A DNA stretch of 37,846 nt. It comes from Bacillota bacterium. Lineage in GTDB: Bacteria > Bacillota > Sulfobacillia > JAJZYS01 > JAJYTV01. Positions 1 to 37,846 of this stretch are shown in pieces. The notes beneath the pieces were generated by a model that was not told where the DNA came from, did no database searches, and saw only the letters and a program-made list of their open reading frames with translations. The DNA is taken from positions 1 through 37,846 of the forward strand of contig JAJYTE010000025.1 of the NCBI GenBank assembly GCA_021793215.1. Reading direction: 5' to 3'. A program made the translations under genes and the position numbers. Positions within the stretch are counted from its first letter, which is position 1; the number at the start of each line of letters is the position of its first letter.

Positions 1-261
1 GGTGGCGTCTAGCAGGAGAACCTTGCCGTGCCCGCGACTTGCCACGGCAACCAGGGGTGTTCCCTCCAGAGAGAGGGCACCGCTGCCCTCCGAGCAGCCG
101 CGGATGCTGGCGATGTGGCGCCCCTGCGAACCATCGAGGATCTCGATGGTGTCAGCTGCGGTGTGCGCAACAAAGACCCGACCGCTCCCGGCATGAACGC
201 AGGCGTGGTCGAAGCCGGCGCCCGGCGGCAGGGGTATTGAGCCGAGAAGAGCGATCGGCAT
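1..261 (-). CDS. YncE/SMP-30-like beta-propeller protein, 3' end cut by the window
   Basis: Reading left from an ATG at 261, the frame stays open for 87 codons to the window edge, so the C-terminus is missing. A clear AGGAGGT ribosome site lies about 8 bases upstream. The visible part has repeated short hydrophobic strands with polar turns (GRVFVAHTAADTIEILD, then GTPLVAVASRGHGKVLLLDA). This is the blade pattern of YncE-type or NHL/YVTN beta-propellers, in which each blade carries an 'xVxVxxxxxxxVxVID' core. No signal peptide is visible. It begins 20 bases after the ChrB-like gene at 282-716 and is probably cotranscribed with it. The exact family and ligand cannot be told from 87 residues. 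Confidence 0.7.
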   Translation of the reverse strand, partial: MPIALLGSIPLPPGAGFDHACVHAGSGRVFVAHTAADTIEILDGSQGRHIASIRGCSEGSGALSLEGTPLVAVASRGHGKVLLLDAT

Positions 262-281
262 GCTCGCGCGACCTCCTGTCG

Positions 282-716
282 CTATCCTTGGACCTCGGCC
301 TCACACCAACGGTAGAGGGCGTCGTACAGGGGAGTCTCGAGTTCGATCTTCTTGTGGTCGTCCTCACCTAGGACCAGCGCGAAGCCATGTGCTACGGCGT
401 AAAGTCCGGCCGCCTCAGGTACGATGGCGCGATCGCTGGAGACATCCGCGCCGTGCACAATCTGCGCCAAGCGCTGAAGTGCCGGATCCTTAAGCCCGTA
501 CTTGACCATGATCGACTCGAAGCTGCAGCGTCCGTCCACGTGGCCCAGTTCGACCCCCTTGACATCGAATGGGGTCGCGCCTTCACGCTCGGCCACGGCC
601 ATGACCTCGTCGGCAGCCACGAACAGGAACTCCGCGTCCTTGTCGACGAAGTGCTTGATCAGCCACGGGCAGGCAATGCGGTCCACGTTGGCGTTCTTGC
701 GGGTCACCCACTTCAC
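282..716 (-). CDS. ChrB C-terminal-domain protein (chromate resistance family)
   Basis: A 144-residue protein matching the C-terminal domain of ChrB. The family opening 'KWVTR...VDRIACPWLI(K)HF(V)D' is present, followed by TPFDVKGVELGH, then SFESIMVKYGL and a final LYDALYRWCE. In known ChrB proteins this domain follows a regulatory N-terminal domain; here it stands alone. The start is taken as GTG at 716: relatives begin at this KWVTR, and a GGAAGGGGG site lies just upstream. An ATG at 746 would add ten residues but falls inside the palindrome at 746-761 and lacks a ribosome site. It is transcribed away from a second, split chrB, with a propeller gene downstream. No ChrA transporter is in the window, so a role in chromate response is by family only. 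Confidence 0.85.
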   Translation of the reverse strand: MKWVTRKNANVDRIACPWLIKHFVDKDAEFLFVAADEVMAVAEREGATPFDVKGVELGHVDGRCSFESIMVKYGLKDPALQRLAQIVHGADVSSDRAIVPEAAGLYAVAHGFALVLGEDDHKKIELETPLYDALYRWCEAEVQG

Positions 717-745
717 CGGAAAGGCCCCCTTCCGTCTCGTCGACA

Positions 746-761
746 TGCAACTGTCGTTGCA
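746..761. promoter_or_regulatory. Operator-like palindrome TGCAAC-N4-GTTGCA (left copy)
   Basis: A perfect inverted repeat with six-base arms and a four-base centre (TGTC). It covers the predicted transcription start of the leftward ChrB-like gene. The same arms recur at 825-840, so the two palindromes are probably sites for one regulator. A weaker match, AGCATC-N4-GTTGCA, lies at 770-785. Confidence 0.6.
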
Positions 762-764
762 GTC

Positions 765-793
765 AAACTAGCATCGTTAGTTGCACTTGACAA
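765..793 (-). promoter_or_regulatory. Predicted promoter of the leftward ChrB-like gene
   Basis: On the minus strand, TTGTCA (788-793) and TAGTTT (765-770) are separated by 17 bases. The start point would fall near 758, inside the palindrome at 746-761. That leaves a leader of about 40 bases before the GTG at 716. Confidence 0.4.
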
Positions 794-796
794 GAC

Positions 797-825
797 TTGC
801 GTAGCACGACATCACTGATTACACT
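797..825 (+). promoter_or_regulatory. Predicted promoter of the rightward split chrB genes
   Basis: TTGCGT (797-802) and TACACT (820-825) are spaced by 17 bases. Transcription would begin near 832, inside the second palindrome. This mirrors the arrangement on the other strand. The -35 box is weak. Confidence 0.3.
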
Positions 826-840
826 GCAACCACTGTTGCA
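825..840. promoter_or_regulatory. Operator-like palindrome TGCAAC-N4-GTTGCA (right copy)
   Basis: A second exact copy of the TGCAAC/GTTGCA arms, here with CACT in the centre. It abuts the predicted -10 box of the rightward operon and covers its start point, as expected for a repressor site. Confidence 0.6.
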
Positions 841-860
841 CATGATCGCGAGGTGGGGTT

Positions 861-1394
861 ACGGCGGAGTGGCTCCTCTTCACCTATCGACTACCTTCCG
901 AGCCTTCCACCAAGCGCGTGCTCGTCTGGCGCAGGCTGAGACGCCTGGGTGCCTTGCCGCAGCCTGAGGGCGGCCACCTGCTGCCACTGACACCGCGGAC
1001 CCTCGAGCAACTGCAGTGGCTTCAGGCCGAAGTGGGCGAGTTGGGCGGCGAGGCATCCCTCTGGCGGGTGGATCCCGTGCCGCCGGACCGCAGCGAGGCT
1101 CTGCAAGCGCTCTTCCGGCAGCAGCTCGAGGAGCCCTATGCCAGCGTCGAAGCGGCGGCACAGAGCGTCCTCGCGCGGCTGACACCGCTACCGCAAGCAC
1201 AGGAGGAGATGCTCGCCTGTGAGGAGGACTACCAGGCAGCAAGCCGCAGGTATCTTACATTGCGTGCGGTGGACTACCTCGGGTGTCCGCGCGGGACGGC
1301 CGCACGGTTGGCTCTCGAGGCCTGCAGCACGGCCCTGCGCGCCGCGGTCGAAGGGCAACACAGCCCGGAGGCTCGGGGGGAGGATGCGCCATGA
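861..1394 (+). CDS. ChrB N-terminal-domain protein (no standard start codon)
   Basis: The frame encodes the ChrB N-terminal domain: WLLFTYRLPSEPSTKR, then VWRRLRRLGAL, GGHLLPLTPRTLEQLQWL, GELGGEASLW, and a closing SRRYLTLRAVDYLG. In relatives this domain begins two or three residues before WLL. The frame has no ATG, GTG or TTG there: codons 858-869 read GTT ACG GCG GAG. ACG at 861 is used here because GAGGTG ends five bases upstream and ACG is one base from ATG. The next standard start, GTG 918, would remove the most conserved 19 residues. ChrB N-terminal domains are linked to chromate-responsive transcription control. The stop overlaps the ATG of the next gene (ATGA), so the two halves of a usual ChrB are encoded as coupled separate proteins. 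Confidence 0.75.
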   Translation, partial: TAEWLLFTYRLPSEPSTKRVLVWRRLRRLGALPQPEGGHLLPLTPRTLEQLQWLQAEVGELGGEASLWRVDPVPPDRSEALQALFRQQLEEPYASVEAAAQSVLARLTPLPQAQEEMLACEEDYQAASRRYLTLRAVDYLGCPRGTAARLALEACSTALRAAVEGQHSPEARGEDAP

Positions 1395-1831
1395 TCTGGA
1401 CAACATGGCAGGGGACCAAGATCGACCGTCTCGCTTGCATCTGGTTGATTCGCCGGTTCATCGATTCCGATGCGCGCTTTCGCTTCATTGCACCCTACGC
1501 GTCGCCGCCGGTAGACGCGATCCCCTTCGACATCCCCGGAGTTCGCTTCAGCCACCATGGCGGCGCTGCCAGCTTTCGGGCGATCTACGTCGGGCACGGC
1601 CTGCAGGATACCGTGCTTGAGCGCATCGCCGCGATCGTTGATGCAGCGGACGCCTCGGGTGACCAGACCCTTCATCCGGAAGCCGTCGGCCTGGATGCGG
1701 TCTGCTCCAGTCTTCGCGATGTCGTGGGCTCCGATGAGGAGGCCGCCCGCGTCGGCGGTGCGCTCTTCGACGCGCTCTATGTCACCCTCGGTGGGTTGGG
1801 CAGACCTGTCGTGGCACCAGAGACCGAGTAG
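1391..1831 (+). CDS. ChrB C-terminal-domain protein, second copy
   Basis: A 146-residue protein that starts in the ATGA overlap with the ChrB N-terminal gene. It opens with MIWTTWQGTKIDRLACIWLI, then RRFIDSDARFRFI, PFDIPGVRFSHHGG, SFRAIYVGHGLQD, HPEAVGLDAV and LFDALYVTLGG. These are the landmarks of the ChrB C-terminal domain and match the leftward paralogue at 282-716 position by position, although the sequences have clearly diverged (ACIWLI against ACPWLI). The N-terminal extension open upstream to 1283 lies inside the preceding gene and is not used. With its partner it reconstitutes a full ChrB of usual length, about 320 residues in total. Confidence 0.85.
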   Translation: MIWTTWQGTKIDRLACIWLIRRFIDSDARFRFIAPYASPPVDAIPFDIPGVRFSHHGGAASFRAIYVGHGLQDTVLERIAAIVDAADASGDQTLHPEAVGLDAVCSSLRDVVGSDEEAARVGGALFDALYVTLGGLGRPVVAPETE

Positions 1832-1899
1832 GCGAGCCCTGTCACTGAGTCATAGTCCAACGCGTTCAGACGTGCTCTCGTCCGCCTTCCGACCGTAGA

Positions 1900-1921
1900 G
1901 GCGCCGCTGCAACACGGCGCC
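1900..1921. terminator. Hairpin after the split chrB operon
   Basis: A stem of GGCGCCG (1900-1906) and CGGCGCC (1915-1921) with an eight-base loop, about 70 bases after the last stop. No T run follows, so it is only terminator-like. The rest of 1832-2027 shows no gene. Confidence 0.35.
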
Positions 1922-2027
1922 CCGAGGAGGACTTGGTCACTCCGCGGGGCTGCAGCTGTGTGTTCCCACCGTCCGTGAGCCTTCGCGCATCTTAGGGTGC
2001 GGATGCATGGTCCGGGGTCACCCGCCG

Positions 2028-2801
2028 TCACGCGCGGGACCGGGCTCCGGTGTCGAGACGAAAGAGGCGCAAAAACAAAGCGATCGGGCGGTCCAGCAGC
2101 CGGTGTGCTCGCCGCGTCAGGGTGGCGCTGACGGCGCCGATGACTAAGCCCGCAAGGATATCCGTCGGCCAGTGCACGCCGATGAAGACTCGCGCGACCC
2201 CTATTGCCGCCGCGAACGTCGAGAGCGCAGCGGCGCCGAAGCGCCTGACATGGCGACTGCCACTGCGAAGGCGGCGGTCGCGTGGTCCGAGGGGAACGAG
2301 GAGTCGGCGCCGTGGTGAACCATTAGGTGCACGAGATGCGGCATCGCGACGAACGGGCGCGCACGGTAGGTGAAGATAGCGATGACGTAGCAACTGCGGC
2401 CGCCACGGCTCCGTATACCAAGTGGCGACGGTCGTTTGATGCCCTGCGCGGCAACGCGAACCAGAGCACGACCATCAAGGGCCGCGAACGTGAACAGGCC
2501 GTACTGGCCAAAGAACACGCCCAAGGGCAGCAGGAGGTTGGGGGTGCCCCATGCCGTCTCCCGATCCGGTACCGAGAGCAGGCGGAGGACCTCCTCCTCG
2601 ATCAGCGTCCGACGCGAGCGGATGCGTCGGAGCGGAGAGAAGCACGGTGTAGAGCGACTGGAAGCCGGGATACCCCATGATCGGATGCGTTTCATAGGAC
2701 GGCTTGAAGTACATCGACGTCGAGCCGGCGGCGTCGATGGGTAGCTCGGTCGGCGCGAAGGCGTCCGTCAGCACATTGCTCGGGAGCTTGCCCATCGCCA
2801 T
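2028..2801 (-). pseudogene. Frameshifted PAP2-family phosphatase (BcrC/YbjG type)
   Basis: Pieces of one PAP2 membrane phosphatase are spread over all three minus-strand frames. From the 5' side: MAMGKLPSNVLTDAF to QSLYTVLLS (2801 to about 2636); then LIEEEVLRLL, NLLLPLGVFFGQYGLFTFAALDG; then PLMVVLWFALPRRA, HLVYGAVAAA; then YVIAIFTYRARPF and the phosphatase motif FPSDHATAAFAVAVAM (about 2296-2251); finally ARVFIGVHWPTDILAG in another frame to the stop at 2028. Apparent frame changes lie near 2630, 2480, 2393 and 2245. The RP, PSxH and HxxxD motifs of the family (lipid-phosphate, possibly undecaprenyl-diphosphate, hydrolysis) all survive, so decay looks recent. Sequencing indels are possible, but four in one gene beside intact neighbours favour a real pseudogene. 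Confidence 0.75.
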
Positions 2802-2969
2802 CCGGATGATCGCGGGGAAGGGGGAGGCGGCGGCACTGGAAGGTGTCGAAGGCGAAGTCGGAGTGGACGGAGTCGTCGGCGCAGTGGGTGTCGAGGTTTG
2901 CCTCTGTCCCAGGAGTAGCCACCAGGGCCGGGGAGTCTTGGCCCATCCAGCCGAGGTGCGGTCAAGCCC

Positions 2970-3944
2970 TCAGCGCTGGAGGAGCCGGATCTCTCTCGTC
3001 AGTTGCGGCGAGATCTCCAACGCATCCCCGACGACACCGTAGTCGCATATCTTGAAGATCGGGGCTTCGGCATCCCGATTGATGGCGACGATCGTTCGGC
3101 TCGAGGACATCCCCGCAACGTGCTGCACAGCGCCGGAGATGCCGACTGCGATGTAGAGTCCCGGCGAAACTGTCTTGCCGGTCTGGCCCACCTGCTCGTG
3201 GTGCGGGCGCCATCCGGCGTCGACAACGGCGCGGGTTGCTCCGACCGCAGCGCCGAGGCTGTCCGCCAGCTCTTCGACGAGCGCGAAGTTCGCAGGTTCC
3301 CTGAGACCGCGGCCGCCTGCAACGACGATGTCAGCCTCGGACAGCTCTTGACGCCCGCTGGCTTGGCGACGCACCTCCCGGACGGCCGCACGCAGCTCCT
3401 TGGCGTCGACCTCGACGGTCAGGGTGCGCGTCCGCGCCGGTGGACCCTCCTGCGCCGCTGCGGGGAAGGCGTTTGGGCGCACGGCGACGACGGACGTTTC
3501 GGCCAGGCACTCCACTTCCGCGATCACCTTGCCGGCGTAGACCGGCCGACGCGCGGCGAGGTGCCCACCCTTCGCGAAGATCTCCGTTACGTCCATCAGC
3601 AGACCGGCAGCCAAGGTCACGGACACACGCGGTGCGAGGTCTCTCCCCAAGGAGGTTGCACCGAACACCACTGCTTGTGCCGAGGTGGACTCTGCGGCCG
3701 CCTGCACCGCAAGCGCGAACGCTTGTGGGCTATAGGCGGCGAACGCCGGTCCTTCTACGCAGAGCACTTCGTCGCAGTTCGCCGCCGGTACGCCTACAGC
3801 GGAGCGCTGCGCTTGCTGTCCAATGAGCAGTGCGCAGACCCCTCCCGCATGGAGGACCTCGTTCGCCTGCGCCGCAGCGGCGAGGATTTCATAGGAGATT
3901 TTCTTCAGCCCGCCGTCCTGCGCTTCAAGAACTGCCAGAATCAT
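2970..3944 (-). CDS. etfA: Electron transfer flavoprotein, alpha subunit
   Basis: A 324-residue protein with the usual two-part layout of EtfA. The N-terminal alpha/beta domain starts MILAVLEAQDGGLKKISYEI and contains VFGATSLGRDLAPRVS near residue 94. The C-terminal FAD domain runs from about residue 204: VAGGRGLREPANF, GATRAVVDAGW, QVGQTGKTVSPGLYIAVGISG, and INRD...PIF...DYGVVGD. These segments bind the FAD in known ETFs. It pairs with etfB 13 bases upstream. ETF accepts electrons from flavin dehydrogenases and passes them to ETF:quinone oxidoreductase. No acyl-CoA dehydrogenase lies in this cluster, so the DAO-family enzyme at 14557-15693 is a candidate electron donor. It is the last gene of the leftward operon. 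Confidence 0.95.
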   Translation of the reverse strand: MILAVLEAQDGGLKKISYEILAAAAQANEVLHAGGVCALLIGQQAQRSAVGVPAANCDEVLCVEGPAFAAYSPQAFALAVQAAAESTSAQAVVFGATSLGRDLAPRVSVTLAAGLLMDVTEIFAKGGHLAARRPVYAGKVIAEVECLAETSVVAVRPNAFPAAAQEGPPARTRTLTVEVDAKELRAAVREVRRQASGRQELSEADIVVAGGRGLREPANFALVEELADSLGAAVGATRAVVDAGWRPHHEQVGQTGKTVSPGLYIAVGISGAVQHVAGMSSSRTIVAINRDAEAPIFKICDYGVVGDALEISPQLTREIRLLQR

Positions 3945-3957
3945 GCCTCATGCCCCC

Positions 3958-4716
3958 TCAAATGAGCTTGGCCTCCTCGTGCAGCAACCGGACGAGCTCC
4001 TTCGCAAGCGCCGCGGCGTCCATGTCGCGGAGGATAATCCCGGCGCTGCGCTCCTCCGGTACGTGTAGGGCGGTCGTACGCAGGACCGGTTCGCCCGTAA
4101 CGGCGGCGTCGACCGCCACCTGACGGATCTCCTTGCGCTTGGCCTTCATGATCCCGGGCAGCGACGCGTAGCGGGGTTCGTTGAGACCCTTCTGCGCTGT
4201 CAAGACGGCTGGCAGCGAGAACTCCACCACCTCGACGCCGCCCTCGACCTCGCGCTCCGCGACCCCGCCCTCAGGTGAAAGTTCAAGTTCTGTTACGACC
4301 GTGACCTGTGGCCAATCCAGCAGCGCGGCGACCAGCGACCCTACTTGTCCCTGATCGTCGTCCACGGCCTGCTTTCCAGCGATCACGAGGTCTGGACCCA
4401 ACTCGCGGACAACAGATGCGATGGCGCGGGCCGTCGTCAGCGGGTCCTTGGCGTCGGCGCTGACGCGGACCGCCTCATCCGCGCCCATCGCGAGCGCCGT
4501 CCGCAGCGCTTCGTCCGCCTTCTCCCCGCCGACGGTCAGTACCGTTACCTGACCTCCGTGCAGCTCCTTTACCCGCAGCGCTTCCTCCACTGCGAACTCG
4601 TCGTACGGGTTCATGACGTAGTTGACGCCTCGCGGGTCGATCTCTACGCCGCCTGACGACACCTTGATGCGCGTCGCGGTGTCTGGCACCTGCTTCACGA
4701 GAACGACGACGTTCAC
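3958..4716 (-). CDS. etfB: Electron transfer flavoprotein, beta subunit
   Basis: A 252-residue protein beginning MNVVVLVKQVPDTATRIKV, with the EtfB hallmarks NYVMNPYDEFAVEEALRVKE, ALAMGADEAVRV, DLVIAGKQAVDDDQGQVG and a late PRYASLPGIMKAKRKEI. These residues form the AMP site and the recognition loop. GTG at 4716 is the start, with AAGGAGG about eight bases before it. The 74-base gap to the thiolase gene holds no obvious promoter, so it is probably cotranscribed with the upstream catabolic genes and with etfA. Confidence 0.95.
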   Translation of the reverse strand: MNVVVLVKQVPDTATRIKVSSGGVEIDPRGVNYVMNPYDEFAVEEALRVKELHGGQVTVLTVGGEKADEALRTALAMGADEAVRVSADAKDPLTTARAIASVVRELGPDLVIAGKQAVDDDQGQVGSLVAALLDWPQVTVVTELELSPEGGVAEREVEGGVEVVEFSLPAVLTAQKGLNEPRYASLPGIMKAKRKEIRQVAVDAAVTGEPVLRTTALHVPEERSAGIILRDMDAAALAKELVRLLHEEAKLI

Positions 4717-4790
4717 TCCCCATTCCTCCTTTTGCCTTCAAAGCAGTGTGGCGTCGACCACGGCGGTAGGCCCTTCACCCGAGCCGAGGG

Positions 4791-5978
4791 TCACGCCCGC
4801 TGGAGGATCGCGGCCACCCCTTGCCCCACGCCGACGCAGAGCGCCGCCGCGGCGTAGGTGACGTCCTGCCCCTGTAGCTCGTGCAGGAGCGTTGTCACGA
4901 GGCGTGCACCCGACATGCCCAGGGGGTGGCCGATGGCGATGGCCCCTCCGTTCGGATTGACGATCGATGGATCGAGATCAAGTTCCCGCATGCACGCAAG
5001 GCTCTGCGAAGCGAAGGCCTCGTTCAGCTCCACGACGTTGAGGTCCCGAACGCTGAGGTCGGTGCGCCCGAGTGCCTTGCGCAGCGCGGGAACCGGACCC
5101 ATCCCCATGTAGCGCGGGTCCACGCCAACTTCCGCAGCGGACACGAACCGAGCCCTCGGCTGAAGGCCATACCGCCGCAGTCCATCCTCGGAGGCGAGCA
5201 GCACCATCGCCGCGCCGTCATTGATGCCAGACGCGTTGCCGGCTGTTACCGTTCCCTTCGGATGGACGATCGGCCGCAGTGCGGAGAGTTTCTCGAGGTT
5301 AGTGTCCGGCCGAGGATGCTCGTCGACGTCCACTTTCTCGCTGCCTGTGCTGATCGCCACGATCTCATCGGCGAAGCGTCCCTTCGCGTTCGCCGCGCGC
5401 CAGCGCACCTGGCTTTCCAATGCGAAGCGATCCTGGTCCTCGCGTGAAATGGTGTAGCGTTCCGCGACGTTCTCGGCGGTCTCCGCCATGGACTCAAGGG
5501 GGAACCGCGCGGCGAGGCGCGGGTTCTCGAAACGCCAACCGAGCGTGGTGTCGTAGGCGGTGAGGTCCCCGCGTGGGAAACTCGTGGCCGTCTTGCCAAA
5601 GACGAATGGGGCCCGCGACATCGACTCGACACCTCCGGCGAGGAAGATGTCGCCTTCACCGGCGCGTATGGCGCGGGCGGCAGTGATGACGGCGGAAAGC
5701 CCACTGGCGCACAGGCGGTTCACCGTCATGCCCGGCACGCTGTCGGGCAACCCTGCCAGCAGCAGCGCCATGCGCGCGACGTTGCGGTTGTCCTCACCCG
5801 CCTGGTTGGCGGCGCCCGCGAGCACGTCGTCGACCGCATGCGGCGGCAGGCTGGGGTGGCGCAGGAGAAGTTCGACGATCACGTGGGCTAGCAGATCGTC
5901 CGGGCGAAGTTCCGCGAGCTTGCCGCCGTAGCGGCCGACCGGGGTGCGCACGGCATCCACTAGGTAGGCGGCGGGCAT
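4791..5978 (-). CDS. Acetyl-CoA acyltransferase, 3-oxoadipyl-CoA thiolase type
   Basis: A 395-residue thiolase. The acyl-accepting Cys is C90 ([11 protein letters not shown]), the catalytic His is H351 (GHPLGMSG), and the second Cys is C381 (LCVGVGQG). Within the family it reads like PcaF/PaaJ 3-oxoadipyl-CoA thiolases: [56 protein letters not shown] and [16 protein letters not shown] are typical of that subgroup. It would cleave 3-oxoadipyl-CoA to acetyl-CoA and succinyl-CoA. It sits beside a CoA-transferase of the CatI/CatJ kind, which makes the same substrate. AAGGAGGG precedes its ATG and overlaps the end of the aminotransferase gene. Other 3-oxoacyl-CoA substrates cannot be excluded. Confidence 0.85.
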
Positions 5979-5995
5979 GAAGCGGGCCCTCCTTC

Positions 5996-7285
5996 TTAGT
6001 CCAGCCGGGTCAGCGAGCGCTCCAGGCGCTCGAGGAGTGCATCGATCTCCGCGGGAGCCACTATCAGCGGGGGCGCGACCAGCACGTGGTCACCCAGGAC
6101 ACCATCCGGGCCTCCCGAGCCGGCATAGACGATGAGTCCTTCGTCGAAGGCGAAGTCGCTGAGACGCGCTGCGCGGGCACCGGGGCGCGCGTCCGTAGGC
6201 AGGACGAGCGCCTGCATCAGTCCAAGTCCCCGGACCTCGACCACGCTCTCCTGACGGGCGCCCAGTTCCTCGAGGCCTGCGCGCAGGAGGGCGCCCATCT
6301 CGGCAGCGCGGACCACGAGGCGCTCACGCGCGAGGATCTCGAGCGCCTTCGCCCCAGCGGCGCAGGCGACAGGGTGTCCGCCGTACGTGAAGCCGTGCGC
6401 GAAACGTCCGCTGCCCGCCCGCACCGCTTCGTAGACCCGGTCATTCGCGATCACCGCACCTAGCGGCGCGTAGCCGCCGGAGAGGCCCTTCGCAGCGGTG
6501 ACGAGATCCGGCGCGACGCCAAAGTGCTCCATGCCGAGCACCCTGCCCGTACGGCCGAATCCGGTCATCACCTCGTCGGCGATGAGGAGGGCGCCGCACT
6601 CCGTGGCGATCCTGCGCACCGCTTCCATGTAGCCCGCATGCGGCACGAGCCCGGAGTTCGCAGAGCCGCCGACCGGCTCTATGAGGATCGCCGCGACAGA
6701 CGCGGGCCCCGCACGCTCGACCGCAGCCCGCAGCGCGCGCGTGCAGTCGCATTCGCCGTCCTCGGCCACGCCGGGGCAGCCGGGATCCGGAGGCGAGAAG
6801 TGCGCGAACGCGGGGCTCAGCAGCGGTGCGTATGGCCTGCGCCGCATGATGTGGCCGGATGCGGACAGCGCCCCAAGGGAGTTCCCGTGGTACGACGCCC
6901 AGCGGGCCAGCACGCGGAAGCGCTGCGGCTCTCCGACCTCAAGAAAGTACTGACGTGCCAACTTAATCGCGGTCTCGATGGCCTCGGAACCGCCGGAAAC
7001 CGGGTAGGTGTGACGCAGCCCGAAGGGCAGCAAGGCTGCGATGCGCTGGGCGAGTTCCTCCTGGGCCGCCGACGTGAAGCGCATTGTGTGGGCGAAGGCG
7101 ATTCGCTCCGCCTGTTCCGCCATAGCCTGCGCGATCTCCCGACGCCCGTGGCCGAGGTTCGCGACGAGCGCGCCCGACGCGCCATCAAGGTACTGCCGGC
7201 CGTCGGTGTCCCAGAGGAAGACCCCTTCGCCGCGGGCGATCGTCGGATAGCGAAGCGCGGGTGCGCGGTAGAAGACATCGGTCAC
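5996..7285 (-). CDS. Class III PLP-dependent aminotransferase (first copy)
   Basis: A 429-residue fold-type I aminotransferase of the omega-amino acid/aspartate aminotransferase class III family. Visible are the cofactor loop [15 protein letters not shown] (about 97-111), [19 protein letters not shown], the PLP-pyridine Asp in [15 protein letters not shown], and the Schiff-base Lys K266 in [13 protein letters not shown]. It uses a GTG start overlapping the stop of the CoA-transferase beta gene (GTGA), so translation is coupled. Members act on terminal amines or beta-amino acids with pyruvate or 2-oxoglutarate as acceptor. The insert [13 protein letters not shown] near residue 170 is typical of the subgroup close to beta-alanine:pyruvate and taurine aminotransferases. 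Substrate unknown. Confidence 0.85.
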
Positions 7286-8016
7286 GGGTTCATCTCCTCC
7301 TGCCGGCGCAGTTCGCCCAGAACGCGCAGTTCGTCCGGCGTCGGCGGAGGGATCTCCTCGATCCGAGGCGCGATGCGCAGCGGCCAGCCGGTCTTCGCCC
7401 GCACCTCTTCGACCGTCACACCCGGATGGAGCGCGACGAGCCGCATCTCGCCGTCCTCGTCGTAGTCGAAACTCCCGAGGTCGGTGACGACGGTCGCAGG
7501 TCCGTTTGGTCGTCTTGCTCCAGGCGGGTGTCCCGGAGAGGTCACGAAGTCAACGTGCTCCGGGAAGCGGCGAAGGTCATGGGGCATTAGGACGATCGTT
7601 CGTCGCGCGAAGGAGGCGATGTCCGCCGCACCTCCCGATCCGGCGAGCCGAGCAGTAGGGCTTTCATACGGCCCGATCACCGTCGAGTTGAGATTGCCGC
7701 GCCGATCAATCTGCGCCCCGCCCATGAACCCAACGTCGATCCAGCCGGTCTGTAGGTACTGACTGAACAGGTCGTGGATCGGAAGCACGCAAAGCGACGT
7801 GCGGACGAGGTCCGGGTCCCCGATCGAGAGCGGCAGCTTCGGGGGAGCTGCATCGACCACGCCGGATTCGTAGATGAGGACGAGGCGGGGTGCGTGAAGT
7901 CGCTTCGCGATGTTGGCGGCCAGGTTCGGCGTGCCCACCCCTACCAGCACGCGCTCGCCGTCGCGCAGCAGCCGCGCGCCGCCGACCGCTAGTCTGCTCT
8001 GCCCGTCAACCGGCAT
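7282..8016 (-). CDS. CoA-transferase beta subunit (CatJ/glutaconate CoA-transferase type)
   Basis: A 244-residue family I CoA-transferase small subunit. The catalytic Glu is E50 in LVLIYESGVVD, which forms the glutamyl-CoA thioester in this family. GERVLVGVGTPNLAA, GFMGGAQIDRRGNLNSTVIG, GSGGAADIAS and MPHDLRRFPEHVDFVTSPG are typical of the GctB/CatJ/IpdB group. It overlaps the alpha-subunit gene by 11 bases and the next gene by four. The thiolase two genes downstream points to 3-oxoadipate as substrate, with succinyl-CoA as likely CoA donor. A steroid- or glutaconate-type substrate is possible. Confidence 0.85.
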   Translation of the reverse strand: MPVDGQSRLAVGGARLLRDGERVLVGVGTPNLAANIAKRLHAPRLVLIYESGVVDAAPPKLPLSIGDPDLVRTSLCVLPIHDLFSQYLQTGWIDVGFMGGAQIDRRGNLNSTVIGPYESPTARLAGSGGAADIASFARRTIVLMPHDLRRFPEHVDFVTSPGHPPGARRPNGPATVVTDLGSFDYDEDGEMRLVALHPGVTVEEVRAKTGWPLRIAPRIEEIPPPTPDELRVLGELRRQEEMNP

Positions 8017-8881
8017 GTTGGGCTGCCTCCTTCAGAGCCGCGAGGCGTCCCTTTGGCAGGAGCGCGGTGTAGGCGGCCCGGTCCGCGGTTCCGAAGACGA
8101 ACCGCTTCAGCCACTCCTCGGTAGCGGATGGATCACGGGCGAGGGCGTCCCACTCTGTGTAGAAGGTCGTGTCCCGGTCGTACCGGCCGAGCACGTAGGA
8201 GGGGTGTGCTCCCCACGGCGCTAGGGAGACGCTTTGCACCCGAAAGCTCGGCAAGAGGAGGTGGTCGCGCTCGGCGCGCAGCGAAGCAGCCGACCGCACC
8301 TCCTCCACGGAGGCGATGACGACGTCGGCCGCAAGCGCCGCCTCCTTGATCTCGCCGAGGAGGCCCCAGGCGTAGAGGTTGCCGTCCTCATCGGCACAGT
8401 GGGCGTGGACAAGCGTCACGTCCGGCCGCAGCGGCGGCACCACGGCCACTTCTTCGTCCCCGAAAGGGCTGCGGACGTGCGGCCGCGGACGGCGCCGGCT
8501 GAGGTCGTTTTCCAGGGAGCGCACCGGCCAGAAGGGAAGGCCTGCTGCGCCGGCCGCGAGACGGGCGACGAGTTCGAAGTGCGTGTACTCTTCAATTTCG
8601 ACTTCCCCGCTCTCCACGGCGCGGCGGAAAACCGGCAGATTCCCGACGCCGGGGTTCCCGGCGTAGCTGAAGACGACGCGGTCCGCCACGTGGGCCGCGA
8701 GCATCTGGTCGTACACCAGGTCTGGCGTGGCGCGGGACAGGGTAAGGTGTCGGCGCCCCTGCCGGATGATCTCATGACCGAAGGCGAACGGGATCAGATG
8801 CGTGAAGCCGGCGAGATAGAGGTGGTCGCCGTCGCGCACATAGCGAGCAACCGCGTCCTGGAGCGGGAGGAAGTCTGCCAC
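8006..8881 (-). CDS. CoA-transferase alpha subunit (CatI/glutaconate CoA-transferase type)
   Basis: A 291-residue partner of the beta subunit. It closely follows the CatI pattern of 3-oxoadipate CoA-transferases: GFTHLIPFAFGHEIIRQG, LTLSRATPDLVYDQML, SYAGNPGVGNL, IEEYTHFELVARLAAGAAGLPF, RPDVTLVHAHCADEDGN, and WGLLGEIKEAALAA. The start is GTG at 8881, a few bases past the aldehyde dehydrogenase stop. CatI/CatJ convert 3-oxoadipate to 3-oxoadipyl-CoA in chlorocatechol degraders. Here no ring-cleavage genes accompany it. The glutaconate CoA-transferase family also includes IpdA, so the substrate is inferred from neighbours. Confidence 0.85.
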   Translation of the reverse strand: MADFLPLQDAVARYVRDGDHLYLAGFTHLIPFAFGHEIIRQGRRHLTLSRATPDLVYDQMLAAHVADRVVFSYAGNPGVGNLPVFRRAVESGEVEIEEYTHFELVARLAAGAAGLPFWPVRSLENDLSRRRPRPHVRSPFGDEEVAVVPPLRPDVTLVHAHCADEDGNLYAWGLLGEIKEAALAADVVIASVEEVRSAASLRAERDHLLLPSFRVQSVSLAPWGAHPSYVLGRYDRDTTFYTEWDALARDPSATEEWLKRFVFGTADRAAYTALLPKGRLAALKEAAQHAG

Positions 8882-8886
8882 CTAAG

Positions 8887-10449
8887 TCACTCCCAGGGGT
8901 AGCGCAGCTTCTGCGTAATGGTCTGGGCCTGCAGGAAGAAGCTCAGGTAGTCGGGACCGCCGACCTTCGGCCCCGTGCCCGACATCTTGTAGCCGCCGAA
9001 CGGGTGGACGCCAGCCATGGCCCCCGTCGAGCTTCGGTTGAGGTAGAGGTTGCCGACGAAGAAGTGCTCCCGCACGTAGTCGAGTTCCTGCGGGTCGCGG
9101 GCGAACACCGCGCCCGTGAGTGCATACTCGACGCCGTTCGCGATTTCTACCGCCTCCTGCAGGGTCCGGGCGCGGAGGACGGCGAGGAAGGGGCCGAAGA
9201 TCTCCTCTTGCGCGATCGGGCTGTCCGGTGCCACATCGTCGACGATGGTCGGGGTGATGAAGTGGTTGCCCTTGGCCGTCCCGCGGCGCACCATGCGGCC
9301 GGCGCCGGGCGCGGCGTCGATGTAGGACGTGATCTTCTTCTCCGCCGCGTCGTTGATCACGGGACCGAAGGCGCGATTCTCCGAAGCGTGCCCCGCGTCA
9401 GCGGCGATGCGGTCGGCCTCCCCGACGACGGCCTCCAGGAACTCGTCGTGGATCTCCTCCAGCACGATAAGGCGAGAGGTGGCAGAGCACTTCTGCCCCT
9501 GGAACCCGAAGGCGGATAGTGCAACCTCCCGGGCCGCCCACTTGCGGTCCGCGGAGAGAGTGACAATCGTGGCGTTCTTGCCGCCCATCTCCGTCATCAC
9601 GCGCTTGAGCTGCCGCTGGCCGTCCACGAGTCCGCTCGTGTTGCGGTGGATCTGTGTACCCACCGCGCGGGAACCGACGAAGGCCACGAACTGCACGTCA
9701 GGGTGGCGCACCAGCACGTCGCCCACTTCCGGTCCGAACCCAGGTACGAGATTCAGCACGCCGGGCGGCAGGCCCGCATCCTCGAAGACTCTATAGAGCT
9801 GATGCGCAATGGTGGACGCCTCTTCGGCAGGTTTCAGCACGACCGTGTTGCCGGCGGCGATCGCTGCGACGGACATACCGAGGGGTAGGGTCGCGGGGAA
9901 GTTGAAGGGGGAGATGACGGCGCCGACGCCCAGCGGCAGGTAGCGGTACTCGTTCATTTCGGAGGGGATCGGTTGAATCTCTTTGCCCTGGTTGAGCGCC
10001 AAGAGCTGCCGCGCGTTCCACTCGAAGTGGTCGATGGCCTCGGCGATCTCCCCGTCCGCCTGGTCGAAGTTCTTCCCGACCTCGAAGGCCAGCCAGGCGA
10101 GCAGTTCACGACGCCGCTGGCGCAGAATGTCACCAGCGCGCAGGAGCAGGGCCGCCCGCTCCCACGCGGCGACTCGGGACCACGCACCGAATGCCTTGCG
10201 CGCTTCTTGCACCGCGGCGTCCGCGTCCTTCGCAGAGCCCATCGCGATCTCGCCCACTACGCTTCCGGGGTCGGCGGGATCGCGCGACAGGAAGACGTTG
10301 TCCGACTGCATCCTCCTGCCACCGATGATCAGCGGGTAGCTCCTGCCGAGCTGCGCGCGCACCTTCTCAACCTCGGTGCGCATTCTGTCCCGTTCCGCCT
10401 CAGTGCCAAAGTCCAGCAGAGGTTCGTTCTGGAACGGCACGAGAGACAT
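8887..10449 (-). CDS. Aldehyde dehydrogenase, glutamate-gamma-semialdehyde (P5C) dehydrogenase type
   Basis: A 520-residue NAD(P)-dependent aldehyde dehydrogenase. The catalytic Cys is C321 (FGFQGQKCSATSRL), the general base is E288 (MTEMGGKNATIV), and the dinucleotide loop is FVGSRAVG (257-264). The N-terminal stretch, the GQKCSA box and the end (HPFGGYKMSGTGPKVGGPDYL) match RocA/PruA 1-pyrroline-5-carboxylate dehydrogenases. The family oxidises short amino-acid semialdehydes that can cyclise. There is no proline dehydrogenase nearby. In this operon it could oxidise the semialdehyde made by one of the aminotransferases. It follows iclR by 15 bases, with GAAGGGGAG before its ATG. Confidence 0.88.
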   Translation of the reverse strand: MSLVPFQNEPLLDFGTEAERDRMRTEVEKVRAQLGRSYPLIIGGRRMQSDNVFLSRDPADPGSVVGEIAMGSAKDADAAVQEARKAFGAWSRVAAWERAALLLRAGDILRQRRRELLAWLAFEVGKNFDQADGEIAEAIDHFEWNARQLLALNQGKEIQPIPSEMNEYRYLPLGVGAVISPFNFPATLPLGMSVAAIAAGNTVVLKPAEEASTIAHQLYRVFEDAGLPPGVLNLVPGFGPEVGDVLVRHPDVQFVAFVGSRAVGTQIHRNTSGLVDGQRQLKRVMTEMGGKNATIVTLSADRKWAAREVALSAFGFQGQKCSATSRLIVLEEIHDEFLEAVVGEADRIAADAGHASENRAFGPVINDAAEKKITSYIDAAPGAGRMVRRGTAKGNHFITPTIVDDVAPDSPIAQEEIFGPFLAVLRARTLQEAVEIANGVEYALTGAVFARDPQELDYVREHFFVGNLYLNRSSTGAMAGVHPFGGYKMSGTGPKVGGPDYLSFFLQAQTITQKLRYPWE

Positions 10450-10464
10450 GGACCCACTCCCCTT

Positions 10465-11274
10465 CTATGGCTTTCCTCTGTAGCCGGCCGCTTGGGATAC
10501 GTCGGCCGCGGTGGCCACCAGTTCCTTGCGCATAGGGCCGAACAACTGATCGAGCGGGGTTCTGAGGCTATGGGTGGAGATGTTGATCGCCGCCACGATC
10601 CGCCCTCCCGCGCCCCGGACGGGGGCTGCGATGGACCTGAGACCAGGCTCGAGCTCCCCGTCGGCGAAGGCGCAGCCAAGCTTTCGCGCCTCCTCGAGGT
10701 CTGCAAGCAGTTGGTCCGGGCCCGTACGCGTCGCGGCCGTGTAGGGCGCCCAGGGGGGGTCACCGAGGAGCTCGAGGAGCGCCGCGCGGTCGAAGTCCAT
10801 CAGCAGTGCCTTGCCCAGCGATGTCGCATGGACCGGCAGGCGAGATCCGACGTGCAGGTTGACGGTCAGGATGCGCTGCGCCGCCGCGATTCGGTTTACG
10901 TAGAGGACTTCGTCTCCATCGCGGATCGCCAGGTTCACGGACTCCCGCGTCCGCCCGGCGAGGTCCGTCAGGTAAGGCTGCGCGATGTCGGGAATCGACA
11001 GTGTCTGCAGGAAGTGCGCTCCGAGGTCTAGGACCTTCGGCGTCAACGAGAACTTGCGGGAACCTGCCTGCTTCAGGTAGCCGATGTCGCAGAGCGTCAA
11101 GGCGATGCGTCGTGCAGTCGCCTTGTTCAGTCCGCTCAGGCGCGCAAGATCCGTGAGGTTGAGCTGGCTTGCGCCGGCGGTGAACACCTCAAGGACTTGG
11201 AACGCCTTGGCGACGCTGTTGATGAAGTATCTCGGCGCGCCCGCAGCGGCGTCCTCCCCACCGGGTGTACGCAC
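10465..11274 (-). CDS. IclR-family transcriptional regulator
   Basis: A 269-residue regulator with an N-terminal winged helix (YFINSVAKAFQVLEVF, LNLTDLARLSGLNKATARRI, IGYLKQAGSRKFSLTPKVLDLG) and a C-terminal IclR effector domain (SVNLAIRDGDEVLYVNRI, VGSRLPVHATSLGKALL, GCAFADGELEPGLRSIAAPV, ALNISTHSLR-like AAINISTHSLR). GTG at 11274 is chosen because AGGAGG lies six bases upstream. An ATG at 11301 would place that ribosome site inside the gene. It heads the leftward operon. Palindromes TACGCA-N-TGCGTA cover its start codon and leader, which implies autoregulation and control of the divergent genes. Effector unknown, presumably a pathway intermediate. Confidence 0.9.
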   Translation of the reverse strand: MRTPGGEDAAAGAPRYFINSVAKAFQVLEVFTAGASQLNLTDLARLSGLNKATARRIALTLCDIGYLKQAGSRKFSLTPKVLDLGAHFLQTLSIPDIAQPYLTDLAGRTRESVNLAIRDGDEVLYVNRIAAAQRILTVNLHVGSRLPVHATSLGKALLMDFDRAALLELLGDPPWAPYTAATRTGPDQLLADLEEARKLGCAFADGELEPGLRSIAAPVRGAGGRIVAAINISTHSLRTPLDQLFGPMRKELVATAADVSQAAGYRGKP

Positions 11275-11280
11275 TGCACT
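11268..11280. promoter_or_regulatory. Candidate IclR operator, site 1
   Basis: TACGCA-C-TGCACT, overlapping the iclR GTG start. The left arm matches sites 2 to 4 exactly or nearly. It lies 20 bases, about two helical turns, from site 2. Confidence 0.5.
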
Positions 11281-11287
11281 CCTCCTA

Positions 11288-11300
11288 TACGCACTGCACA
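11288..11300. promoter_or_regulatory. Candidate IclR operator, site 2
   Basis: TACGCA-C-TGCACA in the iclR leader. It shares the twelve bases TACGCACTGCAC with site 1. Confidence 0.5.
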
Positions 11301-11348
11301 CCTATGACCTCAGATTGGCACCGCCGTCGCGTGACGTCAAGGGCGTGT

Positions 11349-11376
11349 TTGGAACGCAGTGCGTACCCTCTAGGAT
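11349..11376 (+). promoter_or_regulatory. Predicted promoter of the rightward aminotransferase operon
   Basis: TTGGAA (11349-11354) and TAGGAT (11371-11376) are 16 bases apart. The palindrome at 11351-11367 occupies the spacer, so bound regulator would block or remodel this promoter. The leader to the GTG at 11595 is long, about 210 bases, and holds site 4. Confidence 0.3.
11351..11367. promoter_or_regulatory. Candidate IclR operator, site 3 (best palindrome)
   Basis: GGAACGCA-G-TGCGTACC is a 17-base palindrome with a single mismatch (A against T at the third position). It is the most symmetric member of the set and defines the motif TACGCA-N-TGCGTA. Confidence 0.55.
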
Positions 11377-11501
11377 AATTGCGCTTGTGCGCGCATGGGC
11401 CTGCCAGTCGCCAGTAATCGGAACCTAGATGCCAGCACGTTGTAGTAGTGACATTGCGGGATTTAGGGTGAAGCGGCAAGGTGGCTGTAAGTTGCCGGTG
11501 T

Positions 11502-11516
11502 GTACGCATGGCGTAC
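11502..11516. promoter_or_regulatory. Candidate IclR operator, site 4
   Basis: GTACGC-ATG-GCGTAC is a perfect inverted repeat in the leader of the rightward operon. Aligned to the motif it reads TACGCA-T-GGCGTA. Apart from the operator sites and promoter, nothing else was recognised in 11302-11594. Confidence 0.45.
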
Positions 11517-11594
11517 GGGAGTGTCGGAGCGCCATGAACGTTTACGCGGGGCGCTCGGCGACTGGACTAGTGCGTTTGGGGAGGACGACCCGAA

Positions 11595-12857
11595 GTGACG
11601 ATCGCGGAACGGTACCAAAGATCCATCATGCCGGTTCAGCCGATGGAGACATCGCTGCAGTTCAGCCACGGGCAGGGATGCCACCTCTACACTCCGGATG
11701 GGCGCGAATACCTCGACCTCGCCACCGGAATCGCCGTGAACGCGGTCGGCTACAGCCATCCGCGCGTCGTCGCGGCGATCGAGGCACAGGTGCGCAGGCA
11801 CCTGCATCTTTACAGCGGCACGGGCTACCAGGACGCCTTGATCGATTACGCGGAGGCGATCCTCACCGAGGTCGGGGCTGGTCACAAACTCTTTTTCGGA
11901 AACTCAGGCACGGAAGCCGTCGAGGCGGCGATCAAACTCGCGAGGTTCGTCACCGGCCGGCCGGGGATTATCGCCTTCCGCGGCAGCTTTCATGGGCGCT
12001 CGCTCGGAGCGCTGAGCCTGACGGATTCCGCTGCGCGCTACCGCTCTCCCTACGAACCGCTCCTTCCCTCCGTGTACCACGTCGCGTATCCGGCTCCGAC
12101 ACGGCTTTCGGTGGACCCTGACCAAGCGCTGCGGCTGGTGCAGCAGCAGATCACGTCCCTCCTTGAGACGGACATCGCTCCCGACCGGGTCGCGCTCATC
12201 GTCCTCGAACCCATCCAGGGTGAGGGCGGCTACGTCATCCCGCCAGACGGTTTCCTACCGTGGCTGCAGGACCTTGCGCGAGCGAACGGCATTCTCCTTG
12301 CTGTAGATGAAGTCCAATCCGGGATGGGGCGCACGGGCCGGATGTTCGCGTACCAGCACAGCGGCATCTCGCCCGACATCGTGATCATGGGCAAGGCGCT
12401 CGGCGGCGGGATGCCGCTTTCTGCGATTGCGGCGCGCGAATCGATCGCCGACGCCTGGGCGCCCGGTAGCCACGGGACGACCTTCGGCGGAAATCCGGTG
12501 TCGTGCGCCGCAGGCCTTGCGACCTTGCAGGTGATCAAGGAAGAGGACCTAATGGACCGGGCGGTGCAACTGGGTGCCCTTGCTCTGGACCGCCTCTCTC
12601 CCTTGCTGCGGTTGGACGCGGTGCGGGACGTCCGCGGGCGCGGGTTGATGGTCGCGCTCGAGTTCGCGGGCCCACAGGGTGGCGCGCTGGCGCCGCGGGT
12701 CATGAACGACATGCTCAATGAGGGGGTGATCCTGCACACAGCCGGACTCCACCACGAAGTGATTCGCTTGATGCCGCCCCTCAACATCGACGACGAGAGC
12801 TTCGGAAGGGCGCTCAGCACGCTTGCCCGCGTCGTCGAAGCGGCCGCCAGGGGATAG
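11595..12857 (+). CDS. Class III PLP-dependent aminotransferase (second copy, GABA/ornithine type)
   Basis: A 420-residue class III aminotransferase resembling 4-aminobutyrate and acetylornithine/ornithine aminotransferases. It has YLDLATGIAVNAVGYSHP, FFGNSGTEAVEAAIKLAR (100-117), FRGSFHGRSLGALSLT, EPIQGEGGY, LLAVDEVQSGMGRTG with D238, and the PLP Lys K267 in MGKALGGGMPLSA. It starts with GTG after GGGGAGG. It heads the rightward unit of aminotransferase, permease and FAD enzyme, divergent from iclR and the operon that holds the first aminotransferase. Two class III enzymes in one island suggest a substrate with two amino groups, or two successive transaminations. Confidence 0.88.
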   Translation: MTIAERYQRSIMPVQPMETSLQFSHGQGCHLYTPDGREYLDLATGIAVNAVGYSHPRVVAAIEAQVRRHLHLYSGTGYQDALIDYAEAILTEVGAGHKLFFGNSGTEAVEAAIKLARFVTGRPGIIAFRGSFHGRSLGALSLTDSAARYRSPYEPLLPSVYHVAYPAPTRLSVDPDQALRLVQQQITSLLETDIAPDRVALIVLEPIQGEGGYVIPPDGFLPWLQDLARANGILLAVDEVQSGMGRTGRMFAYQHSGISPDIVIMGKALGGGMPLSAIAARESIADAWAPGSHGTTFGGNPVSCAAGLATLQVIKEEDLMDRAVQLGALALDRLSPLLRLDAVRDVRGRGLMVALEFAGPQGGALAPRVMNDMLNEGVILHTAGLHHEVIRLMPPLNIDDESFGRALSTLARVVEAAARG

Positions 12858-12921
12858 AGGCGGCCGTCGCGGCGCAGCGAGGCGCCGCATCTACGCTTGT
12901 TGATCGAAAGGGGAAAGCCAG

Positions 12922-14520
12922 GTGGCACGACCGACAGGGACCGGGCTCAGGAGAGAGATGACCCTACTTCAGCTGGTTCTCGCGAACGTTGGAGGAATCG
13001 TGGGCTCCTCTTGGCTCCTCGGCTCGATGATCTCCGCGCAGTTTGCAGGCCCTGCAGCGATTTTGGCCTGGGTGATCGGCGGCATTCTGACCTTGTTCAT
13101 GGCCATGCCGTTCGTGGAGTTGAGTTCGACAATTCCGGAGGCCGGCGCACTCGTACGCTACCCGCAGTACTCCCACGGGAGTCTCGTGAGCTTCTTCACC
13201 GGATGGGCCGTCTGGCTCTCGTACGTCGTCGTCCCGCCGATCGAGGCAGAAGCGTCCGTCCAGTACGCGAACACCTACATCCACGGCCTCTACTCCGCGA
13301 GCGGTACGTTGACGCCTGTCGGCATCCTCATCGCGGCAGTTCTGGTCGTCGTCTTCTTCTACATCAATTACCTCGGCGTGCGGGTGTTCGCCCGTGCGAA
13401 TGCGGTCGCTACTGTGTTCAAGTTCGTCGTGCCGGCGTTGACGATGATCCTTCTGATCGTCGCGGGATTCCACGGCGGGAACTTCACGGCCCCGCAGCAC
13501 GGAGGGTTCGCACCGTTCGGCGCCCAGGGCGTGATGACGGCAATCGCCGTCGGTGGCGTCGCCTTCGCCTACCAGGGATTCCGGCAGGCCATCGACATGG
13601 CGGGAGAAAGTCGCAATCCGCATCGCGATGTGCCGCGGGCGGTCATCTACTCCCTGATCATCGCCATCGTCCTTTATACGCTCCTCCAGGTCGCGTTCAT
13701 CGGCTCCCTCTCGCCAAGCGATCTCGCCCACGGTTGGGCCAAGATCAACTTCTCCTCACCGTTCGCCAGCCTCGCGGTCGCACTCAACCTCGGTTGGCTG
13801 GCAGTGCTGCTCTACGTGGACGCCTTCGTGTCTCCGTCCGGAACGGGCCTCGTGTATGAAGCATCAAGCGCACGCGTTCTCTACGCCATGCCGAAAAACG
13901 GCTACGGTCCCAAGGCGCTGCTCGACATCCACCCGAAGCTTGGCGTCCCGCATGTCGCGTTGATCGTGAGCCTGGTCGTCGGCCTCCTGGCACTCCTGCC
14001 GTTCCCGGCGTGGAGTTTGCTGGTCGGCATCGCCAGCACGCTCGCGATCATCTCGTACATCCTCGGACCGGTCTCTGCGATGGTGCTGCGGCGCACCGGC
14101 GCCCACTTGCACCGCACGGTGCGTCTGAAGGGACTCCACGCCTGGTCGATCCTCGGGTTCATCGCCGGCATGCTCATCATCTACTGGACGGGTTGGCCGA
14201 ACGACCTCTACATCGGGCTGGGTCTCGTGGTGGGCCTGCTCATCTACGCCTACTACTTCATGAAGAACAAGCTGCCGATCGAAGACCTGCGCTCCGGCGT
14301 TTGGCTCATCGTCCTGACCGTGTTCATGGTCCTGATCAGCTACCTCGGGTCCACCAACTTCGGCGGCATCAACGTGATCAAGTACCCGTACGACCTCTTG
14401 GTCGTCATCGTCGCTGCGGTCGGCTTCTTCTACTGGGGCATCGCTTCCGGCCGCGAGACGAGCGAAGTGCGGGAACACGATGCGATGGCGGGGGCCGCGG
14501 CACCTGCCGGTGACGACTGA
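12922..14520 (+). CDS. APC-superfamily amino acid/polyamine permease
   Basis: A 532-residue membrane protein with about twelve hydrophobic segments. The first helix follows the APC pattern (VLANVGGIVGSSWLLGS), with a broken helix around GGI. The sixth helix carries VAFAYQGFRQAIDMAGESRNPHRDVPRA, the family's F-E/D-x-A-GE-x-x-NP element. Members import amino acids or amines with protons. It lies 64 bases after the aminotransferase gene and starts with GTG after AAAGGGGAAAG. It is therefore the likely uptake system for the substrate of this island. Specificity cannot be read from sequence. Confidence 0.88.
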   Translation: MARPTGTGLRREMTLLQLVLANVGGIVGSSWLLGSMISAQFAGPAAILAWVIGGILTLFMAMPFVELSSTIPEAGALVRYPQYSHGSLVSFFTGWAVWLSYVVVPPIEAEASVQYANTYIHGLYSASGTLTPVGILIAAVLVVVFFYINYLGVRVFARANAVATVFKFVVPALTMILLIVAGFHGGNFTAPQHGGFAPFGAQGVMTAIAVGGVAFAYQGFRQAIDMAGESRNPHRDVPRAVIYSLIIAIVLYTLLQVAFIGSLSPSDLAHGWAKINFSSPFASLAVALNLGWLAVLLYVDAFVSPSGTGLVYEASSARVLYAMPKNGYGPKALLDIHPKLGVPHVALIVSLVVGLLALLPFPAWSLLVGIASTLAIISYILGPVSAMVLRRTGAHLHRTVRLKGLHAWSILGFIAGMLIIYWTGWPNDLYIGLGLVVGLLIYAYYFMKNKLPIEDLRSGVWLIVLTVFMVLISYLGSTNFGGINVIKYPYDLLVVIVAAVGFFYWGIASGRETSEVREHDAMAGAAAPAGDD

Positions 14521-14556
14521 CCCACTAGGGATCGCTCACTACATGGAGGCGTCTGG

Positions 14557-15693
14557 ATGACCTACGATGTAGCCATTGTCGGCGGCGGTGTATGGGGGTC
14601 TGCGGCGGCCCAGGAAGCCGTGCGAGCCGGTGCGAAGTCCGTACTCCTAATCGAGAAGAACATCGGCCTCGCGCACGAAAGCTCGGCGAAATCCGGAGGC
14701 ATCCTCACGGACCTGCTCTGGCACCCCGAGGACCAGGGGCTGGTATCCCGCAGCCGCGCACTCTACCGGGACGCGAGCGAACTCGCAGGCGACGCATCGG
14801 TCGTCCGGCCGCTTGGCCAGTTGACACTCGCCGAAGGCGAATACGTCGACCAGCTTCACCGGCGCGAAGCCGACCTCCGTGTACGCGGTGTGCGCTTCGA
14901 AATGCTCGACAAGGATGAGATCAGGCGGCGCTATCCGAACCTTGACCGGCTGAGGGATGGGACCTCGGGAATGTGGACGCCGGACGACTGGGTCGTGAAC
15001 CCGACCGCCTTCTCGCAGGTGGTCGTCAATCGGGCCAGGGAGAACGGACTGGTCCTGCGGGCGGGCTGCCGGGTCGAGCGGATTGAGGTCGAGGAGCGGA
15101 GAGTGGTGCTCGAGGCGGGCGGCGAGCGTTTCGAAGCCGCCCGCGTGCTAATCAGTGCAGGCACGTGGTCCCGCAAGCTGGTTCGGACTGCCGGATTCGA
15201 CATTGCGCTGCGTCCGTACCGCGTGCAACTTTCATCTCTGCAACTGGCCCAGGCGCATGAACTTCCGATCGTGTGGCATCTCTCCACGGACGTCTACATG
15301 GTCCCGGAGGGACCGGAGAACATCCTTGCCGGCGACGGCACGAGGTTGTGGGAGCATGACCCGGACGACTACCAGCAGACCGGGGACGACGAGTTCCAGA
15401 TGAACATCGCCGAGAGGCTTCTGGACCTCTCGAGTCTCGGAGACCGCGCCGGTCTGCGCAGCAGCTGGGCTGGGCTGGGCGGGGCGACGCCGGATCGGCG
15501 CCCGCTGCTTGGGCCGCTTGCCGATCGCCTGTTTACGGCGTGCGGCGACAACGGAATCGGCGTGATGCGCGGACCCGCGGTCGGGGAACTGGCAGCGCGC
15601 GTGGCGCTCGGCCTCAGCGAGGCGCCGCACTTGCGCCCGGACCGTTTCCCCTATACAGACTTCGAAATCCGCCCCGGCTTCACCCTGGAGTAG
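14557..15693 (+). CDS. DAO-family FAD-dependent amino acid/amine oxidoreductase
   Basis: A 378-residue flavoprotein of the D-amino acid oxidase superfamily (sarcosine oxidase beta/glycine oxidase-like). The Rossmann FAD motif VAIVGGGVWGSAAAQEAV starts at residue 5, followed by EKNIGLAHESSAKSGGIL. The middle shows RVLISAGTWSRKL, and the end carries SSWAGLGGATPDRRPLLG and ACGDNGIGVMRGPAVGELAA, the second dinucleotide-facing loop. A GGAGG site precedes the ATG. It is third in the rightward unit, after the permease. Enzymes of this group oxidise primary or secondary amines of amino acids; some pass electrons to ETF rather than to oxygen. The etfBA genes across the island make a dehydrogenase role plausible. 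Confidence 0.85.
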   Translation: MTYDVAIVGGGVWGSAAAQEAVRAGAKSVLLIEKNIGLAHESSAKSGGILTDLLWHPEDQGLVSRSRALYRDASELAGDASVVRPLGQLTLAEGEYVDQLHRREADLRVRGVRFEMLDKDEIRRRYPNLDRLRDGTSGMWTPDDWVVNPTAFSQVVVNRARENGLVLRAGCRVERIEVEERRVVLEAGGERFEAARVLISAGTWSRKLVRTAGFDIALRPYRVQLSSLQLAQAHELPIVWHLSTDVYMVPEGPENILAGDGTRLWEHDPDDYQQTGDDEFQMNIAERLLDLSSLGDRAGLRSSWAGLGGATPDRRPLLGPLADRLFTACGDNGIGVMRGPAVGELAARVALGLSEAPHLRPDRFPYTDFEIRPGFTLE

Positions 15694-15722
15694 AACCCGC
15701 AGGGAGACGCAATCACAGAAAC

Positions 15723-15752
15723 GCGGCGGACGGGGATGACCCCGTCCGCCGC
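15723..15752. terminator. Strong hairpin between convergent genes
   Basis: A perfect 13-base stem, GCGGCGGACGGGG (15723-15735) against 15740-15752, closes a four-base ATGA loop. It lies between the FAD enzyme (+) and the lipoprotein (-) and would serve both. TGGCGTTTG follows on the plus strand. Confidence 0.75.
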
Positions 15753-15767
15753 TGGCGTTTGCCCCTG

Positions 15768-17564
15768 CTACTTCGTGCCGCGCTTCGTTCCGCTGCCGCT
15801 GCGCGACGTACCGCTGTGCGTTGTGGAGCCCTTCTTGCCGCCCGTACCGGTGCCGCTCTTTGTGCCGATCGGTCGGTGGGTCATTGGCTTCGCGCCCTTC
15901 TTCCTGGTGCCGGCGGCCGCGCTTGGGGCCGTCGCGTTGGTGGCGCCCGCCTGGAGCGACGCCGCGTCGCCGTTCACCTTGATCAGTTCCTGCCAGAAGG
16001 CATGGTTCTCGTAACCGACCTTCCAGATCGCGATGCCGTAGAGCTTGTACTGCTTCGCCATCGCAACCTTGTCCGCGAGCGCCTTGAGTCCGTCGTAGTA
16101 GGCGATGTGCTTGTCACCGTTCTTGGTGTAGGTGACCTTCGTCTCCTTGGTGGTCGGGTCGTAGGACTTCTCCGACGAGGGAGCCGTCGTCGCGACCTTC
16201 TGCGGGATGGTGATGGCCGTCTTCTTCGTCGTGTTCCAGTCGTAACCGTAGTCGTTCGCGCCGAGCACGATCTTGCTGGCGGGCACGCCCGACTTCAGCG
16301 TGTGCTGCAGCGAGTTCAGGACCCACGCGTGCGGCGAGACGGGTCCCGGCACGCTCGAGTCGTCGTGGTGGTCGTAGGTCATCAGTACGATCTGGTCCGC
16401 GTAGTGCGAGAGCGTCACCTCGTCGTAGGCGCCGCCGGAACCGGTCTGGGCCTGCGTCGGGATGATGTCCACCGAGACCAGCTTGTTGTGGGCGTGCAGC
16501 TGGTGCGCGAGGTCGTCGACGAACGCGTTCAACTGACTGCGGGTCGTGGAAGGAAGCCCTTGGAAGTCGACGTTGATGCCGGCGTAGTTGTTCTTCACCA
16601 CGAGGTTCGTGAGGTTTTGGACCGCCGTGGTCGTGGCCGAGCTGCTCAGCAGCACTGCGTGCTGTCCGCCGTTCGTCACGAGCGGCATGACCGGCAGGTT
16701 GTGCGTCTTGATCCAGGCGCGCGTCGCCGGGGTCGACTTGTCCTTGATGCTCCCGTCGGCCTGCAGCGTGTACCACCATGGCGAGAGGTAGGAAAGCGCC
16801 TTGGGATCCCGGCCGAGCTGCGTGAGTCCCTTGACCGACGCGCCCTCGGTGAAGAACCCGATCACGTGGAGCGGAGTCGTGGTGCTGGTGGTGGTGCCGC
16901 CAGCCGCCGTGCGGGTCGAACTCGCCGCGCTCTTGCCGCCGGTCTTGTTCGCCGCCGCTGCTCCCCCTGTGCCAGCGGTGCCCGTCTTGCCGAAGCGGAA
17001 CGCGCCGGCGCCGCTGCCGCGGGACATCAGGCTGCCCTTGCTCCCGGACATCCCGCTCTTGCCGCCCTTGCCCCGCGTGGCCGACATCGTTCCCGCGCCC
17101 GTGCCGCCCATGCCGTTGCCCCAGAGGTTGCCCTTGCGCGACCCAGCTGCGCCGGTCGCGCCGCGTCCCGACGAGACGCCGGTTCCCGTCATGCGGTTCG
17201 CGCCGAGTTTGTTCGTCGTGCTCTTGCCCGTCGTGCCGTTGCCGGTGAGCCCCGTGCCGTGAGTCGTACCCACGCCTGTGCCGCGGCTGGTGCCTGTGGT
17301 GCCGGTGCCCATCCGGTTTCCCGTGCGCGTGTTGCTCGACGAGAAGATTCCGAACAGGCCGGTTCGCTTCGCCGTGGTCGTGCCACCCTTGCGGGTTGTC
17401 GCGCCTCGCACCATTTGGTCCGTGCCGCGCGTCACGTGAGACGCGCTACGGCGTAGCGGCTCCGCCGCAGTGCCGCTCTTGTTCGGTGCGGCCGTTGGAT
17501 TGCAGCCGCCCAGCACCACGGCGAGGCCGACCGCCGCCGCGATCTTCGTCCATCGCCCTGACAT
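15768..17564 (-). CDS. Lipoprotein with Gly/Thr-rich linker and GH18-like domain lacking the catalytic Glu
   Basis: A 598-residue exported protein. Residues 1-21 form a lipoprotein signal (AVGLAVVLGGC, lipidated C21). Residues 22-230 are low complexity, rich in Gly, Thr, Ser, Arg and Lys with many GTG-type triplets. From about 231 (PLHVIGFFTEG) a GH18 barrel of the YaaH/spore-peptidoglycan-hydrolase kind follows, with LSPWWYTLQADG, MPLVTNGG, NYAGINVDFQGLP, VLMTYDHHDD and YGIAIWKVGYE. The family's catalytic DxxDxDxE is A328-GI-N331-V-D333-F-Q335, so the acid/base Glu is Gln. Glycan binding without hydrolysis is likely. A basic Gly/Ser/Thr/Lys tail ends the protein. AGGAGTG precedes the ATG. 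Its partner and function are unknown. Confidence 0.8.
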   Translation of the reverse strand: MSGRWTKIAAAVGLAVVLGGCNPTAAPNKSGTAAEPLRRSASHVTRGTDQMVRGATTRKGGTTTAKRTGLFGIFSSSNTRTGNRMGTGTTGTSRGTGVGTTHGTGLTGNGTTGKSTTNKLGANRMTGTGVSSGRGATGAAGSRKGNLWGNGMGGTGAGTMSATRGKGGKSGMSGSKGSLMSRGSGAGAFRFGKTGTAGTGGAAAANKTGGKSAASSTRTAAGGTTTSTTTPLHVIGFFTEGASVKGLTQLGRDPKALSYLSPWWYTLQADGSIKDKSTPATRAWIKTHNLPVMPLVTNGGQHAVLLSSSATTTAVQNLTNLVVKNNYAGINVDFQGLPSTTRSQLNAFVDDLAHQLHAHNKLVSVDIIPTQAQTGSGGAYDEVTLSHYADQIVLMTYDHHDDSSVPGPVSPHAWVLNSLQHTLKSGVPASKIVLGANDYGYDWNTTKKTAITIPQKVATTAPSSEKSYDPTTKETKVTYTKNGDKHIAYYDGLKALADKVAMAKQYKLYGIAIWKVGYENHAFWQELIKVNGDAASLQAGATNATAPSAAAGTRKKGAKPMTHRPIGTKSGTGTGGKKGSTTHSGTSRSGSGTKRGTK

Positions 17565-17640
17565 GCCGTCACTCCTCCCTTGTTCGGTCAGGTGTTACGG
17601 TCTGCCGCAGCGTGCCGCGCTAGCCAAAAGATTGCTGGCA

Positions 17641-17658
17641 GCGAAACCGCGTTTTCGC
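17641..17658. repeat. Inverted repeat GCGAAA-N6-TTTCGC upstream of the lipoprotein and fem genes
   Basis: Six-base arms around CCGCGT in the 206-base divergent gap between the lipoprotein (-) and the first FemAB gene (+). It may be an operator or a transcript hairpin. No convincing promoter was identified in this gap. Confidence 0.3.
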
Positions 17659-17770
17659 AACAGCAAACGGGCGCGCTCCGGGGGACGGCAAGGCGGTCTC
17701 GCCGGTCCGCAGCGCCGCTTTGCGCATAGCGCGGGCGCGTGCGGACAGACTGCGCCCGGGGGGGACGCAG

Positions 17771-18817
17771 TTGGAGATCGAGGAGATCTTCGCGGAGCGG
17801 AGGGCCGAATTCGACGCGCTCGTCGGGGACCATGTCTGGGGAGACGTCCTGCAGGGCTTCACATGGGGAGACATCAAAGGCGCGTTTGGTTGGCAGCCGC
17901 ATCGCTTCCTGCTGCGCGAGCACGGCAAGGTCATCGGCGCGCTCTCGCTGCTGCGCCGGGAGGTGCCGCTCTTTGGGGACCTGCTGTACGCCCCGCGCGG
18001 GCCTGTGCTGGACCCCGCGCGGCGGGTCCAATGGCGCGAACTGCGGCGACTCGTGCGCGAGCGCTTCCCGCGCGCCTTCGCCTTCATCTGCGAGCCGCGC
18101 CTCGACGAGGCGGCGAAGCGGCCCCCGGGCTTCTGGCGGGGGCGGCGCCGCGGACTCTTCCAGGGCATCCAGCCCCGCATCGTCGCGGAGATCCCGCTGA
18201 GCGCGGACCCCTCGCAGAACATGCGCCGCCTCCAGGGCAAGTGCCGCTACAACATCAGGGTCGCCGGTCGGCGCGGCGTCACGACGCGCGTCGGCGATCC
18301 CGGCGACAGGACGACCTTCCTGCGCCTCTTGCAGGTCACGGCGCGGCGCGACGGTTTCGGCCTTCGGTCGTCGCGCTTCTACGACACGGTCCTGCGCATG
18401 TTCGGCGACACCGGACAGGGGGCGCTCCTGCTCTCCGGGCGCGGCGACGAGGACTTCGCCGGCGTCTTCGCCGTGCGCCTCGGCCGGCACGCGATCTACC
18501 TCTACGGCGCGTCGGACGACGCGGGGCGCAGGGACATGGCCACCTACGCCTGCCAATGGGAGGCGATCGCCTGGGCCGCCGGGGCGGGCGCGGAGCGCTA
18601 CGACATGACGGGGATGGCGCCCTCGCCGTCGCCGCGACATCCGCTGAGCGGTCTGCGCCGCTTCAAGATGCAGTGGGGCGCCGTCGAGCGGCGCTACGTC
18701 GGTCCGCTCGACGCGCCGCTGAAACTGCCGAACTACCTTCTCTACCGCGTTGCCGAGCCCGTAGTGAGCCGCATCGCGCTGTGGCGTACGAGATTCGTCG
18801 CGCGCCCCGCGCAGTGA
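17771..18817 (+). CDS. FemA/FemB-family aminoacyltransferase, first of a pair
   Basis: About 348 residues with two GNAT-like halves, as in FemA/B/X peptidoglycan interpeptide ligases. The N-terminal half has GDVLQGFTWGDIKGAFGW, matching the family's 'LQSWxWGxxK' opening, and LLYAPRGPVLD. The centre has NMRRLQGKCRYNIRVAGRRGV, with the basic 'KxRxNIxxAxRxGV' helix. The C-terminal half has FAVRLGRHAIYLYGAS, CQWEAIAWAAGAGAERYDMTGM and the closing LRRFKMQWG. Such enzymes add amino acids from aminoacyl-tRNA to lipid II stem peptides. TTG at 17771 follows a G-rich site; an in-frame TTG at 17720 would add 17 residues. It overlaps the next FemAB gene by four bases. Confidence 0.85.
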   Translation: MEIEEIFAERRAEFDALVGDHVWGDVLQGFTWGDIKGAFGWQPHRFLLREHGKVIGALSLLRREVPLFGDLLYAPRGPVLDPARRVQWRELRRLVRERFPRAFAFICEPRLDEAAKRPPGFWRGRRRGLFQGIQPRIVAEIPLSADPSQNMRRLQGKCRYNIRVAGRRGVTTRVGDPGDRTTFLRLLQVTARRDGFGLRSSRFYDTVLRMFGDTGQGALLLSGRGDEDFAGVFAVRLGRHAIYLYGASDDAGRRDMATYACQWEAIAWAAGAGAERYDMTGMAPSPSPRHPLSGLRRFKMQWGAVERRYVGPLDAPLKLPNYLLYRVAEPVVSRIALWRTRFVARPAQ

Positions 18818-19848
18818 GCTGGTCGGAGTGCCTGCGGCCGGCGTGGGCGTTCGACGAGGCGGCTTCGGAGCTCGGCGGCGACATCCTGCAGTCCGCGGCC
18901 TGGGGGCGGCTCAAAGAACGGTTCGGATGGCGGACGTGGCGACTTTGGCACCGGGCGCACGGCAGCGTCGACCAAACGGCGCTGCTGCTCGTGCGAGAAC
19001 TCTGGCCCGGGGTGCCCATCGGCTACCTGCCGCGCGGCCCGGTGGGCGTCGGCGCAAGCGGCCTTCGGGAGTTCGCGGACTTCGCCCAGGCTTTCGGGCG
19101 GTCGCTCGGCTGCTTCCTCTGGCGTGTCGACCTCGACCAGCCGGAGGGCAGCCTGCCGCTGCCGGAACTCGCGGGCGCTGGCTACCGGGTGCGCAGGGGT
19201 GCCGGCGAGTTCGGCGGCACCCAGCCGCGCCTCGTCTTCCGGCGTGCGTTGGGCGACGGGGCGCCGACGCCCGACGCGGACCTCAGACGCAAGCTGCGCC
19301 GCGCCCGCGCGGAGGGAACTGTGAAGGTCGAGGGGGAGGAGGCCCTGGGGGACCTCCTCGCGCTGCTGAAGGACACGGCGCGCCGCCAAGGCATGGCGCT
19401 GCGCGCCGACGGCTACTACCGCGCGCTCTGGCAGGTGCTGAAGTCGCACGGCTACGGTGACCTGGTGGTCGTGCGTCGCTTGGGACAGCCGACGGCTGCG
19501 GGCATCGTCGCCCGCTTCGGGCGCAGGGCCATCTACCTGGTCGGCGCGTCCGCGAGTGCGCATCGTGCCTTCCTGCCGGGCTATCTGCTGCAGGAGGGCA
19601 TGATCGACTGGGCGAGCGCGCAAGGCTGCACCCTCTACGACCTGCGCGGTGGTTCGCTGCGCGACCCGCGGCATGGGCTGAACCGCTTCAAACGCCAGTT
19701 CGGCGAGGAGATCCGCCTCACCGGCGAGCGGGACCTGCCTCTGCGCTTGCACTACGTCCTCTTCCGCGCGCTCGAGGCGCTGAGGCCGCGGGGGGGCCTC
19801 TTGCGGGAGGCCCCCCTGCTGCGCCGCCTGCGTCCCTCGCTCGGCTAG
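18814..19848 (+). CDS. FemA/FemB-family aminoacyltransferase, second of a pair
   Basis: A 344-residue paralogue that starts with GTG in a GTGA overlap with the first FemAB gene. Landmarks: GGDILQSAAWGRLKERFGW near the start, IGYLPRGPVGVG, DLRRKLRRARAEGTV in the basic helix, VARFGRRAIYLVGASASAHRAFLPGYLLQEGMIDWASAQG, LYDLRGG and the closing NRFKRQFGEE. The two proteins are clearly diverged, as in FemA/FemB pairs that add successive residues of one cross-bridge. A longer frame open upstream to 17470 only runs across the first gene and was not used. Confidence 0.85.
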   Translation: MSWSECLRPAWAFDEAASELGGDILQSAAWGRLKERFGWRTWRLWHRAHGSVDQTALLLVRELWPGVPIGYLPRGPVGVGASGLREFADFAQAFGRSLGCFLWRVDLDQPEGSLPLPELAGAGYRVRRGAGEFGGTQPRLVFRRALGDGAPTPDADLRRKLRRARAEGTVKVEGEEALGDLLALLKDTARRQGMALRADGYYRALWQVLKSHGYGDLVVVRRLGQPTAAGIVARFGRRAIYLVGASASAHRAFLPGYLLQEGMIDWASAQGCTLYDLRGGSLRDPRHGLNRFKRQFGEEIRLTGERDLPLRLHYVLFRALEALRPRGGLLREAPLLRRLRPSLG

Positions 19849-19855
19849 GCGACCG

Positions 19856-19871
19856 CCCTTCGGCCGAAGGG
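19856..19871. repeat. 16-base perfect palindrome after the fem pair
   Basis: CCCTTCGGCCGAAGGG lies eight bases past the fem stop and directly before GGAGG. It could act as a weak terminator or an RNA hairpin upstream of the next gene. Confidence 0.35.
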
Positions 19872-19909
19872 GGAGGAACAGGCCGCCCTGCGCGGCGAAC
19901 GGTGCGGCC

Positions 19910-20419
19910 ATGGGCACGGCACTGCTCGGAGTCCTCTCGCTCGACACGTTCTTCGTAGCCATGGCGCTCGCGCGGCATGGCCCAGCGCTGCGCCTCGTGC
20001 TCCTACTGAGCGCCGCGGAGGCGATCGCCCCGCTCGTGGGCTTCGCCGCCGCGGCGGTCGTGTTCGGGTTCGCACCGGACGCGATGGGCGCCCTGTCCGG
20101 CGTACTCCTCGTGCTGCTGGGCCTGTACCTCCTGTATGAGGCGCGCGAGGGGGAGGACGAGGCGGAGAAGCTCCTGTCCGGGGGAGTGCTGCTCGGCGTG
20201 GCGGCCGTCTCCTTGGACGAGCTGGGCGTCGGCGCCGCCCTCCCAGGCCTCGGTGTCAGCCCACTCTTCGCGGCAGCGTGGATGGTCGTGCAGGCGCCCC
20301 TCTTCGCGCTCGCCGGGCTCTGGCTCGGCCGGCGCGTGCTGGCCTGGCCGCCGCTGCGCTTCCTGCCGGGTGCGCTCCTTGTGGTGCTGGGCGCCCTGAA
20401 GTTGCTAACCGTGGGATAA
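19910..20419 (+). CDS. MntP/DUF204-like small membrane efflux protein
   Basis: A 169-residue protein with six predicted membrane helices arranged as two related halves. Each half opens with an Asp-containing motif: LSLDTFFVAMALAR near residue 9 and VSLDELGVGAALPG near residue 100. This matches MntP/YtaF-family manganese exporters, where the paired Asp residues in helices 1 and 4 line the ion path. The charged loop AREGEDEAEK separates the halves. The start has no strong ribosome site. It probably follows the fem genes in one transcript. Manganese is the family's substrate; here it is an inference. Confidence 0.65.
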   Translation: MGTALLGVLSLDTFFVAMALARHGPALRLVLLLSAAEAIAPLVGFAAAAVVFGFAPDAMGALSGVLLVLLGLYLLYEAREGEDEAEKLLSGGVLLGVAAVSLDELGVGAALPGLGVSPLFAAAWMVVQAPLFALAGLWLGRRVLAWPPLRFLPGALLVVLGALKLLTVG

Positions 20420-20455
20420 TGGTGAGGACTTCGCCGTAGAGATGGGGGAATGCCT

Positions 20456-21364
20456 GTGGACCTTCGCGTGCTGCGCACCTTCGTGTCGGCGGCGCACCTG
20501 CAGAACTTCCGCGAGACGGCCGAGCGCCTGTCGCTCAGCCAGCCGACGGTCAGCGCGCAGATCCGCGAGCTTGAGGGGGAGATCGGCGAACCGCTCTTCG
20601 ACCGCGCCGGGCGCCGGGTGCGCCTCAACACCGCCGGTGAGGCGTTCCTGCCGCACGCCGAGATGATCCTCCGCGACTACGCCGCTGCGCTCAAGGAGCT
20701 TGGCGAGCAGCGGCGGGGTGCGGTGGACCGCGTTGCGATCGCGGTCTCACCCGAGCCGGCGCGTGCGCTCCTGCCGCGGGCCCTTCGCCACCTCCTCCTC
20801 GCGCGCCCCTCAGCGCTCGTCTCGGTGGAAGTGGTGCCGTCGCGTGAGGTCGGGGGGCTCGTCGACAGCGGCGAGGCGGACGTCGGCATCGCGCAGGTGC
20901 CCGCCGAGCCGAGCATGGATCGCCTGCGCTGCCGCGAGCTGATGCGCGACCGCGTCGTGCTCGCCGCACGCCACGATGGCCACGACCACGACCAGGCACC
21001 CGCCTTCTGGCGTCAGCTCCTGGAGGAGCAGACGCTGATCAGCCACGGGCATCCCGGCTACTGGAACGATCTTCTACAGCGCCTCGAGGACGAAGGGATC
21101 CACCCACGCACGATGCCGGTCACGCAGGTCGAACTGACGAAGCGGTTCGTCGAGGAGGGACTCGGCGTCTCCTTCCTGCCCGAGCGCTCGGTGCGGCGCG
21201 AACTGCTCGAAGGGCGACTGATGGAGGTGCCCGCGCCGGGCCTGCAGCTGCCCGACGCGGTGACGTTCCTGCTGGTGCCGGACGCGCCCCTGCCGGAATC
21301 GGTGCGCCAGTTCATCGACGCGGTGCGCGAGAGTCTGCACCTACAGGGAACGCTCGCAGAGTAA
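20456..21364 (+). CDS. LysR-family transcriptional regulator
   Basis: A 302-residue LysR protein. The winged helix is at the N-terminus (LRVLRTFVSAAHLQNFRETAERLSLSQPTVSAQI is split here as LRVLRTFVSAAHLQNF and RLSLSQPTVSAQIRELE). The effector domain follows, with VDSGEADVGIAQVP and VEEGLGVSFLPERSV, as in CysB/CbbR-type receptors. GTG at 20456 gives the usual 'MDLRVLRTF' beginning and has GGGGGA seven bases upstream. The ATG at 20450 lies too close to that site. Its target is not evident: the membrane gene downstream runs in the same direction rather than divergently. Confidence 0.9.
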   Translation: MDLRVLRTFVSAAHLQNFRETAERLSLSQPTVSAQIRELEGEIGEPLFDRAGRRVRLNTAGEAFLPHAEMILRDYAAALKELGEQRRGAVDRVAIAVSPEPARALLPRALRHLLLARPSALVSVEVVPSREVGGLVDSGEADVGIAQVPAEPSMDRLRCRELMRDRVVLAARHDGHDHDQAPAFWRQLLEEQTLISHGHPGYWNDLLQRLEDEGIHPRTMPVTQVELTKRFVEEGLGVSFLPERSVRRELLEGRLMEVPAPGLQLPDAVTFLLVPDAPLPESVRQFIDAVRESLHLQGTLAE

Positions 21365-21425
21365 GCATGGGGCGGCGACGAGGTGCAGTGTCCGCCGCGC
21401 GCGCGGCGGTGAAGGAGCGTGCGAC

Positions 21426-22238
21426 GTGGGCGATCTCTTGCGGCAGGCGCTGCGCATCATGGGGCGCAGGAAGAGCGTGCTTTGGCAGCTGCTCGCCGTG
21501 TTCCCGGCGTTCGGGCTCGCGGCCGCGCTGGGGCTCTTGCTCAGCGCCCTGACCCGCAGCGCCTTTGTCGGCGCGACGATCGGCGTGCTGTTCGCGATCT
21601 TCGCGACGCTCTTCGTCTACGGCGCGGCCCTCGGCGCGATCGGGGAGGCGGTGACCTTCGCCGCGCCGACCCCCTACCTCGCGCGCGGCTGGCGGCTCGT
21701 GGGGCGCGCCGCGGCCTACGGGCTTTCGGTGGCGGTTCTGGGCACGGCGATCATGCTCGTCGCGGGCGCCGTATCGGCCGCGGTGTTCGGTTCACCGCCG
21801 CAAAGCGCCGCAGCGGCGGCAGACTTGCCGCTCCTGCTCTCGATGACGCTCCGCACGGCAGCCGTGGTGCTCCTTTTGTCGATCTTCGCCTTCCCGCTGC
21901 TCTACGGCCTGGCGGCCGCACTGTTCGCCGGGCGCCTCGGGTACCGCGCCGCGGTCTACTCGGCGGGCCAGGAGTACGCGCACGGGCATTTCCCCAGTTG
22001 GATCGCGGTCTGGGGTGTCAACGTGCTGCTGACGCTCGTGTACGAGGGTCTCTACGCGGTCGACATCTCGTCGCTTGTGGCGCACCCGGACAGCTTCGGC
22101 CTCGTGTGGTTCTCGGTGCTCGGTCTCGTGCTCATCTTCCTGGCGACGGCGGCCTCATGGTACGCCACGGCGCTCGCCTTCGCGCTGTGGCGAAGCCACA
22201 AGAAGGAGGACGAGGCGCCGCCTGCGGCCGCCTTGTAG
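21426..22238 (+). CDS. Integral membrane protein, unknown function
   Basis: A 270-residue protein with about six hydrophobic helices and a short charged C-terminus (RSHKKEDEAPP). The N-terminus GDLLRQALRIMGRRKSVLW is amphipathic and basic, and the body is Ala/Leu-rich. The layout resembles the membrane module found beside glycerophosphodiester phosphodiesterases and other 'YciC/DUF' multipass proteins, but no diagnostic motif was recognised. GTG at 21426 has AAGGAG eight bases upstream. It is convergent with the transglutaminase gene, with only ten bases between the stops. Confidence 0.6.
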   Translation: MGDLLRQALRIMGRRKSVLWQLLAVFPAFGLAAALGLLLSALTRSAFVGATIGVLFAIFATLFVYGAALGAIGEAVTFAAPTPYLARGWRLVGRAAAYGLSVAVLGTAIMLVAGAVSAAVFGSPPQSAAAAADLPLLLSMTLRTAAVVLLLSIFAFPLLYGLAAALFAGRLGYRAAVYSAGQEYAHGHFPSWIAVWGVNVLLTLVYEGLYAVDISSLVAHPDSFGLVWFSVLGLVLIFLATAASWYATALAFALWRSHKKEDEAPPAAAL

Positions 22239-22248
22239 CCGCGCTTCC

Positions 22249-24126
22249 CTACGCCTTGCCCCTGCGCAGCGCACGGGACGTCCTTTGCGCGGCCGAAAGC
22301 GCCTGCTCCGCCAGTGCGAGCGCGGGCTCTCCCGGCAGCGCCTCGCCGTAGCGCGCCTGCTCGAGGAGCGCGAGCACCGGCAGGAGGTCTGACTGCAGCG
22401 GTTCGGGCTGCGCGTAGAACCGCTCGCGCAGCGTTGGCGGACGCCGGTCCGTGAGGGGGCAGAGGCGGGCGAAGCCGCGCTCGAGGCGCTCGATGCGCAG
22501 CCGCGGCGAGGGCTGCCTGCGCCAGGTGAGGAAGGCCGCCGCCGCGAGCAGTAGGGCGAGCAGCGCCGCGAGGACGTCGCCCTCGGGGGCGATGCGCGGC
22601 GGCGGCGTAGCGTGGGGCTTCGCGGGATGTGCGGGCCCAGTCGGTGCCGCCGACGGCGTCGGGTCGATCGGTACCCAGCCGTACGGCGCCACTTCGATCT
22701 CCGCCCAGGAGTGGGCGTCCCTCGCCAGCAGCACCTCGCTCTGGCTCTTCGCGCTGTAGGACCCCGGAGCGAACCCGACGACCCAGCGCGCCGGCAGCCC
22801 GCCGATGCGCGCGAGCATGATGAACGCGGTCGAGAACTGGTCGCAGTAGCCACTGTGCGTGCGCAGGAGGAAGCGGCCGACGGGGTCTGCCTTGGCGCTC
22901 GGCGAGAAGTTCGGGTCGTACGCCTCGTGGGTGTCAAGGTAGTTCGCGATGCGCTGCGCGAGCTGCCAGGGCGACCTGGTGCCCGCCCTGAGTTCGGCGG
23001 CGAGGGGGGAGAGTTCCGCGCGCAGGGCCTTCGGCACCGCGAGGTCGCTCGGCGGAATCTTCGCGGCGGCCGGGTAGCTTGCCGCGTCCATCGCGGCCTC
23101 ACTGAACTTCGGCACAGACAGGGTGAGGCCGTAGGAGGAGACGCCCGGCAGGTAGAGCGCCCGCGACGCGGGCACCTCGTACGCGGTCGAACCGTCGGAC
23201 TCGAGGCTCAAGGGAGTGCCCGCGTAGATCACGGGACCGATGCTGCCGGACACGAACTGGGAGACGCGCACGTGCCAGATCGCGGTGGGCAGACCGCTCG
23301 CCGCGGCCGGGAGCAGCGGCCCGGAGGCGGGCAGCGGGGTCGCGGCGCCCGAGGGCGCGACCCACGACGAGCCGTTGAAGTCGTCGTAGATCGCCTCCTG
23401 CCAGTAGGAGGGGCTTGGCACGCCGCGGATCGTCAAGAGCGGCGTCGCCGACAGCGAGACGGGCCGGTTGATGTCGACGCGGCTCGGCACGCGGCCCGGC
23501 GTGATCGCGACCTTCAGACCCGAAAGGTTCAGCGCGCGCGCCTCGCTCTGGATCAGCGCCTGCGGAGCGCCCGGCGGCACGAGGAAACCGGCCGCGGCCC
23601 CCGCGAGCGGCAGGAGGGCGGCGATGGCGAGCGACCAGCGGATCCTCGTCTGCTGCGCCTCGGCGAGCAGGAAGAGGCCGATGCCGACGTACGCGAGGGT
23701 CGGAAGCTCAGCGGCGAAGCCCCACAAGCGCTGGTTCAGGGCGAGCACCAGCGTACCCATCAGCCAGAGCCAGAGGATGCGGGTGCGCGACGTCGCGTCG
23801 CGGTAGACCTGCCAGCCGAGAAGCGCCGTCAGCCACAGTAGAAGTGACGTGACGAGCTCTGTCAGGGCGCGCAGGTCGGCGACGGTCAGAAGGTGTGAGA
23901 GATTTGCGGTCGAGACGACGTGCAAACTCGCGACCGCGCCGAGCGCGAGCGCCAAAAGGACGCGCAATCCGTAGCGCCAGACCCCGCCCCCGGACGTCAC
24001 GGCCAGCGCGAGCGGCAGTAGCGCGAGCGCCAGCGGCCGCGGCACGCCGCTCGCCACGGCGTATGGCCAGACGAGCAGCCCGAGCCAGGCGCCGCGCAAC
24101 AGCAGCAGGCCGTGCGGGCGGCTCAC
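22249..24126 (-). CDS. TgpA-like membrane transglutaminase/protease
   Basis: A 625-residue protein: about five or six N-terminal membrane helices (to residue 185), an extracytoplasmic DUF3488-type region, a transglutaminase core and a last helix near 515-533 followed by a DUF4129-like cytoplasmic tail. The catalytic triad is visible: C428 (HSGYCDQFSTAF), H472 (RDAHSWAEIEV) and D488 (PIDPTP). Its start overlaps the DUF58 stop (ATGA). With MoxR and DUF58 this is a conserved three-gene module in Gram-positive and other bacteria; the substrate in the envelope is unknown. It is the last gene of the operon. Confidence 0.9.
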   Translation of the reverse strand: MSRPHGLLLLRGAWLGLLVWPYAVASGVPRPLALALLPLALAVTSGGGVWRYGLRVLLALALGAVASLHVVSTANLSHLLTVADLRALTELVTSLLLWLTALLGWQVYRDATSRTRILWLWLMGTLVLALNQRLWGFAAELPTLAYVGIGLFLLAEAQQTRIRWSLAIAALLPLAGAAAGFLVPPGAPQALIQSEARALNLSGLKVAITPGRVPSRVDINRPVSLSATPLLTIRGVPSPSYWQEAIYDDFNGSSWVAPSGAATPLPASGPLLPAAASGLPTAIWHVRVSQFVSGSIGPVIYAGTPLSLESDGSTAYEVPASRALYLPGVSSYGLTLSVPKFSEAAMDAASYPAAAKIPPSDLAVPKALRAELSPLAAELRAGTRSPWQLAQRIANYLDTHEAYDPNFSPSAKADPVGRFLLRTHSGYCDQFSTAFIMLARIGGLPARWVVGFAPGSYSAKSQSEVLLARDAHSWAEIEVAPYGWVPIDPTPSAAPTGPAHPAKPHATPPPRIAPEGDVLAALLALLLAAAAFLTWRRQPSPRLRIERLERGFARLCPLTDRRPPTLRERFYAQPEPLQSDLLPVLALLEQARYGEALPGEPALALAEQALSAAQRTSRALRRGKA

Positions 24127-25172
24127 AGCGCGCCCCGCTCGAGGTGCGCGCTGAGGTCCTGAAGGCGCGTAAGCGCGCCCTGTCCAGCGGCCGCCCCGAC
24201 CCGGAGGATGCGCCCGGCGAACTGCGCCTGCGCGTCCGTCGTCAGGAGCCAGCAGTCCGCGCCGGCGGTTGCCCGCGGCGCCCGGGCGGCGACGAGGTCC
24301 GCTCCGGCGACCGTCGAGAGCGCCGCCAGCAAGCGCAGTCCCTGCTCCGGTCCGCGCTCGGGCGTGACGCCATGCGCCGGTGCGCCCGCGAACTTGAGCC
24401 CGACCGTGTCGCCCGCCGCGATGAAGGCACTGGCCAAGGACGCCGCGCAGGAGAGGAGTAGCTCGAGATCCGCCGCGTCACACTCCTTCGCGTAGAGCGT
24501 CAGGACATACGGCGTGCCGCCCGCGGCGTCGAACTCCCGCACCTGCGGGAAGCCGCGCTGCGCGGTACGCGCGGCGTGCAGGCGGGTCGGCGCGTCGCCG
24601 GGCTGGAAGTCGCGCGTGCCGCGCGGCAGGAGGTCCAGGGCATCCCTGCCGCCCTGGGGCGGAGGTGCCTTCAGGGAGACGCGCGCGGGGTGCACGAGCA
24701 GTTCGCCGGCGCAGGGCACGAGGAAGGCATGCCGCGAGAGCGAGAGCGCGTCGCCCGCCTCGAGAGAGATCGGCCCGAAGGGGTGCAGGCCGCGCGGCAC
24801 GCCATGCAGCGTGTAGGAGGCGCTCAGGCTGCGCCTGCTGCCTGAGAGCACGCGCTCCTCCGGCAGGCCCTGCCCCAGCGCCGTCGCCGACGCGTCGCGC
24901 AGCGAGAGGACGCAAAGCGGCCAGAGGCGCGGGAAGTCGACGTCGACGCGGACGAGGACGTCCTGTCCGGCCTCCACCGGGCCCTCGGGCAGGTACCGTC
25001 GGGCGCGCGCCCGGCGGGCCGGCAGGGCGCCGACGTAGGCGACGCCGGCCAGAACCGCCGCGAGGGCGGCGACTCCCCCGAGCGCCGCCCCGACGCTGCC
25101 GCCGGCCGCGAGCGCGGCGACCGCGAGCACGGCGATCGGCACGAGGCCACGGAGGCGGGCGGCGAACTTCAT
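24123..25172 (-). CDS. DUF58-domain protein
   Basis: A 349-residue protein with two N-terminal membrane helices (residues 10-50), a beta-rich middle (VRVDVDFPRLWPL, HGVPRGLHPFGPISLEAGD) and the DUF58 signature RGTRDFQPGDAPTRLH (185-199), equivalent to the usual 'YxPGDxxRxIxW'. After it comes a vWA-like fold beginning YVLTLYAKECDAADLELLLS; the normal metal-site 'D-x-S-x-S' is not present, so it may not bind a metal in the usual way. It overlaps both neighbours by four bases. MoxR-type ATPases are thought to act on vWA proteins such as this. Confidence 0.88.
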   Translation of the reverse strand: MKFAARLRGLVPIAVLAVAALAAGGSVGAALGGVAALAAVLAGVAYVGALPARRARARRYLPEGPVEAGQDVLVRVDVDFPRLWPLCVLSLRDASATALGQGLPEERVLSGSRRSLSASYTLHGVPRGLHPFGPISLEAGDALSLSRHAFLVPCAGELLVHPARVSLKAPPPQGGRDALDLLPRGTRDFQPGDAPTRLHAARTAQRGFPQVREFDAAGGTPYVLTLYAKECDAADLELLLSCAASLASAFIAAGDTVGLKFAGAPAHGVTPERGPEQGLRLLAALSTVAGADLVAARAPRATAGADCWLLTTDAQAQFAGRILRVGAAAGQGALTRLQDLSAHLERGAL

Positions 25173-26116
25173 GCGCGGTTGTCGCGGGGGACGGGGACCG
25201 ATGCGAGCACGTCGTCAAGGCACCCAAGCGGACGCGACGTGCGGCAGTGCATGCGGTGGGCCAGTGCGTCCGGCGTCAGTTCGCGAACGTCGTCCGGCAG
25301 GACGAAGTCGCGCCCGTGCAGGCGCGCCCAGACCTTCGCCGCCCGCAGGAGGGCAACGGCCGCGCGGGGGCTCGCGCCGAGGAGGGCGTCCGGGTGGACG
25401 CGCGTCGCGCGGGCGATCTGCTGCACGTAGGAGAGGACGCCCTGGGACACGTGCGTTTTGAGCGCCTCCTGGCGCAGCGCGAGGAGATCCTTGCGCGAGA
25501 TCGCCGGCGAGAGCGCCTCGGGACGGATTTCCGACGACATCCGGCGGAGGAGCTCGTCCTCGTCGCGCGCCTGCGGGTAGTCGAGATGGATCTTGAACAG
25601 GAAGCGGTCGAGTTCCGAGGTCGGCAGCGCGTAGGTCCCCTCGTGCTCCGCGGGGTTCTGCGTCGCGAGGACGCTAAAAGTATCAGACAGAGGATAGGTG
25701 TGGCCCTCGGACGTGACCTGGCCCTCCTCCATCGCCTCGAGCAGCGCGGACTGCGCGCGCGGCGACGCGCGGTTGATCTCGTCCACGAGCACGATCTCGG
25801 CGAAGACTGGGCCTGGCCGGAAGTCGAACTCCTGGCGCGAGGGATCGTAGATGTGCACGCCGACGATGTCGGCCGGCAGGAGGTCCGCCGTCGCCTGGAT
25901 GCGGGAGAAGCGCAGGTCAAGCGCGCTCGCGAGCGACTTCGCGAGCAGCGTCTTGCCGACGCCGGGCACGTCCTCGATCAGCACGTGGCCGCCGGCGACG
26001 ACGGCGCAGAGGACGCGCAGCGCCGCATCCCGCTTGCCAACGACCTGACGTTCAACTTCATGTAAAACGCGCTCCACGCGCGGATCCAACTGCTCCTTGG
26101 GCTCGCGTTCCGCCAT
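25169..26116 (-). CDS. MoxR-family AAA+ ATPase
   Basis: A 315-residue AAA+ protein. Walker A is DVPGVGKTLLAK (49-60), Walker B is EIVLVDEINRASPRAQ (from 107), sensor 1 lies in FSVLATQNPAEHEGTY, and the MoxR-typical MEEGQVTSEGHTYPL follows. The C-terminal lid contains GASPRAAVALLRAAKVWARLHGRDFVLPDD when read in parts. Such ATPases act as chaperones for vWA/DUF58 partners. ATG at 26116 follows GGGAGGAACCG. It is the first gene of the leftward trio and is divergent from the ECF sigma gene across a 158-base gap. Confidence 0.93.
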   Translation of the reverse strand: MAEREPKEQLDPRVERVLHEVERQVVGKRDAALRVLCAVVAGGHVLIEDVPGVGKTLLAKSLASALDLRFSRIQATADLLPADIVGVHIYDPSRQEFDFRPGPVFAEIVLVDEINRASPRAQSALLEAMEEGQVTSEGHTYPLSDTFSVLATQNPAEHEGTYALPTSELDRFLFKIHLDYPQARDEDELLRRMSSEIRPEALSPAISRKDLLALRQEALKTHVSQGVLSYVQQIARATRVHPDALLGASPRAAVALLRAAKVWARLHGRDFVLPDDVRELTPDALAHRMHCRTSRPLGCLDDVLASVPVPRDNRA

Positions 26117-26274
26117 CGGTTCCTCCCGTCGGAAGTCTCGAGCGTCTAGACTCTACCATAAGCGAACCACGCGCCGCGAAGGGCAGGCGCATACTGGAAA
26201 CGCTTCGCGCAACCAGTTCGGCGCCACGATCGTTCTTCACAGTGTGAGGTCAAAAGCGCCCCAGGAGGTCTGAG

Positions 26275-26772
26275 ATGAATCTGGAGCGAGAGAAAGAGTT
26301 CGAGGCGTTTTACCGGAGCGAGGAGCGCCGTGTACTGCGCCTTACCTACGGTCTCCTCAGGGATTCTGGCCTCGCGCAGGACGCAGCCCAGGAGGCCTGG
26401 ATGCGCTACCTGCGCTACGCAGGAGGGCCACGGGCGCAGTTCTCGGTGCCACTTCTGCTGACGATCGCCCGAAACGCGGCGCGGGACGCCGACCGCCGGC
26501 GCAGGCGGCACCCGGAGGAGCTCAAGGACGAGATCATCGCGCCCGCCCAGTCCGGGGAACCAGTCGAACGCGATCTCATGGAGGCCATCTGGAAGCTGCC
26601 CGAAGCAGAGCGCGAGGCGGTGCTGATGCACTACGCGCTCGACTTGCCGCTCGCGGAGATCGCCGACGTGCTCGAGAAGCGTACGGGCGCGGTGAAGAGC
26701 CTGCTGCACCGAGCGCGCGGCCACCTGCGCGCCTTGCTTACCCCGGAGGAGGAGATCTCACATGGACGCTAG
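26275..26772 (+). CDS. ECF-type RNA polymerase sigma factor
   Basis: A 165-residue sigma factor. Region 2 spans about residues 8-75: FEAFYRSEERRVLRLTYGLL, then GLAQDAAQEAWMRYLR and LLTIARNAARDADRRRRR. Region 4 spans about 100-155: WKLPEAEREAVLMHYALD, LPLAEIADVLEKRTGAVKSLLHRARGHLR read in parts. AGGAGG precedes the ATG. The gene end overlaps the start of the next gene by 11 bases, as sigma and anti-sigma genes commonly do. No clear ECF-type GGAAC/CGTC promoter was found in the 158-base gap upstream, though GGAAAC occurs near 26197. Confidence 0.93.
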   Translation: MNLEREKEFEAFYRSEERRVLRLTYGLLRDSGLAQDAAQEAWMRYLRYAGGPRAQFSVPLLLTIARNAARDADRRRRRHPEELKDEIIAPAQSGEPVERDLMEAIWKLPEAEREAVLMHYALDLPLAEIADVLEKRTGAVKSLLHRARGHLRALLTPEEEISHGR

Positions 26773-28966
26773 GGACGACCGCCTGGAGGAGCGCCTGCGG
26801 GGCCTCGGCAAGGCGCTCGATCACGAGATCGGTCCCGTCGACACCGATGCGGGGTGGAACCGCGTGCGCTCGCACGCGGCGAGCGCGCCGCGCAAGCCGG
26901 CGCACGCGCAGCACCGGAGCCGTGCACCGCATCCCGGCCGCTGGGTGAGCGCAGCCGCCGTGCTGGCGGCGGTCCTCGTCGCGACGCCCTATGTTCTGAA
27001 CCAACTGCACCCGAAGCAGACGACGCCTCCCGCTACGAAGAACACCGTACAGGGCGAAACGGTACCGATCGGCAACATCTCGGGCGTCGACTTCCTGACG
27101 CCTCGGGACGGATTCGCGACCGCGGCGCTCGGCAGCTACGGTGCGCAGAACGCCGTGCTCTCGACGACGGACGGCGGGACGTCGTGGGCCGTCCACCGCC
27201 TGCCGCAAGGCTACACGGCCCTGGCGGTTCACTTCACCGACGACCAGAAGGGATACGTGCTGGCGCAGCAGACTGGGCTGGGCCAGGCGGGCGCTGCGAG
27301 TCAGCTCGTTCCGACCGTGATCCTGGCGACGCAGGACGGCGCGAAGAGCTGGCACGTCGCCTGGAGCGAGCCGGGCGCGCAGGCGCTCTCGAACGGGACG
27401 ACCTTGATGCGCGTCGGATTCCAGTTCTTCGGCAGCCAGGGCTACGCGTTCGTCGGCGACAAGGTCCTGACGACGACGGACGGGTTCAAGAGCTGGTCCC
27501 CGCTCACGCTGCCGAGCGGCTACGAGCCGGTGCACATGGACTTCCTCACGGCGCGGACCGGCTTCGTCGCAAGCCAGCAGTGCCCGGCGAACCAGGCCGG
27601 GGGCAGCATCGCCGGCTGCCAGCCAAGGCTGATCCAGACGACGGACGGCGGGCAGACCTGGTCGACGGCGTTCTCCCCGTCAGGGCAGAACTACTGGGCC
27701 TATTCCGGCGCCGTGAGCTTCGCGACCTCCCAGGACGGCTGGTACTTCCAGAAGAACTCCGCCACGTGGCAGGGGACGCTCTACCAGACCACGGACGGCG
27801 GGAGGAAGTGGACGCTTGCGCAGCCGAACTTCGCCCAGGGCCGCACCGTGGCCGGCGCGCCGACGTTCGTGACACCGAAGGTCGGCTGGCTGCCGATCAA
27901 CGTAGGCGCGGCGCCGTATCCAGGCGGCCTCCTGATCACCCGCGACGGCGGCGCGACCTGGACGACCGCGAGTGCGAACCAGGTCTGGAGCCTGAATAGC
28001 GTGTCGATCCTCTCGGCGAAGGTCGGCTACGCGGCGGGCGAGAATCCGTCCTCGCAGCAGGGCTTCCTCGTCAAGACCACGGACGGCGGCCGCACGTTCA
28101 CCCAGGTGCTGCCAGCCCTCTCGCCCTCGAGCCTCGTGGAGTTCCCCGATACGGCGCATGGCTTCGGCATCGGCATCCCGTCGGACGGGCAGGCTTTCAT
28201 CGCGACGACCGACGGCGGCAAGACCTGGACCCAGCGATCCGAGCTGCCGCAGGGCGCCATGGGGCTCTCCTTCGTCAGCCCGAACGTCGGCTTCGCGATC
28301 GCGGCGCCGAAGAACGCGGGCACGTCGATGCAGGTGCTCTCGACCAAAGACGGCGGCCGGCATTGGCAGGTGCGCGCGAACCTGAGCGCGGCATCGGGCC
28401 AGCTCTACGCGACGACGCCGTACGTGAAGTTCTTCGACAAGGAGCACGGCGTGCTCGAAACGGAGGACTACCCGCAGACGGTGCTCGAGCAGACGAGCGA
28501 CGGCGGCAGGACCTGGACCCAGATGGTGACCCAGACGAGCACGCCAGGCAGCTGGCAGCAGTACGACTTCCTCTCTCAGGCGGTCGGCTTCCAGCTCTCG
28601 ACCGTCGTGAACCAGGGCCAGGGGACCGCGACGCTCCAGCGCACGACGGACGGCGGCAAGACCTGGTCGACGGTACAGCAGTTCACGAACGGCGACTGGG
28701 GCGAGGCGATCTACTTCTCCTCCGCCCAGGACGGCTGGCTCGCGATGCAGAGCGCACCGGCGACCCAGAACTCCCAGACCGTGATCCTGCAGACGACGGA
28801 CGGCGGCAAGACCTGGGCGAGCCACCCCGTGGGCGGCCCGGCGCTGCAGCCCTTCAACAACAGCCTGCTGCTGCAGTTCCCTGACGCCCAGAACGGTTGG
28901 CTGCTTGGCAATAACGGGATCTACCGCAGCACGGATGGCGGGCAGACTTGGACGCAGCAGCCCTAG
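26762..28966 (+). CDS. Membrane-anchored Asp-box (BNR/Ycf48-like) propeller protein, candidate anti-sigma factor
   Basis: A 734-residue protein. Residues 1-60 are cytoplasmic-looking and charged (DDRLEERLRGLGKALDHEI, WNRVRSH), without a clear zinc site. One membrane helix lies at about 61-79 (WVSAAAVLAAVLVATPYVL). The remainder is extracytoplasmic and carries about 13 Asp-box turns of the form TTDGGxTW, at roughly even spacing from residue 135 to the end. This is the pattern of sialidase-type and Ycf48/HCF136-type beta-propellers. GGAGGAGG lies before the ATG, which is inside the sigma gene. Short cytoplasmic part, one helix, outer sensor domain and overlap with sigma together suggest an anti-sigma factor with a propeller sensor. 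No sialidase active-site set was recognised. Confidence 0.8.
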   Translation: MDARDDRLEERLRGLGKALDHEIGPVDTDAGWNRVRSHAASAPRKPAHAQHRSRAPHPGRWVSAAAVLAAVLVATPYVLNQLHPKQTTPPATKNTVQGETVPIGNISGVDFLTPRDGFATAALGSYGAQNAVLSTTDGGTSWAVHRLPQGYTALAVHFTDDQKGYVLAQQTGLGQAGAASQLVPTVILATQDGAKSWHVAWSEPGAQALSNGTTLMRVGFQFFGSQGYAFVGDKVLTTTDGFKSWSPLTLPSGYEPVHMDFLTARTGFVASQQCPANQAGGSIAGCQPRLIQTTDGGQTWSTAFSPSGQNYWAYSGAVSFATSQDGWYFQKNSATWQGTLYQTTDGGRKWTLAQPNFAQGRTVAGAPTFVTPKVGWLPINVGAAPYPGGLLITRDGGATWTTASANQVWSLNSVSILSAKVGYAAGENPSSQQGFLVKTTDGGRTFTQVLPALSPSSLVEFPDTAHGFGIGIPSDGQAFIATTDGGKTWTQRSELPQGAMGLSFVSPNVGFAIAAPKNAGTSMQVLSTKDGGRHWQVRANLSAASGQLYATTPYVKFFDKEHGVLETEDYPQTVLEQTSDGGRTWTQMVTQTSTPGSWQQYDFLSQAVGFQLSTVVNQGQGTATLQRTTDGGKTWSTVQQFTNGDWGEAIYFSSAQDGWLAMQSAPATQNSQTVILQTTDGGKTWASHPVGGPALQPFNNSLLLQFPDAQNGWLLGNNGIYRSTDGGQTWTQQP

Positions 28967-28974
28967 CGCACGCG

Positions 28975-29014
28975 GCGAAGCGCCGGCATTCCTCGAGGGA
29001 TGCCGGCGCTTCGC
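28975..29014. terminator. Long hairpin between convergent genes
   Basis: A perfect 15-base stem, GCGAAGCGCCGGCAT (28975-28989) against 29000-29014, with a ten-base loop that is itself partly self-complementary (CCTCGAGG). It separates the propeller gene (+) from the HD-GYP gene (-). Confidence 0.85.
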
Positions 29015-29026
29015 GGTCCGAACGGG

Positions 29027-30340
29027 TCAGGCGCCCAGGAACTGCTCGAAGGCCGCGAAGCAGTCCGGGCAGAACGCGCCGCCCACCTGCCGTCGCATGA
29101 TGTCGAGCGCCTGCTCCTGCGGCAGCGCGCGGCGGTACGGGCGGTCGGAGGTCAGGGCATCGTACACGTCCGCCACCGGCAGGAGGCGCACGGCGACGTC
29201 CTGCTCTCCCAGCGCGATGCCGCGATGGTAGCCGCGGCCATCCAGGCGCTCGTGGTGACTCCCCGCGATCTCCACGATGCCGCGCAGCGCATCCACGCGA
29301 CCGAGGATTTCGACCGTGTAGGCCGGATGGCGCCGGATGACCGCGAACTCCTCGTCGGTCAGCTTGTCGGGCTTGTCGAGGATCGTGTTCGGCACGCCGA
29401 GCTTGCCGATGTCGTGCAGCAGCGCGGCGCGTCGGACGTCTCGGACCCTGTCGGCGGGCAGACCGAGTGTCGCGGCGATGCCGAGGGCAACCTTCGCGAC
29501 GCCGGTGGAGTGCTGGTAGGTGAAAGGCGACTTCGCGTCGATCACCTGGGCGAAGGCCTCCGCGATGCGATCGAGCTGCGCGTCGTCCGCGTACACGGCG
29601 TGGTCCTGCGGCTCGAGGGCTGCCAAGAGGTCGGAGCCAGGATCCGCGCCGATCTCCCCGAGCAGCCTCTCGTCCTGCGCGAACGAGCAGAGCGCAGTGA
29701 CCAGCGCGGGATCGAACCAGCTGCCCGCGCGTCGTCGAACCATCTGCACCGCGCGCGCAGTTCCGTGCGCCACCGCAAGCACCTCGAACGTCTGCGCGAG
29801 AGACGCGATGCGCGACAGTATCGGGATGTCCTGACCGCGGAGCCCCTTCGGGTATCCAGCGCCATCGAAGTGCTCGTCGAGCGCGTACACGGCCTGCGCC
29901 ACGGTCTCTGGGAAACCGAGCAGTCGGATGATGTCGGCGCCGCGCTCGCAGCGCAGGGCGAACATCGGCTGGGCAGCGCGGGTGCCCTTGCGGGCGAGGT
30001 AGAGCAGTTGGGCGAGGCGCGCGGGCAGCGGCTGTCCGGCTGCGGCGATCGAAGCGGCGTAGCGCACGGAGGAGGCGGTGTGCGACCAGTTGACCGTCTT
30101 GAGCCGTCGCTTCGCCTCGCGGTCGTCATACCGGAAGAGATTGTAGGTTGCGGCGGCATTCGCCGTGCAGCCGGCGTCCTTGAGCAGGAGCGCGTAGAAG
30201 AGATCTGACAGGTCCTGACCTTCGAGTCCAACGGCATGGGCGACGCGCATGCCGACGACGCAGCTGCGCGCGGCGTGGCCGAACGGCTGGCCCTCCGTCA
30301 GATCAAGGGCGCGAGACAGCGCGGAGACGATCTCGGACAT
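29027..30340 (-). CDS. Double HD-GYP-domain protein (cyclic-di-GMP phosphodiesterase type)
   Basis: A 437-residue protein with two HD-GYP-like modules. The C-terminal one is canonical: LLHDIGKLGVP (H309, D310), then HPAYTVEIL and SHHERLDGRGYHRGI (361-375), and DVYDALTSDRPYR. The N-terminal one is degenerate: the HD pair is K54-D55 (LLLKDAGC), while DEHFDGAGYPKGLRG (155-169) is kept. Such domains hydrolyse c-di-GMP or related dinucleotides; the N-terminal copy is probably regulatory. A CPDCFAAFEQF end with two Cys is unusual. The ATG at 30340 is used; an in-frame extension to 30529 has Arg-rich, non-conserved sequence. No sensor or membrane segment is present. Confidence 0.85.
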   Translation of the reverse strand: MSEIVSALSRALDLTEGQPFGHAARSCVVGMRVAHAVGLEGQDLSDLFYALLLKDAGCTANAAATYNLFRYDDREAKRRLKTVNWSHTASSVRYAASIAAAGQPLPARLAQLLYLARKGTRAAQPMFALRCERGADIIRLLGFPETVAQAVYALDEHFDGAGYPKGLRGQDIPILSRIASLAQTFEVLAVAHGTARAVQMVRRRAGSWFDPALVTALCSFAQDERLLGEIGADPGSDLLAALEPQDHAVYADDAQLDRIAEAFAQVIDAKSPFTYQHSTGVAKVALGIAATLGLPADRVRDVRRAALLHDIGKLGVPNTILDKPDKLTDEEFAVIRRHPAYTVEILGRVDALRGIVEIAGSHHERLDGRGYHRGIALGEQDVAVRLLPVADVYDALTSDRPYRRALPQEQALDIMRRQVGGAFCPDCFAAFEQFLGA

Positions 30341-30476
30341 GCGCACCTTCGCGCTGGTCGGGACTGTAGGACTGACGACGACTCCCCCTTGGCTTCGCCG
30401 CGGCGCCGCCTGAAGAAAGCTGGTGCGGCAACCGTATCGTACCATGCGGCTCGCGGACGGTAGGTCGGCGCCGTGC

Positions 30477-30998
30477 TCACGCTTCGCGCGGCCGACGCAC
30501 CAGCGCGGCGAGCTCCCTCCAGGGCGCAAGGTCGAAGAAGGGACCGGCCCTGCCGCTTGTCGACGGCAGGACGAATACGGGCACCTGCGCGAGCCGCGTG
30601 GGCTGCAGGCCGTAGTCGACGCGGTGGCGGAAGAGCTCCTGCGCTGCGCGCTTGCCGTTCGTCGCGAGCATGCGCGGACGAAAGCGCAGGAGCTTCACGA
30701 GAACGGCATCCGGCGCGAACGCGGCCTTGGGGATCTCGGAGTCCGCGCCGTAGGCTGTCTTCACGACGTCGGTGAGGCCGATGCCGAAGGAGAGGAGGCC
30801 CCGATACTCCTCGGGCCGCAGCACGTGGTCCGTGAGGCCGACCTCGGCCAGCGTCGGCCAGAAGCGGTTTCCAGGCCCCGCGTAGTAGGCGCGGCGCCGG
30901 GCGGACACGGTACCCGCGGCGCTGCCGCAGATCACGAGGCGAAGGTCCGGGGCGAGCAAGTCCTCCAGTACGTGCGCGCCTCGTTCGGCGTCAGGCAT
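30477..30998 (-). CDS. mug: Mug/TDG-type G:U,T-mismatch DNA glycosylase
   Basis: A 173-residue uracil-DNA glycosylase of the mismatch-specific family. The active-site strand is LVICGSAAGTVSARRRAYYAGPGNRFW (split: LVICGSAAGTVSA, RAYYAGPGNRFWP), where family members carry 'GxNPG...S...YYAxPxNxFW'. The insertion loop motif is VFVLPSTSGRAG (about 141-152). It also has FGIGLTDVVKTAYGADSEI. The usual catalytic Asn of the 'GINPG' motif reads Ser/Ala here (CGSAAG), as in some UDG family variants, so activity may differ from E. coli Mug. The ATG overlaps the end of the LysR gene by eight bases. Confidence 0.82.
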   Translation of the reverse strand: MPDAERGAHVLEDLLAPDLRLVICGSAAGTVSARRRAYYAGPGNRFWPTLAEVGLTDHVLRPEEYRGLLSFGIGLTDVVKTAYGADSEIPKAAFAPDAVLVKLLRFRPRMLATNGKRAAQELFRHRVDYGLQPTRLAQVPVFVLPSTSGRAGPFFDLAPWRELAALVRRPREA

Positions 30999-31875
30999 GC
31001 GGGTGCTCCCTGGCGAACGCGACGAACGCGCCGGCCGCCTCGCTCGCGTGGTAGTCCCAGAGGAGGTAGAGCGGGCGCTCGATCGGCACGCCTTGGACGC
31101 GCAGGCCGCGCAGCTCCTCGCGCGGCGCGCCGCCCAGCGCGAGCCGGGAGACGAAGCCGACGCCCATGCCGGCGCGCACGGCCGCGAGCACGCCCTGGGC
31201 GGAGTTCACCGTGAGCGCGATGCGCCTTCGCGCGTAATCGACCCCCGCGGCCGCCATCCGCTCCTCGACGGTGCGGCGCGACCCGGATCCCTCCGCGCGC
31301 TCAACGAAGGTCTCCCTGAGCAGCTCCTCCGGGCTCACCAAGGGGCGGTCGAACAGGGGGTGCCCCCGCGGCACGGCGAGCACCAGCTCGTCGCGGCCGA
31401 TCACCTCCGCCGAGAGGAGCCCCGGGCCGGGCGCCTGGCCGGTGAAGCCCGCAACGCAGGTCCCGTCCGCCACGCAGCGCTCCACGGCCTGCGAGTCCAT
31501 CACGTAGAGCTGCGATGTGAGACCCTCGTGGCGCTGCGCGAACGCCGCCAGGAGCCCAGGCACGAAGCTCTCGCCTGGCGCTGTGCTGGCTGCGATGTGC
31601 AGAGTGCCCCCGAGCGCGCGGTCCGCCGCGAGCTGCTCGCGCAGGCGCCGCTCGTCCGCGAGCGTGCGCTCCGCGAACTGCAGCAGCGTGAGGCCGGCGC
31701 GGGTCGGCGTGACGCTGCGGCCGCTGCGACTCAGCAGGGTGTGTCCGAGATCCGACTCCAGCCGGCGGATGCGGCGGGATGCCGTCGGCTGCGTCAGGCT
31801 CTGCCTGCGCGCGGCCAGCGAGATGCTGCCGGCGCGGAGGATCTCTAGGAACAGCGCGACATCCGAGAGTTCCAT
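30991..31875 (-). CDS. LysR-family transcriptional regulator
   Basis: A 294-residue LysR protein. The N-terminal helix-turn-helix reads DVALFLEILRAGSISLAARR and SLTQPTASRRIRRLE; the effector domain has LHIAASTAPGESFVPGLLAAF, VADGTCVAGFTG, ELVLAVPRGHPLF and VRAGMGVGFVSRLAL. This is close to CysL/YwfK-type regulators. It is divergent from the UPF0718-type permease at 31969 and is its likely regulator. Its last codons overlap the glycosylase gene, so it is cotranscribed with a DNA repair enzyme. Confidence 0.9.
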   Translation of the reverse strand: MELSDVALFLEILRAGSISLAARRQSLTQPTASRRIRRLESDLGHTLLSRSGRSVTPTRAGLTLLQFAERTLADERRLREQLAADRALGGTLHIAASTAPGESFVPGLLAAFAQRHEGLTSQLYVMDSQAVERCVADGTCVAGFTGQAPGPGLLSAEVIGRDELVLAVPRGHPLFDRPLVSPEELLRETFVERAEGSGSRRTVEERMAAAGVDYARRRIALTVNSAQGVLAAVRAGMGVGFVSRLALGGAPREELRGLRVQGVPIERPLYLLWDYHASEAAGAFVAFAREHPHA

Positions 31876-31908
31876 CGCCCCGCCTCCATGCGAAAAACGT
31901 ATCTATCG

Positions 31909-31937
31909 TTGCCGGTTTGCGCCTGCATCCGTATGGT
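31909..31937 (+). promoter_or_regulatory. Predicted promoter of the UPF0718-type permease gene
   Basis: TTGCCG (31909-31914) and TATGGT (31932-31937) are spaced by 17 bases. The in-frame ATG at 31933 lies inside this -10 box, which supports the TTG at 31969 as the start. Confidence 0.4.
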
Positions 31938-31968
31938 AACTCCGAACCAGTCGAAGGGGGGAGCCGGC

Positions 31969-33036
31969 TTGATCGAGGCGTCGCGCAGTCCGCGAGGGCA
32001 ATCCGCGGCTCTCGCGGTGGTCGTCTTCATCGTCCTCCTGCTCGCAGGGCTCTTCTACGCCAAGTGGGATCCCTACTTCCACAAGGCGTTCACGGCGGCG
32101 GCCAGTCACACGCTGGGCGCGTCGATCATCAGCGGGAGCGCGGCGAACCCGCCGGCACCGTCGCTCGCGGCCGCCTGGGACTACTTCCTTGTCTACTTCA
32201 AGGACATCTGGATCGCCCTCGTCGTCGGCCTCGTCCTCGGCGCGGGCGTGCAGGCACTCCTGCCGCGCGATTGGCTCCTGCGCGTCTTCGGCGCCGCCAG
32301 CGCGAGGAGCGTGCTGCTCGCAGGAGTCCTGGCGGTCCCGTCCATGATGTGCACCTGCTGCTCGGCGCCGATGGTCGTGGGCATGCGCCGCGCCAAGGTG
32401 TCGAACGGCGCAGCGCTCGCGTACTGGCTCGGCAACCCGGTGCTGAACCCGGCGACGATCATCTTCATCGGCTTCGTCCTCGGGTGGAACTGGGCGGTGC
32501 TCCGGATCGTGCTCGGGCTCCTCCTCGTCGCGGGCGCCGCGTGGCTCGGCAACCGGGAGGACCGGCGCAGCGGCTCCGAGACCGCGCAGGCGCTCCTCTC
32601 GTCCCTGCCGCCCGAGGAGCGCCAGCCCTCGAATCGGCTGCTCGCATGGCTTCGCGCCCTCTGGCGCCTTTGCGTCGGCCTGATCCCGGAGTACATCGTC
32701 GTGGTCGCCGTGCTCGGCCTCGCCCGCGCCTGGCTCTTCCCGGCGATGTCGCCGGCAATCGGCGGAAGCATCCTTCTGCTCCTCGGCCTCGCCATCGCGG
32801 GCACGCTGTTCGTCATCCCGACGGCGGGCGAGGTCCCGGTGATCCAGACGCTTGTGACGTACGGCCTCGGGGCAGGTTCGGCGGGCGCGCTGATGATGAC
32901 GCTGCCGGCCGTCAGCCTGCCGTCGCTCGTGATGGTCGGACGCGCGGTGTCCTGGCGCCTCCTCGTGCGCGTCGCGGTGCTGGTCGCCGCCGCGGGCATC
33001 GTCACGGGGCTTCTCGCGCTCGCCCTCGGCTTCTAG
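31969..33036 (+). CDS. UPF0718/ArsP-type permease
   Basis: A 355-residue membrane protein with about eight to ten helices in two halves. The hallmark is SMMCTCCSAPMVVGMRRAKVS followed by YWLGNPVLNPATIIF, with a matching later segment IPTAGEVPVIQTLV and GAGSAGALMMTLPAVSLPSL. These are typical of the DUF318/YraQ/ArsP permease family, some of whose members export organoarsenicals or related thiol-reactive species; a CxCC motif in a helix fits metal or metalloid binding. TTG at 31969 follows AAGGGGGGAG by five bases. The divergent LysR gene probably controls it. Substrate unknown. Confidence 0.85.
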   Translation: MIEASRSPRGQSAALAVVVFIVLLLAGLFYAKWDPYFHKAFTAAASHTLGASIISGSAANPPAPSLAAAWDYFLVYFKDIWIALVVGLVLGAGVQALLPRDWLLRVFGAASARSVLLAGVLAVPSMMCTCCSAPMVVGMRRAKVSNGAALAYWLGNPVLNPATIIFIGFVLGWNWAVLRIVLGLLLVAGAAWLGNREDRRSGSETAQALLSSLPPEERQPSNRLLAWLRALWRLCVGLIPEYIVVVAVLGLARAWLFPAMSPAIGGSILLLLGLAIAGTLFVIPTAGEVPVIQTLVTYGLGAGSAGALMMTLPAVSLPSLVMVGRAVSWRLLVRVAVLVAAAGIVTGLLALALGF

Positions 33037-33096
33037 GAACCGGCGAGGGCGCGCGGCAGGGGGCCCAAGTCCACCCTCAAGAGCGTCTACCGACGC

Positions 33097-33117
33097 GGGC
33101 GGCCCCCAAGGCCGCCC
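33097..33117. terminator. Hairpin between the permease and gltX
   Basis: GGGCGGCC (33097-33104) pairs perfectly with GGCCGCCC (33110-33117) across a CCCAA loop; TCCTTGG follows. It ends just before the gltX -10 box, so it may terminate the permease transcript. Confidence 0.4.
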
Positions 33118-33121
33118 TCCT

Positions 33122-33130
33122 TGGTATAAT
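33122..33130 (+). promoter_or_regulatory. Extended -10 promoter of gltX
   Basis: TGG-TATAAT: a consensus -10 box (33125-33130) preceded by TGn. No -35 box is apparent, because the upstream hairpin occupies that place. The start point would be near 33137. Confidence 0.5.
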
Positions 33131-33163
33131 GGCTTGGCATATTCACAACGTTGGAGGCGGAGC

Positions 33164-34612
33164 ATGGCGGCTGTTCGCACGCGGTACGCGCCGAGTCCCA
33201 CCGGCAAAATGCACCTTGGCAACCTGCGCACGGGCCTCTACGCCTACCTCACAGCCCGCAAGGCGCACGGCCAGTTCATCCTGCGCATCGAGGACACCGA
33301 CCAGGACCGCCGGAGCGAGGGCGCGCTGCAGGCGATCTACGACACGCTCTCGCGCGTCGGGCTGCAGCACGACGAGGGCCCCGACGTCGGCGGGCCGTAC
33401 GGGCCCTACGTGCAGAGCGAGCGCCTCGAGATCTACCGGCGGTACGCGGACGAGCTGATCGCCCTGGGCGGCGCCTACCGCTGCTTCTGCACGCCTGAGG
33501 CGGTCGAGGAGCAGCGAGCACGGGCGCGCCGCGAGCACCGCCCGTTCAAGGACGAGCGATGCCGCGAGCTCGCGCCGGAGGAGGGCGCGCGGCGCGCCGC
33601 GGCGGGGGAGGGCTTCGTCGTCCGCCAGGCGACGCCGCGCACCGGCACGACGAGCTACGACGACGTCGTGTTCGGCCGGATCGCGATCGACAACGCCGAG
33701 CTCGACGACAGCGTGCTGGTGAAGTCGGACGGTTTCCCCACCTACAACTTCGCGAACGTCGTGGACGACCACCTGATGGAGATCAGCCACGTGATGCGCG
33801 GGGCGGAGTACCTCTCCTCGACGCCGAAGTACATCCTGATCTACCAGGCCTTCGGCTGGGACATCCCCGTGCACGTCCACCTCCCGGTGATCAACAAGAC
33901 GGCGACGGAGAAGCTCAGCAAGCGGCATGGCGACGCGTCCTTCGAGGACTACGACGCGAAGGGCTACCTGCCGCATGCGATCCTCAACTACATCGCGCTG
34001 CTCGGGTGGTCGCCGGGTACAGACCAGGAGTTCTTCACCCTCCCCGAACTCGTGGAGAGCTTCAGCTTCGAGGGGCTCTCGAAGTCGCCCGCGATCTTCG
34101 ATCTGCAGAAGATGCGCTGGATGAACGGCGAGTACCTGCGCCGCCTGCCCCTCGAGGAGTTCCACGCGCTCGCGCTCCCCTGGTACCCCGAGGAGGTCCG
34201 CCGCGCGGGAGTCGACCTCCTGGCGCTCAGCCGGCTGCTGCACAGCCGCACCGAGGTGCTTTCTGAGATCCCGTCGGCCATCGACTTCGTCGCCGATCTG
34301 CCGGACTACGACCCGGCCCTCTACGAGCACAAGAAGATGAAGACCGACGCTGCCGTGGCGTCCGAGAGTCTGCGCGGCGCGCGGCGCGCGCTGCAGGCGC
34401 TCGAGCCGTTCACGCAGGACGGGGTGCACGGCGCGCTCGAGGCGCTGGCGCAGGAGACCGGCAGGAAGAACGGTCAGGTGATGTACCCCGTGCGCGTCGC
34501 CCTCTCGGGCAAGGAGTTCACGCCGGGCGGGGCGAGCGAACTGTCGGAGCTCCTGGGACGTGAGGAGGCGCTGCGCCGCATCGACGTCGGCATCGAGAAG
34601 CTCGCACGCTGA
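33164..34612 (+). CDS. gltX: Glutamyl-tRNA synthetase
   Basis: A 482-residue class I synthetase. The HIGH-type motif is RYAPSPTGKMHLGNLRTGLY near the start, ILRIEDTDQDR follows, and the KMSKS-type motif is EKLSKRHGDASFEDY near residue 247. FPTYNFANVVDDHLMEISHVMRG and the C-terminal anticodon-binding helical domain (GRKNGQVMYPVRVALSGKEFTPG) are typical. It attaches Glu to tRNA-Glu, and in bacteria lacking GlnRS also to tRNA-Gln. ATG at 33164 has GGAGGCGGAGC upstream; a longer frame from 33134 would begin at the promoter. Length is normal for the family. Confidence 0.97.
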   Translation: MAAVRTRYAPSPTGKMHLGNLRTGLYAYLTARKAHGQFILRIEDTDQDRRSEGALQAIYDTLSRVGLQHDEGPDVGGPYGPYVQSERLEIYRRYADELIALGGAYRCFCTPEAVEEQRARARREHRPFKDERCRELAPEEGARRAAAGEGFVVRQATPRTGTTSYDDVVFGRIAIDNAELDDSVLVKSDGFPTYNFANVVDDHLMEISHVMRGAEYLSSTPKYILIYQAFGWDIPVHVHLPVINKTATEKLSKRHGDASFEDYDAKGYLPHAILNYIALLGWSPGTDQEFFTLPELVESFSFEGLSKSPAIFDLQKMRWMNGEYLRRLPLEEFHALALPWYPEEVRRAGVDLLALSRLLHSRTEVLSEIPSAIDFVADLPDYDPALYEHKKMKTDAAVASESLRGARRALQALEPFTQDGVHGALEALAQETGRKNGQVMYPVRVALSGKEFTPGGASELSELLGREEALRRIDVGIEKLAR

Positions 34613-34646
34613 AGGAGGCCACCGCCGACGGGCGGGGGCCTCCTTC
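34611..34646. terminator. Bidirectional terminator hairpin after gltX
   Basis: GAAGGAGGCC (34611-34620) pairs with GGCCTCCTTC (34637-34646), and CCGCC/GGCGG pair inside. It begins in the gltX stop codon and lies between convergent genes. Confidence 0.8.
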
Positions 34647-34669
34647 GCTCTTCCGGCTTCGCGACGATC

Positions 34670-35251
34670 CTACCTGCCGAGCGCCCGCAGGACGTCGTCG
34701 GTGCTGCGGATCCGCCCGAGGCGCGAGAGCGCCACGCGCAGCGAGAAGGCGTGGTCCTCGGCCGCGCGCGCGCCGCAGGCGTCCTCGACGAACACCTGCT
34801 GGTAGCCACGCTCGTAGGCGTCGCGGGCCGTGCTCTCGACGCCGTAGTTCGTCGAGATGCCGCAGAGCAGGATCGTGTCGATGCCGCGCCGGCGCAGCTG
34901 AAGGTCGAGGTCTGTGCCGTAGAAGGCGCCCCACTGGCGCTTCCTGACGATATGGTCGCCTTCGCGCGGCCCCATCTCCGGCACGATCTCGTCCCAGCCT
35001 GGCTGCGGCGCGAACGCGGCCGGAGGCTGATCGGTGACCGGGCGCAGAGCATCCTGGCCGTCGCGCGACGGGCCGACGTGGACGAGGACGACGAACGCCC
35101 CCGCTGCGCGGCAGGCGTCCGCGAGCCGGGCGGCGTTCCCGACGACTGTCTGAACGTCGTGCGGCTGGGTCGGCATGCCGACGATCCCCTTCTGCAGGTC
35201 GATCACGACGAGGGCGCAGCGGCTCGGTTCCAGGTGAAGATCTTCTGGCAA
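34670..35251 (-). CDS. Isochorismatase-family cysteine hydrolase
   Basis: A 193-residue alpha/beta hydrolase of the isochorismatase/nicotinamidase superfamily. The triad is D18 (ALVVIDLQKGIV), K104 (IVRKRQWGAFYGTDLD) and C130 (ILLCGISTNYGVESTARDAYERGY). VLVHVGPSRDG and EDACGARAAEDH are also typical. Members hydrolyse amides, ureas or vinyl ethers; the substrate here is not evident. TTG at 35251 is chosen because ACGGAGG lies seven bases before it and homology begins just after. A frame open to 35431 has non-conserved, basic sequence. It is monocistronic and convergent with gltX. Confidence 0.88.
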   Translation of the reverse strand: MPEDLHLEPSRCALVVIDLQKGIVGMPTQPHDVQTVVGNAARLADACRAAGAFVVLVHVGPSRDGQDALRPVTDQPPAAFAPQPGWDEIVPEMGPREGDHIVRKRQWGAFYGTDLDLQLRRRGIDTILLCGISTNYGVESTARDAYERGYQQVFVEDACGARAAEDHAFSLRVALSRLGRIRSTDDVLRALGR

Positions 35252-35535
35252 GGCGATACCTCCGTCTTTCGGATCCTCGGACTTCGGCGTGCGCGGCGCA
35301 CGAACGGCCCAGAGCCCATTCGCTGCCGCGGTGGCGGACCTCCTGCGCCGCGTGGGGCCCACACCTTCACAGCATACCGGACTTGGACACCCGCTGCGCG
35401 CCGATGACATTGCGGCGCCGTCGCAGAACACATGGGATCGCCATGGAGCGCCGCGCTCTCGCGCGCCGAAGACATCCTCGCGCGCTCGGTGGCCTCGCCC
35501 CCCGGACCACGGCGAAGTTCATCGGCTGGCCGCTC

Positions 35536-35597
35536 GTTTTTCGCGGAACGGATTCTGGCTTCGCCAGCATTTCGCGTGTTCGTTCATGCATTTCGCG
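35536..35597. repeat. Three helically phased TTTCGCG repeats
   Basis: GTTTTTCGCG at 35536-35545, GCATTTCGCG at 35567-35576 and GCATTTCGCG at 35588-35597. The spacings are 31 and 21 bases, about three and two helical turns, as expected for sites on one DNA face upstream of the nuo promoter. Confidence 0.4.
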
Positions 35598-35631
35598 GGG
35601 AAACCCGGATTTTGCACCAGCATGTCCGCTA

Positions 35632-35660
35632 TTGAAAAAGCAAGAGGAAAAGTTCACAAT
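35632..35660 (+). promoter_or_regulatory. Possible nuo operon promoter
   Basis: TTGAAA (35632-35637) and CACAAT (35655-35660) with a 17-base spacer. A second overlapping possibility uses TTCACA (35653) and TAGATA. Either would leave a leader of about 200 bases before nuoA. Confidence 0.3.
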
Positions 35661-35680
35661 CTTATTGTAGACAATTAGAT

Positions 35681-35760
35681 AGATGACATGTGCAGTAGGG
35701 AATCAATCGGACAATTGCACTGTACTCTGTTCTTCTTTAACGATCAGCAGAGTGTCATCT
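35681..35760. repeat. 80-base segment with eight-base terminal inverted repeats
   Basis: AGATGACA (35681-35688) is repeated inverted as TGTCATCT (35753-35760). Similarity continues weakly inward (TGTGCAG against CTCTGCTG). No target-site duplication is seen. It may be a regulatory or structural element in the nuo leader. Confidence 0.25.
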
Positions 35761-35877
35761 GCCAATTGCGTGGACCGGGCCCAGTCACCGAATACGGGCC
35801 CAAAGAAACTAGCGTTCCCACTGATGGGACCGTGTGATACACTGACGGGTGGATTCTGGATCGTTGGGGGTGGCGGC

Positions 35878-36237
35878 TTGCTCACGAGCTACTTTCCGAT
35901 CGCGCTCTATTTCCTCGTCGCCGTTGTCATCGGCGTCGGTGTTCTCGGTGCGTCCCGGGTCATGGGGCCACGCAAGCCGAACGCCGCGAAGCTGCAGACG
36001 TACGAGTGCGGTGTAACACCGGAGGGCGAGGTCGGTCCGAGGTTCTCCGTGAAGTTCTACCTCGTCGCGATGCTGTTCATGATCTTCGACGTTGAAGCGG
36101 TGTCCTTCTACCCGTGGGCAGTGCTGATGCACCAGCTGCGGCTGTTCGGCCTGCTGGAGATGGCGCTGTTCGTCCTGGTTCTAGGGATCGGGTACGCGTA
36201 CGTTTGGAAGAGGGGGGGATTCCAATGGCAGGAGTAG
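35878..36237 (+). CDS. nuoA: NADH-quinone oxidoreductase subunit A
   Basis: A 119-residue membrane subunit of complex I with three helices. It has the conserved loop [38 protein letters not shown] (read in parts: [16 protein letters not shown] and [22 protein letters not shown]), the segment near the quinone chamber. TTG at 35878 gives the family length and follows GGGGGTGG; a frame open to 35683 covers leader DNA without homology. It is first in the operon and overlaps nuoB by 13 bases. Confidence 0.95.
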
Positions 36238-36725
36238 AGGACCGTCCAATCCTCTTCGCCCGCATGGATCAGCTCGCCAACTGGGCGCGCGCGAACTCAT
36301 TGTGGCCGGCCCAGTTCGGGCTCGCCTGCTGCGCCATTGAGATGATGGCGACGGCGGGTTCCCGCTTCGACCTGTCCCGCTTCGGCGCCGAGGTCATGCG
36401 CGCGTCACCCCGCCAAGCCGACGTGATGATCGTTGCCGGCCGGGTCTCGCAGAAGATGGCTCCGGTCGTTCGCCAGCTGTACGACCAGATGCCGGAGCCG
36501 AAGTGGGTCATCTCGATGGGTGCCTGCGCTTCGGTGGGCGGCGTCTTCAACAACTACGCGATCGTGCAGGGAGTCGACCGGGTGGTGCCGGTCGATGTCT
36601 ACGTTCCTGGCTGCCCGCCGACCCCTGAGGGGCTGATCGACGGCGTCATGGAACTGCAGAAGAAGATCATGCGCGGCGGTCGTCCGGTCGCGCCCGCGAT
36701 GCAGGCCGGGGGGGCGCGGGCATGA
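36225..36725 (+). CDS. nuoB: NADH-quinone oxidoreductase subunit B
   Basis: A 166-residue subunit that holds the terminal [4Fe-4S] cluster N2. The ligands are visible: C35 and C36 ([11 protein letters not shown]), C101 ([12 protein letters not shown]) and C130 ([15 protein letters not shown]). It sits at the junction of the peripheral arm and the membrane and passes electrons to quinone. ATG at 36225 follows AGGGGGGGA and lies inside the end of nuoA. It is coupled to nuoC by an ATGA overlap. Confidence 0.97.
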
Positions 36726-37189
36726 GCGAAATCCTCGAGAAGTTGCAGGAGACGTTCGGCGAGCGCATTCGCGTCACGACGTCGCTCGACCAGACGGTCG
36801 TGCACGTCGCTGCGGGCGAGATCGTGAGCGTTGTCACATTCTTGAAGTCCCAGGGCTTTGCGATGCTGATCGACCTGTCCGCCGTCGACTACCTCGAGCG
36901 CGAGCCGCGCTTCGACGTCGTCTACATCCTTTACCACCTCGAGCAGCGCCAGTGGCTGCGCCTTCTGGTCCAGGTCTACGGCGAGGAGCCGCAACTGCCG
37001 AGCATCGCGCACGTCTTCGCGTCGGCCAACTGGGCCGAGCGTGAGTGCTACGACATGTTCGGCATCACCTTCCGCGGTCACCCGAACCTCAAGCGCATCC
37101 TCATGCCGGACGACTGGCAGGGGCATCCGCTGCGCAAGGACTACCCGTTGACCGGAACCGATCCACTACCGCCGCTCGCGCGAGAGTAG
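36722..37189 (+). CDS. nuoC: NADH-quinone oxidoreductase subunit C
   Basis: A 155-residue subunit of the complex I 30-kDa family. The family signature [20 protein letters not shown] is present near residue 104, then [18 protein letters not shown]. It is a separate gene here, not fused to nuoD as in enterobacteria. The start codon overlaps the nuoB stop by four bases. It supports the N2 region of the peripheral arm. Confidence 0.96.
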
Positions 37190-37201
37190 GAGGGTTTCCG
37201 A

Positions 37202-37846
37202 GTGGCTGACACGGAACTGGGCAGGGTCGACCCTGAGACCGGCCTCAAGCCCATGGTCATCAACCTGGGACCGCAGCACCCCAGTACGCACGGCGTGCTG
37301 CGCGTGCGCCTCGCGCTGGACGGCGAGCAGATCCGCGGTTGCGAGCCGGTGATCGGCTACCTGCACACCGGCATCGAGAAGAACTGCGAGGACCTCACGT
37401 TCAACCAGGCGATCACGCTTACGGACCGCATGGACTATCTTTCCCCGATCACGAACAACTTCGGCTACGTGCTGGCGGTCGAGAAGCTCCTCGGCGTCGA
37501 GGTGCCGAAGCGCTGCCAGTACATCCGCGTGATGTTCGCGGAGCTCTCGCGCATCGCGAGCCACCTCGTGTGGCTCGGCACGTCCGCGATGGACATGGGC
37601 GCGATGTCGCCATTCTTCTACTGCCTGCAGCAGCGCGAACTGATCCTCGACCTGATCGAGGCGACCGCGGGCACGCGCATGAACCCGAGCTACTTCCGCG
37701 TCGGCGGACTCCTGAACGATCTCCCGCCGGGCTTCTTCGAGCGCCTGAAGAAGTTCCTCGACGGCTTCCCGACCTGGCTCGGGGAGTACCACCGCCTTTT
37801 GGACCAGAACCCGATCTGGCTCGAGCGCCTCAAGGGCACCGGCGTA
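37202..37846 (+). CDS. nuoD: NADH-quinone oxidoreductase subunit D, cut by the window
   Basis: The first 215 codons of the 49-kDa subunit, open at the right edge. It shows INLGPQHPSTHGVLRV, the quinone-site His region, followed by GYLHTGIEKNCED, RMDYLSPITNNFGYVLAVEK, MFAELSRIASHLVWLGTSAMDMGA in parts, and GTRMNPSYFRVGG. This subunit forms much of the quinone-reduction chamber with NuoB. GTG at 37202 has AGGAGGG seven to eight bases upstream. The remaining nuo genes presumably follow outside the window. Confidence 0.96.
   Translation, partial: MADTELGRVDPETGLKPMVINLGPQHPSTHGVLRVRLALDGEQIRGCEPVIGYLHTGIEKNCEDLTFNQAITLTDRMDYLSPITNNFGYVLAVEKLLGVEVPKRCQYIRVMFAELSRIASHLVWLGTSAMDMGAMSPFFYCLQQRELILDLIEATAGTRMNPSYFRVGGLLNDLPPGFFERLKKFLDGFPTWLGEYHRLLDQNPIWLERLKGTGV

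Follow-up and report, generated by a model that had tools for sequence, protein, structure and literature searches.

Genes at the locus

The locus occupies positions 2,970-15,693 of a window of 37,846 nt (the whole stretch of DNA analysed) on contig JAJYTE010000025.1 of Bacillota bacterium GCA_021793215.1. Matches to Pfam and NCBIfam profiles recovered all eleven genes that an earlier note had named here (Table 1) and no ring-cleavage gene among them, in agreement with that note. The AT1 and CoA-transferase subunit B genes overlap by 4 bases and those of subunits B and A by 11 bases, an operon-like layout.

Table 1. Genes of the island, with predicted functions and the evidence for each
Feature	Position	Strand	Evidence
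EtfA	2970-3944	-	PF00766
EtfB	3958-4716	-	PF01012
Thiolase, 3-oxoadipyl-CoA type (PcaF/PaaJ clade)	4791-5978	-	TIGR02430 match, tree
AT1, class III aminotransferase, PRK07483/YodT group; proposed beta-(C3)-transaminase	5996-7285	-	profiles, relatives' contexts, tree
CoA-transferase subunit B (beta), Gct/CatJ type, Glu50	7282-8016	-	1poi_B alignment
CoA-transferase subunit A (alpha), Gct/CatI type	8006-8881	-	1poi_A, pca-operon relatives, tree
RocA/P5CDH-like ALDH; proposed 3-aminoadipate-semialdehyde dehydrogenase	8887-10449	-	profiles, tree, diagnostic positions
IclR regulator, nearest PcaR/PcaU/PobR group	10465-11301	-	TIGR02431 match
AT2, class III aminotransferase, GabT/ArgD-like; proposed C6 (omega) transaminase	11595-12857	+	profiles, tree
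APC amino acid permease; proposed importer	12922-14520	+	PF13520
DAO-family FAD oxidoreductase	14557-15693	+	PF01266

The IclR protein scored 239.5 bits against TIGR02431, below the cut-off of 284.75. The stretch between the IclR and AT2 genes yielded no convincing IclR operator, only one weak inverted repeat being found in the window. The DAO-family enzyme reached no NCBIfam cut-off and had no PDB relative at E 1e-15.

A conserved core of aminotransferases, dehydrogenase and CoA-transferase

The earlier note had called for a search for the gene set in other genomes. The genes for AT2, the ALDH, both CoA-transferase subunits and AT1 form one cluster in 12 of the 154 genomes of the class, the window's included; in one of the 12 (G117) the AT2 gene is severed by a contig end. 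Two further loci, in G004 and G124, are partly hidden by a contig end and bring the total to 14, and the core cluster was also seen in L013/L014. Surroundings were read in 26 of the 154 genomes, namely those with a match to CoA-transferase subunit alpha at E 1e-40. The five CoA-transferase matches below 40% (G036, G058, G081, G107 and G150) had no AT1, AT2 or ALDH relatives adjoining. The core is spread over at least three families of the class, which contains the acid-loving bacterium Sulfobacillus. Because the same cluster recurs across these genomes, its grouping is not due to chance: AT2, the ALDH, the CoA-transferase and AT1 are a conserved core that is inherited together, and the two aminotransferases and P5CDH-type dehydrogenase that the earlier note had seen as a set belong to one conserved unit. 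The neighbours at the 14 loci are more variable, with IclR at or near 13, APC at 8 (within about 5 kb), the thiolase and DAO at 5 each and ETF at 1; the thiolase is a less constant companion of the CoA-transferase than AT1, the ALDH and AT2 are.

The ALDH scored 636.3 bits against the nearest NCBIfam cut-off of 648. The island enzymes are parted from the P5CDHs of proline operons by a branch with 100/100 support, and 27 diagnostic positions were identified. Only the branches of this tree were used and not its group statistics, since it held island-locus fragments (L041-L054) labelled as paralogues. The island AT2s likewise group together on the same side of a branch with an SH-aLRT value of 99. 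The resemblance of AT2 and the ALDH to GabT/ArgD/OAT-type aminotransferases and P5CDH would suit a pathway for an alpha-amino diamino acid such as ornithine or lysine, in which the two enzymes would yield glutamate or 2-aminoadipate while AT1 and the CoA-transferase served an independent beta-amino/keto acid pathway under a shared regulator. We consider this unlikely, as 10 of the 14 core genomes carry a separate ALDH paralogue within the proline-operon P5CDH clade, and the functions of the core are inherited together.

AT1 scored 426 bits against PRK07483 and 379 bits against PRK06917, both under the cut-off, and is nearer to PRK07483 than to YodT. In a tree restricted to relatives of at least 255 bits, from which the short copies L146-L163 were dropped, the island AT1s form a separate clade. 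Among 30 non-island relatives, 9 lie beside BKACE, 3 with a thiolase and a CoA-transferase, 3 in a CoA-transferase module and 5 in yod-type operons, and 8 are in other or unread contexts. The 3-aminobutyryl-CoA aminotransferase Kat was dropped as a relative of AT1 because it is described as HemL-like in PMC3149608.

EtfA and EtfB are probably next-door genes outside the conserved module. The earlier note had counted ETF as a member of the set, a claim that found no support: ETF adjoins the island in the window and at 0 of the 13 other loci, although some of those contigs end shortly past the thiolase (0.6 kb in G009), and it was rejected as a pathway component on this ground. Together with two class III aminotransferases, an ALDH, a CoA-transferase and a thiolase of the right clade, the adjoining ETF would suit conversion of a diamine or omega-amino acid (for example hexamethylenediamine or 6-aminohexanoate) to adipate by two transaminations and aldehyde oxidation, followed by CoA transfer, unlinked beta-oxidation with ETF and PcaF-like thiolysis. 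Such a pathway is improbable, given that acyl-CoA dehydrogenase, hydratase and 3-hydroxyacyl-CoA dehydrogenase are absent among the eleven genes, that ETF was seen at the window locus only and that many AT1 relatives accompany beta-keto acid enzymes.

The probable 3-oxoadipate end of the pathway

The thiolase scored 572.4 bits against TIGR02430, below the NCBIfam pcaF equivalog cut-off of 597; the best 25 plasmid relatives listed comprise 13 named pcaF or paaJ, 6 Thermus entries annotated 'thiolase family protein' and 6 unannotated ones. In a tree of 14 rows, including two pca-cluster rows (L167 and L170) and one Thermus row, the window thiolase groups within the clade formed by thiolases of pca clusters and of Thermus, with 100/99 support. 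The earlier note had named placement outside the 3-oxoadipyl-CoA group as grounds to reject its interpretation; the thiolase is inside that clade, and the interpretation therefore stands on this point. The CoA-transferase trees likewise held L167 and L170 as the two pca-cluster rows per protein. The thiolase and CoA-transferase trees did not include L166 (Azospirillum) or the VLB120 thiolase L230, the short copies L040-L065 were dropped from these and from the AT1 tree, and L010, L011, L012, L015, L016 and L017, on the same contigs as the G009, G004, G002, G120, G112 and G118 loci, were omitted from the trees.

CoA-transferase subunit A matched 1poi_A at E 9.1e-34 and is 44-46% identical to relatives in pca operons. 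Three of the six CoA-transferase relatives with surroundings read are in pca operons. All three adjoin PcaF or a thiolase, and one of them also has an adjoining IclR gene. The island A subunits form a single clade (99/100) at sister level to the pca-operon enzymes and not nested among them. In subunit B, E50 aligned with the Glu of the ESG motif of glutaconate CoA-transferase (1poi_B); AibB (5n01_D) has no catalytic Glu matching it. The two-subunit enzyme thus keeps the catalytic Glu and is related to the pca-operon CoA-transferases, with activity on 3-oxoadipate predicted, and the likeness to CatI/CatJ and PcaF that the earlier note had read from the sequence is borne out for both proteins. 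These comparisons establish the gene families, the conserved cluster, the thiolase clade and the catalytic Glu.

3-Oxoadipate is an intermediate in the breakdown of aromatic compounds, and the locus shares its types of CoA-transferase, thiolase and IclR with the lower beta-ketoadipate pathway (CatIJ/PcaIJ, PcaF, PcaR-type IclR) but links them to aminotransferases and an ALDH. That these pca-like genes are the tail of an ordinary aromatic pathway lying beside unrelated amino acid genes is very unlikely and was rejected, since the intradiol dioxygenase profile PF00775 matched 0 of 21 genomes, against 4 of 14 control genomes in the same search, and since AT1, the ALDH and AT2 adjoin the CoA-transferase more regularly than the thiolase does. 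Together, the thiolase clade, the catalytic Glu, the pca-operon relatives of the CoA-transferase and the absence of intradiol dioxygenase make 3-oxoadipate as the predicted end of the pathway well supported.

A proposed route from beta-lysine to 3-oxoadipate

We propose, with a probability of about 0.45, that the island serves to degrade free beta-lysine (3,6-diaminohexanoate) or some 3-amino-C6 compound very similar to it. Beta-lysine would be imported by the APC permease or supplied by the KamA that the genome of the window encodes. AT2 would transaminate it at C6 to 3-amino-6-oxohexanoate (3-aminoadipate semialdehyde), the ring form of which, 1-pyrroline-5-acetate, is the one-CH2 homologue of P5C, and the P5CDH-like ALDH would oxidise this product to 3-aminoadipate. 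Transamination at C3 by AT1 would then give 3-oxoadipate, which the Gct/CatIJ-type CoA-transferase would convert to 3-oxoadipyl-CoA and the PcaF-type thiolase would cleave to acetyl-CoA and succinyl-CoA. We infer the substrates of AT1, AT2 and the ALDH, the sequence of the reactions and the entry of the route at beta-lysine. Oxidation at C6 would solve the cyclisation problem without N-acetylation, by which the yod/Stadtman route solves it. The island of this genome encodes each enzyme type that degradation of beta-lysine by way of 3-oxoadipate would require.

A search for lysine 2,3-aminomutase elsewhere in the genome, which the earlier note had advised, found KamA on another contig (C84), outside the island. 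It scored 523.2 bits against TIGR03820, under the cut-off of 525.4, and alignment with 2A5H showed that it keeps the lysine-binding D293 and D330, the PLP lysine K337 and R134. Other sinks for its product were sought. AblB/YodP acetyltransferase had no match at E 0.001 in the window's genome and was over cut-off in 1 of 154 genomes, and lysine 5,6-aminomutase KamD was found in 0 of the 10 genomes of the window's family, the window genome included. Beta-lysylation of EF-P was rejected as a sink because EpmA was over cut-off in 0 of 26 genomes; the best matches below cut-off lie in frames some 500 aa long and probably represent lysyl-tRNA synthetases. KamA occurs in 71 of the 154 class genomes, 3 of 14 with the core against 68 of 140 without it, a difference that runs against the proposal (Fisher p 0.089). 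Within the window's family 9 of 10 genomes have KamA and 4 of 10 the core, the core-bearing G009 (76% complete) being without KamA. KamA persists in genomes that have no core, and it was rejected as an obligate partner of the island, there being no positive co-occurrence across the 154 genomes.

Two Deinococcus plasmids carry, in a row, kamA, a DUF4274 or hydrolase gene, an AT2-type gene and a P5CDH-like ALDH gene, matching in enzyme type the first half of the proposed route. Their KamA is 69-70% identical to that of the window's genome. Identity to the island proteins is only about 43% for their AT2 and ALDH, neither of which is the closest sister of its island counterpart, and the ALDH is placed on the P5CDH side of the tree. 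An AT1 relative is encoded at another place on the plasmid, away from kamA, AT2 or ALDH neighbours, and the CoA-transferase adjoining the kamA cluster is of the CaiB type, whereas that of the window is of the Gct type. S58 peptidase genes adjoin 4 of the 14 island loci, and 12 of the 14 core genomes have 2-4 of them each; the S58 family is not strictly beta-specific. A beta-amino substrate is moderately supported by the contexts of the AT1 relatives, the Deinococcus kamA rows, the S58 neighbours and the presence in this genome of a KamA whose product has no other known sink there. The interpretation in the earlier note thus held in part: its 3-oxoadipate end and its unit of two aminotransferases and an ALDH stand, and its beta-amino substrate stands more weakly, on the AT1 contexts and the Deinococcus kamA-AT2-ALDH rows, but the inclusion of ETF is not supported and the distribution of KamA does not follow the island.

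The Bacillus yod operon (yodT-S-R-Q-P with kamA), which serves an N6-acetyl-beta-lysine route, also has an AT1-type aminotransferase adjoining a CoA-transferase pair. Of the yod-type operons, L181 shares with the window a GabT-type aminotransferase and an ALDH, and L186 an ALDH. L186 differs in its AblB acetyltransferase, DapE/ArgE-family deacylase and short PcaI/ScoA-type CoA-transferase, from all of which the window locus is free; the CoA-transferase of the window is of the Gct type, its thiolase of the PcaF type and its ALDH of the P5CDH type, and its genome's KamA is on C84 and not in the operon as in yod. One cluster for clostridial lysine fermentation (KamA, KamDE, Kdd, Kce), L184, contains an AT1-type gene, but KamD is absent from the window genome and from the nine others of its family.

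More tentatively, we suggest that the island encodes an undescribed oxidative beta-lysine route without N-acetylation, with a dedicated P5CDH-like enzyme and a CatIJ/PcaF tail borrowed from aromatic catabolism, the first half of which would recur with kamA in Deinococcus. In the literature searched, which covered few subscription journals, we found nothing joining beta-lysine with 3-oxoadipate or ketoadipate (weak evidence of novelty), no use of the word 3-aminoadipate and nothing relevant on the yod genes. The route, if true, would be a new way of degrading a beta-amino acid, would join lysine-type metabolism to the beta-ketoadipate pathway and would introduce 3-aminoadipate as a metabolite. 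It would also assign a function both to the PRK07483-type aminotransferases and to those P5CDH-like genes named as proline genes in databases, and would yield a testable proposal for the role of the Deinococcus kamA cluster.

SBP_bac_5 proteins are encoded near several island loci. None of the eleven island genes of the window encodes an M20-family deacylase. In the near relatives G004 and G009 the IclR and DAO genes have a gene of the M20 peptidase family between them, confirmed in L109 alone, and the substrate there may therefore be acylated.

Genes of the island and its conserved core

Open reading frames and family searches bear out the earlier note's gene list, including two class III aminotransferases (AT1 and AT2), an aldehyde dehydrogenase of the P5C dehydrogenase (P5CDH) type (ALDH) and a two-subunit CoA-transferase (CoAT) around one IclR gene. 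Elsewhere in the window, 282-746 (minus) and 1283-1831 (plus) encode on opposite strands two similar proteins with, by eye, ChrB-like (chromate-resistance) domains.

Island genes in the window
Gene	Position	Strand	Order
IclR	10465-11301	-	first in minus-strand transcription order
ALDH, P5CDH-type	8887-10449	-	second
CoAT alpha	8006-8881	-	third
CoAT beta	7282-8016	-	fourth
AT1, class III aminotransferase	5996-7285	-	fifth
Thiolase, PcaF-like	4791-5978	-	after AT1
EtfB, then EtfA		-	after thiolase
AT2, class III aminotransferase	11595-12857	+	divergent from minus-strand genes
APC permease, DAO-family FAD enzyme		+	same divergent side as AT2

Relatives of CoAT alpha at 50% identity or more were found in 21 of the 154 class genomes. 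Reading of these loci showed AT2, ALDH, both CoAT subunits and AT1 together in 12 genomes, the window's included and G117 counted although a contig end cuts its AT2; G004 and G124 carry the visible part of this core up to a contig end. The core of the gene set that the earlier note proposed to look for in other genomes is thus seen in 14 of 154 (two of these showing part of it before a contig end). Two more MAG loci also have it, L013 and L014, whose compared rows are identical. At or near the 14 core loci we counted IclR 13 times, APC eight, thiolase and DAO five each and ETF once (in the window), contig ends restricting the view at some, indicating that the conserved module is AT2-ALDH-CoAT-AT1 plus an IclR.

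Among the other seven genomes, G008 has the CoA-transferase and an AT2-like gene (32%) without the remaining core genes, and G012, G013, G014, G016, G140 and G141 show different arrangements. Several of these six carry another thiolase, whose PF22691 type was confirmed for L111 and L112, a DUF35-type gene (verified in L111) and an aldehyde ferredoxin oxidoreductase; an AT1 relative (43-48%) lies outside the core arrangement in G013, G016 and G141. Loci L111, L125, L112 and L110 display a different module, in which the same CoA-transferase type accompanies the PF22691 thiolase, a synthase-like gene, the DUF35-type protein and the oxidoreductase. The last was confirmed in L111 and L125, was recognised by eye in L110 and did not show in L112; an AT1 relative is present in L111 and L125 too.

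The aldehyde dehydrogenase and the aminotransferases

A 100/100 branch splits the island ALDHs from a group of 16, comprising two proline-operon P5CDHs, two Deinococcus ALDHs and 12 paralogues, of which core genomes contribute 10, so the island ALDH is not the usual P5CDH of these genomes. As to the four core genomes beyond those 10, G009 and G086 each have a second ALDH, unplaced in the tree, and none was found at E 1e-100 in G116 and G124. In the window's family another paralogue (L208-L211) is joined to the island ALDHs by a long branch. This family has a P5CDH-like ALDH near ATP synthase and MurA-like genes (by eye) in L233 (G000:C84, the window's genome) and L235 (G002:C88), whose relatives in four other family genomes group, at the end of a long branch, with the island ALDHs.

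Twenty-seven positions, each at least 90% uniform, separate the island from the P5CDH rows; the Deinococcus ALDH has the island residue at 10 of them, the P5CDH residue at 12 and neither at five. Island and Deinococcus share a Phe to His change at 141, four residues past the Glu aligned to the substrate-binding E137 of Thermus P5CDH. The island ALDH retains the catalytic Cys-Ser and, in the anchor loop, Gly-Ala and Phe. By chemical reasoning, 3-amino-6-oxohexanoate would cyclise to 1-pyrroline-5-acetate, an imine with a five-membered ring and one more CH2 than P5C, for which a modified P5CDH would be the expected enzyme.

On two Deinococcus plasmids, genes for a CaiB-type CoA-transferase, lysine 2,3-aminomutase (KamA), DUF4274 or a hydrolase, an AT2-type aminotransferase and a P5CDH-like dehydrogenase stand in a row, and the proposed route from beta-lysine through 3-aminoadipate to 3-oxoadipate has KamA-AT2-ALDH as its first half. 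The plasmid KamA is 69-70% identical to that of the window's genome (next plasmid match 58%), whereas for AT2 and ALDH the identity to the island proteins is about 43%; neither is the island's nearest sister, and the ALDH, unlike island ALDHs, is placed on the P5CDH side.

AT1 belongs to the PRK07483/PRK06917 group. In a tree of 45 rows (15 island, 30 others), nine of the 30 relatives adjoin a beta-keto acid cleavage enzyme, BKACE (three confirmed as PF05853, two from annotation, four judged from sequence), five lie in yod-type operons of Bacilli, three with a thiolase and short CoA-transferase, and three near a CoA-transferase of island type. The Deinococcus pair has no BKACE, thiolase or CoA-transferase neighbours, and for the last eight the context is of another kind or unread (there is no such gene in L183, L188, L191 and L192, which were read). 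KamA is visible in three of the five yod-type loci (L185, L186, L187); in L186 we verified a YodT-group aminotransferase (742.7 bits), CoA-transferase pair, deacylase, AblB (311.7 bits) and KamA (635.2 bits). This gene-context association suggests that AT1-group enzymes are often sited where a beta-keto acid would arise; that the island's substrate is a 3-amino compound is slightly more likely than not.

The best structural-database match of AT1 is 3I4J, listed for YodT in PMC6522883, where B. subtilis YodT is uncharacterised and B. subtilis KamA active in vitro, its role given as unknown. PMC3149608 describes Kat and the fermentation route. In L184 (G418:C1), an AT1-group aminotransferase adjoins BKACE, KamE-like and KamD genes, resembling a lysine fermentation cluster.

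The probable 3-oxoadipate end and competing readings

The thiolase is not outside the 3-oxoadipyl-CoA group to which the earlier note tied its reading: it lies inside a clade of two pca-cluster thiolases and one Thermus thiolase, whose gene adjoins a benzoate-CoA ligase gene, six other thiolases standing apart (support 100/99). Among the 25 best plasmid relatives, out of 1,468 records, 13 are named pcaF or paaJ (58-59%), six come from Thermus (59%) and bear only a general name, and six are unannotated. The CoA-transferase belongs to the glutaconate type (match to 1poi) and retains the catalytic Glu, E50, which AibB lacks. Surroundings were examined for six of its plasmid relatives: three (44-46%) lie within pca operons of Azospirillum, Rubrobacter and Stutzerimonas, adjoining PcaF or a thiolase and in Stutzerimonas also an IclR gene, and three haloarchaeal ones (47-51%) have other contexts. 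In the tree, however, the island clade stands beside the pca group, not within it. Together, the thiolase clade and the type, E50 and pca-operon relatives of the CoA-transferase make 3-oxoadipate, on sequence grounds, the likeliest acid for the island enzymes, and 3-oxoadipyl-CoA is probably the end product.

We tentatively favour beta-lysine itself as the substrate, with a probability of about 0.45. A literature search, with most subscription journals outside it, found no paper joining beta-lysine with 3-oxoadipate. An alpha-diamino acid route combined with a second pathway is unlikely, and a diamine route to adipate somewhat less likely still. Least probable is the tail of an aromatic pathway: an aromatic source is argued against because no intradiol dioxygenase was found in the 21 genomes by a search that was positive in 4 of 14 control genomes, phenylacetate and benzoyl-CoA genes lying outside it.

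Possible supply of beta-lysine

The search for lysine 2,3-aminomutase elsewhere in the genome, proposed in the earlier note, yielded one KamA-family gene (449 aa) on another contig. Its residues 17-422 align with the solved enzyme 2A5H, and R134, the lysine-binding D293 and D330 and the PLP lysine K337 are retained; with TIGR03820 it reaches 523.2 (cut-off 525.4), more than the 432.8 of the glutamate and the 404.3 of the arginine type. The window's genome yielded no AblB at E 0.001, no EpmA over the cut-off and no KamD, so these known beta-lysine sinks are missing. KamA occurs in nine of the ten family genomes; only four of the ten have the core, among them G009 (76% complete), which gave no KamA match. 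Across the class, KamA is present in 3 of 14 core genomes versus 68 of 140 others (Fisher p 0.089, negative direction); since it does not track the core, most island genomes would have to import beta-lysine from outside.

KamA has constant neighbours, GH15 glycosidase-like and trehalose-phosphate synthase-like genes (by eye), in L139 (G000:C84), L144 (G002:C88) and L236 (G001:C382), with a MurJ-like gene on its other side in L139 and L144. The neighbours are thus also kept in G001, which lacks the island; KamA of this family must have some role beyond the island.

SBP_bac_5 binding proteins lie near several island loci. S58-family peptidases adjoin the island in 4 of 14 genomes (G084, G086, G087, G118) and lie no more than 4 kb from AT2 in L013 and L014. 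BapA and DmpA, both beta-peptidyl aminopeptidases, are members of this family. With two to four S58 genes in each of 12 core genomes (G117 and G124 are absent from the matches), chance is unlikely to explain the proximity, but three of the four genomes belong to a single genus, and S58 is widespread in the class (120 of 154). A second aminotransferase-S58 pairing, outside the island, is at G000:C68:53874-56215 (L004 and the next gene), where the gene right after another class III aminotransferase encodes an S58 peptidase. G004 and G009 have an M20 peptidase-family gene between IclR and DAO in place of S58, which might deacylate a conjugated substrate; in G009 it is L109 7428-8789, and the G004 gene is similar.

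Follow-up and report, generated by a model that had tools for sequence, protein, structure and literature searches.

In the usual layout for inhibitors of ECF sigma factors, the sigma gene is followed by an overlapping gene for its membrane partner and the pair is autoregulated (PMC8103513, PMC8999054). Class I anti-sigma domains average 101 residues, and those with fewer than 50 residues have been set aside as possible class II domains; in CnrY, two helices bind the sigma4 and sigma2 domains (PMC7406223).

The window, which is the whole 37,846-nucleotide stretch of Bacillota DNA that was analysed, contains a gene for an ECF sigma factor followed by a gene for a membrane-anchored protein with Asp-box repeats (Table 1). 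Sequence comparison indicates that the pair is probably a sigma/anti-sigma switch (probability roughly 0.83), in which an inner domain would clamp the sigma factor at the membrane and a propeller outside would serve as the sensor module. A wider proposal is offered tentatively, with the odds somewhat against it: the inner domain of about 40 residues (ExxLxxxGxxxDxxxxxxD) may be an undescribed minimal anti-sigma domain that is transferable, being joined to a tandem propeller, to another outer domain or to the sigma factor itself, and the propeller may be a new extracytoplasmic sensor for sigma factors that was recruited at least five times.

Table 1. Positions of the features discussed, in window coordinates unless a locus is named
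Feature	Position	Strand	Basis
Run of moxR (first), DUF58-like (below cut-off) and transglutaminase-core membrane protein genes	22249-26116	-	
MoxR-type AAA ATPase gene, divergent neighbour	25169-26116	-	Pfam
Predicted ECF-type promoter (-35 GCAACC, 16-bp spacer, -10 CGTTCT)	26209-26236	+	38 bp before sigma start codon
ECF sigma factor gene, 165 aa (sigma2 and sigma4)	26275-26772	+	Pfam matches above cut-off
Overlap of sigma and membrane-protein frames, 11 bp	26762-26772	+	Sequence; 11 bp in 8/8 orthologous pairs
Membrane-anchored Asp-box protein gene, 734 aa	26762-28966	+	ORF
Residues 1-45, proposed minimal anti-sigma domain	26762-26896	+	Alignment; profile search of 151 genomes; low-confidence model
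Residues 46-60, basic, poorly conserved juxtamembrane linker	26897-26941	+	24% identity over residues 33-58
Residues 61-79, transmembrane helix without lipobox	26942-26998	+	Hydropathy; helix 61-79 in model
Residues 99-734, outer part with 13 Asp-boxes	27056-28963	+	PSII_BNR, BNR and Sortilin matches; Asp-box count; fold comparison
Sigma-inner domain-helix fusion	L121:4148-4822 (G000:C24:33647-34321)		In-frame ORF
Sigma-inner domain-helix fusion	L123:1042-1722 (G002:C83)		In-frame ORF
Sister-genus promoter copies	L138:1501, L139:1501, L140:1064, L143:1501		Before lipoprotein genes: DUF3048, Asp-box, PD40, one unknown

The sigma gene and its overlapping partner

ECF sigma factors were taken to be proteins of about 160-200 residues with sigma2 and sigma4 domains only, and the 165-residue protein is one of them, since it matches Sigma70_r2 with 27.9 bits (cut-off 24) and Sigma70_r4_2 with 54.8 bits (cut-off 25.7). 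Its nearest solved relatives are SigW, SigH and SigE, at 25-35 bits. Searches with tblastn using both proteins found the pair in the same gene order in the window's genome and in seven further genomes of its family (G001 and G003-G008), most of the assemblies compared being split over many contigs. Anti-sigma genes generally lie directly downstream of the sigma gene and usually overlap it or are co-transcribed with it, and this is the position of the propeller gene, with an 11-bp overlap, in all eight genomes. The moxR gene lies divergently beside the sigma gene in each of the seven orthologous loci that extend far enough; it is a conserved neighbour and is not proposed to belong to the switch.

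Hydropathy places a single membrane helix at residues 61-79 of the partner, so that 60 residues precede it. Among eight orthologues, mean pairwise identity is 64% over residues 5-32, 24% over residues 33-58, 59% over the membrane segment and 61% over the outer part, and the drop from 64% to 24% indicates that a short module of the inner part is conserved and that the residues after it form a free linker. Residues 1-100 contain no cysteine and consequently no zinc anti-sigma motif. The sequence-only reading had described a sigma gene that overlaps its neighbour by 11 bases and a neighbouring product with about 60 cytoplasmic residues, one membrane helix, about 13 Asp-boxes and no recognised zinc motif. 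These descriptions hold: the overlap is exact and recurs in every orthologous pair, the Asp-boxes number exactly 13, the cysteines of a zinc site are absent, and the 60 inner residues can be narrowed to a conserved stretch that covers only about the first 32.

Promoter and candidate regulon

Autoregulated, bipartite promoters with a -35 element of the AAC type are a feature of ECF sigma factors. The bipartite motif GCAACC-N16-CGTTCT is found upstream of the sigma gene in all eight genomes, with all 12 hexamer positions invariant and with variable spacer and flanks. It starts 61-73 bp and ends 35-47 bp before the start codon, and of the 15 invariant columns between -30 and about +38 relative to it, 12 belong to the two hexamers. 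The exact motif occurs in the window's genome as a single copy, at the sigma gene, and paralogous sigma factors of the same clade have a related sequence upstream, G[CG]AAC[CG]-N18-TGTTA, which was read by eye. Because an invariant motif with the form of an ECF promoter precedes the sigma gene in eight genomes, autoregulation is likely, and the sigma factor would thus activate its own promoter. When one mismatch was allowed, the motif had 26 further sites in the window's genome, nearly all inside long ORFs, and these were set aside as noise.

Every other exact copy of the motif in the sister genus stands 28-83 bp ahead of a lipoprotein gene, and four of these are independent. This distribution, noticed post hoc, suggests that envelope lipoproteins belong to the regulon. 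In one genome, G007, the motif precedes the gene for a lipoprotein with Asp-boxes.

The outer part

Asp-boxes are repeated hairpins of the form S/T-x-D-G-G-x-T-W within a propeller fold. The 13 copies in the outer part are spaced 43-55 residues apart, and none of 2000 shuffled versions of the protein contained more than one. With a PSII_BNR match of 95.5 bits (cut-off 27) and further matches to BNR and Sortilin-Vps10, the outer part is an Asp-box beta-propeller of the PSII_BNR/BNR type. Two structure models, one of the whole protein and one of the outer part alone, were each built on two sequences, that of the window and that of one related locus. The whole-protein model is poor (pLDDT 53); it has helices at residues 2-23, 28-40 and 61-79 and is made almost only of strands thereafter. 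The model of the outer part, which is of moderate confidence (pLDDT 65.7), is matched best by GH74 enzymes, with Z scores of 22-23.6 and an rmsd over the whole model of about 12, which makes the mutual orientation of the two propellers unreliable. The first half of the outer part resembles single propellers, with Z 22 and rmsd 3.1 for YncE and with Z 20 and rmsd 3.6 for Ycf48. GH74 enzymes consist of two tandem seven-bladed propellers and carry catalytic acids. Judged from the models, the outer part of the window protein probably also forms two tandem propellers.

The inner domain and its tie to one sigma clade

The inner domain carries the motif E9-x2-L12-x3-G16-x3-D20-x6-D27, whose five residues are invariant in 15 aligned sequences and are shared by the membrane proteins encoded behind related sigma factors within the family. 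A profile of the domain, built without the fusion proteins described below, was run against 151 genomes of the class. It gave 17 strong matches, all within the window's family, and each of the 17 either follows a sigma factor of one clade immediately or is joined to one in frame; every other match had an E-value of 0.002 or worse. Several partners in the family, in G005, G006, G008 and G009, combine the same inner domain with an unrelated outer part, about 250 residues long, that has neither Asp-boxes nor a Pfam match. The closest propeller relatives that lack a sigma factor (E-values of 1e-95 to 1e-103) belong to another family of the order (G012-G014); they start almost at the membrane helix, have no inner domain and do not adjoin a sigma gene.

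The domain itself matched no Pfam family, and its profile matched no solved anti-sigma chain at E<=10; the hits among solved chains were chance ones, to a methyltransferase. A weak hit to an NCBIfam 'anti-sigma factor' entry (E=0.0038) scored 17 bits, far below the cut-off of 100. The two inner helices, at residues 2-23 and 28-40, are predicted with a pLDDT under 50 over most of their length.

It is possible that the propeller protein is not a regulator but a co-transcribed envelope product under the control of the sigma factor, with the gene overlap reflecting compact gene packing. Many Asp-box proteins in these bacteria are indeed stand-alone lipoproteins with no sigma gene, and the Asp-box lipoprotein of G007, which shares the promoter motif, indicates that proteins of this kind can be sigma targets. 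Those unlinked proteins lack the inner domain, however, and their anchoring differs, since, among the Asp-box proteins examined, a lipobox is present in 26 of 40 unlinked ones and in none of 14 that are linked to a sigma gene (Fisher p=1.5e-5, or p about 0.004 with orthologues collapsed to six types). The comparison suggests that Asp-box proteins in these bacteria are mostly lipid-anchored, and that those with a sigma partner combine an inner domain with a plain transmembrane segment. An output protein would have no need of this inner domain, which occurs only with this sigma clade, is also found on unrelated outer parts and is also fused to sigma factors. A role of the membrane protein as output is thus unlikely, and a role as anti-sigma factor is preferred.

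Fusions of a paralogous sigma factor to the inner domain

In two genomes (G000, contig C24, and G002, contig C83), one continuous reading frame encodes a paralogous sigma factor, the inner domain and a membrane helix, and no outer part follows. A third fusion, in G003 (C50, L122), is a version with a broken frame. The profile recovers the inner domain in the fusions of G000:C24 (E=1.5e-5) and G003:C50 (E=3.7e-8). Gene fusion is a classical sign of interaction between the parts. The fused sigma factors are divergent, with sigma2 falling under the Pfam cut-off in one and going undetected in the other, and they may be degenerate; such a fusion may be a sigma factor held at the membrane, or else a gene in decay. 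Some extensions of ECF sigma factors elsewhere seem to be derived from fusion with an anti-sigma factor (PMC8999054).

Alternatively, the membrane protein could be a positive regulator or a tether that is needed for sigma activity. The fusions lend this alternative some force, because a pure inhibitor fused to its own target would seem wasteful unless the domain positions or activates the sigma factor. The fused sigma factors, though, are the divergent and perhaps degenerate ones, and the order seen in the window, with an overlapping partner behind a probably autoregulated sigma gene, is the one usual for inhibitors (PMC8103513, PMC8999054). A positive role is very unlikely on this evidence, and the inhibitory role remains the preferred one.

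Apparent repeated recruitment of propellers

The window's genome (G000) encodes three sigma/Asp-box pairs, on contigs C15, C72 and C29, and further pairs are found in G003, G020 and G056. In a tree of 42 sigma factors, the distribution of Asp-box partners requires five label changes, all of them forced by well-supported branches, although some placements are uncertain because of long branches, and losses can be among the five changes. Propellers have apparently been attached to at least five sigma/anti-sigma lineages in the class, as interchangeable sensor modules. Genomes of seven other families have Asp-box genes, and no sigma gene with a propeller neighbour was found in them, which makes the pairing recurrent and not universal. 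The sequence-only reading had proposed an anti-sigma factor of unusual design. The first part gains support from the co-occurrence of inner domain and sigma factor across 151 genomes, the in-frame fusions, the swaps of outer part and the relatives that lack both domain and sigma gene. The word unusual needs qualifying, given that the window's genome alone has three such pairs and that five sigma lineages of the class have them.

Several other arrangements were observed. In the G000:C29 pair (L124, about 2287-3500), the reading frame of the propeller is interrupted after about 141 residues, which probably reflects an assembly frameshift or a pseudogene; the version in G003 is longer (L093). On contig C44 of G056, two sigma/Asp-box pairs stand in tandem (L111:1892-7373). 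The inner domain of the first resembles that of G000:C72, and that of the second resembles a partner without a propeller in G000:C12 (L035), an apparent swap of outer parts. The genomes compared are rich in Asp-box lipoproteins without known function, and about six Asp-box genes, most of which encode lipoproteins, are clustered on one contig of G003 (C20; L093, L094). A pair resembling sigma-I and RsgI was recognised by eye in the window's genome (G000:C63:43916, L042), where both designs may coexist.

Proposed mechanism

In the mechanism proposed here, the inner domain, spanning about residues 5-40 with two short predicted helices, would clamp the sigma factor in the manner of CnrY and hold it at the membrane in an inactive state. 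Outside the cell, the Asp-box propeller, probably a tandem one, would bind a ligand or an envelope partner, and the sigma factor would be freed by that binding or a conformational change, or by cleavage of the anti-sigma factor and its membrane segment. The window's genome encodes site-2-type proteases of the M50 family; all 14 control genomes do so as well, and their presence is therefore no more than compatible with proteolytic release. Once freed, the sigma factor would activate its own promoter and probably envelope genes too.

With five unrelated ECF lineages carrying Asp-box propellers, this little-studied class would provide a testable system for finding propeller ligands. The inner domain is compact enough for residue-by-residue mapping of sigma binding, and the conserved promoter is a ready reporter.

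Comparison with known systems

To our knowledge, most of the anti-sigma factors described so far whose outer sensors are large and modular belong to the RsgI family, in cellulolytic clostridia. In the literature searched, anti-sigma factors with Asp-box, BNR, WD40 or other propeller repeats had not been described before, the 2021 ECF reclassification lying outside that search. RsgI of Clostridium thermocellum resembles the window protein in its short inner domain, single helix, large interchangeable outer sensors and autoregulated operon (PMC6056542). RsgI differs in that its partner is sigma-I and its outer part a carbohydrate-binding module, whereas the partner here is an ECF sigma factor and the outer part an Asp-box propeller; the window protein has no Pfam match to the RsgI N-terminal domain and falls outside that family.

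Class I anti-sigma factors such as RseA, RsiW and ChrR likewise have ECF partners, are mostly membrane anchored and are encoded directly downstream of them. Members of that class have a domain of four helices and about 100 residues, in which Hx3Cx2C may or may not be present, while the window protein has at most 60 inner residues, of which about 32-40 are conserved, and no Hx3Cx2C; its length places it outside class I. The class II type represented by CnrH/CnrY of Cupriavidus metallidurans is similar in having a very short two-helix inner domain (a low-confidence prediction here), one membrane helix and an ECF partner. Unlike CnrY, the window protein carries a large Asp-box propeller outside, and it has no detectable sequence similarity to solved anti-sigma chains.

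ECF57 sigma factors with WD40-like C-terminal extensions also link an ECF sigma factor to a propeller-type repeat (PMC8999054), but their repeats lie within the sigma protein, whereas the Asp-box repeats here belong to a separate membrane protein. GH74 xyloglucanases, Ycf48 and sortilin share the Asp-box beta-propeller, and in the models the tandem form is GH74-like and the first propeller Ycf48-like. Identity to these proteins is 12-18%, and the window protein's propeller differs from them in being tethered behind a sigma-linked inner domain.
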